From an uncultured Candidatus Pelagibacter sp. (GTDB taxonomy: Bacteria; Pseudomonadota; Alphaproteobacteria; Pelagibacterales; Pelagibacteraceae): 64,000 nt of DNA. The notes below the pieces were generated by a model. It was not told the origin of the DNA. It saw nothing but the letters and a program-made list of their open reading frames with translations, and searched no databases. This document shows positions 1 to 64,000 of the stretch, piece by piece (within the stretch, counting starts at the first letter, position 1; each line of letters starts with the position of its first letter). A program made the translations under genes and the position numbers. The DNA is taken from contig CAJWDL010000005.1 in assembly GCA_913030805.1 (NCBI GenBank), positions 1-64,000 on the forward strand, read 5' to 3'.

Positions 1-2
1 GT

Positions 3-22
3 AAGCATTTCAATGCTTTTTT
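3..22 (+). terminator. Possible rho-independent terminator of an upstream gene
   Basis: A 6-bp stem (AAGCAT at 3-8 with ATGCTT at 13-18) closes a TTCA tetraloop and is followed by a T run (17-22). This is the form of an intrinsic terminator for a plus-strand gene lying before the window. The stem is short, so the call is tentative. Confidence 0.4.
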
Positions 23-26
23 GAAA

Positions 27-113
27 ACTACATTGTAACTACATTGTTGACGACCACTTTATCGTCCTCAAGTCAGAAGATGACTACATTGAATAATTAA
101 TATTCAATGTAGT
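27..113. repeat. Intergenic repeat ACTACATTG with a 13-bp inverted repeat
   Basis: The word ACTACATTG occurs directly at 27-35, 38-46 and 83-91, and inverted at 105-113. The first two copies are 11 bp apart, about one helical turn. Positions 83-95 and 101-113 form a perfect 13-bp inverted repeat around a 5-nt loop. Two more short hairpins sit between (49-53 with 62-66; 71-75 with 81-85). The block could be an operator array or a structured 5' leader of the downstream gene. Function unknown. Confidence 0.6.
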
Positions 114-130
114 ATGTATAATTAAATTTT

Positions 131-823
131 ATGATTATTGAAAATTTTTTTAATTTTTTCAGCAAATATCACCACGATTCAATTTCTAACTATTCAAGGA
201 ATTTAAATTTTGAAATAATGATTGACGTTGGAGCACATAAAGGTGAATTTTTATCTAGTTTTTTACAAATTAAAAAAATTAAGAAATTCTATTGTTTTGA
301 ACCGCAGATTAAAATTTTTAAAAAATTAAGCGGATTATATAAAAAAAATAAAAAAATTTTACTATTCAATAATGCTCTGGGTGAAAAATTTATAAAAAAA
401 AAATTATTTTTATCAAATTTTTCATCAACTTCGACAATGTCTTCTTACAATCGAAAGTCAAAATATTTAAAATTTAAAAATTTTATCTTAAAAAATAAAA
501 ATCAAAAATCAATTCTTGTTAAACAAAGAACATTTGATCAAGTTTTCAAAAATATTAACTTAAAAAAAAGTTTTTTGAAAATTGATGTCGAAGGATATGA
601 ATTAAATGTTTTAAAAGGGTCAAAAAAAAAAATTAAAGATGTGAGATATATTTTAATAGAACATCAATTTTTCAATCAATATAAAAATAACTTTGATAAA
701 GTAAAAAAATTTTTAGTTAAAAATAATTTTGAGGTATTAAAAATTTTTTATTTTCCCACACTTCATTACAGAGATATTCTTTTTAAAAAAAAACCCCCAG
801 AAATTTCTTTCCGAGGGTTCTAA
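131..823 (+). CDS. FkbM-family SAM-dependent methyltransferase
   Basis: The 230-residue protein has the FkbM fold markers: a SAM-binding glycine motif IDVGAHKGEF near residue 31, an acidic motif YCFEPQ near residue 55, and the family signature LKIDVEGYELNVLKG near residue 155. Family members methylate sugar or polyketide hydroxyls and are common in surface polysaccharide loci; the substrate here cannot be read. The gene is extremely AT-rich, even for this window, and very rich in Lys, Asn and Phe. No Shine-Dalgarno precedes the ATG. Its last 12 codons lie on top of the terminator of convergent groESL, so the C-terminal tail may have been gained by read-through into that hairpin. Family call good, role unknown. 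Confidence 0.8.
   Translation: MIIENFFNFFSKYHHDSISNYSRNLNFEIMIDVGAHKGEFLSSFLQIKKIKKFYCFEPQIKIFKKLSGLYKKNKKILLFNNALGEKFIKKKLFLSNFSSTSTMSSYNRKSKYLKFKNFILKNKNQKSILVKQRTFDQVFKNINLKKSFLKIDVEGYELNVLKGSKKKIKDVRYILIEHQFFNQYKNNFDKVKKFLVKNNFEVLKIFYFPTLHYRDILFKKKPPEISFRGF
785..819 (-). terminator. Rho-independent terminator of groESL
   Basis: Read on the minus strand, AACCCTC (819-813) pairs with GGGGGTT (798-792), seven base pairs including one G-U. A run of nine T follows (793-785). It lies about 50 nt past the groEL stop codon and inside the 3' end of the convergent FkbM gene. Confidence 0.8.
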
Positions 824-869
824 TTCTGTTTTTGGTATGTTTTTAGAGTGTTCTCTGGTTGGTAAGGAA

Positions 870-2537
<1,668 letters not shown>

Positions 2538-2545
2538 TTAATTTA

Positions 2546-2839
2546 TTATTTGCCTTTCGAAATTCCCATAATGTCAGATTCTTTCATTATGCTATATTCT
2601 TTTCCATCAATTTTTACTTCCGTGCCTGACCACTTACCAAAAAGAACTATATCACCGACTTTTACATCCATCGGCGAAATTTTTCCATCTTCTGATTTTG
2701 TCCCAGGTCCAACGGCTACAACCTCGCCCTCTTGTGGCTTTTCTTTTGCTGTGTCAGGAATAATTATCCCTCCGGCAGTTTTTTCTTCGCTATCTAAAAC
2801 TTTAATTAATACTCTATCGTGCAAGGGTCTGAATTTCAT
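2546..2839 (-). CDS. groES: 10 kDa co-chaperonin GroES
   Basis: GroES is the heptameric lid of the GroEL chamber. The 97-residue protein starts [15 protein letters not shown] and carries the mobile-loop region [20 protein letters not shown], both diagnostic. It is the first gene of the groESL operon, with an AGGAG Shine-Dalgarno 6 nt before the ATG and a promoter at 2867-2896. I see no CIRCE element upstream, so HrcA control is unlikely; heat control by a sigma-32-type factor is possible. Confidence 0.99.
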
Positions 2840-2866
2840 TGCTTTCTCCTATTAAATTCTTTGAAT

Positions 2867-2896
2867 GATATAAATATATAAACATATAATTTCAAG
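2867..2896 (-). promoter_or_regulatory. Promoter of groESL
   Basis: On the minus strand TTGAAA (2895-2890) is followed after exactly 17 nt by TATATC (2872-2867), a good sigma-70-like pair. The -35 region reads CTTGAAA, which also fits the CTTGAA -35 of RpoH promoters, but the C-rich RpoH -10 is missing. The -10 lies about 28 nt before the groES start codon. Confidence 0.55.
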
Positions 2897-2971
2897 GTGC
2901 AGTCAAAATTAACTTGATCTTTAAAAAACATTGAAAATACTATACTTTTCGCGTTTATATTGTGTTTATTA

Positions 2972-3796
2972 ATGAATTTTTTGCACTTAAAAAATGGATT
3001 ACGAGAAATAGCCGATAATTATAAAACTTTCTCTATAGATTTATGGGGAGTGGTACATAACGGGGTATCATTAAATCCCAAAGCTATGGAAGTTTTAGAT
3101 AACTTGAAAAAAAAAAATAAAAAGTTTATTTTAATGACTAACGCACCAAGACCAAGACAAAATGTAGCAAAATTTTTAAGCAAATTAAATTTTAATAAAG
3201 ATTATTATCAGAATATTTTTACCTCAGGTGATGCAGCCTTAAATTCATTAAGATTAGACTTTCATGGTAAAAATTTTTTTCACTTAGGTCCAAAACGAGA
3301 TTTTGATTTATTTATTGAATTTAAAGAAAAAAGAAAAAACAAAATAGAATCAGCAGAATTTATCTTATGTACCGGCTTATTTGATGAGCATGAGAATGAT
3401 CTTTTTTATTATAGGAATTTACTTGAAAAATATGTCAATAAAAAAATGGTATGTACAAATCCAGATTTAATAGTTCATAGAGGTAGCAAAAAAGAATATT
3501 GTGCCGGATCCGTTGCTAAAATTTTTGAAGAAATGAAAGGAAAAGTAATTTACTATGGAAAACCTTATCCTGAAATTTATAAAGACTGTATTCACGATGA
3601 AAAAAAAGTGTTGGTAATCGGAGATAATTTAGAAACAGATATAAAAGGCGCAAATAATATGCATTATGATTCTTTATTTATAAAAAACGGAATTCATCAA
3701 GATGAATTCAATAGTTTAACATCTGACAATTTTGATGAAGTTTTTGACAAATATCAGGTCAAAATTAATTATTATCAAAATCATTTATCATGGTAG
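2972..3796 (+). CDS. HAD-superfamily class IIA hydrolase (TIGR01459-like)
   Basis: This 274-residue protein has the HAD class IIA motifs in order: motif I SIDLWGVVHNG near residue 24, motif II LMTNAPRP near residue 55, the lysine motif YYGKPYPEIY near residue 195, and motif III VLVIGDNLETDIKGANN near residue 215. Such enzymes dephosphorylate small phosphoesters; the TIGR01459 subgroup is typical of alphaproteobacteria and its substrate is unknown. I chose the ATG at 2972 over an in-frame TTG at 2960. A possible -10 (TATACT) is at 2941-2946. Its placement before ribF suggests a role linked to flavin or other phosphate metabolism, but that is inference from position only. Confidence 0.8.
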   Translation: MNFLHLKNGLREIADNYKTFSIDLWGVVHNGVSLNPKAMEVLDNLKKKNKKFILMTNAPRPRQNVAKFLSKLNFNKDYYQNIFTSGDAALNSLRLDFHGKNFFHLGPKRDFDLFIEFKEKRKNKIESAEFILCTGLFDEHENDLFYYRNLLEKYVNKKMVCTNPDLIVHRGSKKEYCAGSVAKIFEEMKGKVIYYGKPYPEIYKDCIHDEKKVLVIGDNLETDIKGANNMHYDSLFIKNGIHQDEFNSLTSDNFDEVFDKYQVKINYYQNHLSW

Positions 3797-3802
3797 AAAA
3801 CG

Positions 3803-4744
3803 ATGTTTAAAATTTATAATAATTTTATTATTTCAAGAAAATTAAAAAAATCTATTTTATTAATAGGAAACTTTGATGGTTTACATTTAGGCCATCAAAA
3901 ACTGTGCAATGAAGCAAAAAAATACAAAAAAAAATATAAGTTAAAGTTGGGAGTCCTAACATTCAATCCTTTGCCGGTTATGTTTTTTAATAACAAAATG
4001 AAAAACTATAGACTTACAAATGATTCGCAAAAATTTATTTTATTAAAAAAAATGGGGGTAGATTTTGTCATTAATAAAAGATTTAATTTATTGTTTTCTA
4101 ATATTAAATCTGAAAAATTTATTAAAAATATAATAGTAAAAAAAATTGATCCAAAATTTATTTTTGTTAGCTCAAATTTTAGATTTGGAAATAAGAGAAA
4201 AGGTGATGTTAAAGAATTAATTACTGAAAGTAAAAAATATGGATTTAATGTTATAAAACCTGAACCGTTAAGAATTAAAAAAAAAGTTGTTTCTTCCTCA
4301 TCAATTAGAGATTTGTTAAGAAAAGGAAAAATAAAGAAGGCAAATAAATTATTATCAAGAAATTGGGTAATTAATGGAGATGTTCAGAGAGGAAGGCAAT
4401 TAGGTAAAAAGCTAGGATTTCCAACATGTAATATAGATATTAATAATTATATTTTAGCAAAACCTGGAGTTTATTCTATTAAAGTTACCATAGAAGAATC
4501 AAAAAAAATTTTAAGTGGCATAGCTTACCTAGGTTATCGGCCAACCTTTGAAGGGAAAAAACTATTACTCGAGGTAAATTTATTTGGTTTCAATGGAAAT
4601 TTATATAAAAAAACACTAAATGTTTATTTTTTCAACTTTATTAGAAGAGATAAAAAATTTAAAAATAAAATAAGTTTAATTACTCAAATGAAAAAAGATT
4701 TAACAAAAGCAAAACTTGATTTGAAAAAAAAAATAATTTTATGA
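3803..4744 (+). CDS. ribF: Bifunctional riboflavin kinase / FAD synthetase
   Basis: RibF phosphorylates riboflavin to FMN and adenylylates FMN to FAD in the cytoplasm. The N-terminal nucleotidyltransferase domain shows LIGNFDGLHLGHQKL near residue 20 and FRFGNKRKGD near residue 128. The C-terminal kinase domain shows GRQLGKKLGFPTCNI near residue 198 and KPGVYSI. The length of 313 is normal. It starts 6 nt after the HAD gene stop, and its own stop overlaps the ileS start (ATGA), so ribF, ileS and lspA are translationally coupled, an arrangement conserved in many bacteria. Confidence 0.95.
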   Translation: MFKIYNNFIISRKLKKSILLIGNFDGLHLGHQKLCNEAKKYKKKYKLKLGVLTFNPLPVMFFNNKMKNYRLTNDSQKFILLKKMGVDFVINKRFNLLFSNIKSEKFIKNIIVKKIDPKFIFVSSNFRFGNKRKGDVKELITESKKYGFNVIKPEPLRIKKKVVSSSSIRDLLRKGKIKKANKLLSRNWVINGDVQRGRQLGKKLGFPTCNIDINNYILAKPGVYSIKVTIEESKKILSGIAYLGYRPTFEGKKLLLEVNLFGFNGNLYKKTLNVYFFNFIRRDKKFKNKISLITQMKKDLTKAKLDLKKKIIL

Positions 4745-7503
4745 CAAAAGAAAATTTGAATTTGCCCCAAACATCTTTTTCGATGAGGGCCAACCTACCT
4801 CAAAAAGAACCAGATATCGTAAATTTTTGGGACAAAATTGATTTATATAAAAAATATAGAAATTCGAGCAAAGGAAAAGAAAAGTTTATTCTACATGATG
4901 GCCCACCTTATGCAAATGGACACATTCATATGGGCACAGCACTAAATAAGATACTTAAAGATATTGTAACAAGATTTCATCAAATGGATAATAAAGACTC
5001 AAATTATGTTCCAGGATGGGATTGCCATGGTTTACCAATTGAGTGGAAAATAGAAGAACAATATAAAAAAAATAAAAAAAATAAAGATGATGTTCCAATT
5101 CGAGAATTTAGGAAAGAATGTCGAGAATTTGCAAATAAATGGATAGATATTCACATCAAAGAATTTAAGAGACTCGGAGTTATTGGTGATTGGAAAAATT
5201 ATTACTCTACAATGAGCTTTGAAGCAGAAGCTGGAATTGTAAGAGAACTTGGAAAATTTTTATTAGAAGGAAGTCTTTACAAGGGGTTTAAGCCAGTTTT
5301 ATGGTCAACAGTCGAAAAAACAGCTCTTGCTGATGCGGAAGTAGAATATAAAGACCATGTTTCAAATACTATTTATGTAGGGTTTAATGTCGAACATTCC
5401 AAAATTGATTCAATAAAAAATAGTAATGTCATTATATGGACTACAACACCTTGGACAATTCCAGCAAATAGAGCATTAGCCTACAATAAAGACTTAGATT
5501 ATTCCTTGGTAAAAATTGATGACTCTTCTTCTGATTTCAAAAATCAGAAAATATTGATTGCCTCAAAATTATTAAACGCGATATTAGAAGAAAATGGATT
5601 AAAAAAATACAAAATAATCGACACATTCAAAGGTAGTAATTTTGAAGGAACAATTTGTTCTCATCCCCTAAAAAAATTTGGTTATAATTTCGAAGTTCCA
5701 ATGTTCGAAGCTCAATTTGTAACACTTGAACAAGGTACTGGAATTGTCCATGCTGCACCAAGTCACGGACCTGATGATTTTAATCTTTGTCTTAAACATG
5801 GAATAAAGGCCATTGATACAATTGATGACAGCGGACGCTATACAAACAATATACCTTCTTTTAAAGGCATTCATATTTTTAAAGCCGATCAATTAATCAT
5901 TAATAAATTAAAAGAAGAACAAAAATTATTAGGAAATGGAAAACTTACTCATAGTTACCCTCATTCTTGGAGATCAAAAGCTCCTTTAGTTCATAGAGCT
6001 ACTCAGCAATGGTTTATCTCAATGGAAAGTCATGGGCTTAGAAAAAAAGCTCTTAAAGCTATTGATGAAACAGATTTTTATCCAAAAAAAGGAAAAGCAA
6101 GAATCAGAGCAATGATCGAGTTACGTCCTGATTGGTGCATATCAAGGCAAAGAACATGGGGTGTTCCTTTACCTATATTTGTTTCGAAAAAAACAAACGA
6201 GGTACTGAAAGATCCTGAAGTTATTGAAAATATTGCAAAAATTTATGAAAAAGAGGGATCGGATTGCTGGTTTACAGATGATTCTCAAAAATTTTTAGGT
6301 AATAAATATAATAAAAAAGATTTCATTAAATCTACCGATATCTGCGAAGTTTGGTTTGATAGTGGATCAACACACTCCTTTGTTTTGGAAAAAAGAGAAG
6401 ATTTGAAATGGCCAGCATCAATGTATTTAGAAGGATCAGACCAACATCGTGGTTGGTTTCATTCTTCGTTATTAGAGTCATGCGGCACAAGAGGTAGAGC
6501 TCCCTATGAAAGTATTTTGTCTCACGGATTTGTAGTTGATGGAAAAGGGTTTAAAATGTCAAAATCTACAGGAAACATAATTTCACCTGAGGACATATTA
6601 AAAAAATATGGTGCGGACATACTAAGAGTTTGGGTGGCTGCATCTGATTATGCTGAAGATCTAAGACTTGATTTTTCAATATTAGAACAACATGCTGAGT
6701 CATATCGAAAAATAAGAAATACCTTTAGGTTTTTACTAGGCAATCTTCAGGATCAAAAAACTGATATTGATTTTAATTCGGATGAAGTTTTAAATTGGCC
6801 TGATCTCGAGAAATATATGCTACACAAAATTTATCTGTTGGATCAAAATTTTAAATTTTATTTTAGAGAATATAATTTTCATAAACTTTATAAAGATCTT
6901 CTTAATTTTTGTTCTCAGGATCTGTCAGCTTTCTATTTTGATATTAGAAAAGATACGTTGTATTGTGATGGAAAAGATTCGCAAACTAGAAAAGCATGTA
7001 TAAAATTATTAAATATTTTACTAGATTCTTTATTAAAGTGGTTTGCTCCCATATTGTCATTTACAACAGAAGAAATTTATAAAATAGTTAATAAAAATGA
7101 AACTGATAGCATTCATCTGAAAAATTTTCCAGTTGTACCACTAGCATGGAAAAACGATCGCTTGTTTAAAAAATGGAGTAAATTAAATTATATAAGACAA
7201 GTTTGTAATTCGGCTATAGAAGTAAAAAGATCTAATAAAGAATTAGGATCGAGTTTAGAGGCTGATCTTGAAATATATTTAGATGATCAATATCTAAAAC
7301 TTGCCAAAGAAATTAATTTATCCGAGTATTGTATAACTTCGCAGGCAATAGCAAAACCTTTTGATGATAAAAAAGAAAATTTATTCCAGATTGAAAATAT
7401 CTCAGGTGTCAAGGTTTTGGTCAAAAAAGCAAAAGGTAAAAAATGTCCAAGATGTTGGAAAATAACAAATAATAAATGTGATAAAAATATGTGCGCTATG
7501 TAA
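4741..7503 (+). CDS. ileS: Isoleucyl-tRNA synthetase
   Basis: IleS charges tRNA-Ile. The 920-residue class I synthetase carries the HIGH motif as HIHMG (in PPYANGHIHMGTALNK, near residue 57), the CP1 editing domain (TTTPWTIPANRAL, near residue 240), and KMSKS at KMSKSTGN near residue 606. The C terminus has a zinc-binding cysteine group beginning CPRCWK. The second cysteine pair is C-x4-C and the protein ends right after it, a slightly compressed version of the usual CxxC...CxxC ribbon. It overlaps ribF by 4 nt and is followed 10 nt later by lspA. Confidence 0.98.
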   Translation: MTKENLNLPQTSFSMRANLPQKEPDIVNFWDKIDLYKKYRNSSKGKEKFILHDGPPYANGHIHMGTALNKILKDIVTRFHQMDNKDSNYVPGWDCHGLPIEWKIEEQYKKNKKNKDDVPIREFRKECREFANKWIDIHIKEFKRLGVIGDWKNYYSTMSFEAEAGIVRELGKFLLEGSLYKGFKPVLWSTVEKTALADAEVEYKDHVSNTIYVGFNVEHSKIDSIKNSNVIIWTTTPWTIPANRALAYNKDLDYSLVKIDDSSSDFKNQKILIASKLLNAILEENGLKKYKIIDTFKGSNFEGTICSHPLKKFGYNFEVPMFEAQFVTLEQGTGIVHAAPSHGPDDFNLCLKHGIKAIDTIDDSGRYTNNIPSFKGIHIFKADQLIINKLKEEQKLLGNGKLTHSYPHSWRSKAPLVHRATQQWFISMESHGLRKKALKAIDETDFYPKKGKARIRAMIELRPDWCISRQRTWGVPLPIFVSKKTNEVLKDPEVIENIAKIYEKEGSDCWFTDDSQKFLGNKYNKKDFIKSTDICEVWFDSGSTHSFVLEKREDLKWPASMYLEGSDQHRGWFHSSLLESCGTRGRAPYESILSHGFVVDGKGFKMSKSTGNIISPEDILKKYGADILRVWVAASDYAEDLRLDFSILEQHAESYRKIRNTFRFLLGNLQDQKTDIDFNSDEVLNWPDLEKYMLHKIYLLDQNFKFYFREYNFHKLYKDLLNFCSQDLSAFYFDIRKDTLYCDGKDSQTRKACIKLLNILLDSLLKWFAPILSFTTEEIYKIVNKNETDSIHLKNFPVVPLAWKNDRLFKKWSKLNYIRQVCNSAIEVKRSNKELGSSLEADLEIYLDDQYLKLAKEINLSEYCITSQAIAKPFDDKKENLFQIENISGVKVLVKKAKGKKCPRCWKITNNKCDKNMCAM

Positions 7504-7513
7504 AGAGGAATAA

Positions 7514-8023
7514 TTGTCCAGTATTAAGTTAAAAAATTTACTAAATCATTTTATTATAATAATTTTAATTTTTATTATTGATCGAGTAAGCAAAGTTTAT
7601 CTCCTAAATTTACATGAAAATGGTATTGATGTGGATTTTTATATTTTTCCCTTTCTAAATGTTTACTTAGCCTGGAATACTGGCATAGGATTTGGCTTAT
7701 TTTCTACAGACCCAAACATTTTTTATCATTTTTTAACCGCTTTAATTGGAATGATTAATTTGGTGTTAATAATTTTATTATTTAATCTAGATGGTATTAG
7801 AAAATATTTCATTTCTATGATTCTAGGCGGTTCATTTGGAAATTTTTTTGATAGAATTTACTATTTTGCGGTACCAGATTTTGTGGATCTGCATATCGGA
7901 AATTTTCATTGGTTCATATTCAATATTGCGGATATATTTATTACAATTGGTGTAATTTGCCTAATTTTGGTTGAAATATTTGGCAAAAATATAAATAAAG
8001 GACTTAATGCAAAAAATACTTAA
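7514..8023 (+). CDS. lspA: Lipoprotein signal peptidase (SPase II)
   Basis: LspA is the inner-membrane aspartyl protease that removes signal peptides from diacylglyceryl-modified prolipoproteins. The 169-residue protein has four membrane segments and both catalytic-aspartate motifs: GNFFDRIYY near residue 114 and FNIADIFITIG near residue 140. The start codon is TTG at 7514, chosen because an AGAGGAA Shine-Dalgarno sits at 7504-7510. It follows ileS as in many genomes and overlaps the next lipoprotein gene by 17 nt. That neighbour is itself a predicted lipoprotein, hence a substrate. The lgt gene of the same pathway is also in the window (57961-58749). Confidence 0.95.
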   Translation: MSSIKLKNLLNHFIIIILIFIIDRVSKVYLLNLHENGIDVDFYIFPFLNVYLAWNTGIGFGLFSTDPNIFYHFLTALIGMINLVLIILLFNLDGIRKYFISMILGGSFGNFFDRIYYFAVPDFVDLHIGNFHWFIFNIADIFITIGVICLILVEIFGKNINKGLNAKNT

Positions 8024-8336
8024 TAAAATAATCATAATAGTTTTTTTTTTCATCACAGCGTGCGCTTCATCTTGGGAAGATGTTAAAAAAGGATTGGGTG
8101 GTGAAAAAAAAACATCTACGGATGAATTTTTAGTAAGAAAAAAGGAACCTCTTGTTATGCCACCAAAATGGAAAAATTTACCAGAACCAGGCGCGGCAAT
8201 GAAATCAGATGACGAAGTTGGAGAAGCGACTGATATTGAGGAACTTATGAAATTGGGAGAAAATATAGAAAGTTCAACTAATTATGAGCAAGGCAACGGA
8301 AATTTGGAAGAGTCGATTTTAAAAAAAATTAAGTAA
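8007..8336 (+). CDS. BamF-like outer-membrane lipoprotein (DUF3035)
   Basis: The 109-residue protein begins with a lipoprotein signal ending in a lipobox, ITACAS, with the modified Cys near residue 19. It then has the conserved block SWEDVKKGLGG and EFLVRKKEPLVMPP. In alphaproteobacteria proteins of this family (DUF3035, called BamF in Caulobacter) are subunits of the beta-barrel assembly machine at the outer membrane, and the gene commonly follows lspA, as here. The rest is acidic and probably disordered. The family call rests on the conserved block and the gene position. Confidence 0.75.
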   Translation: MQKILNKIIIIVFFFITACASSWEDVKKGLGGEKKTSTDEFLVRKKEPLVMPPKWKNLPEPGAAMKSDDEVGEATDIEELMKLGENIESSTNYEQGNGNLEESILKKIK

Positions 8337-8341
8337 AAATA

Positions 8342-9544
8342 ATGTTAATTAAGACCATTCTTTTCAAAAATAATTTGATTAAGAAAATAAAATCAAAAAA
8401 TATTTTAAAAACTAAAAAAAAATTTTGGGAATTAAAAAAAGATTATAAAGAGAAAAGAATTGCCTTACTTACTAGCTTCGAAAAAAATTATAAGCTTAGT
8501 TACTCAAAAAAATTAGTCAAAGTTTTAAGAAAAAAAAAAAATATAATTTTGGTGGGAATGGGTGGTTCAATTCTTGGGGCAAAAGCATTGTATTCATTTT
8601 TAAAACGAAAAATTAATAAAAAATTTTTTTTTCTAGATAATTTAAGCGAAAAAAATATTTTAGAACTGAACTTAAAAAAATTTATAAAGCCAGCTTATAT
8701 TTTTATATCTAAATCTGGAAATACTATCGAAACTGTTACAAATATGAATTTAATTATTCAAAATAAAAAAAATAATACAAAAATTTTTATTACCGAAAAA
8801 ACAAGTAATGCAATAACTGAAATTGCAAATAAACTAAAAGCAGAAATTATAGAGCATAAAAATTTTATAGGAGGAAGATATTCTGTAATGTCAGAAGCCG
8901 GAATGTTGCCAGCAGAATTAATGAATTTAAATGTAAAAAAATTTAAAAATTTAAATTACTTAATTAATAACAAGAATTTTGTTAATCGATTAATTTCAGA
9001 TGCATCCTGTTTGTATGATTTGTCTAAACAAAATATCTTGAATTCAATAGTCCTAAATTATGATCCCGATATGAGCGATCTCGGTTATTGGTATCAACAA
9101 TTAATAGCAGAAAGCCTTGGAAAAAAAGGTAAAGGCTTTATCCCAATGGTTTCTATTATGCCAAAAGATCATCATAGCTTGCTTCAGTTATATTTGGATG
9201 GACCTAAAAATAATTTTTTTACAATATTTGCATCAAGACACCAAAAAAAATATAGATTATCTAATTACTTAATACCAAAATCTATTAAATATATAGCAAA
9301 AAAAAATTTAGAAACCATCTTATGTGCACAAAGAAAAGCAATGGAGAAAGCTTTAATTAAAAACAGAATTCCCTTTAGAATTTTTTACTTTTTAAAGAAA
9401 CGTGAACAAGAACTGGGTACGATTTTTACTTTTTTTGTTTTAGAAACGATTCTTTTATCAAGATTAATGAAACTGAATCCTTTTGACCAACCAGCTGTTG
9501 AAAATATAAAACAAGATACTAAAAAAATTCTTTTAAAAAGCTAA
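8342..9544 (+). CDS. pgi: Glucose-6-phosphate isomerase, short form
   Basis: Pgi interconverts glucose-6-phosphate and fructose-6-phosphate. The phosphosugar-binding SIS motifs are visible: VGMGGSILGAKALY near residue 72, FISKSGNTIET near residue 121, GGRYSVMSEAGMLPAEL near residue 177, and the C-terminal signature FDQPAVENIK near residue 383 with the catalytic lysine. At 400 residues it is clearly shorter than the usual 440-550, lacking part of the N-terminal region. It is the last gene of the plus-strand operon and overlaps convergent rsmD by 12 nt. Confidence 0.9.
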   Translation: MLIKTILFKNNLIKKIKSKNILKTKKKFWELKKDYKEKRIALLTSFEKNYKLSYSKKLVKVLRKKKNIILVGMGGSILGAKALYSFLKRKINKKFFFLDNLSEKNILELNLKKFIKPAYIFISKSGNTIETVTNMNLIIQNKKNNTKIFITEKTSNAITEIANKLKAEIIEHKNFIGGRYSVMSEAGMLPAELMNLNVKKFKNLNYLINNKNFVNRLISDASCLYDLSKQNILNSIVLNYDPDMSDLGYWYQQLIAESLGKKGKGFIPMVSIMPKDHHSLLQLYLDGPKNNFFTIFASRHQKKYRLSNYLIPKSIKYIAKKNLETILCAQRKAMEKALIKNRIPFRIFYFLKKREQELGTIFTFFVLETILLSRLMKLNPFDQPAVENIKQDTKKILLKS

Positions 9545-10102
9545 ATTTCCATAAATAATCTTTGAAGCACCATATTTTCTTATATCTAATATTTTGAAGT
9601 TGTTTGGATAATTATCCTTCGATTTTTTATTTCTATGAATTACAATGATTGCATTTTTTTTAAGGATATTTGCTTTAATAATACTATCAATTAATTCAAA
9701 AATATTTTTTTCTTTGTAAGGAGGATCCAAAAAAATCAAATCTACCTTATAATTATAATTGTCAATATTAGATAAATAATTTAATACCGAATATTCAATT
9801 ACGGAGGTCTTTTTTTCAATATCAAGTTTATAAATATTTTTTTGTAATATTTTCAAGGCATTTTTATTGTTTTCAACAAATATGACTTTACTGGCATCTC
9901 TAGATAGACATTCTAAGCCAAAAGATCCAGTGCCCGAATAAAGATCTAAAATTTTTGCATTTTTGAATTTAAATGGTAACTTTTTAAAATGAATCAATGT
10001 ATTAAAAATTGACTCTTTGGTAATATCTTTGAGAGGTCTTGTTTCTTTACTTAGAGGAATGAACAGTCTTGTATTTCTAAACTTTCCAGAAATTATTCGC
10101 AT
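9533..10102 (-). CDS. rsmD: 16S rRNA (guanine(966)-N2)-methyltransferase
   Basis: RsmD methylates G966 of 16S rRNA during small-subunit assembly. The 189-residue protein starts MRIISGKFRNTRL and has the SAM motif ILDLYSGTGSFGLECLSR near residue 50, then the catalytic LIFLDPPY motif near residue 122. The N-terminal TRPLKDITKESIFNTL block matches the family's TRPT...REALFN region. It is monocistronic, overlapping the pgi 3' end by 12 nt, with a 110-nt divergent spacer before the next gene. Confidence 0.92.
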   Translation of the reverse strand: MRIISGKFRNTRLFIPLSKETRPLKDITKESIFNTLIHFKKLPFKFKNAKILDLYSGTGSFGLECLSRDASKVIFVENNKNALKILQKNIYKLDIEKKTSVIEYSVLNYLSNIDNYNYKVDLIFLDPPYKEKNIFELIDSIIKANILKKNAIIVIHRNKKSKDNYPNNFKILDIRKYGASKIIYGNLAF

Positions 10103-10212
10103 TATTATTTTGTTTTTTATCTACCACAAGTTAATTAATATCTTTTCTAAAAAACCATTTTTCCAATTAATCCTATATTCATATAATATTGATATATAAA
10201 AAATATATAATT

Positions 10213-10407
10213 ATGAATGAAATTTTGGCGAAATTAAAGTACGGGTCTAATTCTTTCGAAGTACTGGAAAAAGGCAATCACGTCATTTGTGCTGTTTCGG
10301 GAAAAAAAATTTCTTTGGATAAACTTACCTATTGGAATGTTGATTTGCAAGAAGCCTATTTTTCACCTAAAGAGGCACAAATACGATTTGAAGAATTAAA
10401 AAAATGA
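10213..10407 (+). CDS. DUF2093 family protein
   Basis: This 64-residue protein matches the alphaproteobacterial DUF2093 family: KYGSNSFEVLEKGNHVICAV, then SGKKISLDKLTYWNVDLQEAYFSP with the conserved YW and QEAY. The function of the family is unknown. No signal peptide or membrane segment is seen. I chose the ATG at 10213 over an upstream TTG because it places the conserved block at the normal distance from the N terminus. It is convergent with lpxL, ending 12 nt from it. Confidence 0.8.
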   Translation: MNEILAKLKYGSNSFEVLEKGNHVICAVSGKKISLDKLTYWNVDLQEAYFSPKEAQIRFEELKK

Positions 10408-10419
10408 TAATTTACAAAT

Positions 10420-11289
10420 TTATTTCCAACGGTTGTGCGACCAAAGCCATTGTTCAGGTTTCTTTAAAATCATTTTTTCAAGCTGTTGATTAATTTCTAA
10501 TGTTAGGCCGCAAGTATCTTTCTCATAGTTCTCAGTTTTTTTGTATTCAAAGGGTTTGCAAACTGTCATTTCAAATCTACTATTCGATAATCTTTCCATA
10601 CGCAGGGGCACAATTTTGCAGTTATATTTGAGTGATATTTGAGCTGGGATAGTTGTTGTTAATGCAGGACAATTGAAAAATTCAATTTTTTTTCCTTCAC
10701 TAGTTCTTTGATCGGCTATTATAATTACCGAATATCCACTTTTGATTTTATTTAATAGTTCTCTGATGTTCGATCTTCCTTTTTTTATCATTATAGGACA
10801 TACATATTTTAATCTCAGATATTCCATGATTGGATTTAAAAATATGTTATTTAGAGGCCGATAGATTGCACAAAATCTAATTCCATATCGATTCAATTTG
10901 ATTCCTAATAATTCAAAATTTGAGAAATGGCCTGATACGAAAACTACAGGCTTATTGCTATTTTTAATTTCATCCAAATATTCCTTTCCATTTAATTTTA
11001 TCAAGTGGTTATGATTTTTTTGAAAATTATTCAAAAAAATATATTCAGAAAAGGTCCTTCCAATATTGTTCCACATACCGAGAGATATTCTTTTAATCTT
11101 TTTTTGGTCAATGTTTTTGAAACAAATCTTTAAGTTTTTTTCTATAATCCTTTTTGATCTAAGTAATGGACCAAATATTTTGGCAAGACTGCTTCCCATA
11201 AAGGATGCATTTCGAGGTCCAATAATTTTAAAAGTCATAAATAACGATAAAACTATTATAAATTGTAAAAAATATTTAAAGATTTTCAT
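10420..11289 (-). CDS. lpxL: Lipid A biosynthesis acyltransferase (LpxL/HtrB family)
   Basis: The 289-residue enzyme adds a secondary acyl chain to Kdo-lipid A on the inner face of the inner membrane. An N-terminal membrane anchor (residues 1-28) is followed by the catalytic H-x4-D/E motif as GHFSNFELLG near residue 118, the substrate motif YRPLNN, and the ADQRTSEGKKIEFFNCPA region near residue 185. It is the last gene of the ubiA-msbA-waaA-lpxK-lpxL operon and overlaps lpxK by 4 nt. Whether it is LpxL or LpxM in chain order cannot be told from sequence. Confidence 0.88.
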   Translation of the reverse strand: MKIFKYFLQFIIVLSLFMTFKIIGPRNASFMGSSLAKIFGPLLRSKRIIEKNLKICFKNIDQKKIKRISLGMWNNIGRTFSEYIFLNNFQKNHNHLIKLNGKEYLDEIKNSNKPVVFVSGHFSNFELLGIKLNRYGIRFCAIYRPLNNIFLNPIMEYLRLKYVCPIMIKKGRSNIRELLNKIKSGYSVIIIADQRTSEGKKIEFFNCPALTTTIPAQISLKYNCKIVPLRMERLSNSRFEMTVCKPFEYKKTENYEKDTCGLTLEINQQLEKMILKKPEQWLWSHNRWK

Positions 11290-12215
11290 ATAATTTTTTT
11301 TAATTCATTAATAAATTCTTCTTTTTTATCAATAAGTAATTCGAATTTTAAATATTTAATATTTTTTTTATCTTCATTAGTTAGTCTAAAATAATCTTTT
11401 TCGGTAGTTACCAAACATGCGTCCAACTCTCTAGCTCTTTTGTTCAGGTTTGTAATATCTATTTTTTTAAAATTATAATGATCGGGAAATTTAAAAGTTT
11501 CTATCATTTCTATATTATTATTTTTTAAAAGATCAAAAAAATTTTCAGGGCTTCCTATGCCCGCGAATGCTATGACTTTTCTATTTGTCATATTATCTAA
11601 ATTTGTTAGTTTATATTGAGTATAAAAAATTTTAATTTCAGGATTAAATTTATTTATAGTTTTTTCAAATTCCAAATTTTGGTTTCCGTTAATAAATACA
11701 TAGTTGCATCTTTTTAATGCATTAAGTTTTTCTCTAAGTGGTCCTGAAGGAATTACAAAACCATTTCCAATCCACTGTTTTTCATTAAAACAAATTATAG
11801 ATATATCACTTTTTACACTTGGATCTTGAAAACCATCATCAAAAATAGCCACTTTAAAATTATTACTAATCAATGACTTTACTGCCTCCGATCTTTGTTT
11901 ATTTGAAAATACTTTACCAATATTTTCTAACAATTTTGTTTCATCGGCATATTTTCCATGGCGCTTTTTTATAAATGCTGGATTTAATTTTAGTGACTTA
12001 AGTATTTGAAATATTTCTATACAAAGAGGTGTTTTACCAGTTCCACCTAGATAAATATTTCCAACTAAAATTATTGGAATGTCAAACTTCTCTTTTTTTG
12101 AATATTTAAATTTTAATAAGTTAATTAAATTAATTATTAGGCTGAAGGGAAAAAAAAAGTAAGGCCAAACCGAAAATTCCCTACTATCCCAAAATTTTGG
12201 TTTGTAAACTTTCAT
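11286..12215 (-). CDS. lpxK: Tetraacyldisaccharide 4'-kinase
   Basis: LpxK phosphorylates the 4' position of the lipid A disaccharide at the inner membrane. The 309-residue protein has an N-terminal hydrophobic segment (about residues 15-35) and a Walker A motif NIYLGGTGKTP near residue 53. The DDGFQDPSVKSD block near residue 125 is typical, as is the TTEKDYFRL motif near residue 268. It overlaps lpxL and waaA by 4 nt each, so the three are translationally coupled. Confidence 0.95.
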   Translation of the reverse strand: MKVYKPKFWDSREFSVWPYFFFPFSLIINLINLLKFKYSKKEKFDIPIILVGNIYLGGTGKTPLCIEIFQILKSLKLNPAFIKKRHGKYADETKLLENIGKVFSNKQRSEAVKSLISNNFKVAIFDDGFQDPSVKSDISIICFNEKQWIGNGFVIPSGPLREKLNALKRCNYVFINGNQNLEFEKTINKFNPEIKIFYTQYKLTNLDNMTNRKVIAFAGIGSPENFFDLLKNNNIEMIETFKFPDHYNFKKIDITNLNKRARELDACLVTTEKDYFRLTNEDKKNIKYLKFELLIDKKEEFINELKKII

Positions 12216-13474
12216 TTCTTATTTACAATAAATTTTTTTATTTCCAAATATATATTTTTCAATATAGATTGACCTATAGAATTTATTTGTTTCTTTAATT
12301 TTTTACTCTCTTTTTCTTTTGAACTTAAGTCTTTTAATAAAAATTTTTTTAGATTGTTAATAGTATTAATTTTTTTTGAAATATTAAAAAATGCCAAATA
12401 GGAGTAAACTTCTTTAAAATTATTTATGTGGGGGCCATGGTAAATTGAACAACCCATTCTAGTAGGTTCAATTGGATTTTGACCACCATGATTAATTAGT
12501 GATCCACCTAAAAAAACAGATTTAGAAATATTAAAAAATTTTTGCGTTTCTCCAAAAGTGTCTACAAGATATATATCTATGTTACTGTTAAATTTTGATT
12601 TATTTGTATGTAAATGTATTTTTAAATTCATCTTATTTAATTCTTTAACTATTTCATCAATGCGATGAATATGTCTTGGTATTATTATTAAAATAACATT
12701 TTTTAATCTTTTTTTTAATTCAATGTGAGTTTTGCCACAAAAAATTTCTTCACCAACGTGGGTACTAGTAGCACACCATATTTTTTTGTAATGAAATATT
12801 TTTAAAATATTTTTATCAAGCTTATCTGAAGAAAGAGAAGCGGGACTTGAGAATTTTAAATTTCCAAGGTTTTTAATTTTTTTTACACCAAAATTCGTTA
12901 AATATTTTTCAGTTTCTTTATTTTGAGACAAACATATATCAAAACTATCAAAAATTGATTTTGCAAAATTAGGAATCTTTTTCCAGCGTAAATAAGTTTT
13001 GGTAGTAATTCTTGCATTTAATAATACTAAAGGAATCTTCCTGTTTTTTATGTTTAAAATAAAATTTGGCCAAATTTCCGATTCAACAAAAATAACTAAG
13101 TTTGGAAGCCAATGATTTAAGAATTTTTTTGCAAAAATATCTTTGTCAAACGGAAAAAATTGGTGAATTATTTTTTTTGATTTTATTTTTTTTTCAAATA
13201 TTTTTGATGAACTTAGAGTATTTGTCGTTAAAAGAATTGACTTGATTTCTTTAATTTTTTCAAGCTTCCCCAGAAGAGGAACGATACTTAGTAGCTCACC
13301 TACACTAGCAGCATGAAACCATACCAGTTTGCCCTGGGGTTTCTTTTTTTTTATTATACATAATTTTTCTTTATACCTATTCTTATCCTCTTTTTGTTTA
13401 TGGATTCTTATTTTAAGAATAATTGGAGCAAATAGACAAACTACATTTATTATCAACCTGTATAATATTAACAT
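12212..13474 (-). CDS. waaA: 3-deoxy-D-manno-octulosonic acid transferase
   Basis: WaaA (KdtA) attaches Kdo residues to lipid IVA. The 420-residue GT30 protein has an N-terminal membrane segment, the catalytic FHAASVGEL motif near residue 55 with the general-base Glu, and the C-terminal nucleotide-sugar region GGSLINHGGQNPIEP near residue 335. With lpxK and lpxL it shows that this bacterium makes Kdo-lipid A. The spacing to msbA is 3 nt and the overlap with lpxK is 4 nt. Confidence 0.93.
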   Translation of the reverse strand: MLILYRLIINVVCLFAPIILKIRIHKQKEDKNRYKEKLCIIKKKKPQGKLVWFHAASVGELLSIVPLLGKLEKIKEIKSILLTTNTLSSSKIFEKKIKSKKIIHQFFPFDKDIFAKKFLNHWLPNLVIFVESEIWPNFILNIKNRKIPLVLLNARITTKTYLRWKKIPNFAKSIFDSFDICLSQNKETEKYLTNFGVKKIKNLGNLKFSSPASLSSDKLDKNILKIFHYKKIWCATSTHVGEEIFCGKTHIELKKRLKNVILIIIPRHIHRIDEIVKELNKMNLKIHLHTNKSKFNSNIDIYLVDTFGETQKFFNISKSVFLGGSLINHGGQNPIEPTRMGCSIYHGPHINNFKEVYSYLAFFNISKKINTINNLKKFLLKDLSSKEKESKKLKKQINSIGQSILKNIYLEIKKFIVNKK

Positions 13475-13477
13475 TAA

Positions 13478-15214
13478 TTAGTGAGGTCTTAATTGTTTAT
13501 TATAAAAGTTTTTATAAATTTTTGAATTTTTTAAAAGATAATCGTGATTCCCTTCAGCTACAACTTTGCCATTCTCGATTATAAAAATTTTATTTGCTCT
13601 TAATACAGTAGAAAGTCGATGGGCTATAATAATAGTTGTTTTATTCTTTGTTAGATACATTATTGCTTCCTGAATTTTATGTTCAGTATCAGCGTCCAAT
13701 GATGAAGTAGCTTCATCAAGTAAAATAATTGGCGCATCTTTAAGGATAGCTCTTGCAATGGATATTCTTTGTTTTTCACCACCAGATAACCGAACACCGT
13801 TTTCTCCTATTAGTGTATCGTATTTTTCTGGTAACCGTTCTACAAAGTCATGTGCAGCAGAAAATTTACTCGCTTCAAGTATCTTTTCTTTCGATGCATC
13901 AGAGTTTGCGTAAGCTATATTTGATAAAACTGTATCATCGAATAATGTGATATCTTGACTTACTAAAGAAATATTTTTTCTTAAGGAAAATAAGGTTACT
14001 TTGCGTATTGATTGATTATCAATCAGTATTTCACCACTTGAAGCGTTATAAAATCTTGGGATCAAATTCATTATAGTGGTTTTTCCAGCCCCGCTATGAC
14101 CAATCAAAGCTATGATATTTCCGCCTTCTATTTTGAGATTTATAGATTTTAATATTTCTTTATCATCATCATAGGCAAAACTTACATCTTTGTATTCGAT
14201 TTTTGCCTTATCAATTACCAAATCTTTGGCATTTATATTTTCGTCAATTTTTCTTTTTAGATCAATAACTTCATAAACTCTTCTAGCCCCAGCCAAGCCT
14301 TGTTTTATACCTATGTTAAGTGTGGCTAAAGCTCTCACAGGTTGATACGACAACATCATTGCTGCAAGAAAGGAAAAAAAATTGTTTATTTCAAGTGTGC
14401 CGCTATGGACCATTCTAGCAGAATAATAAATTAAACCTGCTATCATCAATCCAGTCAAAACCTCCATAATTGGGGTGCTTCTAACAAGAATGATTCCCAT
14501 TTTTTGACCTTTTTCTTTTGCTTCTTCTAAAAACTTATCTGCCCTTGCAAATTCAAATTGTTCTTTTTGATAAGTTTTAATTATTTTGGAATTTTTTAAT
14601 ATTTCCAAAAAATAAGATGTGATCATTCCTATTTTTATTTGAAGTTCAGCTGTTATTTTGCCCATTCTTTTTCCTAGGGATTTTGACGTAATTGTTGCAA
14701 GCGGAATCATTATAATTGCAAATAATGAAAGTCTCCAATTTTGATAAAACATCAAACTTAATAAAGCGATTAAGGTTAAACTGTCCTTTATTAAACTCAA
14801 TACTGATGAGCTTACCAATTGAATAATTAGTGCGGCATCAAATGTCAAGTTTCCTATAAATTTTCCTGAATGTTTTTTTTCAATCACCTGTGTGTCCGAA
14901 TTTATTATTGATTCGAGTAAATTTTGCTGAATCTCTTTTTCAATTGACGCACCAACTTTTATCATCATGGTTCTTACAAGATAAAGTGAGATTCCTTTAA
15001 TAGTAAAGGCTAATATTATTGTGATAGGAATTAATAACAAGAAATCTGTATTTTTTTCTACAAATATTTTTTTAATTGCTGGATCAAGCAACCAAGCTAT
15101 AGCAGCGGTACTTCCGGCAACTAGTAACGAAAGAAATAATGCAAAAAAAAATTTATTAAGATATTTATTAATGTAATTATTATATAATCTTTTTATAATT
15201 TCTTTGTCAGTCAT
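13478..15214 (-). CDS. msbA: Lipid A export ABC transporter (MsbA-type)
   Basis: The 578-residue half-transporter has six membrane segments (about residues 20-310) fused to one ATPase domain. The ATPase shows Walker A GHSGAGKTT near residue 372, signature LSGGEKQR near residue 479, Walker B IILLDEATSSLD near residue 500, and the switch histidine in IIAHRLS. MsbA homodimers flip lipid A-core across the inner membrane. The position between ubiA and waaA in a lipid A operon makes MsbA far likelier than a drug exporter. Confidence 0.88.
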   Translation of the reverse strand: MTDKEIIKRLYNNYINKYLNKFFFALFLSLLVAGSTAAIAWLLDPAIKKIFVEKNTDFLLLIPITIILAFTIKGISLYLVRTMMIKVGASIEKEIQQNLLESIINSDTQVIEKKHSGKFIGNLTFDAALIIQLVSSSVLSLIKDSLTLIALLSLMFYQNWRLSLFAIIMIPLATITSKSLGKRMGKITAELQIKIGMITSYFLEILKNSKIIKTYQKEQFEFARADKFLEEAKEKGQKMGIILVRSTPIMEVLTGLMIAGLIYYSARMVHSGTLEINNFFSFLAAMMLSYQPVRALATLNIGIKQGLAGARRVYEVIDLKRKIDENINAKDLVIDKAKIEYKDVSFAYDDDKEILKSINLKIEGGNIIALIGHSGAGKTTIMNLIPRFYNASSGEILIDNQSIRKVTLFSLRKNISLVSQDITLFDDTVLSNIAYANSDASKEKILEASKFSAAHDFVERLPEKYDTLIGENGVRLSGGEKQRISIARAILKDAPIILLDEATSSLDADTEHKIQEAIMYLTKNKTTIIIAHRLSTVLRANKIFIIENGKVVAEGNHDYLLKNSKIYKNFYNKQLRPH

Positions 15215-15229
15215 ATTTTTTATTAAAAT

Positions 15230-16090
15230 TTAAATATTTGTAGCCATTAATGTTAGAAAAACTAAAAGACCGAAAAAGTTATTACTTTTAAAAATTATTA
15301 AACAACTATTTGTATTATTTCTATCTAGACGAGTCATTTGATGCAAAAGATGCATAGCGGGAAAAATTAAGATTGTAAAATAATACATTCTATTTTCTTC
15401 CAGGAAACCCAGAATAACCAAAAACAAAACACAGATAAAGTAGCATAGACTAACAAAGAGTTTGTAATTTTTTTTAAATTTAATTGATGTTGATTTTACT
15501 CCAATTATTTCATCATCATAAATATCCTGAAACCCATAAATGGTGTCATAACCCAATGTCCAAAATATGGCTGCAATGTATAGCAAAATGGGTTCTAATG
15601 ATATTTCTCCTTTTAATGCAGTCCATCCCAACAAAATGCCCCAATTAAAAGTAAGTCCCAAAAAAAATTGAGGCCAGTAGGTCAACCTTTTCATATATGG
15701 ATAGGAGAAGAGAAGGGGTATTGATAGCAAACCTAGAATAATTGTTAAAAAATTAAATTGAATTAAAATAATAAAAGCAACCAAACACAATAAAATTATA
15801 TACACAAAAGACTCTTGCGTTGAAATTCTTCCCGAGGGTATAGGTCTATTTTTTGTTCTATCTACTTTTTTATCAAAATCTTTATCAGCGATATCGTTAA
15901 ATATACAGCCAGCACTACGCATTAATACTGAGCCCAGAAAAAATAAAATAATATAATTTATAAACAATCTGAATTCTCCAGTTTGATCAAAAGCAAGAGC
16001 CAATCCCCAAAGGCAAGGCCAAAATAGAAGCATAAATCCAATTGGCTTATTTAATCTGGTAAGTTCGATAAAAATTTTGATTTTATTCAT
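15230..16090 (-). CDS. ubiA: 4-hydroxybenzoate polyprenyltransferase
   Basis: UbiA joins 4-hydroxybenzoate to the polyprenyl tail, the membrane step of ubiquinone synthesis. The 286-residue protein has about eight membrane helices and both aspartate-rich motifs: NDIADKDFDKKVDR near residue 66 and a second at DTIYGFQDIYDDE near residue 180. The RTKNRPIPSG block following the first motif is typical. It is the first gene of the minus-strand lipid operon, 15 nt before msbA. Its product serves the bc1 complex encoded at 50064-52718. Confidence 0.93.
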   Translation of the reverse strand: MNKIKIFIELTRLNKPIGFMLLFWPCLWGLALAFDQTGEFRLFINYIILFFLGSVLMRSAGCIFNDIADKDFDKKVDRTKNRPIPSGRISTQESFVYIILLCLVAFIILIQFNFLTIILGLLSIPLLFSYPYMKRLTYWPQFFLGLTFNWGILLGWTALKGEISLEPILLYIAAIFWTLGYDTIYGFQDIYDDEIIGVKSTSIKFKKNYKLFVSLCYFICVLFLVILGFLEENRMYYFTILIFPAMHLLHQMTRLDRNNTNSCLIIFKSNNFFGLLVFLTLMATNI

Positions 16091-16145
16091 TCAAGAAATG
16101 GCTTGTAAATAACAAAGGGTGGATTCATAATCAATCTGATTCGTT

Positions 16146-16551
16146 ATGAATGTAGATTATACAGTCGCGGCACTCATGTTTCCAGCCATACCGTTATTAA
16201 TGAACGTTTATGGTAATCGGTTTCACACGTTAAGCGACCTAATAAGAAAAATACATGACGAATATGTTTGGGAAAAACATATTCCTCATGAATGGGAAAA
16301 ACAGCTTATTAATTTAAATGGAAGAGTTAAATTGTTAAAATATACAGTTGCCTTTGCAAGTTTTGGTTTTTTACTTAATATGTTAACTGTTTTTGCTCTG
16401 TTATCTCGGCAGAACATTTGAAGCTAGAGTAATTTTTGGTACTTGTTGTATGGCAATGATAATTTCAGTACTTTTTTTTCTTAGAGAAATACAAATTTCT
16501 ACAAAAGCTTTAAAGTTACATTTATCAGATATGAAAATTGATTTGGATTAA
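16146..16551 (+). pseudogene. DUF2721 membrane protein, interrupted by a frameshift
   Basis: The frame from the ATG at 16146 encodes a DUF2721 N terminus (LMFPAIPLLMNVYGNRF near residue 11, helix near residue 70) but ends at a TGA (16419-16421) after 91 residues, about 40 short of the family length. The +1 frame from 16408 continues smoothly: FEARVIFG, a hydrophobic helix, then FLREIQISTKALKLHL and a stop at 16549-16551. Joined, the two parts give about 134 residues, a complete DUF2721 protein. One extra base near 16407 (tctcggc) explains it. There is no homopolymer at the junction, so sequencing slippage is not the obvious cause. The family's function is unknown. It overlaps the convergent qor end by 4 nt. 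Confidence 0.75.
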
Positions 16552-17522
16552 GGAACAATAATTGCTGGACCAATTATTTTTCTCCCCTCCAGGTCTTTGT
16601 GAGCCTGAACGACATCTTCTAAATCATATTTTTTGGATATCTCTACTTTAATTTTGCCTAGTTTAACTTTTTCAAATAATTTTTCTGCTCCTTCCTCTAA
16701 TTCATTTTTTTTTGCCAAGTAATGAAACATGGTGGGTCTTGTAAAATAAAGACTTTTTGGTTGTATCATTTTTTTCACATCAATATTTTCTACAGGACCT
16801 GACGAGTTTCCGAAAGATATCAGCATTCCTTTTACTTGTAAGCACTCAATTGATCCTTCAAGAGTATTTTTACCTACACCGTCATAAACAACAGAAACAC
16901 CCTTACCTTTGGTAAATTCCAAAACTTTTTTTGCAAAATCTTCTCTAGAATAATTTATTACAAAATCACAACCATTTTTTTTAGCTATACCAATTTTTTC
17001 ATCCGATCCAACAGTTCCAATAACTTTGCATCCTAGGCTTTTTGCCCATTGACAAAAAATTTGCCCAACCCCACCAGCAGCAGCATGAAATAATATAGTT
17101 TCATTTGCTGAAACGGGATAAGCTTTACAAAGCAAATAATAAGAGGTTAAGCCTTTTGTCATTAAGGTAGCAGCAATATTAAAATCCATTTCCTTTGATA
17201 TTTTTACCAAATTTTTTGTTGGGTAATTTCTTTCCGATGAGTATGCTCCAAGTGGAGTACCGGCGTAAGCTATACGATCTCCAATTGAAAAATCTTTAAC
17301 CTTTGAGCCAATTTTTTTAATTATACCTGAACCTTCCGTGCCTATTCCAGAAGGCAATTCAACAGGATATAAACCGGATCGATGATAAGTGTCTATGAAA
17401 TTAAGACCTATGGCTTTATGTTCAATGAATACCTCCTCTGGCCCCGGTTTATCAAGATCAATTGTCTTAATTTTTAAAACTTCCGGTCCACCAGTTTTTT
17501 CAATTTTAATTGCTGTAGTCAT
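16548..17522 (-). CDS. qor: NADPH:quinone oxidoreductase, zinc-free MDR family
   Basis: The 324-residue protein belongs to the medium-chain dehydrogenase/reductase superfamily. It has GLNFIDTYHRSGLYP near residue 40, typical of zeta-crystallin quinone reductases, and the NADPH-binding AAAGGVGQIFCQWAK near residue 147. The zinc-ligand cysteines of alcohol dehydrogenases are absent. Such enzymes reduce quinones with NADPH in the cytoplasm. It overlaps the pirin gene by 4 nt. The exact substrate is uncertain. Confidence 0.88.
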   Translation of the reverse strand: MTTAIKIEKTGGPEVLKIKTIDLDKPGPEEVFIEHKAIGLNFIDTYHRSGLYPVELPSGIGTEGSGIIKKIGSKVKDFSIGDRIAYAGTPLGAYSSERNYPTKNLVKISKEMDFNIAATLMTKGLTSYYLLCKAYPVSANETILFHAAAGGVGQIFCQWAKSLGCKVIGTVGSDEKIGIAKKNGCDFVINYSREDFAKKVLEFTKGKGVSVVYDGVGKNTLEGSIECLQVKGMLISFGNSSGPVENIDVKKMIQPKSLYFTRPTMFHYLAKKNELEEGAEKLFEKVKLGKIKVEISKKYDLEDVVQAHKDLEGRKIIGPAIIVP

Positions 17523-18361
17523 TTTTGAACAAAGGTTCCACTATGATAATCTTGAATCGCTTTAATAATTTCTTCTTTAGTGTTCATTACAAAGGGACCA
17601 CCTCTTGCAATTGCTTCCCCAATTGGTTTTCCTGCTATGATTAAAAATTTACTTTTTTTGTTAGCATAAACATTTAAATCATTTCCATTTTGAAGACAAA
17701 CCAAATTTGAATTTTGCAATTGATCATGCTTTTTATTTCCTATTATTATTTCCCCAGAAACCAGGTAAACGAAAGCATTATGCGAAGAGGGAATAGTAAA
17801 ATAAAAAATTTTATCTTTTTCTAATTCAACATCTATATAGATTGGATCGACAGAAATACCTTTTACGGGACCGATTTTATTTTGATATTTTCCAGCTATT
17901 ATTTTTATTTTTTTTTCTTGATCTTTAAATTCGGGAATTTCTTTGGGCTCAATATTTTGATAAGAAGGTTTATTCATTTTATATTTTGCAGGCATATTCA
18001 CCCACAATTGAAATCCGTGTAACTTTCCTTCTTTCATTATAGGCATTTCAGAATGAATAATTCCTCCAGCTGCTGTCATCCACTGGACACCTCCTGGACC
18101 TAGATCACCTTTATTACCGGAACTGTCCTCGTGTCTAAATTCTCCATTAAGCATATAGGTTACTGTTTCTATGCCTCTATGGGGATGAGATGGAAAACCA
18201 GCAATATAATCTTCTTTATTTTCAGAACCGAATTCATCTAACATTAAAAAAGGATCAATAAAATCAAGTTCAGAAATTCCTATGCTTCTCTTTAATTTAA
18301 CACCCGCTCCATCAGATGTTTCAATTGCCTTAACAATTTTTTTAACTTCTATTGTTGACAT
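17519..18361 (-). CDS. Pirin family protein
   Basis: The 280-residue bicupin shows the pirin N-terminal metal-binding region: DPFLMLDEFGS near residue 36, then PSHPHRGIETVTYML near residue 56 and the EDSSGNKGDLGPGGVQWMTAG-type block, with HSEMP near residue 104. Histidines 58 and 60 and a later His/Glu pair would bind Fe. The C-terminal pirin_C domain follows (GKPIGEAIARGGPFVMNT near residue 242). Some pirins act as quercetin dioxygenases, others as regulators; the role here is unknown. Coupled to qor by a 4-nt overlap. Confidence 0.9.
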   Translation of the reverse strand: MSTIEVKKIVKAIETSDGAGVKLKRSIGISELDFIDPFLMLDEFGSENKEDYIAGFPSHPHRGIETVTYMLNGEFRHEDSSGNKGDLGPGGVQWMTAAGGIIHSEMPIMKEGKLHGFQLWVNMPAKYKMNKPSYQNIEPKEIPEFKDQEKKIKIIAGKYQNKIGPVKGISVDPIYIDVELEKDKIFYFTIPSSHNAFVYLVSGEIIIGNKKHDQLQNSNLVCLQNGNDLNVYANKKSKFLIIAGKPIGEAIARGGPFVMNTKEEIIKAIQDYHSGTFVQK

Positions 18362-18438
18362 AAAATCATTTTTTTCTAAACATTATACCAGTTCAAACAA
18401 CGTTTCATACGCATGAAATATACAAATCGCTGTGTTAT

Positions 18439-19500
18439 TTATTTTTGTAGCAAATCTTCTAATTTCTGAACTTCTCCAATTTTAAATATTATTGCATCAT
18501 CTTTATGGTAACCATACTTATTTGTGTTATTTTTGAATCTTGCTGGCGGTTCAAATGGATCTTCAAACGAAAGTGTTATTGTTCCCCAGTGCATGCCTAA
18601 TACTTTTTTGCTTTTTAGATCTTGTCCAATATTAAGAGCCTCTTCTGGGTTAGCATGGTAAACTGATTTTTCAAACATTGGTCTAAAATCATATGCGCCG
18701 ATATTAATAAATGTTAAATCGATGGGCCCATACTCTTTGCCTAATTTTTTATAGATATTTCCGTATCCCGTATCACAAGCAAAAAATATTTTTTTATTTT
18801 TATATTCAATTAAAAAATTTCCCCACAAAGTCTTATTAGTGTCGGTTAAAGTTCGTTTAGACCAGTGAACCGCAGGCAATAATGTTATCTTTAAATCATT
18901 GACTCGAACTTGATTGTACCAGTCCATCTCTTCAACATTATTGAAACCATTCTTGGTAAAATATTTACTTAATTTAAGCGGGGTAAGAACTTTGGTTTTT
19001 TTATAAGGAAATTTTTTTATCGTTCGGTAGTCCAGATGATCATAATGATTGTGAGTTAACAAATATAAGTTAATTTCTGGAATATCTTCAAGATTAATTG
19101 CAGGTTTCGCATATCTTTTTGGTCCAAAAATTAAAGGACCAGCATTTTTAGAAAAAAATGGGTCTGTTATGATTGTTGTGTTTCCTAATTTAATTAAAAA
19201 AGTCGCGTGCCCAATCCAAGCGACATAGTTATCATTTTTATATTTCTCAATATTTTTTAGCACTTCCTTTTTATCAACAATGTGATCTGATGGTATATTA
19301 ATTCTGATTTTCTTTTTTTCTTTGTTCCATTTTAACATTGACCATTTAATATTAGGATCTCTCAATGGACTACCTTCAGGATTTCTAAAGGTTCCATCCA
19401 GTAAATGATGATAAGGTAAAACTTTCATAGTTTTTACAAAAGTATTATAGTTTATTGAAAATAATATTATCAATAGGTATGTTACTAACTTTTTTTTCAT
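18439..19500 (-). CDS. MBL-fold metallohydrolase (RomA / NAPE-PLD-like)
   Basis: The 353-residue protein has an N-terminal hydrophobic segment (residues 5-20), then PYHHLLDGTFRNPEGSP, WIGHATFLIKLG near residue 95, and the metallo-beta-lactamase motif LTHNHYDHLD near residue 150, plus PAVHWSKR and FACDTGYG further on. This resembles the N-acylphosphatidylethanolamine phospholipase D group (RomA in bacteria). The signal-like N terminus suggests membrane or periplasmic location. Its ATG overlaps the start codon of divergent rsmE (CATG at 19498-19501). An internal Met at residue 25 would give more room but loses the hydrophobic segment. Confidence 0.8.
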   Translation of the reverse strand: MKKKLVTYLLIILFSINYNTFVKTMKVLPYHHLLDGTFRNPEGSPLRDPNIKWSMLKWNKEKKKIRINIPSDHIVDKKEVLKNIEKYKNDNYVAWIGHATFLIKLGNTTIITDPFFSKNAGPLIFGPKRYAKPAINLEDIPEINLYLLTHNHYDHLDYRTIKKFPYKKTKVLTPLKLSKYFTKNGFNNVEEMDWYNQVRVNDLKITLLPAVHWSKRTLTDTNKTLWGNFLIEYKNKKIFFACDTGYGNIYKKLGKEYGPIDLTFINIGAYDFRPMFEKSVYHANPEEALNIGQDLKSKKVLGMHWGTITLSFEDPFEPPARFKNNTNKYGYHKDDAIIFKIGEVQKLEDLLQK

Positions 19501-20221
19501 GACTACAAAAATAAGATTAAATTTTTCTGATAAAATTCAAAGTGAAATAATATCATATTTGACAAGAGAACAGTCTCATTATGTAAAGGATGTTATGAGA
19601 CTAAAAACAGGTGATAGCTTTTCAGTTTTTAATGACCAAGGTGAATGGAATGCAATCATTGAAAGTTATGAAAAAGATGGAGCTCGGATAAAAATTTTAA
19701 AAAAAGTAAGAAACAAAAAAAGTGAAAAAAATGTTTGGTTGGCTTTTTCACCTATCAAACAAAATCCATTGAATTTTATGATACAAAAAACGACCGAGCT
19801 TGGTATTCAAAAATTTATTCCAGTAATCTGTGAAAGATCAGTTGTGAACGATATCAATATTGAAAGAATTAAAAAAATAATTATTGAATCAAGCGAGCAA
19901 TCAAACAGACTTTCAGTTCCCGAAATAACAAAAAAAGAATCACTAAAGAATTTTCTAAAACTTTTTCCAAAAGATGGATGTATAATTTTTTGTGATATCA
20001 ACTGCAATAAAAGTAATTTTAAAAATATTCTGTCAAAAAAAATCAAAGGCCCCGTATGCATCCTGGTAGGTCCAGAAGGAGATTTCTCTGAAAACGAAAG
20101 ACAATTAATAATTGAATTAAATCAAACTTCTCCCCTATCTTTGGCTTCAAATATACTCCGAGCTGAAACGGCAGCTATAGCTGCCACAACTATTATTAAT
20201 TTTGAGCTAAATTCATCATAA
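19499..20221 (+). CDS. rsmE: 16S rRNA (uracil(1498)-N3)-methyltransferase
   Basis: RsmE methylates U1498 of 16S rRNA. The 240-residue SPOUT-fold protein has an N-terminal PUA-like domain (EQSHYVKDVMRLKTGD near residue 24) and the C-terminal knot with ILVGPEGDFSENE near residue 190 and LRAETAAIAA near residue 223. The ATG at 19499 gives the normal N terminus, so the two-base overlap with the divergent start codon is probably real. It ends 98 nt before the first oxidase operon; that spacer holds the regulatory sites listed below. Confidence 0.93.
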   Translation: MTTKIRLNFSDKIQSEIISYLTREQSHYVKDVMRLKTGDSFSVFNDQGEWNAIIESYEKDGARIKILKKVRNKKSEKNVWLAFSPIKQNPLNFMIQKTTELGIQKFIPVICERSVVNDINIERIKKIIIESSEQSNRLSVPEITKKESLKNFLKLFPKDGCIIFCDINCNKSNFKNILSKKIKGPVCILVGPEGDFSENERQLIIELNQTSPLSLASNILRAETAAIAATTIINFELNSS

Positions 20222-20233
20222 TTTTTGTACAAT

Positions 20234-20241
20234 TTGTCGCA
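20234..20241 (+). promoter_or_regulatory. Octamer TTGTCGCA shared by both oxidase operon leaders
   Basis: TTGTCGCA upstream of oxidase operon 1 recurs at 25031-25038 upstream of operon 2, in a similar surrounding (ACA just before it). The GTCGC core resembles a RegA/PrrA half site, but a single half site is weak evidence. Confidence 0.25.
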
Positions 20242-20298
20242 AAAGAGTAGTTGTATTTTTAATTATATTCTTGTAAGTGCAGTGTAGTTTTTTGAAAA

Positions 20299-20312
20299 TT
20301 GACATAGATCAA
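20299..20312. promoter_or_regulatory. FNR-like box upstream of oxidase operon 1
   Basis: TTGACATAGATCAA differs from the FNR consensus TTGAT-N4-ATCAA at one defined position (T to C). It ends 7 nt before the likely start codon at 20320, overlapping the ribosome-binding region. If it is bound, repression is more likely than activation. Confidence 0.4.
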
Positions 20313-20319
20313 AGAGATG

Positions 20320-20559
20320 ATGAATACGGGATATACAGTTTTGGCCTCAATAATCGGTCTTTTAATATTATTTTTGTTTCTATCATGGTTACATGTTTCA
20401 GCGAAATATGTAGGGGTAAAAAATAATAAGAATTTGACACGATGGAAAAATATTATTGATGCAAAAAATGAAAATCTTGGATGGTTCGATTTGGGCAATC
20501 ACATAATAGTTATAGGAGCTGTTTTGCTTGCAATATTTATTGTAATAAATGCACAGTAA
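20320..20559 (+). CDS. Small two-helix membrane protein heading oxidase operon 1
   Basis: The 79-residue protein has two predicted membrane helices (about residues 7-24 and 60-77) joined by a lysine-rich loop, predicting both ends outside and the loop in the cytoplasm. It precedes coxB by 15 nt and is probably an accessory subunit or assembly factor of this oxidase. Its first 29 residues match the first 29 of the Rieske protein at 50064 at 18 positions (YT.L..II.LLILFL.LSW). Oxidase operon 2 has no copy. I prefer the ATG at 20320 to the adjacent one at 20317 because it aligns with the Rieske start. No family recognised. Confidence 0.75.
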   Translation: MNTGYTVLASIIGLLILFLFLSWLHVSAKYVGVKNNKNLTRWKNIIDAKNENLGWFDLGNHIIVIGAVLLAIFIVINAQ

Positions 20560-20574
20560 AATCAATTAAAAACA

Positions 20575-21399
20575 ATGACCATTGCATTTGTACTTTTTTT
20601 AGTTGTTGTTGGAACTCTAATATTTCATATTTGGAGTCCTTGGTGGCTGACGCCTTTAGCCTCAAACTGGAGTGGTATGGACGAAACCCTTCTCCTAACA
20701 TTCTGGGTTACCGGTGGTGTATTTATGGCCGTCGGTTTGTTTATGGTTTATTGTGTATGGCGTTACCGTTATCAAAAAGATAGAAAATCAGAATATAAAC
20801 CTGAAGATAAAAAATTAGAATTTCACTTAACATGGATAACAGCAGTTGGCGTTGTGGCGTTGCTTGCGCCAGGACTCATTGTTTGGAATAAGTTTGTAAC
20901 AGTTCCTGAGAATGCGGTTAAAGTCGAAGTTATGGCCTATCAGTGGGGTTGGAATTATAGATTAGCGGGAGAAGATGAAATTTTAGGCAAAACCAGCATC
21001 CATAACATATCGGATGATAATCCTTATGGATTGGATTTAGACGACCCGAATGGCAAAGATGATTTGCTTGTTGAAGATGCAGATCTTCATTTGCAGATTG
21101 ATAAACCTGTAAAAGTACTTTTGCGCTCTATAGATGTACTTCATAACTTTTATGTTCCAGAGTTTAGAGCAAAAATGGACATGGTTCCTGGTATGATTAC
21201 TTTCTACTGGTTCACTCCAACCAAAACAGGAGAATACGAAATTCTCTGTGCTGAACTTTGTGGAACCGGCCACTATGCGATGCTTGGAACTGTTGTGGTG
21301 GAAGAAGAAAGCGATTATTCCAACTGGCTGGCTCAACAAACATCTTTTGAACAAATCCTGGCTCAAAACAAAACAATACAATTAACGGAAAAGCAATAA
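20575..21399 (+). CDS. coxB: Cytochrome c oxidase subunit II (operon 1)
   Basis: Subunit II takes electrons from cytochrome c at the periplasmic CuA site. The 274-residue protein has three hydrophobic N-terminal segments (about 2-20, 40-62, 87-107) and a cupredoxin domain with CuA ligands His190, Cys225, Cys229, His233 and Met236 (CAELCGTGHYAM). The YQWGWNYR aromatic motif near residue 121 is the electron-entry region. The CuA-coding stretch 21118-21357 is identical at every base to 25776-26015 in the second operon, while the N-terminal half is clearly diverged. It precedes coxA by 18 nt. Confidence 0.96.
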   Translation: MTIAFVLFLVVVGTLIFHIWSPWWLTPLASNWSGMDETLLLTFWVTGGVFMAVGLFMVYCVWRYRYQKDRKSEYKPEDKKLEFHLTWITAVGVVALLAPGLIVWNKFVTVPENAVKVEVMAYQWGWNYRLAGEDEILGKTSIHNISDDNPYGLDLDDPNGKDDLLVEDADLHLQIDKPVKVLLRSIDVLHNFYVPEFRAKMDMVPGMITFYWFTPTKTGEYEILCAELCGTGHYAMLGTVVVEEESDYSNWLAQQTSFEQILAQNKTIQLTEKQ

Positions 21400-21417
21400 T
21401 GATACGAGGCAACAAAA

Positions 21418-23238
21418 ATGTCTGATGAATTTGATTATAAAATAGAAGCTAAAGCAGCAGATGCAACAACAGCTGATGCTTCAGCTCCACCGATTGATTA
21501 TGTTCCGCCAGCAGAAAGACCAGAACAAGAACTTTATCATTCAAAAAGTTGGTGGACGACATATGTGTTTTCCCAAGATGCAAAATATATTGGGGTTCAG
21601 TATACTTGCGTTGCAACCGCAATTGCTGTGGTGGGACTAATACTTTCATTGATGATGAGAACTCAACTTGCTTTTCCAGGTTTAAACGTTCTCGATCCTT
21701 CAACTTATTATCAGTTTGTTACCATGCATGGAATGATCATGGTGGTATTCTTTCTTACCGCATTATTTTTAGGAGGGTTTGGAAATCTTCTTATTCCATT
21801 GATGTGTGGAGCTCGCGATATGGTTTTCCCTTATGTGAATATGTTGAGTTTTTGGATATTTGTGTTGGCCATATTACTTTTAGTTTCTAGTTTTTTTGTT
21901 CCCGGCGGACCCACAGGAGCTGGATGGACTTTATATCCTCCCCAAGCGATTACAGTAGGTACACCAGGTAATTTATGGGGCATGGTGATGATGCTAGCCT
22001 CTTTAGTCTTCTTTGTGATTGGTTTTACAATGGGAGGCTTAAACTATGTAATTACCGTTTTACAAGCCCGTGCTCGTGGCATGACTTTAATGAGATTGCC
22101 ACTTAGTGTTTGGGGTATTTTTGTTGCTACTGTCTTAGCGCTTTTAGCTTTTCCAGCACTTTTGGTTGGTGGTATAATGCTATTACTTGATGCAGTACTT
22201 GGAACAAGTTTTTTCATGCCCGAAATGATTTCGATGGGTGAAAAACTTTCAACTGAAGGAGGTAGCCCAATTTTATTTCAACATTTATTCTGGTTTTTTG
22301 GTCATCCTGAAGTTTATATTGTAGCATTACCAGCTTTTGGAATTGTTTCTGATTTAATCTCGGTTCATGCGAGAAGAAATCTTTTTGGTTACCGAATGAT
22401 GGTTTGGGCTATTGTTGCCATTGCAGCTTTAAGTTTCATTGTTTGGGCTCACCACATGTATGTAGCGGGAATGCGTCCATGGTTCGGATACTTTTTTGCA
22501 ACCACAACTTTGATTATTGCTGTTCCAACTGCAATTAAAGTTTACAATTGGGTTCTAACTCTCTGGAGAGGAAATATTCGTCTTACAGTTCCAATGTTGT
22601 TTACTTTAGCTTTCATTATAACATTTCTTAATGGGGGAATAACCGGTTTGTTTTTAGGAAATGTAGCCATCGACGTACCTTTATCGGATACTTATTTTGT
22701 AGTGGCTCACTTCCATATGGTCATGGGCATTGCACCCGTTCTTGTCGTATTCGGAGCCGTATATCACTGGTTTCCTCTGGTTACAGGACGTATGTTAGAC
22801 GAAGGTTTGGGAAAAATTCACTTTTGGATTACCTTTGTTGGAACCTATATGATTTATACGCCAATGTACTACCAAGGCTTCTTGGGAGTGCCTCGAAGAT
22901 ATTTTGAAATGTACGAAAGTTCATATGCTTCCACAGTTGGCTTAAATGTATTTATAACAGTAGCAGCTTTAATTGTTGGATTATCTCAGCTCATATTTTT
23001 TTATAATATAATTAACAGCGCTAGAGCTGGAAAAAAGGCAAAAAAAAATCCTTGGGACGCAAACTCTTTAGAATGGCAAACACCCGAAATGCCGCCAAAA
23101 CATGGAAATTGGGGCAACGAACTACCCGTGGTTTATCGATGGCCGTATGATTTTGGTGTTCCTGGAATTGACAAAGATTATATTCCACAAAATGTTTCTC
23201 CAAGCCAGGTTAGTGGAGCAAAGGCTGACAAAACATGA
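21418..23238 (+). CDS. coxA: Cytochrome c oxidase subunit I (operon 1)
   Basis: The 606-residue catalytic subunit has about twelve helices and all the metal ligands: low-spin heme ligand His104 (TMHGM), CuB ligands His296 (FFGHPEVYIV), His345 and His346 (WAHHMY), and heme ligands His431 and His433 (AHFHMVMG). The glutamate in GHPEV and the lysine in PTAIKVYNW correspond to D- and K-channel residues, so it is an A-type proton-pumping oxidase. A hydrophilic C-terminal extension (about residues 530-606) is shared with the operon 2 copy. Its stop overlaps the next start (ATGA). The 136-bp block 22981-23116 is identical to 27671-27806. Confidence 0.97.
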   Translation: MSDEFDYKIEAKAADATTADASAPPIDYVPPAERPEQELYHSKSWWTTYVFSQDAKYIGVQYTCVATAIAVVGLILSLMMRTQLAFPGLNVLDPSTYYQFVTMHGMIMVVFFLTALFLGGFGNLLIPLMCGARDMVFPYVNMLSFWIFVLAILLLVSSFFVPGGPTGAGWTLYPPQAITVGTPGNLWGMVMMLASLVFFVIGFTMGGLNYVITVLQARARGMTLMRLPLSVWGIFVATVLALLAFPALLVGGIMLLLDAVLGTSFFMPEMISMGEKLSTEGGSPILFQHLFWFFGHPEVYIVALPAFGIVSDLISVHARRNLFGYRMMVWAIVAIAALSFIVWAHHMYVAGMRPWFGYFFATTTLIIAVPTAIKVYNWVLTLWRGNIRLTVPMLFTLAFIITFLNGGITGLFLGNVAIDVPLSDTYFVVAHFHMVMGIAPVLVVFGAVYHWFPLVTGRMLDEGLGKIHFWITFVGTYMIYTPMYYQGFLGVPRRYFEMYESSYASTVGLNVFITVAALIVGLSQLIFFYNIINSARAGKKAKKNPWDANSLEWQTPEMPPKHGNWGNELPVVYRWPYDFGVPGIDKDYIPQNVSPSQVSGAKADKT

Positions 23239-23858
23239 AAAATTTTTTTAAATTAATATCCCAAAAACCTTGGGAGTCATCTCAAGCACAAATTGATAAC
23301 AAGCATGATGGAAAAACTTTGGGTTTGAGCAGAGAAAAACTTGGTGTTAGGACCGTAATGGTTGTTAGCACCGTTATTTTTTCGTTTTTCGTTGTTGCAT
23401 ATGCTGACAGAATGTTAATCCATGACTGGAAAAGCATGCCAGAACCATGGTTGCTTTGGATTAATACAATTATTTTGATGATTAGTAGTTATGTTTTTCA
23501 TAAAACTAAAATTGCATCGGATCTCAATGACTACGAAAAAATAAAAAAAGGCCTCTTTATGGTTGGATTTTTGACCTTTGCATTTCTTTTAGGACAATCG
23601 ATAGTATGGTATCAACTTTTAAAGCTAGGCTATTTTGCTTCCACAAACGTAGCTAATGCATTCTTCTATCTACTCACCACGATACATGGTTTACATCTGC
23701 TCGGTGGATTAATTTTTTGGGGACTAGCTACATCAAAGTTACTAAAAGGTAATTATAAAATATCAAATATGCAACGCACTATTGAACTTTGTGCTATTTA
23801 TTGGCACTTTTTGCTTTTTGTTTGGTTAATATTATTTGGCTTAATGTTATTTACATAA
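23235..23858 (+). CDS. Extra subunit III-like protein of oxidase operon 1
   Basis: The 207-residue membrane protein has about five helices and subunit III features: FYLLTTIHGLHLLGGL near residue 142 and CAIYWHFLLFVWLILF near residue 186. It is distinct from the subunit III gene that follows it, and operon 2 has no counterpart. An order of II, I, III-like, III recalls the alternative CoxMNOP oxidase of rhizobia, where two genes encode subunit III-type proteins. It may be a structural subunit particular to oxidase 1. It starts within the coxA stop codon. Confidence 0.8.
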   Translation: MKNFFKLISQKPWESSQAQIDNKHDGKTLGLSREKLGVRTVMVVSTVIFSFFVVAYADRMLIHDWKSMPEPWLLWINTIILMISSYVFHKTKIASDLNDYEKIKKGLFMVGFLTFAFLLGQSIVWYQLLKLGYFASTNVANAFFYLLTTIHGLHLLGGLIFWGLATSKLLKGNYKISNMQRTIELCAIYWHFLLFVWLILFGLMLFT

Positions 23859-23872
23859 TGAGGTTAAAATAA

Positions 23873-24577
23873 ATGGCTGATACTTTAGATAAACTTCCAA
23901 AAGGAATTCATGGTCTTACTCACGACTGGAGTTCAGATCAAACAGCATTTAAAAAAGTTCCCTGGGGCAAGGCAATGATGTGGATTTTTCTCTTAAGCGA
24001 TACATTTATTTTTAGTTGTTTTTTAATTTCTTTAATGACTGCTCGTGCATCCACAACTGCAGAGTGGCCAAATGCAAGTGAAGTTTTTGGATTAAGTGTT
24101 TTCGGTACAAGCGTTCCTCTTCTTTTAATCGCGATCATGACCTTTGTTTTAATTTCAAGCAGTGGAACGATGGCGATCGCCGTGAAATATGGTTACGAAA
24201 AAAATCGTAAATTGTGTGCACTGTTCTTGTTATTGACAGCTATAGGTGGCGCTACTTTTGTTGGCATGCAAGCATTCGAATGGACTAAATTAATTGTTCA
24301 CGAAGGTATTCGTCCCTGGGCAAATCCTTTTGGTGCTGCTCAATTTGGCTCTTTCTTTTTTATGGTTACTGGTTTTCATGGAACGCATGTTTCAATAGGG
24401 GTAATTTTTCTGCTTATTATGGCTAGAAAAACTTGGCGAGGAGATTTTGATACTGGCCAAAGAGGATTTTTCACCAGTATGAAATCTAACTATGAGGCAA
24501 TTGAAATTATGGGACTCTACTGGCACTTCGTTGACCTGGTGTGGGTCTTTATTTTTGCATTCTTCTATCTATGGTGA
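23873..24577 (+). CDS. coxC: Cytochrome c oxidase subunit III (operon 1)
   Basis: The 234-residue protein matches heme-copper oxidase subunit III: WIFLLSDTFIFSCFL near residue 37, MQAFEWTKLI near residue 126, FFFMVTGFHGTHV near residue 161, and the C-terminal IMGLYWHFVDLVWVFIFAFFYLW. Subunit III stabilises the catalytic core and its proton supply. It lies 14 nt after the III-like gene and is followed 10 nt later by the subunit IV gene. The 3' end and the spacer to subunit IV are nearly identical in both operons. Confidence 0.94.
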   Translation: MADTLDKLPKGIHGLTHDWSSDQTAFKKVPWGKAMMWIFLLSDTFIFSCFLISLMTARASTTAEWPNASEVFGLSVFGTSVPLLLIAIMTFVLISSSGTMAIAVKYGYEKNRKLCALFLLLTAIGGATFVGMQAFEWTKLIVHEGIRPWANPFGAAQFGSFFFMVTGFHGTHVSIGVIFLLIMARKTWRGDFDTGQRGFFTSMKSNYEAIEIMGLYWHFVDLVWVFIFAFFYLW

Positions 24578-24587
24578 GGTAAAAAAA

Positions 24588-24920
24588 ATGGCACAAGAAA
24601 AACAACAAGAAGTTAAAACACATAAACTTGGTGTTTACATGTGGATCTGGGGACTGTTGTTTGTTTTCAGTTTCTTTTCTTACATGGTTGATTATCTAAA
24701 TTTTGAAGGTTTGCTCAGATGGACTTTGATTGTATTCTTTATGTTTTCAAAAGCTGCATTAATAATGGCAATATTTATGCATCTGTTCTGGGAACGATGG
24801 GCCATTGTTAACGTTCTTTTATGGCCAATGTCCTTTATTCTAGTTTTTATCGGAATAATGGTTGCAGAGTCTGAATACACTTTCTTTACACGACTTTTTT
24901 ATTTTATAGTAGAAACCTAA
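24588..24920 (+). CDS. coxD: Prokaryotic cytochrome c oxidase subunit IV (operon 1)
   Basis: The 110-residue protein has three hydrophobic segments and a MAIFMHLFWERWAIVNVLLWP block near residue 65, as in the bacterial subunit IV / CyoD-like family. These small subunits assist assembly of the oxidase. The ATG at 24588 follows an AGGT Shine-Dalgarno-like stretch in the spacer; a longer in-frame extension upstream would run through coxC and is unlikely. It is the last gene before the terminator at 24951-24986. Confidence 0.85.
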   Translation: MAQEKQQEVKTHKLGVYMWIWGLLFVFSFFSYMVDYLNFEGLLRWTLIVFFMFSKAALIMAIFMHLFWERWAIVNVLLWPMSFILVFIGIMVAESEYTFFTRLFYFIVET

Positions 24921-24923
24921 TAA

Positions 24924-24950
24924 ACTAATTAATAACACCAATTAATTAGT
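24924..24950. repeat. 10-bp inverted repeat after oxidase operon 1
   Basis: ACTAATTAAT (24924-24933) and ATTAATTAGT (24941-24950) are perfect inverted arms around a 7-nt loop, directly after the coxD stop and directly before the terminator. It may protect the mRNA 3' end. Confidence 0.55.
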
Positions 24951-24986
24951 CGAGTTTTCAAAAATTTGAATAATAACTCGTTTTTT
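24951..24986 (+). terminator. Rho-independent terminator of oxidase operon 1
   Basis: CGAGTT (24951-24956) pairs with AACTCG (24975-24980), enclosing a second inverted repeat (TTCAAA with TTTGAA), and is followed by six T (24981-24986). Confidence 0.75.
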
Positions 24987-25030
24987 CAACGATAAACTTT
25001 GCTAAAAATAAACCATAAAGTGCACATACA

Positions 25031-25044
25031 TTGTCGCAGATCAA
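25031..25044. promoter_or_regulatory. Degenerate FNR-like box, oxidase operon 2
   Basis: TTGTCGCAGATCAA keeps the right half (ATCAA) and spacing of an FNR box but has two mismatches on the left. It lies 46 bp upstream of the next box, and shares the GCAGATCAA end with it. Confidence 0.35.
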
Positions 25045-25076
25045 TCATGTTTTGGCTGCCAACTTACTAATTAGTA

Positions 25077-25090
25077 TTGATGCAGATCAA
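25077..25090. promoter_or_regulatory. Perfect FNR/ANR-type box, oxidase operon 2
   Basis: TTGATGCAGATCAA matches the consensus TTGAT-N4-ATCAA at all ten defined positions. FNR-type regulators (FNR, FnrL, FixK) bind such sites when oxygen is low. Its centre is 27 bp upstream of the next box. Confidence 0.75.
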
Positions 25091-25103
25091 GTTAATCATA
25101 AAT

Positions 25104-25117
25104 TTGATTTGAATCAA
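25104..25117. promoter_or_regulatory. Perfect FNR/ANR-type box at class II position, oxidase operon 2
   Basis: TTGATTTGAATCAA matches all ten defined positions of TTGAT-N4-ATCAA, and the symmetry extends three bases to each side. Its centre (25110.5) is 29.5 bp upstream of the hexamer TATAGT, which puts the box near -41.5, the class II activator position. Confidence 0.8.
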
Positions 25118-25139
25118 ATTATTAATAAATTTCTATCGA

Positions 25140-25145
25140 TATAGT
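25140..25145 (+). promoter_or_regulatory. -10 hexamer of oxidase operon 2
   Basis: TATAGT differs from TATAAT by one base and lies at the distance expected from a class II FNR site. The start of transcription would be about 25152, leaving a leader of some 75 nt. No good -35 hexamer is present, as expected for an activator-dependent promoter. Confidence 0.55.
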
Positions 25146-25180
25146 CTGGATGTTGTAACGAGTGCGTAAATATTTTTGAT

Positions 25181-25199
25181 TAGTTGATTTGATCAACTA
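25181..25199. promoter_or_regulatory. 8-bp inverted repeat in the leader of oxidase operon 2
   Basis: TAGTTGAT (25181-25188) and ATCAACTA (25192-25199) are perfect inverted arms around TTG. It resembles the FNR half sites but with 3-bp spacing, so it may be an operator for another regulator or an mRNA hairpin just before the strong Shine-Dalgarno at 25210-25217. Confidence 0.45.
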
Positions 25200-25226
25200 A
25201 TAATTGGCAGGGGGAGGCATAAGATA

Positions 25227-26066
25227 ATGAATATATTTGTCGTGATCTTGTTTCTTGCAGTTGTTGTTGGAACTGTTTTGTTTCATATATTATCTCCCTG
25301 GTGGTTTACACCGTTAGCTTCAAACTGGAGCAGTATTGATAATGCAATTCTCATTACATTTTGGGTTACCGGGTTCGTATTCGTGGCTCTTGGTTTGTTT
25401 TTAGTTTATTGTTTGTGGAAGTATCAATACAAAAAAAACAGAAAAGTAGAATATAAGCCTGAGAATAAATCATTAGAAGCTATACTTGTTGTTGTATCAG
25501 CGATTGGCGTTATAGCCTTACTTGCTCCAGGCCTTTCTGTTTGGAATGATTATATAAAAGTTCCGAAAGGTGCTGCTAAAGTTGAGGTTTTGTCTTATCA
25601 GTGGGGTTGGAATTTCAGACTGCCTGGAGAAGATGGTGCCTTAGGCAAAACCAGCATTCATAACATAACAGATGATAATCCTTACGGGCTGGATTTAAAC
25701 GATCCGAATGGCAAAGATGATTTACTTGTTCAAGATGCGGATCTTCATTTACAGGTTGGTGTTGATGTAGAATTTCTTTTGCGCTCTATAGATGTACTTC
25801 ATAACTTTTATGTTCCAGAGTTTAGAGCAAAAATGGACATGGTTCCTGGTATGATTACTTTCTACTGGTTCACTCCAACCAAAACAGGAGAATACGAAAT
25901 TCTCTGTGCTGAACTTTGTGGAACCGGCCACTATGCGATGCTTGGAACTGTTGTGGTGGAAGAAGAAAGCGATTATTCCAACTGGCTGGCTCAACAAACA
26001 TCTTTTGAACAAATCTTGGCTCAAAACAAAATTAAAAACAAAACAATACAATTAGCGGAAAAGTAA
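25227..26066 (+). CDS. coxB: Cytochrome c oxidase subunit II (operon 2)
   Basis: The 279-residue paralogue of the protein at 20575 has the same layout: three hydrophobic N-terminal segments, a YQWGWNFR motif near residue 123, and CuA ligands in CAELCGTGHYAM (first Cys near residue 227). The N-terminal half differs at many residues from copy 1, yet the CuA-coding 240 bp are identical. A 12-bp insertion near the 3' end adds four residues. A very strong Shine-Dalgarno (GGGGGAGG, 25210-25217) precedes the ATG. It is the first gene of the FNR-boxed operon. Confidence 0.96.
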   Translation: MNIFVVILFLAVVVGTVLFHILSPWWFTPLASNWSSIDNAILITFWVTGFVFVALGLFLVYCLWKYQYKKNRKVEYKPENKSLEAILVVVSAIGVIALLAPGLSVWNDYIKVPKGAAKVEVLSYQWGWNFRLPGEDGALGKTSIHNITDDNPYGLDLNDPNGKDDLLVQDADLHLQVGVDVEFLLRSIDVLHNFYVPEFRAKMDMVPGMITFYWFTPTKTGEYEILCAELCGTGHYAMLGTVVVEEESDYSNWLAQQTSFEQILAQNKIKNKTIQLAEK

Positions 26067-26110
26067 AATGAATTTAAAATTATATTTAACAATGATGCGA
26101 GGTAACAAAG

Positions 26111-27928
26111 ATGCCCGAAGGTGATGGATACGACTATAAAATAGAAGCTAAAGCATATACGGCGTCTTCATCGGGCGCTTCTGTTTCGCCAGCTGAAAGC
26201 CCTGATCAAGAACTTTATCATTCAAAAAGTTGGTGGACGACATATGTGTTTTCCCAAGATGCAAAATATATTGGAATTCAGTATTTCTGTGCTGCAACCG
26301 CAATTGCCGTACTGGGGTTGGTGCTTTCGGTGTTAATGAGAGTGCAACTTGCTTATCCTGGCTTAAATGTTCTTGATCCTTCAACGTATTATCAAGCTAT
26401 CACAATGCACGGGATGATCATGGTGATATTTTTTCTTACCGCATTATTTTTAGGAGGGTTTGGAAATTTTCTTATTCCACTGATGTGCGGAGCTCGCGAT
26501 ATGGTTTTCCCTTATGTGAACATGATGAGCTTTTGGATATTCCTGCTATCTTTGTTAGTTTTAGTTGCAAGCTATTTAGTTCCTGGCGGACCTACAGGAG
26601 CTGGATGGACTTTATATCCTCCACAAGTAATTACAGCAGGCACACCAGGAAATTTATGGGGTTTAGTATTAATGTTGGTATCCATTGTTCTATTTGTAGT
26701 TGGTTTTACAATGGGTGGCTTAAACTATGTAATTACCGTTTTACAAGCTCGTACCCGTGGCATGACTTTAATGAGAATGCCACTTAGTGTTTGGGGCATT
26801 TTTGTTGCTACCATTATTGCGCTTTTGGCATTTCCTGCGCTCCTAGTTGGTGGTTTAATGCTGTTACTTGATACTGTGCTCGGAACAAGTTTCTATATGC
26901 CAGCTATAATTGCAACTAGTAATTTTGGTAACGAAGTTTCAACAGAGGGAGGTAGCCCACTATTGTTTCAACATTTATTCTGGTTTTTTGGTCATCCTGA
27001 AGTTTATATTGTAGCTTTGCCCGCTTTTGGAATTGTATCTGATTTAATTTCAGTTCATGCAAGGAGAAATATTTTTGGTTACCGAATGATGGTTTGGGCT
27101 ATTATTGCTATTGCAGCCTTAAGTTTCATTGTTTGGGCTCACCACATGTATATAGCGGGATTCACTCCATGGTTCGGATTCTTTTTTGCATCCACAACAT
27201 TAATGATTGCGATTCCAACGGGTATCAAAATGTACAATTGGCTTCTAACTCTCTGGAGAGGAAATATTCGTTTTACAGTTCCAATGCTGTTTGCATTGGC
27301 CTTTTTTATAACATTTCTTAATGGAGGATTAACAGGCATGTTTATGGGTAATGTGGGTACTGATATAGCCTTATCGGATACTTATTTTGTAGTAGCTCAC
27401 TTCCATTTTACTATAGGTATTGCACCCGTTCTTGTCGTATTCGGAGCCGTATATCACTGGTTTCCTCTGGCTACAGGACGTATGTTAGATGAAGGTTTGG
27501 GAAAAATTCACTTTTGGATAACATTCGTTGGCGCCTATATGATTTATTTTCCAATGCATTATCAAGGATTGCAAGGGGTGCCTCGAAGATATTTTGAAAT
27601 GTATAACAGTTCACAGGCTTCTTCATCTGGTCTGAATGAATTTATTACAATAGTCACTATAGTTGTTGCGTTATCTCAGCTCATATTTTTTTATAATATA
27701 ATTAACAGCGCTAGAGCTGGAAAAAAGGCAAAAAAAAATCCTTGGGACGCAAACTCTTTAGAATGGCAAACACCCGAAATGCCGCCAAAACATGGAAATT
27801 GGGGCAGAACACTACCGGTAGTCTATCGTTGGCCGTATGATTTCAACGTTCCAGGTGCCAGCAAAGATTATATTCCGCAAAACGTTTCTCCAAGCCAGGT
27901 TCGTGGAGCAAAAGCGGAGAGAACATGA
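26111..27928 (+). CDS. coxA: Cytochrome c oxidase subunit I (operon 2)
   Basis: The 605-residue paralogue of the operon 1 catalytic subunit keeps every heme and CuB ligand (TMHGM, FFGHPEVYIV, WAHHMY, AHFHFTIG) and the channel lysine in PTGIKMYNW. It differs at its acidic N terminus and in the loop near residue 265. Blocks of perfect DNA identity with copy 1 (for example 26207-26274 and 27671-27806) alternate with clearly diverged stretches. The leader before its ATG (GCGAGGTAACAAAG) is also nearly the same as in copy 1. Confidence 0.97.
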   Translation: MPEGDGYDYKIEAKAYTASSSGASVSPAESPDQELYHSKSWWTTYVFSQDAKYIGIQYFCAATAIAVLGLVLSVLMRVQLAYPGLNVLDPSTYYQAITMHGMIMVIFFLTALFLGGFGNFLIPLMCGARDMVFPYVNMMSFWIFLLSLLVLVASYLVPGGPTGAGWTLYPPQVITAGTPGNLWGLVLMLVSIVLFVVGFTMGGLNYVITVLQARTRGMTLMRMPLSVWGIFVATIIALLAFPALLVGGLMLLLDTVLGTSFYMPAIIATSNFGNEVSTEGGSPLLFQHLFWFFGHPEVYIVALPAFGIVSDLISVHARRNIFGYRMMVWAIIAIAALSFIVWAHHMYIAGFTPWFGFFFASTTLMIAIPTGIKMYNWLLTLWRGNIRFTVPMLFALAFFITFLNGGLTGMFMGNVGTDIALSDTYFVVAHFHFTIGIAPVLVVFGAVYHWFPLATGRMLDEGLGKIHFWITFVGAYMIYFPMHYQGLQGVPRRYFEMYNSSQASSSGLNEFITIVTIVVALSQLIFFYNIINSARAGKKAKKNPWDANSLEWQTPEMPPKHGNWGRTLPVVYRWPYDFNVPGASKDYIPQNVSPSQVRGAKAERT

Positions 27929-27952
27929 TGAAAGAAAGAAGGTAAATAACAT

Positions 27953-28651
27953 ATGAATCGTAGCACATTACCAAAAGGATGGGATGGCTTTGCACACGAC
28001 TGGGCCGCAGACCAAAAAGTCTTTAAAGGTATGTCTTGGGGCAAGGCAATGATGTGGATTTTTCTGCTTAGCGATACATTTATTTTTAGTTGTCTTTTGA
28101 TCTCATTGTTGACGGGTCGTGCATCCACAGCAGTATCGTGGCCAGATGCAAGTGTGGTTTTTGGACTTGAGGTTTTTGGTGTAAGCGTTCCTCTTCTCCT
28201 AATTGCGATAATGACCTTTGTTTTAATTTCAAGTAGTGGAACAATGGCGATTGCCGTGAAGTATGGATATGAAAAAAATCGTAAATTATGTACAATATTT
28301 TTGCTGTTGACTGCCCTGTGCGGTGCTGCTTTTGTTAGCATGCAAGCATTCGAATGGACCAAATTAATTGTTCACGAAGGAGTTAGTCCTTGGGGCAATC
28401 CTTTTGGAGCGGAACAATTTGGTGCCTTCTTTTTTATGATCACTGGTTTTCATGGAACGCATGTTACCATTGGGGTAATTTTTCTACTGATCATGGCAAG
28501 AAAGGTTTGGAGAGGAGATTTTGATTCAGGTAGAAGAGGTTATTTTACTACCATGAAATCAGATTATTTAGCAATTGAAATTATGGGACTCTACTGGCAC
28601 TTTGTAGATCTGGTTTGGGTCTTTATTTTTGCATTCTTCTATCTATGGTGA
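27953..28651 (+). CDS. coxC: Cytochrome c oxidase subunit III (operon 2)
   Basis: The 232-residue paralogue of the protein at 23873 shares WIFLLSDTFIFSCLL, MQAFEWTKLI, FFFMITGFHGTHV and the C-terminal IMGLYWHFVDLVWVFIFAFFYLW. Here it directly follows subunit I; the extra III-like gene of operon 1 is missing. An AAGAAGG Shine-Dalgarno lies in the 24-nt spacer. The final stretch and the spacer into subunit IV match operon 1 almost base for base. Confidence 0.94.
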   Translation: MNRSTLPKGWDGFAHDWAADQKVFKGMSWGKAMMWIFLLSDTFIFSCLLISLLTGRASTAVSWPDASVVFGLEVFGVSVPLLLIAIMTFVLISSSGTMAIAVKYGYEKNRKLCTIFLLLTALCGAAFVSMQAFEWTKLIVHEGVSPWGNPFGAEQFGAFFFMITGFHGTHVTIGVIFLLIMARKVWRGDFDSGRRGYFTTMKSDYLAIEIMGLYWHFVDLVWVFIFAFFYLW

Positions 28652-28662
28652 GGTAAAAAACA

Positions 28663-28989
28663 ATGTTGAAACATTATAAAAAGCAATCACACGAAATTGG
28701 TGTTTATCTATGGATCTGGGGACTGTTGTTTGTTTTCAGTTTCTTTTCCTACATGGTTGATTATTTGAATTTTGAAGGAACATTTAGGTGGACTTTAATT
28801 GTAATATTTATGCTTTCAAAAGCTGCATTAATAATGGCAATATTTATGCATCTGTTTTGGGAACGTTATGCAATTGTTAATGTTCTTTTATGGCCGATGA
28901 CGCTCATGTTGCTTTTTGTTGGGATAATGGCTGCAGAATCAGAGTATACTCTCTTTACGCGACTATTTTATTTTATAGCAGGAAGCTAG
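28663..28989 (+). CDS. coxD: Prokaryotic cytochrome c oxidase subunit IV (operon 2)
   Basis: The 108-residue paralogue of the protein at 24588 has three hydrophobic segments and the MAIFMHLFWERYAIVNVLLWP block. The N terminus differs from copy 1, while the middle is close to identical, including long runs of identical codons. It is followed 34 nt later by the heme O synthase gene. Confidence 0.85.
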   Translation: MLKHYKKQSHEIGVYLWIWGLLFVFSFFSYMVDYLNFEGTFRWTLIVIFMLSKAALIMAIFMHLFWERYAIVNVLLWPMTLMLLFVGIMAAESEYTLFTRLFYFIAGS

Positions 28990-29023
28990 GAGTTAGTTTA
29001 ATAAAAACCTCCGGTAACTGTGA

Positions 29024-29929
29024 ATGACCAATATTAAATCAAAAGCATTAAAATTAGACTTATTTGCTTATCTAAAGGTTTTATTCGATCTCATGAAGCC
29101 TCGTGTGATGTCATTAGTAATTTTTACTTGTGTAGTGGGCTTACTGATCGCACCTGTTGAAGTGGATTTTTGGAATGCTTTTGTTTCTATTCTTGCCGTT
29201 GCTTTGGGATCCGGAGCTGCCGGAGTATTAAATATGTGGTACGAAGCAGACTTAGATTCGGTGATGACTAGAACATGCCTTAGACCCATACCTACTGGAA
29301 AAGTTACAAAAAAAGAGGCTTTGATTTTCGGAATTCTGGCGTCAGTGATTTCTGTCACTATTCTATATTTGTTTTCAAATTTGGTTGCTACATTAATCTT
29401 GGTTACTACAATTTTATATTATGTTTTTATCTATACAGTTTGGCTTAAGCAAAAAACTTCACAAAATATTGTTATTGGTGGAGTATCAGGTGCCTTACCC
29501 CCAGTAATTGGGTGGGCTGTAGCAACAGGCAATATATCTTTTGAATCAATGATATTATTTTTAATTATTTTTATTTGGACACCTTCTCATTTTTGGGCGT
29601 TGAGTCTTTATAAAATGGAAGATTATAAAAATGCAAATATTCCAATGCTTCCCGTAATTTCGGGAGTTAAAGTGACAAAACTAAATATTTTTGTTTATGC
29701 TTTACTATTGTTTCCAATTATTTTAGCCCCATTCTTTTTAAATTATTTTGGTACAATATATTTATTAATTTCAGGAACGCTTGCTACTTACTATATATAT
29801 ATTTGTTACAAATTATTTAGAGTACAAGATTCGAATTTAGAGGAAAAAATAGCTAAACAAGTATTTGGATTTTCAATTTTATTTCTTTTTTTGGTTTTTA
29901 CTTCTATTTTAATAGACAGCATTGTATAA
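29024..29929 (+). CDS. ctaB: Protoheme IX farnesyltransferase (heme O synthase)
   Basis: CtaB (CyoE) adds the farnesyl tail to heme b to give heme o, needed by heme-copper oxidases. The 301-residue UbiA-superfamily protein has about eight or nine helices, with the first Asp-rich motif MWYEADLDSVMTRTCLRPIP near residue 66 and a second in the WTPSHFWALSLYKMEDY region near residue 185. Its place behind oxidase operon 2 suggests joint expression, but both oxidases would depend on it. No heme A synthase (ctaA) or Cox11 (ctaG) gene is in the window. Confidence 0.95.
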   Translation: MTNIKSKALKLDLFAYLKVLFDLMKPRVMSLVIFTCVVGLLIAPVEVDFWNAFVSILAVALGSGAAGVLNMWYEADLDSVMTRTCLRPIPTGKVTKKEALIFGILASVISVTILYLFSNLVATLILVTTILYYVFIYTVWLKQKTSQNIVIGGVSGALPPVIGWAVATGNISFESMILFLIIFIWTPSHFWALSLYKMEDYKNANIPMLPVISGVKVTKLNIFVYALLLFPIILAPFFLNYFGTIYLLISGTLATYYIYICYKLFRVQDSNLEEKIAKQVFGFSILFLFLVFTSILIDSIV

Positions 29930-29945
29930 TGAAAAAAAATAAGAA

Positions 29946-30122
29946 ATGAATATGATTTTAGAAGTAATAAAAATTCAACCTGATACATTACTTTCAATGT
30001 GTGCAGTATGTGTTACTGACCGTTCAGGAGGCCGAATTGCTCTTCTAATTATTATTTCTTCATTAATTTTTTTAGGCGTCGCAAATTGGGCTTGGAAGAA
30101 ATATTTTAAAAATACTAGATAA
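29946..30122 (+). CDS. Small CxxC membrane protein behind ctaB
   Basis: A 58-residue frame starts at ATG 29946, 16 nt after the ctaB stop, and ends with TAA at 30120-30122. It has a short N-terminal part with a Cys-x2-Cys pair (CAVC, residues 19-22), one membrane helix (about residues 31-48) and a basic tail (WKKYFKNTR). The basic C terminus predicts N-out topology with the cysteines in or near the periplasm. A copper-chaperone or redox role in oxidase assembly is possible from position only. No family recognised; a second ATG at 29952 is also possible. Confidence 0.55.
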   Translation: MNMILEVIKIQPDTLLSMCAVCVTDRSGGRIALLIIISSLIFLGVANWAWKKYFKNTR

Positions 30123-30203
30123 ATTTCTACGAAAAAATAAATTATATAATTAAAATCCTAGCTTTGGGGTAGCCAATAGTTCAATTCTATACTAGAAAAA
30201 GAC

Positions 30204-31583
30204 ATGCAGTACATCAGCACAAGGAATACAAAACAAATCTTTACTTTCAAGGAAGTTTTTTTAAATGGACTAGCTTCAGATGGAGGGCTTTATATACCAA
30301 AAAATATTCCATCTTATTCATTACAGGAACTAAAGAGTTTAAAAGAGCTTTCCTATGAGCAACTTGCGCTTAAAATTATTTTAAATTTTTGCTCTGATGA
30401 ATTTGATGAAACTGAAATTAAAGATTTAGTTAGTAAGTCTTATAAAGAATTTAGAGTAAAAAATGTAGTCAATATTAAAAAGCTCGAAAATATTATTTTA
30501 CTGGAATTGTTTCATGGACCTACTTTAGCTTTTAAAGATATTGCAATGCAAGTGATAGGCAATATGTACGAAAAAATCTTGAGCGACAAAAATAAAGTTA
30601 TCAATGTAGTTGTGGCAACCTCTGGAGATACCGGCGCAGCCGCAGTAAACGCATTAAAAGGCAGAAAAAATATAAATATATTTGTTCTTCATCCCCATAA
30701 TAGAACTTCAAAAGTACAAAGGAAACTAATGACAACCGTTAAAGAAAATAATGTTTATAATTTAGCAATCGAAGGCAATTTCGATGATTGTCAAAAATTA
30801 GTTAAATCAATGTTCGTTGATCAATCATTTAACGCTGAAATCAATATGTCAGGGGTAAATTCAATTAATTGGGCAAGAATAATTCCGCAAATTGTATATT
30901 ATTTTTTTGCTTATTTTCAAATTAATAATAGTAGTCAAAAAATTAATTTTTCAGTACCTACTGGAAATTTTGGGGATGTTTTTGCTGGATATTTTGCAAA
31001 AAAAATGGGTTTACCAATAAACAAACTTATTGTTGCAACTAATAAAAATGATATTTTAAAAAGAGTTATTAATACAGGTATTTATAAACCCAAGGAGGTT
31101 TTGCAAACCATATCTCCAAGTATGGACATTCAAATAGCCAGTAATTTTGAAAGACTGATTTTCTATATTAGTTCAGACGATGACCAAATAACTTTAAAAA
31201 AAATGGAAGAGTTAAAAAAGAATAATGAATTTAAATTAAATAATGAACAAATGAGAATCATTAGAAAAGATTTTATATCTGAAAGCTTATCTGAAGATGA
31301 AACAAAAAATGTTATGAAAAAAATTAACAAGGATTATAATATCTTTGTTGACCCTCATACCGCTGTAGGAATTGGAGTTTTGGATAAACTTTCAATTGAT
31401 GGTACAAATGTAATTTTATCCACAGCACATTCCGGTAAATTTCCTGAAACAGCAAAAGAAGCCATAGGAAAAGATCCCGAATTGCCCGATGAAATTAAAA
31501 GAACTATGGAAGAAAAAGAGAAATTTGACATCTTGCCCAATGATTTAAATTCAATAAAAAAATTTATTAAAGAAAGAGCTTGA
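30204..31583 (+). CDS. thrC: Threonine synthase
   Basis: ThrC converts O-phosphohomoserine to threonine using PLP. The 459-residue protein has the N-terminal YISTRN start, the PLP-lysine motif HGPTLAFKDIAMQ near residue 108, the phosphate loop ATSGDTGAAA near residue 148, and TGNFGDVFAGYFA near residue 252. It is directly followed by a peroxiredoxin gene. The homoserine kinase gene (thrB) lies 0.9 kb away on the opposite strand, so the last two threonine steps are close but not co-transcribed. Confidence 0.97.
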   Translation: MQYISTRNTKQIFTFKEVFLNGLASDGGLYIPKNIPSYSLQELKSLKELSYEQLALKIILNFCSDEFDETEIKDLVSKSYKEFRVKNVVNIKKLENIILLELFHGPTLAFKDIAMQVIGNMYEKILSDKNKVINVVVATSGDTGAAAVNALKGRKNINIFVLHPHNRTSKVQRKLMTTVKENNVYNLAIEGNFDDCQKLVKSMFVDQSFNAEINMSGVNSINWARIIPQIVYYFFAYFQINNSSQKINFSVPTGNFGDVFAGYFAKKMGLPINKLIVATNKNDILKRVINTGIYKPKEVLQTISPSMDIQIASNFERLIFYISSDDDQITLKKMEELKKNNEFKLNNEQMRIIRKDFISESLSEDETKNVMKKINKDYNIFVDPHTAVGIGVLDKLSIDGTNVILSTAHSGKFPETAKEAIGKDPELPDEIKRTMEEKEKFDILPNDLNSIKKFIKERA

Positions 31584-32069
31584 GTGAAAATTAAAGTAAA
31601 CGATCAATTGTCTGATGTGGAAGTTTTTCAGCTTATAAATGGGGACCCTGTTAAAAAAAAAATTTCAGAAATAATTAAAAATAAAAAAGTAGTTATGTTT
31701 GGTTTGCCTGGTGCTTACACCTCAGTTTGCTCTACGAAACATCTGCCGGGATACATAAAAAATGTGGATCAATTTAAATCAAAGGGTATTGATCAAATTA
31801 TTTGTATTTCGGTGAATGACCCATTTGTCATGGATGCATGGGGAAAGGCAAACAATGTAGGTAATAATATCCTAATGTTGGCTGATCCCTTTATTAATTT
31901 TACAAAAGCTATAGGTGTCGAAATTGATAAAAGTGGAAGAGGGCTCGGAATAAGATCAAATAGATATACTATGTTGATCGATAACCTAAAAGTTTTGAAC
32001 ATCAAAGAAGAAGCAGAAACCGCCATTTGTGAAGCATCATCAGCAGAAAATTTTCTTAAATTAGTTTAA
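31584..32069 (+). CDS. Peroxiredoxin (Prx5-type)
   Basis: The 161-residue thioredoxin-fold peroxidase has the Prx5 active-site motif PGAYTSVCSTKHLPGY near residue 40 with the peroxidatic Cys in SVCS, and the VNDPFVMDAWGK block near residue 77. It reduces hydrogen peroxide and organic peroxides. The start is a GTG immediately after the thrC stop (TGAGTG), giving translational coupling. The end overlaps convergent rnhA by 9 nt. Confidence 0.92.
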   Translation: MKIKVNDQLSDVEVFQLINGDPVKKKISEIIKNKKVVMFGLPGAYTSVCSTKHLPGYIKNVDQFKSKGIDQIICISVNDPFVMDAWGKANNVGNNILMLADPFINFTKAIGVEIDKSGRGLGIRSNRYTMLIDNLKVLNIKEEAETAICEASSAENFLKLV

Positions 32070-32486
32070 ATTTGCTGCTTCCCCGGCTAACTGGTCTGCT
32101 TCCTCATTTGCAGTAACACCAGAATGTCCTTTAATCCATAACCATTTGATCTGATACTTCTCAGACAAATGATCCAATTCTTTCCAAAGATTTTTATTTT
32201 TTACTTTTTTTTTGCTGGAAGTCTTCCAATTGTTCTTTTTCCAAGTTTTAATCCATTCTGTTATTCCCATTTTAACATACTTTGAGTCTGTGTAGATTTG
32301 TACTTTTTCACCAACTGGTATTTTTTTTAATGCTTTAATGGGCGCCATGAGTTCCATTTGATTATTTGTTGTATTTTTTTTTTTTCCTTTTATTTTAATT
32401 TTTTTATCGTTCAAAAAAATAATTGCTGCCCAGCCTCCCAAACCAGGATTGCCTAAACAGGATCCATCAGTATAAATTTTAATCAT
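32061..32486 (-). CDS. rnhA: Ribonuclease HI
   Basis: RNase HI cuts RNA in RNA-DNA hybrids. The 141-residue protein has the catalytic carboxylates in IYTDGSCLGNPG near residue 4, the Glu in NNQMELMAPIKAL near residue 43, the Asp in IYTDSKYV near residue 65, and GHSGVTANEEAD near residue 119. I chose the ATG at 32486, which leaves 2 nt after the thrB stop; an upstream in-frame TTG (32498) would overlap thrB. It is the last gene of the long minus-strand cluster. Confidence 0.95.
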   Translation of the reverse strand: MIKIYTDGSCLGNPGLGGWAAIIFLNDKKIKIKGKKKNTTNNQMELMAPIKALKKIPVGEKVQIYTDSKYVKMGITEWIKTWKKNNWKTSSKKKVKNKNLWKELDHLSEKYQIKWLWIKGHSGVTANEEADQLAGEAANLN

Positions 32487-32488
32487 AT

Positions 32489-33457
32489 TTAAATACAATA
32501 ATCCTCAAAACCCTTTACACTATTGTGAAACTCTAGTCTTTTTAGATATTCAATTGGATCTTTGACAGTTACAAGGGCACCTTTGCTCAAATTCAAATAG
32601 TCAAATACACGTGTTAACAAAAATCTTATAGAAGCTCCCTGAGCTAAAACTTTAAGATATTTTTTTTCATCGTCGTTAAGTTTTCTTATGCTTGTGTAGC
32701 CTTTTATAAATTTTTTAGCCTTAGTTACATTAAAACTTAAATTTTCCTTGACCCCATCAAAGCATAAAGCGTTTAAACAAACAGCTATTTCAAAACAATA
32801 AAAATCATTACAAGAAAAATAAAAATCAATTATTCCAGTAAATTTTTCATTTTTAAAAAAAATATTATCTGGGAACAAATCAGCATGTATTACTCCTGAA
32901 GGTAATTTTTTTGGCCAGTTTTTTTTTATTTCTTCTAAGCTTATTTTTATTGTTTTGGATAAATTTTTATGAATCTTTGAACAATCTTTTTCTACCTTAG
33001 CAAATAATTTTGGCCAAGAATTTATAGATAGATTATTTTTTCTCTTTAATGAAAGGTTTTTAGTAATCTTATGGAGCTTTGCGGTTTCAACACCTACATC
33101 ATAACAATTTTCCGGATCCAAACTTTTTTTTGCCGAACCTTCAAGAAACGATACCACGGCAGCTTTTTTTCCTAAAATTTCAGAAATATAATTTCCATTC
33201 TTGTTGACAATGGGTCTTGGACATTTAAAATTTGAGCTATATAAATTGGTCATTAATCCTATAAAAAAAGGAAGATCTTTTGAATCAACTCTTTTTTCGT
33301 AAATAGTGAGAATAAATTTATTTTTTTTTGTTTGAACTTGGTAATTTGTATTCTCGATTCCTTCTTTAATTCCAAAGAATTTTGTAACTTTGCCTATTTC
33401 ATAATTCTTTAAAAAAACATTTAATTCATCTTTTGATATTTTTGTGTATACAGCCAT
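32489..33457 (-). CDS. thrB: Homoserine kinase (aminoglycoside phosphotransferase-fold type)
   Basis: This ThrB type phosphorylates homoserine in threonine synthesis and is typical of alphaproteobacteria. The 322-residue protein starts MAVYTKISKDELNVFLKNY and has the kinase-like catalytic motif GVIHADLFPDNIFF near residue 187, then IDFYFSCNDFYCFEIA near residue 208 with the metal-binding Asp. It lies between ispH and rnhA, with 10 and 2 nt spacers, an order seen in other alphaproteobacteria. Confidence 0.93.
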   Translation of the reverse strand: MAVYTKISKDELNVFLKNYEIGKVTKFFGIKEGIENTNYQVQTKKNKFILTIYEKRVDSKDLPFFIGLMTNLYSSNFKCPRPIVNKNGNYISEILGKKAAVVSFLEGSAKKSLDPENCYDVGVETAKLHKITKNLSLKRKNNLSINSWPKLFAKVEKDCSKIHKNLSKTIKISLEEIKKNWPKKLPSGVIHADLFPDNIFFKNEKFTGIIDFYFSCNDFYCFEIAVCLNALCFDGVKENLSFNVTKAKKFIKGYTSIRKLNDDEKKYLKVLAQGASIRFLLTRVFDYLNLSKGALVTVKDPIEYLKRLEFHNSVKGFEDYCI

Positions 33458-33467
33458 TTATTTTTTT

Positions 33468-34409
33468 TCAAATTAGTTTGTTTGGAATTTTGAACACTAT
33501 ATTTTCTTTTGCAAATTCAATTTCATCTATTTCAATATCAGCTTTTTCTTTTATTTTATCTATAAATTCCTTAACTAAAACTTCAGGTGCCGATGCCCCG
33601 GAAGATATTCCAATGTTTCTACATTTTAAAATTTCTTTAATGGGTATTGCATTGGTGGAATAAAGTAATTGTGATTTTGAACATCCTGATTTCTTTGCAG
33701 ATTCAACCAATCTTTTAGAATTTGATGAATTTCTGCTACCAATAACAAAAAACATTTCACATTTATTTGCAATTTTTTTTACAGCTAATTGTCTATTTGT
33801 CGTTGCATAACAAATATCATCTTTTTTTGGTTCTTTTATATCAGGAAACTTATTTTTCAGGATTTGTATAATTTCATTAGCATCATCTACTGAGAGGGTT
33901 GTTTGAGTGATATATGAAAGTTTTCCCTTTTTTTTATTGATATAATTTTTGGCATCTTCTCTTGTTTCAATTAAATCAGTTGCTCCGTTTGATAACTGGC
34001 CCATGGTTCCTATAACTTCAGGATGATTTTTATGACCAATTAATAAAATATGGTAATTATGTTTGCATAATTGCTCTGCTTCTTTATGCACTTTAGAAAC
34101 TAAAGGGCAAGTTGCATCTATATATTCGATTTGTTTAATATCTGCGTCTTCAAGAACTGATTTCGAAACTCCGTGGGCAGAAAAAACAACTGGCCTACAG
34201 CCATCTTCAATTTCACTTAATTCATCAACGAAAATAGCACCTTTTTTTCTTAAACTTTCCACCACGTGTTTATTATGCACGATTTCGTGTCTTACATAGA
34301 TTGGAGCTCCGAATTTTTCTAAACTTTTTTTAACAATTTCTATAGCTCTATCAACTCCTGCGCAAAAACCTCTTGGTGAAGCTAAATGAATTGTAATTTT
34401 ATTCTTCAT
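33468..34409 (-). CDS. ispH: 4-hydroxy-3-methylbut-2-enyl diphosphate reductase
   Basis: IspH makes IPP and DMAPP in the last step of the MEP pathway, using a [4Fe-4S] cluster. The 313-residue protein has the three cluster cysteines in LASPRGFCAGVDRA near residue 15, DATCPLVSKVHKE near residue 100 and DICYATTNRQ near residue 190. Catalytic histidines appear in HEIVHNKHVV and VFSAHGVS. I chose the ATG at 34409 over a TTG at 34436. The MEP gene ispE is also in the window (45898). Confidence 0.96.
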   Translation of the reverse strand: MKNKITIHLASPRGFCAGVDRAIEIVKKSLEKFGAPIYVRHEIVHNKHVVESLRKKGAIFVDELSEIEDGCRPVVFSAHGVSKSVLEDADIKQIEYIDATCPLVSKVHKEAEQLCKHNYHILLIGHKNHPEVIGTMGQLSNGATDLIETREDAKNYINKKKGKLSYITQTTLSVDDANEIIQILKNKFPDIKEPKKDDICYATTNRQLAVKKIANKCEMFFVIGSRNSSNSKRLVESAKKSGCSKSQLLYSTNAIPIKEILKCRNIGISSGASAPEVLVKEFIDKIKEKADIEIDEIEFAKENIVFKIPNKLI

Positions 34410-34440
34410 ACTTTGATCAGATGCGTGTGTTAGCAATATA

Positions 34441-34460
34441 TGCTTAAAATATTTTAAGCA
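34441..34460. repeat. Perfect 20-bp palindrome over the atpF stop codon
   Basis: TGCTTAAAAT is followed directly by its exact reverse complement. In the minus-strand transcript it would form an 8-bp hairpin with a 4-nt loop over the atpF stop codon, before ispH. No U tract follows on that strand; the T run lies on the plus strand instead. It may be an mRNA processing or stability element separating atp from isp-thr mRNA. Confidence 0.6.
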
Positions 34461-34951
34461 CTAGTTTTTTTAAGAGTATTTTTAGTTTGATTGAGATTTT
34501 CTTTAAAGAGAGTATCTAGTTTTGATTTATTAATTGATGTTTTTATTAATTTTGTAGCTGACTCTATTGAGATTTTTACAGCAGCATCTTTTATGCTCTT
34601 AATGGCGTCTTCCTTCATTTGTACAATTTTTTGTTCGGTAATTTTTTTTCTATTTTCTGAAGTTTGAAAAAATTTATTATTTATTTCTATAATAAGCTTT
34701 TCACTCTCTTTATGAGCATTTTTGATTATTTGTTCACTTTCTTTTTGGACGTTTTCTAATTTTTCCTGACTTTCATTCAATAAAATTTTTGATTCTTTTC
34801 TTAATTTTTCAGCTTCATTTAGTTCATTTTTAATGTCCTCTATCATGATATTTAACAAGGAATTAATTTTTTGAGGAACCTTTAAATAAACTAGTATCGT
34901 AATAAATATTATGAAGGCAATAGCTACCCAAAATGTTGCATCAATTGTCAT
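34454..34951 (-). CDS. atpF: ATP synthase F0 subunit b
   Basis: Subunit b forms the peripheral stalk joining F0 to F1. The 165-residue protein has one N-terminal membrane helix (about 5-25) and a long charged coiled coil. It overlaps the b' gene by 4 nt. The presence of both b and b' is typical of alphaproteobacteria and photosynthetic lineages. The F1 genes are not in this window, as is usual for alphaproteobacteria, where F0 and F1 form separate operons. Confidence 0.92.
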   Translation of the reverse strand: MTIDATFWVAIAFIIFITILVYLKVPQKINSLLNIMIEDIKNELNEAEKLRKESKILLNESQEKLENVQKESEQIIKNAHKESEKLIIEINNKFFQTSENRKKITEQKIVQMKEDAIKSIKDAAVKISIESATKLIKTSINKSKLDTLFKENLNQTKNTLKKTSA

Positions 34952-35526
34952 ATATATTTTATAATTTCTTTTTTTGAGATATCCTCAACAGCTGCTGAAA
35001 CACTGCTGGAGTTAATTTCGGTACCTACCATTTTTCTAACAATTTCCGAAGATGTCTCGATGGAGATTTTATTAATATCTTTTATTGATGATAGTTTTAA
35101 CGTTTTAATTTCTTTTTCAGCATTTTCAATTTCTTTGTTTATTTCTAAATTAAATTGATTATTTTTATTTTCAATATCAAGGCTAATTTTTTTTCTTGTT
35201 CCATCTAGAATTTTTTTTGCATCTTGCTTTGCTTTACTAAGGATCATATTGTATTCGGAGATTTTTTTTTCAGATTGATTTTTAAGTTCTTGAGCCTCAT
35301 CTAGGTCGGTTAAAATTTGAGATTTTCTATTTTCTAAGTTTTCATTAATTTTTGGTAAGATTGCTTTCCACAAAATTACATACAAAGTTCCAAAAATCAG
35401 CATTACCCAAAAAATTTGTGATATCCAATAATCTGGATTAAGTTGTGGCATACCCTCATTGGCTGCAAAACAATTGCCTGATAAAAAAATGAAAAAACCA
35501 ATAAGTTTTAAATAATTTCGAACCAT
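34948..35526 (-). CDS. ATP synthase F0 subunit b'
   Basis: The 192-residue protein has a signal-like hydrophobic start (residues 5-22), the NPDYWISQIFWVMLIFGTLY helix near residue 30, and a coiled coil, which matches the b' (AtpF2/AtpG) subunit. It pairs with b in the peripheral stalk. It sits between atpE and atpF, overlapping atpF by 4 nt. Assignment as b' rather than b rests on gene order and the WISQIFW motif. Confidence 0.88.
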   Translation of the reverse strand: MVRNYLKLIGFFIFLSGNCFAANEGMPQLNPDYWISQIFWVMLIFGTLYVILWKAILPKINENLENRKSQILTDLDEAQELKNQSEKKISEYNMILSKAKQDAKKILDGTRKKISLDIENKNNQFNLEINKEIENAEKEIKTLKLSSIKDINKISIETSSEIVRKMVGTEINSSSVSAAVEDISKKEIIKYI

Positions 35527-35536
35527 TAATTAAAAC

Positions 35537-35764
35537 TTAAAATGCGAACAATATTATCAATGCAACAACTAAGCCAAATAATCCAGTAGCTTCTGCCAAA
35601 GCAAAACCCAATAGTAAATTTGGAAATTGTTTTTGTGCTGCAGAAGGATTACGCATGGCTCCCGATAAATAATTTCCAAAAATAATTCCTATGCCAACCC
35701 CAGCTCCTGCTAACGCAATCGCTGCAAGTCCGGCTCCAATCATTTTTGCTGCTTCTAACTCCAT
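35537..35764 (-). CDS. atpE: ATP synthase F0 subunit c
   Basis: The 75-residue hairpin protein builds the proton-driven rotor ring. It shows the glycine-rich first helix (GAGLAAIALAGAGVGIGI), the polar loop RNPSA near residue 38, and the carboxylate in LGFALAEATGLFGLV, a glutamate near residue 58. The residues around the carboxylate lack the Na+ ligand pattern as far as I can judge, so proton coupling is expected. It lies 21 nt after atpB with a clear AGGAGA Shine-Dalgarno in the spacer. Confidence 0.97.
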   Translation of the reverse strand: MELEAAKMIGAGLAAIALAGAGVGIGIIFGNYLSGAMRNPSAAQKQFPNLLLGFALAEATGLFGLVVALIILFAF

Positions 35765-35785
35765 ATTTTCTCCTTTCTTTTTAAT

Positions 35786-36520
35786 TTAATGTTTTAAATT
35801 AAGTGCATCATTTAAATAGATGCATGTTAAAATTGCAAAAACATAAGCCTGAAGAAATGCTATCAATATTTCCAAACCAGTTAATGCAACCGTAAAACTA
35901 AGTGGTAACAAACCACCCAATACTCCAAGACTAATTACGAAACCTCCAAAAACTTTTAACATTGTATGACCTGCCATCATATTTGCAAATAATCGTACAG
36001 ATAAACTTACAGGTCTACTTAAATACGAAATAATCTCAATTATAACTATTAAAGGCAACAAAAATAGCGGAACTCCACTTGGAATAAACAATTTAAGATA
36101 TCCTATTCCATGATTAACAAATCCTATAATCGTTACGCCTAGAAAAATAATAGCTGCTAATGCAAAAGTTACAATGATATGACTTGTAACTGTGAAAGAG
36201 TAGGGTAACATTCCAAGCATGTTGCAGAACAATACAAACATAAATAAGCTAAAAACAAATGGAAAATAGGGTTTTGCTTTTAATCCAGCAGTATCACTTA
36301 TCATTTTGGACACCAAGGTATAACTCAGTTCAGTGAGTAATTGTATTTTTGTGGGCACTATAGCCTTCCTCCTAGTTCCTACAAAAAGTACACTAACAAT
36401 TGTAAGCGCACTTATAATCATAAATAAACTTGCGTTCGTAAATGATATATCTACATTGCCAAGATTTATCTCTGGACCAATTCTATAAACATTGAACTGA
36501 TGCATTGGATTTGTCGACAT
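35786..36520 (-). CDS. atpB: ATP synthase F0 subunit a
   Basis: Subunit a supplies the two proton half-channels facing the c ring. The 244-residue protein has five or six helices and the essential arginine in SLSVRLFANMMAGH near residue 175, plus the C-terminal GLEILIAFLQAYVFAIL helix near residue 217. It lies between atpI and atpE. Identification is secure. Confidence 0.97.
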   Translation of the reverse strand: MSTNPMHQFNVYRIGPEINLGNVDISFTNASLFMIISALTIVSVLFVGTRRKAIVPTKIQLLTELSYTLVSKMISDTAGLKAKPYFPFVFSLFMFVLFCNMLGMLPYSFTVTSHIIVTFALAAIIFLGVTIIGFVNHGIGYLKLFIPSGVPLFLLPLIVIIEIISYLSRPVSLSVRLFANMMAGHTMLKVFGGFVISLGVLGGLLPLSFTVALTGLEILIAFLQAYVFAILTCIYLNDALNLKH

Positions 36521-36540
36521 AATTATTTTCTCAATTTTTC

Positions 36541-36828
36541 TTAATCATTATTTTTTTGCATTAATTTTGCTGATCTAATAACATTCAAAATACCAGCCAC
36601 AGCACCAACAAAAAAAAATATTACTGTTAACCAGGGTTTACTATCAAACCAATTATCTAAAATAAACCCTATTATTGAGCCCACAAAAACAGCGGCAACC
36701 ATCTCAGTGCTTAATTTTAAGGCTGTACCCAAAGCAGAAGAACTCTTTTTATTGCCATTAAATGAGTTTTTATTAGCTTTTTTCTTTGCAATTTTTAGGC
36801 GAGTACTCAATTCGCTAAATTTTTTCAT
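36541..36828 (-). CDS. atpI: ATP synthase protein I
   Basis: The 95-residue protein has a lysine-rich N terminus and two membrane helices (about residues 40-58 and 66-86) with the GSIIGFILDNWFDSKPW loop typical of the AtpI/AtpZ family. AtpI assists c-ring assembly or Mg/Ca transport for the enzyme. It begins the atp genes, 11 nt after smc. Confidence 0.88.
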   Translation of the reverse strand: MKKFSELSTRLKIAKKKANKNSFNGNKKSSSALGTALKLSTEMVAAVFVGSIIGFILDNWFDSKPWLTVIFFFVGAVAGILNVIRSAKLMQKNND

Positions 36829-36839
36829 TTGATCAAAAT

Positions 36840-39416
36840 TTATGCAACCAATTCTTCCGCCCTTTCAAGATCGACTGCGACTAACTGGCTAACTCCCTTT
36901 TCAGGCATTGTTATACCATACAATCTGTTCATTTTTGACATGGTTAAGGCATGATGTGTAATAATAATAAATTTTGTTCGAGTTATTTTCACCAATTCCT
37001 CTAGTAAATTACAGAATCTTGTTACATTGGCATCATCCAAGGGAGCGTCAACTTCATCCAAAAAGCATATTGGTGCTGGGTTAGTTAGAAAAACTGCAAA
37101 AACTAGTGATAGAGCAGTTAGTGCCTGTTCTCCCCCAGAAAGAAGAGTTATTGATTGCAATCTTTTACCTGGAGGACTTGCTAACATTTCTAAACCAGCT
37201 TCTAAGGGATCTTCTGAGTCTACTAGTTCTAATTTAGCATTTCCTCCATTAAATAATTTTGTGTATACCTCATTGAATTTCCTGTTTACCTTTTCGAAAG
37301 CCTCAATTAATCTTTCCCTTCCTTTTTGATTTAACTCATTAATGCTTGCTTTTAATTTAATTATTGCTGAGACCAAGTCTTCCCGATCTTTTTGCATTTT
37401 GGTGATTTCCATTTTGAACTGTTTTGTTTCTTCATCGGCTCTCAAATTTACTGATCCAAGTTTATCTCTTTCTCTTTTTTTTGCATCCAAAGCCTCCTCT
37501 TGCTCCAAAGCACCTGGAAAGACATCTTTTCCAAACAAATTAGATGAATTAAACAGGTTGGCTTCACTAAGTTTAAGGTCGCTTTCAATGTGCTCCAGTA
37601 AATCTCTTTTTCTGTTTTGCAAGCCTTCCTCTGTAGCTGAAGCACTAGCTCTTTTCTCTCTTGCAAACATGATCTTTTCTTGCGCAGTTTTTAGCTTTTT
37701 ATTATGATCTTCATAAATTACTTCAATTTTGCCTGTTTCTTCTTCAACCTTTAATTTTTCTTGCTTTGTTATTTTAATCATTTGTATAGTCTGACCTTTT
37801 TCAACAGCAATATTTTCAGGAAGTTTCTCTAAATCAACTAAGTTTTGAGCAATCTTTTCTTTTCTTGTTTTTAATTCGTTCATCATTTTTTCCGAATTAG
37901 AACTTAAATCTTTCCAGTTGTTAATTTCTTTATCGATGTTTTTTATTCTTTCCTGTCTTTTTATTGAGTCAACTTTAATTGTTTGATTTTTACTATATGC
38001 CGTAGCATAATTTTCCTGAGAAACTTTTAATTTGTTATTTAATTTACTTAATTCCTCTAATAGCTGTTTATTTGTTATGCTTTCAAATTTTGAAATTAAT
38101 GTTTTCAAGCTGTTCATTGTTTTATTTATTAAGATTGATGATTCGTCAACATTTCCTTCTTTCATGTATTTATGACACAACTCTAAATTTGATAGAGAGT
38201 TTTTTATGATTTCTAAATTTTCTCCTGAAGTAGAATTTATAACCAATTGTTGAGAGGTTTTTTCGAGCTTTTCTTGTTCAATTTTAAGGTTTTCCGTAGC
38301 TATGTTTAGGTCCCGGTTAGCTTGCTTTTCAAATTCATAATATTTTGTTTCGGTATCAATTAAATCCTTTTTTTCTTCTTTCAGTCTCTTTTCATTCGAT
38401 GAAGCATCAATTATTATTCTTTTTTCTCTATCTGTATCAATTTCTAATGTTTTTTCAGCATCAATTAAGCCTCCTTTCTCAGTTTTTATTCTAATTTCTT
38501 GTTCTTCTAGATTTTTTATTTCTAAATTTAATCTCTGTAATTTGGATAGTACTTCAATATTTTTGTCTCTTAAAGGTTTCAATTTTAAGTTTTCTTTGTC
38601 TAGTAGTTCAGTACAATGATTTAGCTCAATCGTTAATCCACTTACCTCATCATCAAATTCACTAATATTTTCATTTTCTAATTTAATATCTTTTTCAATA
38701 TTCTGTAATTTTATATAGTAAAGGCCTGCTTCAAATTTTTTAATTTCTTCTGAAATCATTTTATACTTTGTTGCTTCTTCTGCTTGTTTTTTTAAATTTT
38801 CCAATTGTTTTTCCTGTTGTCTTCTCAGTTCATCTGCTCTTTTTAAATTATTTTCTGCTGAATTAAGTCTTAATTCAGACTCGTGTCTTCGCGCATGAAT
38901 TCCTGATATTCCAGCGGCTTCCTCTAAAATGGTTCTTCGATCAGATGGTTTTGCAGTTACAAGTGCCCCAATTCTTCCTTGTCCAATAATCGAAGGTGAG
39001 TGTGCTCCAGTAGATAAATCTGCAAAAAATGTTTGCGCATCTCTTGCACGCACTTCTTTTTCATTAATAAAATATTTAGAACCCTTGTCCTTTTCAATCC
39101 TTCTCTTTACATCAATTTTTTCAATATTCCTAAATTGCATTGGTCCGTCTTTCTCGGTGTTTTCCAAAGTAATAGTTACCTCAGCAATATTTTTTGAAGG
39201 TTTATTAGCGGTACCAGAAAAAATCACATCTTCCATTCCTGAACCTCGCATGCTTTTTGCAGAAGTTTCTCCCATACACCATCTTACAGACTCTACAATA
39301 TTTGATTTGCCACAGCCGTTGGGACCCACAATTCCTGTTAAACCGTTTTCAATTAAGAAAATTGTCTTTTCAATAAATGATTTAAAACCGATTAATTGAA
39401 TCTTTTTAAATTCCAT
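36840..39416 (-). CDS. smc: Chromosome segregation protein SMC, short form without visible hinge
   Basis: SMC compacts and segregates the chromosome as an ATP-driven clamp. The 858-residue protein has the N-terminal head with Walker A GIVGPNGCGKSNIV near residue 28, long coiled coils, the LGSVNLRADEE block after the second coil, and the C-terminal head with LLSGGEQALTALSL near residue 758 and Walker B ICFLDEVDAPLDD. Usual bacterial SMCs are about 1,150-1,200 residues and carry a glycine-rich hinge in the middle. I find no hinge-like segment; the middle (about 370-560) looks like coiled coil. Both heads and the reading frame are intact, so this is a shortened protein rather than a broken gene. 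Confidence 0.9.
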   Translation of the reverse strand: MEFKKIQLIGFKSFIEKTIFLIENGLTGIVGPNGCGKSNIVESVRWCMGETSAKSMRGSGMEDVIFSGTANKPSKNIAEVTITLENTEKDGPMQFRNIEKIDVKRRIEKDKGSKYFINEKEVRARDAQTFFADLSTGAHSPSIIGQGRIGALVTAKPSDRRTILEEAAGISGIHARRHESELRLNSAENNLKRADELRRQQEKQLENLKKQAEEATKYKMISEEIKKFEAGLYYIKLQNIEKDIKLENENISEFDDEVSGLTIELNHCTELLDKENLKLKPLRDKNIEVLSKLQRLNLEIKNLEEQEIRIKTEKGGLIDAEKTLEIDTDREKRIIIDASSNEKRLKEEKKDLIDTETKYYEFEKQANRDLNIATENLKIEQEKLEKTSQQLVINSTSGENLEIIKNSLSNLELCHKYMKEGNVDESSILINKTMNSLKTLISKFESITNKQLLEELSKLNNKLKVSQENYATAYSKNQTIKVDSIKRQERIKNIDKEINNWKDLSSNSEKMMNELKTRKEKIAQNLVDLEKLPENIAVEKGQTIQMIKITKQEKLKVEEETGKIEVIYEDHNKKLKTAQEKIMFAREKRASASATEEGLQNRKRDLLEHIESDLKLSEANLFNSSNLFGKDVFPGALEQEEALDAKKRERDKLGSVNLRADEETKQFKMEITKMQKDREDLVSAIIKLKASINELNQKGRERLIEAFEKVNRKFNEVYTKLFNGGNAKLELVDSEDPLEAGLEMLASPPGKRLQSITLLSGGEQALTALSLVFAVFLTNPAPICFLDEVDAPLDDANVTRFCNLLEELVKITRTKFIIITHHALTMSKMNRLYGITMPEKGVSQLVAVDLERAEELVA

Positions 39417-39424
39417 ATAATTTA

Positions 39425-40015
39425 TTATATTAATTTCTCAATTGCTTTTTTTAAATTTTTGTATTCAAGCGTATCTTCAAATACCTTATCATTAATAATA
39501 ACTTTAGGCGTTGAATTGATTTTAAAACTTTTTACAGCTTCAATTCTGCTATTCAAAATATGATTTTCCACGTCTTCAAGACCCAAACATTTATCAAAAT
39601 CTTTTTCACTAAGAGCAAATTTTTTGACAGTTTTTTTGAGATTTTGATTTATATCTTCTATTGTTGTACCTTTTATCCAGTTTTCTTGAGTCTCATATAA
39701 GTGATCTAAAAAAGAAATTCTATTTTTCTCATCGATACATTGAAGAATTTTTGCGGCATTAAGTGCAGCCAAATCTAAAGGAAAATGTCTAAAATATATT
39801 TTTAGAACTCCAGTGTCTATATAGTCTTTTTTAAGAAGAGGATAAATCTCAGCATGAAAAACCGCACAATGAGGGCAGGTTAAAGATTGATAAATATAGA
39901 TCTTTATTTTTGCGTTTTCGCTTCCTTCTGTGATTTCGCTTAATTTATTATTTTCGATTGCAAAAGAATTCAGGTTTAAAAAAAAAATTAAAAAAATATA
40001 AATTATTTTTCTCAT
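39425..40015 (-). CDS. DsbA-family thiol:disulfide protein (DsbG/DsbA-like thioredoxin fold)
   Basis: The 196-residue protein has a signal peptide (residues 1-19) and a periplasmic thioredoxin domain with the active site YQSLTCPHCAVFH near residue 43 (CPHC) and a cis-proline loop STPKVIIND near residue 168. It probably oxidises or shuffles disulfides in exported proteins. It overlaps the upstream DUF721 gene by 4 nt and precedes smc by 8 nt. This order beside mutY is common in alphaproteobacteria. Confidence 0.9.
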   Translation of the reverse strand: MRKIIYIFLIFFLNLNSFAIENNKLSEITEGSENAKIKIYIYQSLTCPHCAVFHAEIYPLLKKDYIDTGVLKIYFRHFPLDLAALNAAKILQCIDEKNRISFLDHLYETQENWIKGTTIEDINQNLKKTVKKFALSEKDFDKCLGLEDVENHILNSRIEAVKSFKINSTPKVIINDKVFEDTLEYKNLKKAIEKLI

Positions 40016-40497
40016 TTTTGAATTGCGTTTATTAATTTTATTAAAGATTTTTTTATTTTTTCATTATTTAAAGATTTTAGAGAATCTTTAAATTTCTCAG
40101 TAGTATTTTTGGAAATATGCATTTTCTTTTTATTAATATTTTCTTTTAAATTATTAAATGTTTCCAAACGGATATTGTTAAGGACTTTGTAGCCAAAAAA
40201 ACTATTAATTTTCTCTATAATGGTATTTTTACTATATTCTACACTAATTTCATTTCCTCTTTGAGCGCTTATAATTAGTGTTCCTGGAGCATTTTTTCCA
40301 TTAGGCTTAAATGTCTTTGGGAAAGATACCTTTGATATTTCATTACCTACCAAATAATTCCACCTGTTTAATATTTCAGAGTAAACAAAACCTTTTTTAT
40401 TCAAGATTTTTTTTACGTTTTTTGGCAAAGAATTCTTAAAAGACCTTAAACCTTGAATATAAAATGTCTTTTGCCTTATATTGTTTTTTATATGCAT
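40012..40497 (-). CDS. DciA-like DUF721 protein
   Basis: The 161-residue protein carries the DUF721 core: WNYLVGNEISKVSFPKTF near residue 46 and GTLIISAQRGNEISVEY near residue 72. DciA proteins of this family load the DnaB replicative helicase in bacteria lacking DnaC. The alphaproteobacterial version is longer, with a lysine-rich C-terminal part as here. Its start codon abuts that of divergent mutY (ATGCAT at 40492-40497). Confidence 0.75.
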   Translation of the reverse strand: MHIKNNIRQKTFYIQGLRSFKNSLPKNVKKILNKKGFVYSEILNRWNYLVGNEISKVSFPKTFKPNGKNAPGTLIISAQRGNEISVEYSKNTIIEKINSFFGYKVLNNIRLETFNNLKENINKKKMHISKNTTEKFKDSLKSLNNEKIKKSLIKLINAIQK

Positions 40498-41511
40498 GGA
40501 TTGTTATCAATTTTACCAAAAAAAATACTTTATTGGTATGATAATAACAAAAGAATTTTGCCTTGGAGAATCAATACATCAAAAAACAAAAAGGAATACT
40601 ACGTACTTGTAAGTGAATTTATGTTGCAGCAAACACAAGTTAAAACTGTAATTCCATATTTTTTAAAATTTGTTACAAAAATTCCAGATTTAAAAGCCTT
40701 ATCCAAATGTAAAGAAAAAAAGGTTTTAAAACTTTGGGAGGGCCTTGGTTATTATAAAAGAGCAAAAAATTTGCATAAAACTGCAACAATTTTAGTAAAA
40801 AACTATAATAGTAAGCTTCCAAAAAAAATTGAAAAAATTATAAAATTACCTGGAGTAGGAGAATATACAGCCAGTGCATTATCAGCCCTAATTCATAACA
40901 AAGAATGTATTCCAATTGATGGAAATGTGAAGAGAGTTTTTTCGAGATTATTTTTAACTGATGTAAATATTCAGAATTTTGATACCGAAATTAAAAAAAT
41001 TATTAATAAACTACCCAAAGTAGATAGAAATGCAGATTTAGCTGAAGCTTTAATGGAATTTGGTGCTGTAGTTTGCAAACCTCAAAATCCATTATGTAAA
41101 ATTTGTCATTTACAAAAATATTGTAAATTTTTTAATGGTAAAAATTATATTTCGCTTAACAAAAAGTTTTCTATTAAAGAAAAAAAAATTAATATTTATT
41201 GCTATTTAAATAAATATAAAAAAGAGATAGCTCTAACTAAAAATAAAAATCTAAGTTTTTTAAATAACTTTAAGATGCCAGAAATTCAAATGGTAGTTGC
41301 AAATAATAATTTAAAAAAAAAGGGATGGCATTATTTGTGTAGTTACAAAAATAATATTTCAAATATTAAAATGAATATAGATTTGTTTTATAAATTTACA
41401 AAAAACATACCAAAGAAATTTAATTGGTATTCCGTAGATAGATCGAGCCAGGAATTTATACCTTCGTTTACAAAAAAGATTTTTAAAAAAATAGCTAAAG
41501 TTTATAACTAA
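40492..41511 (+). CDS. mutY: A/G-specific adenine glycosylase MutY
   Basis: MutY removes adenine mispaired with 8-oxoguanine. The 339-residue protein has RILPWR near residue 19, the catalytic region EFMLQQTQVKTVIPYF near residue 42, the helix-hairpin-helix LPGVGEYTASALSAL near residue 121, and the intact [4Fe-4S] loop C-x6-C-x2-C-x5-C (CKPQNPLCKICHLQKYC) near residue 201. A C-terminal NUDIX-like domain follows. I chose the ATG at 40492; an in-frame start at 40453 would run into the divergent DUF721 gene. Confidence 0.95.
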   Translation: MHGLLSILPKKILYWYDNNKRILPWRINTSKNKKEYYVLVSEFMLQQTQVKTVIPYFLKFVTKIPDLKALSKCKEKKVLKLWEGLGYYKRAKNLHKTATILVKNYNSKLPKKIEKIIKLPGVGEYTASALSALIHNKECIPIDGNVKRVFSRLFLTDVNIQNFDTEIKKIINKLPKVDRNADLAEALMEFGAVVCKPQNPLCKICHLQKYCKFFNGKNYISLNKKFSIKEKKINIYCYLNKYKKEIALTKNKNLSFLNNFKMPEIQMVVANNNLKKKGWHYLCSYKNNISNIKMNIDLFYKFTKNIPKKFNWYSVDRSSQEFIPSFTKKIFKKIAKVYN

Positions 41512-41566
41512 AAAAATTAGATTAAATTACACCAAAAAATATGATATTTTGTTTTACTGATTTGTT

Positions 41567-41626
41567 ATGGGAAAATATAAGACAATTTATGCTGATTCTC
41601 CTTGGAGATTAAAAATTTTAGTGTGA
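41567..41626 (+). pseudogene. Possible remnant of an MT-A70-type adenine methyltransferase
   Basis: A 19-codon frame in the 180-nt spacer between mutY and ccrM reads KYKTIYADSPWRL from its start, close to the N-terminal catalytic block of MT-A70-family N6-adenine methyltransferases (KYKxIYADPPWR). The catalytic DPPW has become DSPW and a stop follows six codons later. Traces may continue in another frame after 41623. Too short for certainty, but the match is to a catalytic motif and next to another methyltransferase gene. I see nothing else in the 41512-41691 spacer apart from a weak 5-bp hairpin near 41660. Confidence 0.35.
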
Positions 41627-41691
41627 AGGGTGAGGGAAGAAATGCTATCTCTAAGTTTATCGTTAAGATAAGGCATCAAACCTCCCAAAAC

Positions 41692-42771
41692 CTATGTTGA
41701 GTTAGAAATTAATCTCTGTCTCAAATTATCAATTAGCACAATTGTGCCTCCTATGTTGCAATACCAATAAGTCCATCCATTATAGCTTTCTGTACCCATT
41801 ATTTTGGCAGCCACCTTATGTATAGAACCTTCCGAGTCCTTATGTTTTAAACTTCCATCTACCATTATTTTAGCGTTAAATTTCCTTTTTTGATCAAATA
41901 AAATAGCTCCCGGTTTGATTATTCCCATTTCAACTAAAGATCCAAAAGGTATTCTAGGTTTTGATTTATTATTTTCTATTGTGTCTAAATAATTATCCTC
42001 AATTACTTGGGTTTTATTTATTCTTTCAGATGCTGCTTTAAAGTATTTTTTATTCTTTTCTATACCAAAGAATTTTCTACCCAATTTTTTTGCTACAACA
42101 GCAGTGGTTCCGGTACCTAAAAATGGATCTAATATGGAATCACCTTTATTTGTTGTTGCTAAAATAATCCTATGTAAAAGAATTTCTGGTTTTTGAGTAG
42201 AATGGACTTTTTTTCCATTCTTTTTTAATCTTTCTTTTCCGTTGCATATAGGAAAAGTCCAATCCGAACGCATTTGTAAATCATCGTTTAAACATTTTAG
42301 AGATTGATAATTAAAAGTATATTTTGATTTTTTTCTTTTTGAGGCCCAAATTAAAGTTTCATGTGCATTGGTAAATCTTGTTCCTCTAAAATTTGGCATT
42401 GGATTATTTTTTCTCCAAATTATATCGTTAAGTAACCAATAGTTTAAATTTTGTAAGTGGTAACCTAGTCTAAAAATATTGTGATATGATCCAATAACCC
42501 AGATGCTTCCGTTGTCTTTTAAAATTCTTTTACATTCGCTTAACCAATTTTTACAGAAATCATCGTAATGTTTAAAACTTTCAAATTGATCCCACTTATC
42601 ATCTACACCATTAACCTTACTATCATCAGGTCTTTTTAACTTTTCTCCAATTTGTAAATTGTATGGAGGATCAGCAAAAATTAAATCAAAGCTCTTATCA
42701 GGAATTTTTTTTAATTCCTCAACACATTCCCCATTTAAAATTTTATTTTTAAGTTGCTCTGTATTCATCAT
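41692..42771 (-). CDS. ccrM: GANTC adenine DNA methyltransferase CcrM
   Basis: CcrM methylates adenine in GANTC at the end of replication and helps time the alphaproteobacterial cell cycle. The 359-residue protein has the beta-class order: catalytic LIFADPPYNLQ near residue 31, then the SAM-binding SILDPFLGTGTTAVVAKKLGRKFFGIE near residue 200, and the C-terminal alphaproteobacterial CcrM domain (VDGSLKHKDSEGSIHKVA, then NGWTYWYC near residue 335). I chose the ATG at 42771 because the promoter (42787-42815) would start transcription near 42780, after the longer start at 42798. The leader would be only about 10 nt. Confidence 0.93.
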   Translation of the reverse strand: MMNTEQLKNKILNGECVEELKKIPDKSFDLIFADPPYNLQIGEKLKRPDDSKVNGVDDKWDQFESFKHYDDFCKNWLSECKRILKDNGSIWVIGSYHNIFRLGYHLQNLNYWLLNDIIWRKNNPMPNFRGTRFTNAHETLIWASKRKKSKYTFNYQSLKCLNDDLQMRSDWTFPICNGKERLKKNGKKVHSTQKPEILLHRIILATTNKGDSILDPFLGTGTTAVVAKKLGRKFFGIEKNKKYFKAASERINKTQVIEDNYLDTIENNKSKPRIPFGSLVEMGIIKPGAILFDQKRKFNAKIMVDGSLKHKDSEGSIHKVAAKIMGTESYNGWTYWYCNIGGTIVLIDNLRQRLISNST

Positions 42772-42786
42772 GATTTTACGTGAACA

Positions 42787-42815
42787 ATTAGACTCCAAAC
42801 TAGAGTCTTGGTCAA
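42787..42815 (-). promoter_or_regulatory. ccrM promoter containing two GANTC sites
   Basis: On the minus strand TTGACC (42815-42810) is followed after 17 nt by TCTAAT (42792-42787). The spacer contains one GANTC (42807-42803) and a second (42795-42791) overlaps the -10. The two GANTC sites are arms of an inverted repeat (42790-42795 and 42803-42808). Methylation of these sites could therefore switch the promoter. Confidence 0.6.
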
Positions 42816-42848
42816 CCTGTGATTGAAAATAGTTTAGTTAAATTGTGT

Positions 42849-43433
42849 TTATTTTTTTTTGCCTAACAAGATATTGTGCATCGGCTTAAAAGATTTTCTG
42901 TGATGATTAGTGACACCAAATTTATAAATCGCGCCTAAATGTTTTTTTGTTCCATATCCAAAATTGGTATGCCAACCGTAGGATATATAATTTTTTGCTA
43001 ATCTTGTTATGTATCTGTCTCTTGCTACTTTAGCAATAATCGAAGCAGCTGAAATAGCGGGAATTTTTTCATCTCCTCGAATTATAGTTTTAAAATGATA
43101 ACTCGTATTTTTTGGAGCATGGACTCCGTCAACCAAAATTATATTTGGTTTGTGTTTTAAATTATTTATGGCCCTTTTCATAGAGAGTAAAGTTGCTTGC
43201 AAAATATTCAATTTATCTATCTCTTTTATTGAAGCTTTGCCCACAGAATAAATAGAATTTTTTTTTATATAATTTGCTAATTTTTTTCTTTCTTCAGATG
43301 GGATTTTTTTTGAGTCCTTAAGTAAATTTTTATTGATATTTTTTTTTAATATCACTGCTGCTGAAAAAACTGGTCCAATCCAACTCCCTCTACCCACTTC
43401 ATCAACACCAGCAATTAATTTATTTTTATTCAA
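42849..43433 (-). CDS. rnhB: Ribonuclease HII
   Basis: RNase HII removes single ribonucleotides and RNA primers from DNA. The 194-residue protein shows the catalytic motifs IAGVDEVGRGSWIGPVFSAAV near residue 6, LVDGVHAP near residue 98, and AISAASIIAKVARDRYI near residue 124, with the C-terminal HHRKSFKP. It lies 18 nt after udg and shortly before ccrM, a grouping (ccrM, rnhB, udg) also seen in other alphaproteobacteria. Confidence 0.95.
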   Translation of the reverse strand: MNKNKLIAGVDEVGRGSWIGPVFSAAVILKKNINKNLLKDSKKIPSEERKKLANYIKKNSIYSVGKASIKEIDKLNILQATLLSMKRAINNLKHKPNIILVDGVHAPKNTSYHFKTIIRGDEKIPAISAASIIAKVARDRYITRLAKNYISYGWHTNFGYGTKKHLGAIYKFGVTNHHRKSFKPMHNILLGKKK

Positions 43434-43451
43434 AAAATTTTACTTATAAAG

Positions 43452-44156
43452 TTATAAATTTAGTTGCTTCATTTTTTCTCTTATTAACTTTAAGTCGATC
43501 CAAGCTAATTTTTTTTGATCAGGTTGTCTCATTAAAAAAGCAGGATGAAAAGAGGCTATTATATAGGGATGACAATTTCCAATTTGTTTTTTTATCCATT
43601 TCCCTCTTGCTTTTGAAATTACTTTTTCATTTCCTATAATTGCATTAAGTGCGGTACTACCTAAAAGAACAAGGATTTTTGGATTAATTATTTCTATATG
43701 TAATTTTAAAAAAGGATAATATCTTTCAATTTCCTGATCCGTGGGTCTTCTATTTTTGGGAGGTCGGTAGTTTACCACATTTGATATATATACTTTTTTT
43801 CTATTCAAATTTATTGATTCTAACATTTTATCTAGTAGTTTTCCTGCACGTCCCACAAAAGGTAAACCATCTTGATCTTCTTGTGCACCAGGTCCTTCAC
43901 CTATAAACATAATCTTGGAGTTTATATTTCCATCAGAAAAGACTATTTTATTGGCTGAATTCTTTAATTCACAGTTTTTTATTGATCCAATCATTTTTTT
44001 TAATTCTTCAAGTTGTTGTGATTTTCCTAGACCATTTGATAATTTTTTATTGTTATCAAATCGATTTATAGGAGAATTATTTATTAATAAATCCATATTT
44101 GATAAATTATAAAATTCAATAAGTGAAAGGACTTTTTGATTTACTTTTTTATTCAT
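43452..44156 (-). CDS. Family 4-like uracil-DNA glycosylase lacking most Fe-S cysteines
   Basis: The 234-residue protein matches type 4 uracil-DNA glycosylases: KIMFIGEGPGAQEDQDGLPF near residue 79, VGRAGKLLDKML, VYISNVVNYRPPKNRRP near residue 117, VLLGSTALNAIIG, and ASFHPAFLMRQP near residue 205. Known family 4 enzymes bind a [4Fe-4S] cluster through four cysteines. Here, by alignment from memory, only one remains (NCELK near residue 61); the others are Ile (IKNC), Tyr (VVNY) and Tyr (ERYYP). The catalytic motifs are kept, so it is probably an active, cluster-free variant. It is divergent from the TPR gene, with 18 nt between start codons. Confidence 0.85.
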   Translation of the reverse strand: MNKKVNQKVLSLIEFYNLSNMDLLINNSPINRFDNNKKLSNGLGKSQQLEELKKMIGSIKNCELKNSANKIVFSDGNINSKIMFIGEGPGAQEDQDGLPFVGRAGKLLDKMLESINLNRKKVYISNVVNYRPPKNRRPTDQEIERYYPFLKLHIEIINPKILVLLGSTALNAIIGNEKVISKARGKWIKKQIGNCHPYIIASFHPAFLMRQPDQKKLAWIDLKLIREKMKQLNL

Positions 44157-44174
44157 TGTAAATTATAGTATTTT

Positions 44175-45890
44175 ATGTATTCAAGTTTACCAAAAATTTT
44201 TGTTTATATCCTGATCTTTTTTATTTTTATTCTAAATTCTATCGTATATTCAGCGAATCAAAAGATATTATATTCTGGAAAAAGTATTTCTAATTATTTT
44301 TCAGGAATAATTTCATCTAATAATAATAATAATAAATTAGCCCTAAAATATTTCAATAACTTAAATCACTTAAAAAACAACCATAATCAATTTAATCGCG
44401 AAATGATTTTTACTCTAGTACAAACAAAAGAAATTTCAAAGTTATTTTTATATTTAAAAAAACTAAAAAAAAAAAATTTAAATTTTTTTGATGCTAATTT
44501 GCTATTAGGCATCAGTTATTTATTAGAAAAAAATTATATGAAGTCTTCAAGTTACTTTAATTCAATTATTCAAAATAGAAAATTTTCTAATCTTGAAAAA
44601 TTAATTGCACAATTACTTTTGAGTTATGCAAGGGTGTTTGAAAATCGCTTACACGATTATGAAACTGAACTTAATATTATTTCAAAAAATTATAAAAATT
44701 TTGCTTTAATTAACAAGGCTTTTATAAGTTGTTATCTTGATAATAAAAATGTTGATGAAAATTTTTTAAGAATAATCAATCCCGATACATTAAATTTTAC
44801 CAGGTATAATTTTTTTTATATTAATTTTCTTGTTTCGAAAAATCGTAGCAATGAAGCCTTAAAAGTTTTAGATAAAAATAATGATATATTTAATACCAAC
44901 TTACTTTTAGATCAAACTAAATCATGGTTAAAAAAAAGAAAAGCAAACAAAGTCAAAGATATATTTGACTGCAGGAATCCCAATCATTTAATCAGCGAGT
45001 TTTTTTATTTAATAGCTAATTTACATTCTAGTGAAGAAAATTATGCACTTTCAAATTTTTATTTGAATTTATCCCTTTATCTTAACCCTGATTTTATATT
45101 CAATAATGCATTGTTAGCGGAAAATTATTTTCACTTAGAAGATTATCAAAATTCAAAAAAAATTTATTTAAAATTCGATTCTAAAAATCAAATATATAGT
45201 TGGCATGCTAAAAAAAGACTTGTGTGGATAAAGAGTAAAATAGAAAACGACAAATCTGCGATCAATTTTTTAAATAAAAGTTTTAAAAAATTGGAAAATC
45301 CTACGGTTAAAAATTATTATGATTTAGCGAATCTTTTCAAAGGTTTTGAAAAATATGAAGACGCTATTAAATATTATACCAAGGTCTTAAACGATATTGG
45401 TAGCGACAACCCATTATATTCTGAAATTTTATATAAAAGAGGTGTGAGTTATGAAAGATTGAAATTGTGGAAAAAATCTGAAAACGATTTAATTCGGTCA
45501 TTAAATTTAGTTCCAGAAGAGCCTTATGTATTAAATTATTTAGCTTACTCATGGCTTGAAAGAAATATTAATCTAGAAAAATCTATTGAGATGTTAGAAG
45601 TGGCGTTAAGTAAGAAAAAGAAAGATCCATATATTATGGACTCGCTAGGATGGGGAATGTATTTAACTGGAAGATATGAAGAGGCAGAGAAGCTTTTGCA
45701 AAAGGCGCTTCAACTTATGCCCTTAGATCCCATAGTTAATGATCATTACGCAGATATACTATGGAAATTAAATAAGAATTTACAGGCAAATTATTTTTGG
45801 AACTATGTTTTAAATCTTGAAACTACAGAAAATGAAATGAAAGATAAAATTAAAGTAAAATTAATTTTAGGTGTTCAAAATCATTCTTAA
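44175..45890 (+). CDS. Exported tetratricopeptide-repeat protein
   Basis: The 571-residue protein has a signal peptide (about residues 8-27) and mostly helical sequence. Clear TPR units lie in the C-terminal third, for example YEDAIKYYTKVLNDIGSDNP near residue 393 and GRYEEAEKLLQKALQLMPLDP near residue 497. It is probably a periplasmic or outer-membrane-linked scaffold. A long TPR protein just before ispE is common in alphaproteobacteria; its function is not established. It precedes ispE by 7 nt. Confidence 0.8.
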   Translation: MYSSLPKIFVYILIFFIFILNSIVYSANQKILYSGKSISNYFSGIISSNNNNNKLALKYFNNLNHLKNNHNQFNREMIFTLVQTKEISKLFLYLKKLKKKNLNFFDANLLLGISYLLEKNYMKSSSYFNSIIQNRKFSNLEKLIAQLLLSYARVFENRLHDYETELNIISKNYKNFALINKAFISCYLDNKNVDENFLRIINPDTLNFTRYNFFYINFLVSKNRSNEALKVLDKNNDIFNTNLLLDQTKSWLKKRKANKVKDIFDCRNPNHLISEFFYLIANLHSSEENYALSNFYLNLSLYLNPDFIFNNALLAENYFHLEDYQNSKKIYLKFDSKNQIYSWHAKKRLVWIKSKIENDKSAINFLNKSFKKLENPTVKNYYDLANLFKGFEKYEDAIKYYTKVLNDIGSDNPLYSEILYKRGVSYERLKLWKKSENDLIRSLNLVPEEPYVLNYLAYSWLERNINLEKSIEMLEVALSKKKKDPYIMDSLGWGMYLTGRYEEAEKLLQKALQLMPLDPIVNDHYADILWKLNKNLQANYFWNYVLNLETTENEMKDKIKVKLILGVQNHS

Positions 45891-45897
45891 ATAAGAG

Positions 45898-46761
45898 ATG
45901 AAAACATTTCTTATTTATTCATTTTGCAAAATTAATTTATCATTAAGAGTAATTGAAAAATTATATACCGGGCTACATAAGATTCAATCCATGGTAACTT
46001 TTGTTAATTTATTTGATATTATTAAAATTAAAGAAATTAATTCGAAACAAGATCAAATAAAGTTTCACGGTAAATTTAAACATAATATTAATTTAAAAAA
46101 CAATACTATTTCAAAGACACTAGATCTTTTAAGAAAAAATAATTACCTAAAAAAAAAAAAATTTAAAATTTATATTAAGAAAAATATACCACACAGTGCT
46201 GGACTTGGTGGAGGTTCGATGAATTCAGCTGCATTAATAAATTTTTTTTTATCAAATTATAAATTTAATATAAATCAAGAAAAATTATATAAAATTGCAA
46301 AAAAAATAGGGTCGGACGTTTCACTGGGACTTAAAATTAGAAATACTTTTTTAATAGGTGGCAAAAAATATCTAAAAAGATTCAAAGGAAAATTGAAATT
46401 ACATGTTGTATTGGTTAATCCGGGAATAAAATGTTTATCTAAGGATATTTATTCAAGGAATAAACAATTTTCCAATTCTTATCAAAAAAAAATTAATTCA
46501 AATTTTCAAAAATTATTTAGCTTAAATAATATTAGATTAGACAGAAATGACCTTGAACATGTGGTTTTTAAATTGTATCCGAAGGTAAAAACTCTCAACA
46601 CTTTCATAAAAGAGCAAGAAAATTGCATCTTTTCAAGGTTAACAGGTTCTGGCTCAACGTGCGTGGGATATTTTAAAAATTTTAAAAGTGCTCAAAAAGC
46701 AAAAAAAAATATAATAAAAAAATTTCCAAATTATTGGTGTGAAAGGGCAAGGACTATATAA
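45898..46761 (+). CDS. ispE: 4-diphosphocytidyl-2-C-methyl-D-erythritol kinase
   Basis: IspE is the GHMP-family kinase of the MEP isoprenoid pathway. The 287-residue protein has the N-terminal KINLSLRVIEKL near residue 10, the ATP loop IPHSAGLGGGSMNSAAL near residue 97, and a C-terminal glycine motif SRLTGSGSTCVGYF near residue 247. The first region lacks the usual GxRxDGYH spelling (LYTGLHKIQSM here), a mild variant. It follows the TPR gene and precedes tRNA-Gln by 33 nt. Confidence 0.93.
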   Translation: MKTFLIYSFCKINLSLRVIEKLYTGLHKIQSMVTFVNLFDIIKIKEINSKQDQIKFHGKFKHNINLKNNTISKTLDLLRKNNYLKKKKFKIYIKKNIPHSAGLGGGSMNSAALINFFLSNYKFNINQEKLYKIAKKIGSDVSLGLKIRNTFLIGGKKYLKRFKGKLKLHVVLVNPGIKCLSKDIYSRNKQFSNSYQKKINSNFQKLFSLNNIRLDRNDLEHVVFKLYPKVKTLNTFIKEQENCIFSRLTGSGSTCVGYFKNFKSAQKAKKNIIKKFPNYWCERARTI

Positions 46762-46794
46762 AGTAAAGTTTTTATGCTATATCAAAATGTATTT

Positions 46795-46868
46795 TGGGGC
46801 GTAGCCAAGCGGTAAGGCAGCGGTTTTTGGTACCGCGATCCTAGGTTCGAATCCTAGCGCCCCAGCCA
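46795..46868 (+). tRNA. tRNA-Gln (anticodon TTG)
   Basis: The 74-nt gene folds into a standard cloverleaf: acceptor TGGGGCG/CGCCCCA (46795-46801 with 46858-46864), D arm with AGCGGTAAGGC, anticodon stem GCGGT/ACCGC with loop TTTTGGT giving anticodon TTG, and T arm GGTTCGAATCC. G is the discriminator base and the 3' CCA is encoded (46866-46868). The cca gene starts 3 nt later. Confidence 0.97.
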
Positions 46869-46871
46869 ATT

Positions 46872-48161
46872 ATGTTTAATAAAATTATAACATCAATTTC
46901 TGCAATTAAAAATAACAGAAAACCTGAGATAAGTATAAAATCACTAGGAGACTTAAAATATTTTAACGGTGTAAAAAATATTTTTTCAATCTTAAAAAAT
47001 CACAATAAAAAAACCAAGCTTATGCTAGTTGGAGGATGCGTAAGAAAATTATTAAGTGGAGAAGAAATTGACGATATTGATATTGCAGTTAATCTTAATC
47101 CAGAAGTAATTAAGAATATTTTAATTGAAAATAAAATAAAATTCTTAGAAACAGGAATTTCTCATGGAACAATCACAGTCATAATTGACAAATTAAAATT
47201 TGAATTAACTACTTTAAGAAAAGACACAAGCACAGACGGAAGACACGCAGATGTTGAATTTATTTCTGACTGGGAAATTGATGCCAAAAGAAGAGATTTT
47301 ACAATTAATGCAATTTATTCTAATTTAAAAGGCGAAATATATGATCCTCTAGGTGGTCAAAAAGACTTAGAAAATAAAGTTGTTAAATTTATTGGAGATC
47401 CCAATGAAAGAATCAGAGAAGATTATTTAAGAATTCTAAGATATTTTAGATTTTACACTCAGTACAGCAATCATCAACATGATATTGAAATTGTTCAAGC
47501 CATCAAAAAAGGACTAAATGGAGTAAGAAAAATTTCAAAAGAAAGAATTTTTGATGAATTTTCTAAAATATTAAATTTAAAAAATTTTTATGAGTTATTT
47601 AACGATGAGTTTTCTTGTTCAATAATCTTGGTCATTTTTCCGCAATTAAAGCATTATGATCGCTTTAGAACTATAAAAAATATACCCAATAAGATCATTA
47701 ATAAATTAGATATTTCTTTGATTATCTCAATTTTATTAATTGATAATTCAGATAATTGTGAATTTTTTTTATATAAATTTAAATTTTCAAATCGAGACAA
47801 AAACAGAATATTATTTTTACTTAATAGATATAAAAAAATTAACATCAAAGAATTATTAGATGAACAAAAATTAGTTAAATTAGCTTATTTAGAAAATACA
47901 GAGAAAATTATTGATTTGTTAGTTTTTTCAACTTTCGTATCAGAAGAAATAGATGTTAGTATACTTGAAAAACGTATTTCCTTTTTGGAAGAATTAAAAT
48001 TGCCAGTTTTTCCAATCACAGCAGATTATTTGAAAGTAAAATATAATTTTTCTGAAAGTAAAGAACTTGGCTTTGCGCTAAAAAAGTTAGAGCAATCTTG
48101 GATGGATAACGATTTTATTATCGATAAAAATGATATTAAAGCTATTTTGAAGTTAAGTTGA
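46872..48161 (+). CDS. cca: CCA tRNA nucleotidyltransferase / poly(A) polymerase family
   Basis: The 429-residue protein has the class II nucleotidyltransferase motifs: [20 protein letters not shown] near residue 51 with catalytic carboxylates in [10 protein letters not shown], then [15 protein letters not shown] near residue 117, [12 protein letters not shown] near residue 140, [11 protein letters not shown] and [15 protein letters not shown] near residue 181. It adds or repairs the tRNA 3' CCA; a poly(A) polymerase role cannot be excluded. Its start codon lies 3 nt after the encoded CCA of tRNA-Gln, so 3' processing of that tRNA would leave an almost leaderless mRNA. It overlaps convergent greA by 20 nt. 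Confidence 0.92.
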
Positions 48162-48636
48162 GACTATATCTTACTTCCTTAATTTCAAATGCCTTATCTC
48201 CAGAAGGAGTTTTCACACGAATTGTATCATTTTTATTTTTTCCAATTAACTCCCTTCCAAGAGGTGATCTAAAATAGATTAAGTTTTCCTCAATATTTGC
48301 TTCATCTCTTCCTACAATTCTGTAGATTTTTGTTTTGCTTGTTTCAATATCCAGCAATTCAACAGTAGATCCAAAAATTACTTTCTCAGAACATTCAATT
48401 TTTGTTACATCAATAACGTTAGCTCTTGCGATAGTATCGATAATTTCTGCTATCCTTCCCTCTATAAAAGATTGTTGTTCTTTGGCAGCATGATACTCAG
48501 CATTTTCTTTCAAATCTCCGTGCGATCTTGCTTCGGCGATTGCAGTTATGATATTTGGACGTTTAACATTTTTAAGATGGTCTAACTCTTTTTTTAATTT
48601 TTCTAATCCATTAACTGTTACTGGTTCTTTATCCAT
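48142..48636 (-). CDS. greA: Transcription elongation factor GreA
   Basis: GreA rescues backtracked RNA polymerase by stimulating transcript cleavage. The 164-residue protein has the N-terminal coiled coil with the acidic tip [20 protein letters not shown] near residue 35 and the C-terminal FKBP-like domain [14 protein letters not shown] near residue 124. It overlaps the cca 3' end by 20 nt and lies 3 nt after hemF in the same direction. Confidence 0.96.
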
Positions 48637-48639
48637 AAA

Positions 48640-49503
48640 CTAATCCCAAGTTGCTATTGGTGGTAAAGACATCAGTATGGCTTTAGTGTTTCCGCCTGTA
48701 TTGAGACCAAATTGAGTACCACGATCGTACAATAAATTAAATTCAACATATCTACCTCTTTTTAAAAGTTGAATTTTTTTTTCTTTTTTTATCCAGCTAC
48801 TGAACATTTTTCTTTTAATGATTTTTTTGAATATATAAGCAAAAGTATTTCCCACATCTTTTACGAAAAAAAAATCTTTATTCCAGTTATTTTTTTTATA
48901 ATCAAAAAATATACCTCCAACGCCTCTCATTTCTTTTCTGTGATTTAGGTAAAAATATTTGTCACACCAATTTTTATATTTTGTATAATATTTTTTGTTA
49001 TGACGATTACAAGTTATTTTTAACTCTCTATGAAACCACCTAGCTTCTTTTAAATCTTTTATACTTGGTGTTATATCTATTCCACCACCAAACCAATTTT
49101 TTTCTGTCGAAATAAATCTAGTATTAAAATGCATTGCAGGAATTTTTGGATTTTTCATATGCATAACTACTGAAATACCCGAAGCCCAAAATTTAGGATT
49201 ATTTTTTGCTCCTAAAATTTTATTTTTAAAATTTGCATTAAATTTGCCATATACTTCTGAAAAATTTACTCCAACTTTTTCAAATACCAATCCACCGTTT
49301 AAAATTCTAAATTCACCACCGCCTTCATCATTATTATCGGATTTTCTCCATGTTCGAGATTTGAATTTTTTTGGTATCTTGTTTTTTTTGGTCCCAAATT
49401 CTTTTTCCAATTCTTCAATTTCATAACAAATGATGTCTCGTAATAAAATAAACCAGTTTTTTGCTAAATTTTTTTTAATTTCAATATCCATTTTTATAGA
49501 CAT
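48640..49503 (-). CDS. hemF: Oxygen-dependent coproporphyrinogen III oxidase
   Basis: HemF converts coproporphyrinogen III to protoporphyrinogen IX with O2 in heme synthesis. The 287-residue protein shows GVNFSEVYGKF near residue 77, MHFNTRFISTEKNWFGGGIDITP near residue 122, EMRGVGGIFFDY near residue 192, and the C-terminal GRYVEFNLLYDRGTQFGL near residue 250. It overlaps trmL by 10 nt. The heme genes ctaB and the oxidase and bc1 operons in this window depend on its product. Confidence 0.96.
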   Translation of the reverse strand: MSIKMDIEIKKNLAKNWFILLRDIICYEIEELEKEFGTKKNKIPKKFKSRTWRKSDNNDEGGGEFRILNGGLVFEKVGVNFSEVYGKFNANFKNKILGAKNNPKFWASGISVVMHMKNPKIPAMHFNTRFISTEKNWFGGGIDITPSIKDLKEARWFHRELKITCNRHNKKYYTKYKNWCDKYFYLNHRKEMRGVGGIFFDYKKNNWNKDFFFVKDVGNTFAYIFKKIIKRKMFSSWIKKEKKIQLLKRGRYVEFNLLYDRGTQFGLNTGGNTKAILMSLPPIATWD

Positions 49504-49973
49504 TGATTTTGTTTTAGAGCTTCAGCCAAAGTAATGGCAACGCTTGAAACTATATTAAGGGATCTGTCTTTTTTTTGTATTGGAATAATTAATTTGTAAT
49601 CTACACTTTTATGCACTAGTTGTGGAACTCCAGCACTTTCACGACCAAATAATATTGTATCATTTTGGTTAAATTTAAAGTCGAAATATTTCCTTTTTGC
49701 TTTTGTGGTCATTAAAATTATTCTTTCATTTTTTTTATCTTTTTTAAACTCAGTAAAATTTTTGAACGATTTTATTTTGCATTCATTTATATAGTCCATC
49801 ACTACTCTTTTAAATCTTTTGTCACTTAAAAAAAATCCACAAGGTTCAATAATATCTAATCTAACTCCAAAACATGCACACAGACGTACAATCGCAGCAG
49901 TATTTTGGGGTATATCTGGTTCATAAAGTGCAACTTTAATTAGAGTAGAGTTTTTAGAGTGCGGCTGTGTCAT
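49494..49973 (-). CDS. trmL: tRNA (cytidine(34)-2'-O)-methyltransferase
   Basis: TrmL methylates the wobble ribose of some leucine tRNAs. The 159-residue SPOUT protein has ALYEPDIPQNTAAIVRLCACFG near residue 12, ILFGRESAGVPQLV near residue 108, and the C-terminal knot SLNIVSSVAITLAEAL near residue 138. It is divergent from petA, with a 90-nt spacer that must hold the promoters of both; I see only generic AT-rich -10-like sequence (TATATT near 50010) there. Confidence 0.92.
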   Translation of the reverse strand: MTQPHSKNSTLIKVALYEPDIPQNTAAIVRLCACFGVRLDIIEPCGFFLSDKRFKRVVMDYINECKIKSFKNFTEFKKDKKNERIILMTTKAKRKYFDFKFNQNDTILFGRESAGVPQLVHKSVDYKLIIPIQKKDRSLNIVSSVAITLAEALKQNQCL

Positions 49974-50063
49974 TCTTGTAGTAGAAAAAAATGTATTTTT
50001 TTATAAAAATATATATTAGATACTTTAATTGTTAATAATAAAAAATATGTTTAAACTTAGAAA

Positions 50064-50675
50064 ATGAGCATATCATATACAATTTTGGTGACGATTATTG
50101 CCCTTTTAATTTTATTTTTATGTCTCTCATGGGTATTTGTTTCTATTAAAGTTGCAAATAAAGAGCAGAAGGAAGAAACTGCTGAAAGAAGATATTTTTT
50201 ATATACCGCCTCTTATGCTTTAGGAGCGGTTGCTGTTGGGGCGGCCGCATGGCCATTAATTGATCAAATGAATCCCGATGCATCTGTTAAAGCTTTGGCT
50301 ACTACAGAGGTTGATATAAGCAGTATTGGCTTAGGTAAAACAATCACAGTACTTTGGAGGGGTAAACCAATTTTTATAAGAAGAAGAACCCAGGAAGAAA
50401 TAAGTGAAGCTCAAAATGTAAATCTAAATGAATTGAAAGATCCTCAAAAAGATGAGGATAGAGTAAAAAAATCAGAGTGGCTTGTAATGACAGGAGTTTG
50501 CACACATCTTGGGTGTGTCCCTTTAGGCAACAAGGGAGATTTTGGAGGTTGGTTTTGCCCATGTCATGGGTCGCACTATGATACCTCAGGAAGAATAAGG
50601 AAGGGTCCTGCACCCACAAATCTTGAAATACCCAAATATGAATTTGTTGACAACAATACAATTAAAATAGGTTGA
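50064..50675 (+). CDS. petA: Ubiquinol-cytochrome c reductase Rieske protein with an extra N-terminal helix
   Basis: The Rieske [2Fe-2S] subunit passes electrons from ubiquinol to cytochrome c1. Cluster ligands are in [10 protein letters not shown] near residue 147 and CPCHGSH near residue 167. The usual Tat-type anchor begins at [11 protein letters not shown] near residue 43 and continues through [11 protein letters not shown]. Ahead of it is an added hydrophobic helix (about residues 6-27), so the protein is about 203 residues, roughly 25-40 longer than usual. This first helix resembles the small protein at 20320. N-out, loop-in, C-out topology is predicted. It starts the petABC operon. Confidence 0.93.
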
Positions 50676-50680
50676 TTTTA

Positions 50681-51922
50681 ATGAGTGAAGAAAAGTATAT
50701 ACCCAAATCAAAGCTTGGACAGTGGTTTGATAGCAGATTGCCATTATTATCTTTGGCACATCATCTAAGAGATTATCCAACTCCCAAGAATTTAAATTAT
50801 TGGTGGACTTTTGGAGCGATTCTTACTTTTTGTTTAATTGCCCAGATAATTACAGGCATAGTTTTAGCAATGCACTATGTAGCTCATGCAGATTTAGCTT
50901 TTGAAAGTGTTGAACATATCATGAGAGATGTAAATTATGGTTGGTTAATAAGGTACTTTCATGCAAACGGTTCCTCAATGTTTTTCTTGGCAGTTTATGT
51001 ACATATTTTTAGAGGACTGTATTACGGCTCGTATAAATCACCCAGAGAAATGATTTGGATTATTGGAATGCTTATTTACATATTAATGATGGCAACAGCA
51101 TTTATGGGTTATGTTTTACCTTGGGGACAAATGAGTTTTTGGGCAGCTACTGTTATAACAAGTTTATTCAGTGCCATACCTATTGTTGGAGACAGTATTG
51201 TAGGATGGCTTTGGGGAGGATATGCGGTTGGTAGTCCAACATTGACAAGATTTTATAGCTTACATTATTTGTTGCCATTTTTAATTTTTGCACTAGTAGT
51301 TTTACATATTTGGGCACTTCATATTCCCGGGAACACTAATCCTGTTGGTATCGATATTAAACAGCCATCAAAAGACACCGTTCCATTTAGCCCCTACGTT
51401 GCTGTTAAAGATTTATATGCTTTGATAATTTTTTTAATTATTACCGCAGGTTTTGTTTTCTTTGCACCAAATATTTTGAGTCATCCAGATAATTATATTA
51501 AAGCAAATCAAATGGTTACACCTACACATATAGTACCCGAATGGTACTTACTTCCTTTTTATGCAATTTTAAGGGCTGTTCCGGATAAACTAGGTGGCGT
51601 GGTTGTGATGTTTGCTTCTTTGTTTATATTAATGTTTTTACCTTGGCTGGATACTTCTAAGGTTAGATCGGCTGTATTCAGGCCACTGTACAAAATATTT
51701 TTTTGGGTATTAGTTATTGACGTTATAGTTCTTGGTTATATGGGTGCCAAACCTCCAGAAGGTCTATATTTACTTATTGGTAGGGCTGCAACTATTTACT
51801 ATTTTGCACACTTTATTTTGGTAATGCCAATATTAGGATTTAAAGAAAAAACTACGCCACTTCCTATAAGTATTTCTGATCCTGTACTGGACAGTGATAC
51901 AAAAACAACTAATTACAGGTGA
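50681..51922 (+). CDS. petB: Cytochrome b of the bc1 complex
   Basis: Cytochrome b holds the Qo and Qi quinone sites in the inner membrane. The 413-residue protein has about eight helices, paired heme histidines in the [22 protein letters not shown] region near residue 85 and the [22 protein letters not shown] region near residue 190, and the Qo motif [12 protein letters not shown] near residue 286. I chose the ATG at 50681, 5 nt after the petA stop; a TTG at 50672 is possible but weaker. Confidence 0.96.
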
Positions 51923-51929
51923 CAATTTT

Positions 51930-52718
51930 GTGTTAAAAAAATTAAAGATTATTATAAAAATTTTATTTATTTATCCGATAATTATTGTTTCTGCCAATAA
52001 TAGCATGGCAGCAGAAGGTTTAGATTTACTTAAAAATAAATGGAGTTTTGAGGGTTTATTCGGAACCTTTGACCGAGCTTCTTTAAGGAGAGGTTATCAA
52101 GTTTACAACGAGGTGTGTTCCGGTTGCCATTCTATGAAATTGTTAAGTTATAGAAATTTATCAGAAAAAGGTGGACCAGAATTTTCACGAGAAGATTCAA
52201 AAAATATTGCCGCAAGTTTTGAGGTAATTGATGGACCAAACAGTGAAGGGGAGATGTTTACTCGTCCAGGAAGATTATCTGACAAATTTGTGAAACCATA
52301 TCCAAATGTTCAAGCAGCTGAGGCAGCAAATGGAGGAGCATATCCTCCTGACATGTCTGTTTTAATAAAAGCTAGAAAGGATGGAGCAAATTATATTTAT
52401 TCTATTCTTTTAGGATACGAGGATCCTCCCGAAGGTTTTGAATTAGATGAGGGAGTTTATTATAATAAATATATGCCCGGACATAATATAAAAATGCCAA
52501 ATGTTCTTTTCGATGGATTATTGGATTATGCTGATGGAACTGAAGCTACAACACAGCAGATGGCAAAAGACATTACCACATTCCTAACTTGGGCTTCAGA
52601 ACCAAGTTTAGAAGCAAGACATAAAATTGGATTTAAAGTCATTTTATATTTAATTATATTGGCCTTTGTAGTTCATCTGAGTTTGAAAAAGCTTTGGTCA
52701 CGTATTGAATCTAAATAA
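51930..52718 (+). CDS. petC: Cytochrome c1 of the bc1 complex
   Basis: Cytochrome c1 carries electrons from the Rieske protein to soluble cytochrome c. The 262-residue protein has a signal peptide (residues 1-27, ending near SMAAEG), the heme motif VCSGCHSMK near residue 56, the conserved YPNVQAAEAANGGAYPPD block, the axial-ligand region HNIKMPNVL near residue 177, and a C-terminal membrane anchor (about 235-255). I chose the GTG at 51930, which begins directly with the signal peptide; a GTG at 51894 would overlap petB. It overlaps convergent ychF by 21 nt. Confidence 0.95.
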   Translation: MLKKLKIIIKILFIYPIIIVSANNSMAAEGLDLLKNKWSFEGLFGTFDRASLRRGYQVYNEVCSGCHSMKLLSYRNLSEKGGPEFSREDSKNIAASFEVIDGPNSEGEMFTRPGRLSDKFVKPYPNVQAAEAANGGAYPPDMSVLIKARKDGANYIYSILLGYEDPPEGFELDEGVYYNKYMPGHNIKMPNVLFDGLLDYADGTEATTQQMAKDITTFLTWASEPSLEARHKIGFKVILYLIILAFVVHLSLKKLWSRIESK

Positions 52719-53771
52719 TAAGATATCTCCATCTTTAACAATATAATCTTTTCCCTCTAATCTTAATTTTCCGGCATTTTTTGCTGCGTTATGACCATTG
52801 TAATATACAAAATCATCGTAAGACACTGTTTCCACTTTAATAAATCCTTTTTCAAAATCAGAATGAATAACCCCAGCAGCTTTAATTGCTTTTGTATTTG
52901 TAGCTATAGTCCATGCCCTTGATTCTTCTGGACCAGATGTGAAAAATGTTTCAAGTTTTAATATTTTGTACCCAGTTTTAATTAGTGAATTTAATCCAGT
53001 ATTTTTAGTTCCCGATTCCGTAATAAAATTTGCTCTATCCTTTTCATCCAATTCCATTATTTGATTCTCAATTTCTGCACAAACTAAAACTATGTTATCT
53101 TTTCCATATTTTTTTAGACAAGCTTCAGTATATTTATTTCCTCTATTGAGACTATTTTCATCAACATTACAAACATAGATTTTTGGTTTTAAAGAAAGCA
53201 ATCTAGAAAAATTTATTTTTTTTTTGTCATGTTTTTCTAATAAAGTGGAAATATCAATATTATTATTGATACAATTTAGGGCATCATTTAATATTTTTAA
53301 CTGATCCTCTTCTAGATTCTTTTTTTTATTTTTTTCTAATCTTTTTTGAATAGATTCTAAATCTGCCAAAAGCATTTCAGTTTCTACAATTTCTATATCC
53401 CTTACTGGATCAATATTTTTATGCATATTTTGTATTTCTTCAGATTCAAAACATCTAGTTAAATGGATTATCGAATCAACTTCTCTGATATGAGACAAAA
53501 ATTTGTTTCCCAGCCCTTCACCTTTTGAAGCTCCCTTAACTAATCCAGCGATATCAACAAATGAAATTATTGTATTAATAGTTTTTTTTGATTTTGAAAT
53601 ATTTGAAATAATATTTAATCTTTTATCGGGCACAGAAACGTTTCCAATATTCGGATCAATAGTGCAAAATGGAAAATTGCCAGCTTCAGCCTTTTTAGAT
53701 TGAATTAAAGCATTAAATAAAGTTGATTTTCCTACGTTGGGTAAACCAACTATTCCACACTTAAAACTCAT
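52698..53771 (-). CDS. ychF: Redox-regulated ATPase YchF (Obg-family)
   Basis: YchF is a ribosome-associated P-loop protein that prefers ATP. The 357-residue protein has GLPNVGKSTLFNAL near residue 8, the NFPFCTIDPN switch region near residue 33, FVDIAGLVKGASKGEGLGNKFL near residue 70, and the C-terminal TGS-like domain with AAGVIHSDFEKGFI near residue 294. It is the last gene of the prs-rplY-pth-ychF group, 6 nt after pth, an order conserved in many proteobacteria. Confidence 0.97.
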   Translation of the reverse strand: MSFKCGIVGLPNVGKSTLFNALIQSKKAEAGNFPFCTIDPNIGNVSVPDKRLNIISNISKSKKTINTIISFVDIAGLVKGASKGEGLGNKFLSHIREVDSIIHLTRCFESEEIQNMHKNIDPVRDIEIVETEMLLADLESIQKRLEKNKKKNLEEDQLKILNDALNCINNNIDISTLLEKHDKKKINFSRLLSLKPKIYVCNVDENSLNRGNKYTEACLKKYGKDNIVLVCAEIENQIMELDEKDRANFITESGTKNTGLNSLIKTGYKILKLETFFTSGPEESRAWTIATNTKAIKAAGVIHSDFEKGFIKVETVSYDDFVYYNGHNAAKNAGKLRLEGKDYIVKDGDILLFRFNT

Positions 53772-53777
53772 AAATTT

Positions 53778-54338
53778 TTACGATTGATTTACTTTGCTTG
53801 AAAAAAGATTCAATTTCTTATCTATAAGCTCTGGAAGGTGTTCAACTATATTTTTGGTCAATTCTGTAATACTGTCTTCCTCATCATCTAAGAAATTATC
53901 AAGAACATGGTCAGCAACCATTTCTTTTTTCTCTGGTCTTCCGATTCCTATTCTTACCCGTGAATAATCTTTTCCAATAAATTTGTCAATTGATTCTATT
54001 CCATTATGTCCAGCGCTACTTCCGCCAAATTTAACAGTTACTTTACCAGGTCTTACATCCAAGTCATCATGGAAAACAATAACATCTGAAGAATCAATTT
54101 TGAAATATTCTATTAACTCTCTGATACATATTCCTGAATTATTCATGAAAGTTAAAGGTTTAATCGCATAAACTTTTTTGTCTCCTATTGTTCCTGTAGT
54201 CAACAAACCTTTAAATTTAGGTTTTTGTTTAGTGAGAGCAAACTTTTTGTTTATGGCATTTATAATTTTAAACCCTATGTTGTGTCGATTGTTTTCATTT
54301 TCAGGACCAGGATTACCCAAACCTACTAATAATAGCAT
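53778..54338 (-). CDS. pth: Peptidyl-tRNA hydrolase
   Basis: Pth recycles peptidyl-tRNAs that drop off the ribosome. The 186-residue protein has LLLVGLGNPGPENENNRHNIGF near residue 1 with the catalytic His, PLTFMNNSG near residue 61, and VFHDDLDVRPGKV near residue 89 followed by GGSSAGHNGI. It is 16 nt after rplY in the same operon. Confidence 0.97.
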   Translation of the reverse strand: MLLLVGLGNPGPENENNRHNIGFKIINAINKKFALTKQKPKFKGLLTTGTIGDKKVYAIKPLTFMNNSGICIRELIEYFKIDSSDVIVFHDDLDVRPGKVTVKFGGSSAGHNGIESIDKFIGKDYSRVRIGIGRPEKKEMVADHVLDNFLDDEEDSITELTKNIVEHLPELIDKKLNLFSSKVNQS

Positions 54339-54354
54339 CTCTTAATCTTTCAAT

Positions 54355-55089
54355 TTACTTTTTAGTTTTATTTTCCTTTTTATCTTCAGCTACTTTTTTA
54401 CTTTGATCTTTTTCCTTAGCATCTTGATCTTTTCCTTCTTCAGTCGGTTTTTCAGCACCATCAGGAGGAGTATCTGCAGTAGTCCCATCCTCTGTTGCAG
54501 TTTCTTCAGCAGGTTTTTCAGGTTCGACAACAACAGTGGGCGAGGCAACTGTTGCAACCACAAAATCTCTTCCTTGAATAGTTGGCACAACATTTTCTGG
54601 AAGCTTTATTGAAGAAATTTTTATACTTGTGCCGATTTCGGTATTGTCCAAATCTACCACAAGTTCAGACGGAATATTTTCAGCAGGACATTTCAACTCA
54701 ATTTTTCTTCTAACAATATTTAATACGCCTCCTTTTTTAAGACCAGGTGATTTTTCGCTGTTGACAAATTTTACGGGTATTTCCAAAACTAATTTAGCGC
54801 CTTCAATAATTCTTATAAAATCAATATGAATAGGTTCATCGGACAAAGGATCAAATGAAATATCTCTTGGTATAACTTTTTCTTTTTTGCCATCAATCTC
54901 TAAATTTAATATAGCCGAAAAAAAATTTTCCAAATTAATTAAATTTTTGATTGAATTTTTACTTAAACTAATTTTTTTATTTTCTTCACTTCCACCATAT
55001 AAAATTCCTGGAATAAATTTATCTAATCGAAGCCTATTTATATCTCCCGAGGTTTTGGTCTCTCTTTTTTTTGCATTTAAAGTTATCAT
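54355..55089 (-). CDS. rplY: 50S ribosomal protein L25 (Ctc/TL5 type) with long acidic tail
   Basis: L25 binds 5S rRNA. The 244-residue protein has the N-terminal L25 domain (KFIPGILYGGSEENKK near residue 23, then FDPLSDEPIHIDFIRI near residue 78) and a C-terminal beta domain to about residue 185. The last 60 residues are low-complexity Pro, Glu, Thr and Lys, likely disordered. Such tails occur in several alphaproteobacterial L25 proteins and vary in length. It lies between prs and pth. Confidence 0.93.
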   Translation of the reverse strand: MITLNAKKRETKTSGDINRLRLDKFIPGILYGGSEENKKISLSKNSIKNLINLENFFSAILNLEIDGKKEKVIPRDISFDPLSDEPIHIDFIRIIEGAKLVLEIPVKFVNSEKSPGLKKGGVLNIVRRKIELKCPAENIPSELVVDLDNTEIGTSIKISSIKLPENVVPTIQGRDFVVATVASPTVVVEPEKPAEETATEDGTTADTPPDGAEKPTEEGKDQDAKEKDQSKKVAEDKKENKTKK

Positions 55090-55148
55090 ACTAAATTCTA
55101 TTTTAAAGAAACGTTTTTTAACTTATCAATAGAAATAAAACAAGAAAA

Positions 55149-56081
55149 TTATTTAAATAGACTTGAAACAGAAGTTGAATTTGAAATACGTTTTATTGCT
55201 TCGGCCATTATAGAAGAGATTGATACAACTTGAATTTTACTGCTCTTTTTTAATTTCTTTGAATTGTCAATTGAGTCAGTGGTTACCAATTTCTTTACCT
55301 GAGATTTTTTAATTTTATCAATTGCATTGCCACTTAAAACAGCATGAGTAATATAAGCGTAAACATCTTCGGCACCTTTATCTTTAAGAGCCTTGGCAGC
55401 ATTAACAATAGTGCCTCCAGAGTCTATTATATCATCAACTATTATACATGTTTTACCTCTAACATGACCAACAACATTCATAACTTCAGATTTACCGGGC
55501 TCGGGTCTTCTTTTATCTACAATAGCTATACTTGAATTAACTCTTCTTCCCAAAGCTCTTGCTCTTTCAACTCCACCAACATCTGGTGAAACACAAATTA
55601 AATTTTTTGTGTTAATATTTTTTTTTATGTCTCTTGCAAATATAGGTGTGGAAAATAAGTTATCTACCGGAATATCAAAAAAACCCTGAATTTGACCAGC
55701 ATGCAAATCGAGAGTTAGTACTCTATTTGCTCCGGCATTTGTGATCAAATTTGAAACTAACTTTGCAGATATTGCTGTTCTTGGCACTACCTTTCTATCT
55801 TGTCTTGCATAACCAAAATAAGGGATAACCGCAGTAATATTTTTCGCGGAAGATCTTCTTAAAGCATCTATACAAACAAGTAGCTCCATCAAATTATCAT
55901 TGGCTGGATTAGAAGAAGATTGAACAACAAAAATACTATTTCCTCTAATATTTTCGTTAATCTCAACATATATTTCACCATCAGCAAATCTAATGATATT
56001 GGTGTTAACAAGCTTAACTTTAAGAAGTTTTGCAATTTCCTTACTAAGCTTTACGTTACTATTGCCTGAGAGAACCTTCAT
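55149..56081 (-). CDS. prs: Ribose-phosphate pyrophosphokinase
   Basis: Prs makes PRPP for nucleotide, histidine and NAD synthesis. The 310-residue protein has [16 protein letters not shown] near residue 32, [11 protein letters not shown] near residue 92, the flexible-loop [18 protein letters not shown] near residue 126, and the PRPP-binding [19 protein letters not shown] near residue 212. It starts 57 nt after pgeF and 59 nt before rplY. Confidence 0.97.
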
Positions 56082-56138
56082 GTAATAATTACTTATACAT
56101 TTTTAAAAGATCTTTTTAAACCATTTTATAGCTATTGA

Positions 56139-56900
56139 TTAAGTCATGATTATGACAGAAATACATCTTCCATAGTCTTTATCATCATTTTTTTTTGATC
56201 TTCTATAACTGAAAAAGTTTTCTTTATTTGAAAAAGTATCCATTTCAATATGATCGATATTATTAATACCAAGTCTAATTAATTTTGTACTGATATAACT
56301 TCTTATATTAAATAAATATTTTTTATCGTTTAAAACAATAAAAAATTGTTGATTATTTTTATTTTGATTAATAAATTTTTTGTAAAAATCATGACCAACT
56401 TCATAATGGTGATGATTTATACAAGGACCGATTGCAGTCACCAAATCTCTTGTGTTGGAGTTTAGTTCTAGAAATTTATCTACAGTATTTTCAATAATTC
56501 CATTTAATGCACCTTTCCATCCTGCGTGCACACATCCAACATTTTTTTTTTTGGGATCGTAAAATAATATCGGTACACAATCGGCAGTAAGCACACTTAT
56601 ACCGACATTTTTAAGCGTTGTAACAATAGCGTCTCCAATTGTTTTATTTTTTATATCTTCCTGGTTGTTAAAACATACAACTTTATTGCCATGGTTCTGA
56701 TTTAAAACAACAATTGGTTTTTTTTCACAATTTAATTTTTTACTTACAATATTTATATTTTGAATTACATTTTCTTTATTATCTTTGGAATTTATACCGC
56801 AGTTCAAACTATTGTAAATTCCTTTGGAAACACCATTTTTTCTTGAAAAAAAACAATGTTTTAAATTTGAAATATTTTTCAGCCGTTTAGAAAAAAACAT
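56139..56900 (-). CDS. pgeF: Peptidoglycan editing factor / purine nucleoside phosphorylase (YfiH family)
   Basis: The 253-residue protein of the multicopper-polyphenol-oxidase-like family has the family motifs LNQNHGNKVVCF near residue 61, VLTADCVPILFYDP near residue 98, VHAGWKGALNGI near residue 117, and the C-terminal NKENFFSYRR near residue 222. Members have been shown to act on purine nucleosides and to edit peptidoglycan precursors; which applies here is open. It directly abuts the upstream midA-like gene (1-nt overlap). Confidence 0.88.
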   Translation of the reverse strand: MFFSKRLKNISNLKHCFFSRKNGVSKGIYNSLNCGINSKDNKENVIQNINIVSKKLNCEKKPIVVLNQNHGNKVVCFNNQEDIKNKTIGDAIVTTLKNVGISVLTADCVPILFYDPKKKNVGCVHAGWKGALNGIIENTVDKFLELNSNTRDLVTAIGPCINHHHYEVGHDFYKKFINQNKNNQQFFIVLNDKKYLFNIRSYISTKLIRLGINNIDHIEMDTFSNKENFFSYRRSKKNDDKDYGRCISVIIMT

Positions 56901-57964
56901 TATTTAAAACCTAGATTAAACTTCACTCCTTTTTTATTAAAAAATATTACTTTAAATATTTTTCCCATTTCACCTCGACTCATTAATCTTTTTAGCCTAT
57001 AATAAACATCAGCTTTCACATTGAAGTTAGCATTTTTAGTCAACATATTTGCTCTGTGAATTATTCCCATTTTTTGTAGAAATATTCCTTGTTCTGTAAT
57101 TCCTTCAAGATGAAGATCAAGGTTTCTTATTATTTTTGAAAATAAATTAAAATTAATATGATGAGTTATATCTGAGTTTCCAACGTTTAAAAGAATCTTT
57201 GAATAGTTATGTTTTTTTACCGATTGTAGCGAATCTGACATCTTAATTTTCTTATAGCCATAATCAAAGCAAATCATTCCTCCGTCGTGTTTCTTAATTA
57301 TTTTTGAGATTGATGTTAAGTATTTTATTGCTTCAATTGGAAATTCGATAAATTTTTGTTTTTTTGCTAAACTTAGTCGAGCAAAATGTTTTATATTATT
57401 TAGATTAGCTTTTTTATAATAAAAAATAAGTTTTTCATCATTAATACATTTTACAAATCTTTCATGCCAAATTTTCTTTTTTAATACAAATTGCTTAATC
57501 GGAAGTGCATCAAAAAACTCATTTGCAATAAATATTGTTGGTCCATTTTTAATTTCTTCAATACTTTTTATCCACCTAACTTTTTTAGAAGTAATTTTTT
57601 TTTCTTGTATTTTCCTGAGAAATTTACTTTTTTCTAAAAGCTTTATTTTAAGAGCGTTGTTAAATATTTTGAATCTTGAAAAAACCTTAATTAAAGTCAA
57701 GCAGAGCGAACCTTCACCGGGACCAAGTTCAACTATGTTAATATTTTTGGGTTTTTTAAGTTTTTCCCAAAAAGCGATACACCATATAGCAACCATTTCA
57801 CCAAAAAGTTCTGAAATTAATGGGGCAGTTATAAAGTCGCCCTTAGCGCCTATTGGATTTTTTTTTGAATAATAACCATATTTTTTATTGTAGAGCGCCC
57901 TGTCTATAAAAATGTTTAGAGGTAAACTTTTTTTATCTTTAAAAATTTGTGGAATAACATTCAT
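56900..57964 (-). CDS. SAM-dependent methyltransferase, MidA/NDUFAF7 family
   Basis: The 354-residue protein has the family start region YNKKYGYYSKKNPIGAKGDFIT near residue 25, the SAM motif NIVELGPGEGSLCLTLI near residue 75, FIANEFFDALPIKQF near residue 130, and CFDYGYKK near residue 232. The mitochondrial homologue NDUFAF7 methylates an arginine of a complex I subunit during assembly. A similar role for bacterial complex I is plausible. It lies between lgt (4-nt overlap) and pgeF, as in many alphaproteobacteria. Confidence 0.9.
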   Translation of the reverse strand: MNVIPQIFKDKKSLPLNIFIDRALYNKKYGYYSKKNPIGAKGDFITAPLISELFGEMVAIWCIAFWEKLKKPKNINIVELGPGEGSLCLTLIKVFSRFKIFNNALKIKLLEKSKFLRKIQEKKITSKKVRWIKSIEEIKNGPTIFIANEFFDALPIKQFVLKKKIWHERFVKCINDEKLIFYYKKANLNNIKHFARLSLAKKQKFIEFPIEAIKYLTSISKIIKKHDGGMICFDYGYKKIKMSDSLQSVKKHNYSKILLNVGNSDITHHINFNLFSKIIRNLDLHLEGITEQGIFLQKMGIIHRANMLTKNANFNVKADVYYRLKRLMSRGEMGKIFKVIFFNKKGVKFNLGFK

Positions 57965-58749
57965 TTTATTTTATAATAAATCACAACTCCAAAAAGAATC
58001 GTAATTAAGCTTAATAACTGTCCCATTGTTAAAAAATAAATTAAATAGCCCAATTGTTCATCGGGTTCTCTAAAAGTTTCAGAAAAAAATCTAAAAACTG
58101 AGTAGAAGAATAAAAAATAAATTGATATTAATCCCTGTTTAAAAATTAATTTTCTTCTAAAAGCTAAAAAATTTAATATAATAAATAGTAATAATCCCTC
58201 TGATATTGCCTCGTATATTTGAGAAGGATGTCTAGCAAAAGTTTCCGCATTTGGAAATATTACACCCCATGGCAAATCAGTTGCTTTGCCATACAGTTCT
58301 CCATTGATAAAATTTGCAATTCTACCCAAAAATAATCCAATTGGCGTGACACATGAAATAATATCTAGATAAATGAAAGTATATATTTTTCTTATTTTTG
58401 AAAAAATAATTGTTGCTATAATAATACCTATCAATCCTCCATGAAATGACATTCCGCCATTCCAAACATAAAAAATTTCATGTAGATTTTTTATATAATA
58501 ATCGAAATTATAAATTAAAACATAACCCAACCTTCCACCCAATATGATTCCAATAACCAAATATGGGATGAAGTCGTCAAAATCTTTAATATTTAAATAA
58601 TTTAAACTACTATTGGTTTTTAAGTGTTTAATTATTTTTTTAGCATATATCCATCCAGCTAAAATTCCAAAAATATAGGCCAAAGAGTACCACCTTACCT
58701 CAATGATATATAAATCAATTAGTACGGGATCAAAATTGTGAATGAACAT
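57961..58749 (-). CDS. lgt: Prolipoprotein diacylglyceryl transferase
   Basis: Lgt adds diacylglycerol to the lipobox cysteine of prolipoproteins at the inner membrane, before LspA acts. The 262-residue protein has about seven helices, the signature GLFLGRIANFINGELYGKAT near residue 137 with the essential arginine and asparagine, VWNGGMSFHGGLIG near residue 94, and the C-terminal FFSETFREPDEQLGY near residue 220. It begins the lgt-midA-pgeF group. Confidence 0.96.
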   Translation of the reverse strand: MFIHNFDPVLIDLYIIEVRWYSLAYIFGILAGWIYAKKIIKHLKTNSSLNYLNIKDFDDFIPYLVIGIILGGRLGYVLIYNFDYYIKNLHEIFYVWNGGMSFHGGLIGIIIATIIFSKIRKIYTFIYLDIISCVTPIGLFLGRIANFINGELYGKATDLPWGVIFPNAETFARHPSQIYEAISEGLLLFIILNFLAFRRKLIFKQGLISIYFLFFYSVFRFFSETFREPDEQLGYLIYFLTMGQLLSLITILFGVVIYYKIK

Positions 58750-58815
58750 TAGTAATTTATATAAAAAAATCTTTTGTTATTTTGCAATAAAATATATTAA
58801 ATTAAGGTAATATAT

Positions 58816-59061
58816 ATGTCCAAATCAAAAATATTAATGGATAGATTGGCTAAATTAATTGAAGAAGGCTTAATTACTTCAAAAGACATTGGTGAAGAAA
58901 TTAAAAACTCATTAAACTATAAAAAAGAAAGCATTATTAATAAATTTAATTTAGTGACCAGAGATGAATTTGAAGTACAAAAGGCTAGATTAGATAAAAT
59001 TCAAGAGGAATTTGGTAAACTTAAAAAAAGAAAAAAAATTAAGAAGGCAAAGAAATCTTAA
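58816..59061 (+). CDS. UbiK / BMFP accessory factor
   Basis: The 81-residue protein is a membrane-fusogenic BMFP-type coiled coil: LAKLIEEGLITSKDIGEEIK near residue 12, then LVTRDEFEVQKARLDKIQEE near residue 46 and a lysine-rich tail. In E. coli UbiK helps ubiquinone synthesis under aerobic conditions. The VTRDEFEVQ block is the conserved family core. It overlaps convergent envZ-like gene by 23 nt. Confidence 0.82.
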   Translation: MSKSKILMDRLAKLIEEGLITSKDIGEEIKNSLNYKKESIINKFNLVTRDEFEVQKARLDKIQEEFGKLKKRKKIKKAKKS

Positions 59062-60355
59062 CTCTCAGTCCTTTTTGTGGGCTTGTTTCAAGCAACATAT
59101 CGCCACCATGAGATCTAATAATATCATAAGAAATTGAAAGTCCTAATCCAACTCCAGATTTATTTTGGCTGCGGCTTTCATCCATTCGGTAAAAAGGTTT
59201 AAGAACGTTTTCTTTTTCATGTTCAGGGATACCTGGTCCATCATCATCAATAAAAATAACAACATTGTTCATTTTTTTTCTTAGAGTAACATTTATTTCT
59301 CTTCCAAATAATGCTGCATTGTTTAAAAGATTATTGATACAGCGTTTGATAGAATTAAACCTACCATTAAAAGTAACTTTATCATTTATTGATAAATTAA
59401 TTTTATTATGTTCATAACGTGAAGTTATTTCTTTAAGAAGCACATCAAACTCAAATGATTCTGTTTTTTCGTTTATTTGTGAACTTGCAAATTGAAGATA
59501 ATCATTAAGCATTTTTTCCATGTCATTAATATCATTAGCCATTTTTTTTGAAATTACTTTATCTTTAAGAAATGAAAGTTGTAATTTAAGTCTTGTTAAT
59601 GGTGTTCTTAGATCGTGGCTAATGCCAGATAACATTTCAGATCTCTGATTTAAATGTCTAGTAATTCTTTTTCGCATTCTATCAAATTCATGACCTGCCT
59701 GTCGTATTTCCAGGGCGCCCGAAGGTCTAAACTCTTCTATATAATTACCTTTTCCAAATCGCTTTGCTGCTTTCGCTAGATTTACAATCGGCCTTGTTTG
59801 ATTTCTAAGAAATAATATTGCAATCAAAATTAATAAAAATGCCGGCAGTGTAATCCATAAGGCAAAAATTCTAGTAGATGATGGAGCTATTCTTTCTTTT
59901 GGAAAAAAGATTTGTAAAACTCCATTGTTAAATTTTATTCTTAAATCAACAACTTCTTTGTAGGTGGTAGAATCAAACCAATATTCAATAAATTGAGATT
60001 TTAGCTCTCTCCTCAGCGTTCTATCCATTGGACTAAACCATCTCTCTCCCCTAATCTTTGGAAGGGACTCTTCTTCTAGAAATCTTACTGAAAAATTAAA
60101 ATTTTGATTATATAAGTCGGTTATTATTTCTTTATTTTCTTCATTTTCATTATTGTAGATATCTATAATAGTTACAATTTCACTAACTAATGATCTCGTC
60201 ATTCCTTTGTTAGCCTTAATCCAAATGCTATCAAAAAAAACTATGGTAATTGTTAACTGTAATAAAATTATTGGAGCCGCGACAATTATTAAAGATCTAT
60301 AAAATAATCTTTTTGGAAGAATTTCTTTTATAAATTTATTCAATCCATAAAACAT
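59039..60355 (-). CDS. Sensor histidine kinase (EnvZ-like)
   Basis: The 438-residue kinase has one membrane helix near residues 20-40, a periplasmic domain of about 120 residues, a second helix near 165-185, a HAMP segment, the phosphorylated His in SGISHDLRTPLTRLKLQLSF near residue 243, N box NNLLNNAALFG, and G boxes IDDDGPGIPEHE and GVGLGLSISYD. It overlaps its cognate regulator gene by 20 nt. The TPLTRLKLQL spelling is EnvZ-like. The signal sensed is unknown. Confidence 0.9.
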   Translation of the reverse strand: MFYGLNKFIKEILPKRLFYRSLIIVAAPIILLQLTITIVFFDSIWIKANKGMTRSLVSEIVTIIDIYNNENEENKEIITDLYNQNFNFSVRFLEEESLPKIRGERWFSPMDRTLRRELKSQFIEYWFDSTTYKEVVDLRIKFNNGVLQIFFPKERIAPSSTRIFALWITLPAFLLILIAILFLRNQTRPIVNLAKAAKRFGKGNYIEEFRPSGALEIRQAGHEFDRMRKRITRHLNQRSEMLSGISHDLRTPLTRLKLQLSFLKDKVISKKMANDINDMEKMLNDYLQFASSQINEKTESFEFDVLLKEITSRYEHNKINLSINDKVTFNGRFNSIKRCINNLLNNAALFGREINVTLRKKMNNVVIFIDDDGPGIPEHEKENVLKPFYRMDESRSQNKSGVGLGLSISYDIIRSHGGDMLLETSPQKGLRVKISLPS

Positions 60356-61013
60356 AGCCAGATCCCCTTATTGTTTGTAGATACTGAGGGTTCTTAGAAT
60401 CGGTTTCAACTTTTTGTCTCAGTCTTGTAATTATTACGTCTATAGATCTTTCTTTATTAATATTAATTAATTTACCTATTTTTTCCCTTGAAAAAATTTT
60501 ACCAGAAAATCTAATCATTTTTTCTAATATTAATTTTTCAGTGTTATTGATTTTATATTTATTGCCGTTTCTATTAATAGTGAGTTTACTTAAGTCAAGA
60601 ATTGAATTTCCAATTGATATTTTGTTTATGTTATTTATTTGTAAAGTTTTACTTAAAATATTTTTTATTCTTAAAAGTAACTCTTTTGGCTCAAAGGGTT
60701 TGCTCAAATAATCATCTGCGCCGAATTCTAACCCCATTACTCTTTCACTAGTTTCTCCCTTTGCTGTCAAAAGAATGATTGGTAGATCGATCTCTTTTTT
60801 TATTTCAGAAGTTAACTCTAGACCACTCTTTTTAGGCATCATTATGTCTAATACTATAATATCAAATTTAATTATTTCTATTTTATTTTTTGCATCAAAA
60901 GCATCCTTTGCTGTAGTGACTAAATATTTATTTTCTAAAAGATATTGTTTAACCAATTCTCTAATTCTATCGTCATCGTCAACTACCAGAATATGTGCCA
61001 AGTATTTATCCAT
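60336..61013 (-). CDS. OmpR-family response regulator
   Basis: The 225-residue protein has a receiver domain with the acidic pocket VDDDDRIREL near residue 12, phospho-acceptor Asp in IIVLDIMMPKKSG near residue 56, Thr in LLTAKGE and Lys in YLSKPFEP, then a winged-helix output domain ending VITRLRQKVE and TIRGSGYVL. It is the partner of the downstream EnvZ-like kinase and overlaps the marR gene by 8 nt. In Rhodobacter capsulatus a MarR/OmpR-type pair, petP-petR, affects petABC expression, so respiratory control is possible. Confidence 0.92.
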   Translation of the reverse strand: MDKYLAHILVVDDDDRIRELVKQYLLENKYLVTTAKDAFDAKNKIEIIKFDIIVLDIMMPKKSGLELTSEIKKEIDLPIILLTAKGETSERVMGLEFGADDYLSKPFEPKELLLRIKNILSKTLQINNINKISIGNSILDLSKLTINRNGNKYKINNTEKLILEKMIRFSGKIFSREKIGKLININKERSIDVIITRLRQKVETDSKNPQYLQTIRGSGYVLWIE

Positions 61014-61443
61014 TTATAATTTTTTCTAAAACTTCTTTAAATTTTATAACAGCTTCTGAATTTGAATTTTTTAAGGCATGATAAATTCTTTTTTTTTGTT
61101 CAATAAAAATTTCATTCGAAAGTTTTTTGCCACTCTCATTTAATAAAATATGTTTATGTCTTGAGTCAACCTCACTTTTTTTCGTAATTATTTTTTTATT
61201 TATAATTAAATCTTTTAAAACTCTATTTAAGCTTTGTTTGGTAATTTTTAATTTTCTTAGCAAACCAGAGACAGTTATCCCTTCATGCCTTTCTATCAAA
61301 TGAATAACTTTTTGATGAGCAATTCCAAAAGAGTGCTTCTTTAAAATTTTTTTAGGATCCGCAAAAGTTTCTCGATAAGCATAAAATAATTGTTCAATTA
61401 AATCTTTGATTTGTTCATCTTTTAAATATAAAAGTTCTTTCAT
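61006..61443 (-). CDS. MarR-family transcriptional regulator (PetP-like)
   Basis: The 145-residue winged-helix protein has the MarR core: HQKVIHLIERHEGITVSGL near residue 49, LKITKQSLNRVLKDLI near residue 66, and the wing KKSEVDSRHKHILL near residue 87. It heads the marR-ompR-envZ operon, a set kept in many alphaproteobacteria. The ligand is unknown. It is divergent from ilvE, with a 69-nt shared spacer. Confidence 0.88.
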   Translation of the reverse strand: MKELLYLKDEQIKDLIEQLFYAYRETFADPKKILKKHSFGIAHQKVIHLIERHEGITVSGLLRKLKITKQSLNRVLKDLIINKKIITKKSEVDSRHKHILLNESGKKLSNEIFIEQKKRIYHALKNSNSEAVIKFKEVLEKIING

Positions 61444-61460
61444 TTTATTGGTAAGTTATA

Positions 61461-61489
61461 TTGACATAATATATTAAGATAGATACTTT
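61461..61489 (+). promoter_or_regulatory. Likely ilvE promoter
   Basis: A perfect -35 TTGACA (61461-61466) is followed after 17 nt by TACTTT (61484-61489), a moderate -10; GATACT two bases upstream is an alternative with shorter spacing. The ilvE start codon is 24 nt further on. Confidence 0.4.
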
Positions 61490-61512
61490 TTTGAAGAAAA
61501 TTAATCTTAAAA

Positions 61513-62424
61513 ATGGATATAGATATAAATACAAAAGTGAACTTATTACCTTTCGATAAAAGATCTGGAAAGATATGGTTTAATGGAGAAAAAGTTGAAT
61601 GGAGAAATGCCAAGGTTCATATTTTGAATCATGGACTGCATTATGCAAGCTGTGTTTTTGAAGGTGAAAGAGTTTATGATGGCGAAATTTTTAAACTTGA
61701 AGAACATACAGAAAGACTATTTTATTCAGCCAGTAGAATGGAGATCAAGATTCCTTACAGTCAAAAAGAAATCAATCAAGCATGCAAAGAAATGGTATTA
61801 GTGCAAAAAGTGAAAAATGGATATGTGAGACCACTTGCATGGAGAGGCAGTGAAATGATGGCTATTTCTGCTCAAAAAAATACAATTCATGTAGCTATCG
61901 CAACTTGGGAGTGGGGATCATATTTTGATCCAGAGCTTAAATTAAAAGGTATAAAATTAAATATTTCTTCTTGGAGAAGGCCAAATCCAAATTCCGTACC
62001 TTGGGATACCAAATCATCAGGTTTATATATGATATGTACACTTTCCAAACACGAAGCTGAAAGCAAAGGTTTTGCCGATTCTCTTATGTTGGATCATGAA
62101 GATAATATCGCAGAATCAACAGGAGCAAATATTTTTTTCAAAAATGAAAAAAATGAAATTCATACACCAATACCAGATTCATTTTTGAATGGAATAACAA
62201 GAAGATGTGTAATTGACATAGCAAAATTAAAAGGAATAAAAATAATTGAAAGAAAAATTAAGCTAGATGAAATGTCCAATTTTTCAGGGTGTTTCTTAAC
62301 AGGAACGGCAGCAGAGGTTACTCCAGTATCTCAAATTGACAAATACAAATTTAACGTCTGCAATGTTATAAAAGATCTTTCCGAAAGTTATCAAGCTTTA
62401 GTTCAAAAGAAGACAGCAGCTTAA
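61513..62424 (+). CDS. ilvE: Branched-chain amino acid aminotransferase
   Basis: IlvE transaminates the keto acids of Leu, Ile and Val. The 303-residue fold-type IV PLP enzyme has ILNHGLHYASCVFEGERVYDG near residue 37, PLAWRG near residue 108, the PLP lysine in WDTKSSGLYM near residue 165, the ESTGANIFF phosphate region near residue 200, and GTAAEVTPV near residue 268. It is monocistronic and ends convergently with pgsA (4-nt overlap). Confidence 0.94.
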   Translation: MDIDINTKVNLLPFDKRSGKIWFNGEKVEWRNAKVHILNHGLHYASCVFEGERVYDGEIFKLEEHTERLFYSASRMEIKIPYSQKEINQACKEMVLVQKVKNGYVRPLAWRGSEMMAISAQKNTIHVAIATWEWGSYFDPELKLKGIKLNISSWRRPNPNSVPWDTKSSGLYMICTLSKHEAESKGFADSLMLDHEDNIAESTGANIFFKNEKNEIHTPIPDSFLNGITRRCVIDIAKLKGIKIIERKIKLDEMSNFSGCFLTGTAAEVTPVSQIDKYKFNVCNVIKDLSESYQALVQKKTAA

Positions 62425-63005
62425 TTTTTTTCATCTTCTGAAACAACATGTTCAATGCTCTTACGAACATAATCATAACCTGTATACAAAGTTAAAAATG
62501 CAGATAGCCATAGAAGAATTATTCCCACAGTCTGGGCATTATAATCTTCGAAATTTATAATTTTATTTCCAGTTTCACCAGTTAACAAAATTGCAATTGA
62601 AAACATTTGTATAAAGGTTTTGCCCCTTGCCAAGCTAGATACTGGAATTTTAACTTGTACATCTGCAAGGAATTCTCTTAATCCAGAAATTAAAATTTCC
62701 CTGGTTAGAATAATAATAGCGGCAATTACTTCATAATTTTGAATAGTCCCGTTCATAACAAGTAAAATTAATGCAGCCGATACAATTATCTTATCTGCAA
62801 TTGGATCTAATAATTCTCCTAATTTTGACTCCTCTTTGTATAATCTTGCCAACAATCCATCCAAGAAATCAGTAAAGCTTGCTAATATAAATAATAAAAA
62901 AGGAATTATTTCACCGTAAAAACCTGGAAGAAAAAAGGAGATTACGAAGAAAGGTACAATAATAATACGACCTATTGTTAGAATATTTGGTATTTTGATT
63001 TTCAT
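62421..63005 (-). CDS. pgsA: CDP-diacylglycerol-glycerol-3-phosphate 3-phosphatidyltransferase
   Basis: PgsA makes phosphatidylglycerophosphate, the precursor of phosphatidylglycerol and cardiolipin. The 194-residue membrane protein has about four helices and the CDP-alcohol phosphotransferase motif D-G-x2-A-R-x8-G-x3-D-x3-D in DFLDGLLARLYKEESKLGEL plus LDPIAD near residue 46. It lies 4 nt after uvrC, a frequent order in proteobacteria. Confidence 0.94.
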   Translation of the reverse strand: MKIKIPNILTIGRIIIVPFFVISFFLPGFYGEIIPFLLFILASFTDFLDGLLARLYKEESKLGELLDPIADKIIVSAALILLVMNGTIQNYEVIAAIIILTREILISGLREFLADVQVKIPVSSLARGKTFIQMFSIAILLTGETGNKIINFEDYNAQTVGIILLWLSAFLTLYTGYDYVRKSIEHVVSEDEKN

Positions 63006-63009
63006 AATG

Positions 63010-64000
63010 CTAGCTATGGAAAAAATTGTGTATTTTTTTTGCGATAGATGGTTCTATTCCATCAATAGATTTTATTTCATCTAAACTAGCTGATTCAACT
63101 GCTCTTGCAGAACCAAAATGATTTAATAAAGTTTTTTTTCTTATTTTTCCAATTCCATTAATTTGATCAAGCAAAGATTTCTTCATTCCTTTTATCCTTT
63201 TATCTCTGTGAGCATTTACAGCAAATCTGTGGGCCTCATCTCGCAATCTTTGTAAAAAGAATAAGATAGGATCATTTCTACTAAATTTAAAAGTCTTATT
63301 TTCAAAGAAAAATGTTTCATTTCCACTGTTTCTAAATTTTCCTTTTGCTATAGCAACGATGGGAATATCATATAATCCAAGTTCATCGATTGTTTTTCTT
63401 GCAACTGAATATTGTCCTTTGCCCCCATCAACCAAAACAAAATCAGGTAAAGACAGGGTATTTTCTGTATCTTTGATAACTTTAGAAAATCTTCTGAATA
63501 AAACTTCCTTTAACATTGCATAATCATCATTTTTTATGTTTTCTGATTTTATATTAAATTTTCGGTATCTTTTTTTAATAAATCCCTCTGAACCAAAGGT
63601 AATTAAGGCTCCAACGCTATTACTTCCTTGAATATGACTATTATCATAAACTTCAATCAAGTTTATGTTTGATTTTAAAGAAAACTTATTAGAGAGTTCT
63701 TCAAACAAATTTCTATTACTTTCAGTTTCATAAACCTTTCTTGTCAGTGCTTCTTTGGCATTTTTTTCCGCCATAGTTGAAATTTTGAGCTCATTACCTT
63801 TTCTTGCTATTTTGATTGATACAGATTTATTTTCTTTAAGCTCCAAGGTTCTCTCAATTAATTTTTGATCATTAATTTTTTTATTAATTATTATTAATTT
63901 TGGTGCATTTTTATTTTCATAAAATTGCATTATGAATGAAGAAAGTATTTTGGATAAATCTTCATCAGGATCATGTTTTGGAAAAAATGACTGGTTACCC
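63010..64000 (-). CDS. uvrC: Excinuclease ABC subunit C (5' part outside the window)
   Basis: UvrC makes both incisions in nucleotide excision repair. About the C-terminal 330 residues are here; the frame stays open to the window edge, so the N-terminal GIY-YIG domain lies beyond it. Visible are the [12 protein letters not shown] block close to the edge, the RNase H-like nuclease domain ([19 protein letters not shown], then [17 protein letters not shown] and [13 protein letters not shown]), and the C-terminal tandem helix-hairpin-helix ([30 protein letters not shown]). It precedes pgsA by 4 nt. Confidence 0.95.

Follow-up and report, generated by a model that had tools for sequence, protein, structure and literature searches.

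Complex III-IV supercomplexes occur in Actinobacteria and in mitochondria, and sequence rarely reveals how the partners came to bind. The actinobacterial Rieske protein QcrA of Streptomyces (Sco2149) is inserted into the membrane by a dual Sec/Tat route (PMC5449189), and in Corynebacterium QcrA is a permanent component of an obligate III-IV supercomplex (PMC8795186). In Rhodobacter capsulatus, CcoH and the membrane-anchored cytochrome cy sit at the interface between bc1 and cbb3 (PMC7876108).

The stretch of DNA analyzed here (the window, 64,000 nucleotides of a SAR11 genome bin, G000, that is 79.9% complete with 3.6% contamination) encodes a Rieske protein, PetA, with an extra N-terminal helix, and a 79-residue protein at the head of a cytochrome oxidase operon, for which we use the working name SMALL (Table 1). 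PetA resembles actinobacterial QcrA in having an extra membrane helix before the twin-arginine (RR) motif and an anchor that is presumably Tat-dependent. However, QcrA has two extra helices and an N-in orientation, whereas PetA has one and is predicted to be N-out, and PetA scores 25 bits against the NCBIfam QcrA model (cut-off 275). Unlike those of QcrA, the extra helix of PetA is homologous to an oxidase companion. CcoH and cytochrome cy are small oxidase-linked membrane helices between complexes III and IV, but they gave no profile match to SMALL or the PetA helix, the oxidase there is of the cbb3 type rather than aa3-like, and the Rieske protein there does not include the helix.

Table 1. 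Features of the window, with coordinates, strand and the basis of each assignment.
Feature	Coordinates	Strand	Basis
SMALL, two-helix companion of the oxidase operon, 79 aa	20320..20559	+	conserved family; synteny RsmE-SMALL-coxB-coxA in g1, g2, g10, g13, g14
SMALL helix 1 (residues 5-27), common to PetA	20332..20400	+	alignment, profiles, shuffles; AlphaFold helix 3-34
SMALL helix 2, DLGNH motif, absent from PetA	20488..20553	+	family alignment; AlphaFold helix 56-78
coxB1, oxidase subunit II	20575..21399	+	Pfam COX2, 56 bits; CuA-type motif CAELCGTGHYAM read in sequence
coxA1, subunit I, replacement type	21418..23238	+	Pfam COX1, 463 bits; 45% identical to canonical SAR11 CoxA
coxCa, first subunit-III-like protein	23235..23858	+	Pfam COX3
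coxCb, second subunit-III-like protein	23873..24577	+	NCBIfam subunit III families, below cut-off
cox4, COX4_pro subunit, marker of the operon	24591..24920	+	Pfam COX4_pro, above cut-off
Second, partial operon copy, without SMALL and coxCa	25227..28989	+	~82% identical DNA
coxB2 (second copy)	25227..26066	+	
coxA2 (second copy)	26111..27928	+	
coxC (second copy)	27953..28651	+	
cox4 (second copy)	28663..28989	+	
ctaB, heme-related farnesyltransferase gene, end of operon	29024..29929	+	similarity to CtaB of contig C15 and relatives
petA, Rieske iron-sulfur protein, extra N-terminal helix	50064..50675	+	TIGR01416, 228 bits; Pfam UCR_Fe-S_N, Rieske
PetA extension, residues 1-41, ahead of RR motif	50064..50186	+	alignments, profiles, Rieske tree
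petB, bc1 cytochrome b, start uncertain (TTG at 50672)	50684..51922	+	ORF, gene order petA-petB-petC
petC, bc1 cytochrome c1, start uncertain	51894..52718	+	ORF, CSGCH haem motif in sequence

The names RsmE, ThrB and ThrC for the flanking genes, and PetB and PetC for the bc1 subunits, are those we presume from general knowledge and similarity.

SMALL and the start of PetA were identical at 18 of 29 residues, as a preliminary description of this DNA had stated, and the codons were the same at 12 of these 18. At the DNA level, 53 of 69 bases (77%) matched (blastn of the two regions, pairwise E 1e-11). Two helices that are both rich in leucine and isoleucine and coded by AT-rich DNA could look alike generically without a common origin, an explanation that the preliminary description had named as fatal to its proposal and that is hardly credible in light of the searches. 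When the helix was shuffled 300,000 times, with shifts of up to three positions allowed, the top score was 14 compared to 18 for the real pair, and of 2,698 hydrophobic 29-mers taken from the window and contig C15, the highest-scoring one outside the family reached 9. Against the whole of its own genome, SMALL matched only its homologue on contig C15 (E 2e-10) and PetA (2.8e-6), with the next hit at 0.13. Across the order (397 genomes), extended PetA proteins were matched by the profile of SMALL at 3.5e-11 and 1.6e-9, and the matches taken as unrelated started near 1e-3. Additionally, the profiles of the SMALL family and of the PetA extension aligned over 35 columns (hhalign, 98.0%, E 2.3e-13), with PetA residues 1-35 as the aligning part. 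Shuffles, searches and profile-profile alignment thus single out this pair, rule out chance or composition and show that SMALL helix 1 and the PetA extension are homologous. They bear out the earlier idea of a helix module common to complex III and one oxidase. Ongoing gene conversion between SMALL and petA was rejected, as pairs from the same genome were no more similar than pairs across genomes.

Residues M1, Y5, L8, F18, Y20, W23, and S27 are conserved in both SMALL helix 1 and the PetA extension. Exceptions at Y20 are a cysteine in the window's PetA and a phenylalanine in the window's SMALL, and at W23 a phenylalanine or isoleucine in the clade IIa types. Conservation by position was correlated between the two helices (Spearman 0.47, p 0.012).

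Proteins of the SMALL family have approximately 79-88 residues and two helices joined by a Lys-rich loop. AlphaFold placed the helices of the window's protein at residues 3-34 and 56-78 with modest confidence (pLDDT 68); a second in-frame ATG lies at 20317. Helix 2, which starts with DLGNH in most members, is the more conserved of the two. The motif is invariant in SMALL types I and II but no longer present in type III. The histidine of DLGNH lies close to a membrane helix and may be a ligand for a cofactor or a contact with another subunit. No family name was found for SMALL in Pfam or NCBIfam, nor was there a useful PDB match, and none of the assembly-factor families in Pfam and NCBIfam matched it. 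As a small helical accessory protein of a cox operon, SMALL is reminiscent of bacterial oxidase subunit IV (COX4_pro, PF03626, and the Rhodobacter-type COX4_pro_2). However, Pfam gave no match to COX4_pro for any of 20 family proteins and none to COX4_pro_2, and the operon already has a COX4_pro gene of its own.

Outside SAR11, no convincing match to SMALL was found in 337 genomes of the class and 224 of the phylum; the sole borderline hit (E 0.008) lay inside a frame of 1212 amino acids. By these searches, SMALL is an unnamed two-helix family found here in Pelagibacterales (SAR11) only. The nearest named relatives of the gene come from the single cells SCGC AAA288-G21 and SCGC AAA288-N07, which we take to be subclade Ic from the deep ocean, and from Pelagibacteraceae AG-464-P07; these relatives assign the window to SAR11. 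The set from g2 and g10 is linked by similarity to sequences such as those of a clade IIa genome recovered from an oxygen minimum zone. Contig C15 of the bin carries another SMALL-family protein with a Pelagibacter-type oxidase operon. It was rejected as a source of a third paralogue of the window's own genome, because it brings second copies of RsmE, ThrC, RnhA, and ThrB around that operon and its CoxB nests inside Pelagibacter CoxB proteins; the contig is almost certainly a contaminant, apparently from another SAR11 strain.

SMALL was found next to one kind of oxidase operon. Both SMALL and cox4 were present in 72 of 397 genomes of the order, cox4 without SMALL in one (G006), and SMALL without cox4 in none, a count that leaves out seven weak SMALL matches (E 9e-4 or worse). 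In G006, the operon has no SMALL and the gap between RsmE and coxB is just ~146 bases. Other g3 genomes and g8 have the same CoxA type and gave no clear SMALL match in a single-sequence search. The gene occupies three positions, all of which adjoin the oxidase operon: at its head (RsmE-SMALL-coxB-coxA-coxCa-coxCb-cox4-ctaB in g1, g2, g10, g13, and g14), between cox4 and ctaB (Pelagibacter), or downstream of cox4 in convergent orientation (G030 and G040, with a diverged second helix). Its retention beside the operon despite these changes of position argues for a functional tie. The gene orders show that SMALL is linked to this oxidase operon. Operon linkage with strict co-occurrence was taken as the mark of a subunit, and both were found across the 397 genomes; the most probable role of SMALL is that of a structural subunit, which makes it a candidate new subunit of an oxidase present in 73 of the 397 sampled genomes.

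With a subunit I of the COX1 family and a COX2-type subunit II that carries the CuA-type motif, the operon encodes an aa3-like cytochrome c oxidase, although the NCBIfam scores are a little below cut-off (CtaD 658, cut-off 671; CoxB 147.2, cut-off 147.7). The canonical SAR11 aa3 oxidase (coxB-coxA-ctaB-ctaG-coxC-surf1) occupies the same site, and in the loci read both operons lie between RsmE and ThrC. In contrast to the canonical enzyme, to whose CoxA that of the window is ~45% identical, the window's operon has two subunit-III-like genes, a COX4_pro gene and SMALL. A canonical CoxA query matched 94 relatives, in which each CoxA was either 78-100% or 43-46% identical; both kinds occurred together only in G040. 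In that genome (locus 1691-14493), the canonical coxA and ctaB are separated by the second operon, which lies in inverted orientation; this nesting is possibly an intermediate of the exchange. Comparison of the loci shows that the replacement oxidase took over the chromosomal site of the usual, ancestral SAR11 oxidase, and one genome retains both kinds at this fixed site; no description of this exchange was found in the literature searched. Only the replacement CoxA was present in the window genome, as the sole cytochrome oxidase type found, so SMALL goes with the only oxidase type found there and not with one of several. The ~80% complete bin yielded neither Cox11 nor SURF1, both of which go with the canonical SAR11 oxidase, and the replacement enzyme may assemble in their absence.

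PetA scored 228 bits against TIGR01416 (cut-off 97.4) over residues 41-203, and residues 1-40 lie outside the model. Its cluster-binding motifs, CTHLGC and CPCHGSH, show little or no variation in the alignment. PetA departs from the single-anchor pattern by a second hydrophobic helix ahead of the RR motif, where ordinary relatives have one; a poor single-sequence AlphaFold model placed helices at 3-37 and 40-68. The hydrophobicity of helix 1 was 2.5-3.0, compared to 1.3-1.8 for the Tat anchor, and the N terminus has no charged side chain. The Tat anchors of ordinary Rieske proteins did not differ in hydrophobicity from those of extended ones. In petA of the four own-genus genomes, the stretch from codon 9 to the RR motif holds no start codon, so a normal short protein cannot start there; elsewhere, alternative starts are present at codon 24 (ATG, G017) or codon 19 (TTG, G014 and G016).

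The extended Rieske protein was found in G000, G001, G002, and G004 (own genus, g1), G014 (g11), G016 (g13), and G017 (g14), and in none of the other relatives with a Rieske match. The PetA N-terminal profile matched 225 of 337 genomes of the class, and among the matches listed only the window's covered the extension, which agrees with the earlier remark that the extra helix is unusual for a Rieske protein. No description of an extended SAR11 Rieske protein was found in the literature searched. The seven extended proteins grouped as one clade when the Rieske core was used for the tree (support 91/92; trees of short proteins have moderate support), and this single clade shows a single origin of the extension. 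Of the seven genomes with the extension, six have the oxidase locus assembled, and each of these carries SMALL; the G014 assembly is without coxA. The co-occurrence that the preliminary description had wanted checked is therefore non-random, and since the extension arose only once it carries little statistical weight.

The preliminary description had further read the stand-alone protein as a copy of the Rieske helix. The distribution shows the reverse direction: SMALL is older and wider across SAR11 and has a second, more conserved helix, and the Rieske extension, confined to four genera, is the derived copy. The extension was identical to SMALL of the same genera at 13.9 of 27 positions on average, and to other SMALL types at 9-11. 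Likely, SMALL helix 1 was duplicated ahead of petA in the ancestor of g1, g11, g13, and g14, so that part of an oxidase companion became part of the Rieske protein after the lineage had exchanged its oxidase. Purifying selection on the extension is shown by dN/dS values of mostly 0.10-0.37; two comparisons of near relatives gave values near 0.6, and four pairs were saturated.

The earlier assignment of both proteins as hairpins with N-out, Lys-rich loop in and C-out fits hydrophobicity and charge and is kept here as a prediction; for SMALL the charged loop would be inside and both termini outside. As the Rieske domain must reach the periplasm behind the Tat anchor, a single extra helix would give an N-out orientation. 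We infer that the extra PetA helix would be inserted N-out via Sec/YidC, after which the usual anchor and the iron-sulfur domain would follow through Tat.

The function that we rank first, with a probability of roughly 45%, is docking of complex III to the oxidase by the Rieske helix. Helix 1 of SMALL, a SAR11-specific companion and probably structural subunit of the replacement aa3-like oxidase, would have been fused in frame before the Rieske protein and would now bind an equivalent surface, on the oxidase or on SMALL itself, and keep bc1 close to the cell's only cytochrome oxidase. Binding to an equivalent surface seems most likely because the fused helix retains residues kept by SMALL helix 1 (Y5, L8, F18, Y20, W23, and S27). 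The ranking rests on this retention, on the source of the piece, which is a companion of the sole oxidase type, and on the interface helices of the Rhodobacter III-IV complexes. The copying of the helix hints at a physical coupling of the two enzymes. More tentatively, the grafted helix could be a genetically encoded III-IV tether of deep-ocean SAR11, binding the site of SMALL helix 1 or its partner. Three findings count against docking. The extension has a single origin, helix 2, which carries the most conserved motif, was not copied, and g2, g10, g4, and g5 run the same oxidase and SMALL alongside an ordinary Rieske protein, which shows that electron transfer does not require the helix.

Rather doubtful, but next in rank, is that the extension serves membrane insertion: taken over as an N-out anchor, it would use Sec/YidC to hold the nascent Rieske protein in place until Tat moves the folded domain, with no contact to the oxidase. 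The strong helix 1 followed by a weak Tat anchor is the pattern of dual Sec/Tat proteins (PMC5449189), TatC is present in the own genome, and N-out dual-targeted proteins such as the long YkuE relatives exist. However, the other SAR11 and alphaproteobacterial Rieske proteins examined do without the helix although their anchors are equally hydrophobic, and a mere anchor leaves both its source in an oxidase companion and the conservation of the same residues unexplained. It is unlikely that SMALL is an oxidase assembly factor and not a subunit, with the Rieske copy calling on the same assembly machinery or coordinating how the two complexes are put together. Small helix proteins such as CcoH did start as assembly factors (PMC7876108), and other factors may be needed where Cox11 and SURF1 were not found. 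Nevertheless, that bin is 80% complete, G006 has Cox11 and the same oxidase type but no SMALL, and SMALL matched no assembly-factor family. A chance in-frame fusion, tolerated without specific function, would agree with the single origin and with the two dN/dS values near 0.6; it is quite improbable given retention in four genera, the mostly low dN/dS and the conservation of the same residues.

Two further observations concern the oxidase loci. In G006, an ORF of 62 amino acids with one likely membrane helix (8362-8550 of the locus) lies immediately behind Cox11. The ends of coxB1 and coxB2 in the window are identical across ~180 bases, pointing to gene conversion or to an artefact of assembly, and G002 has only one copy of the operon compared to the tandem in the window.
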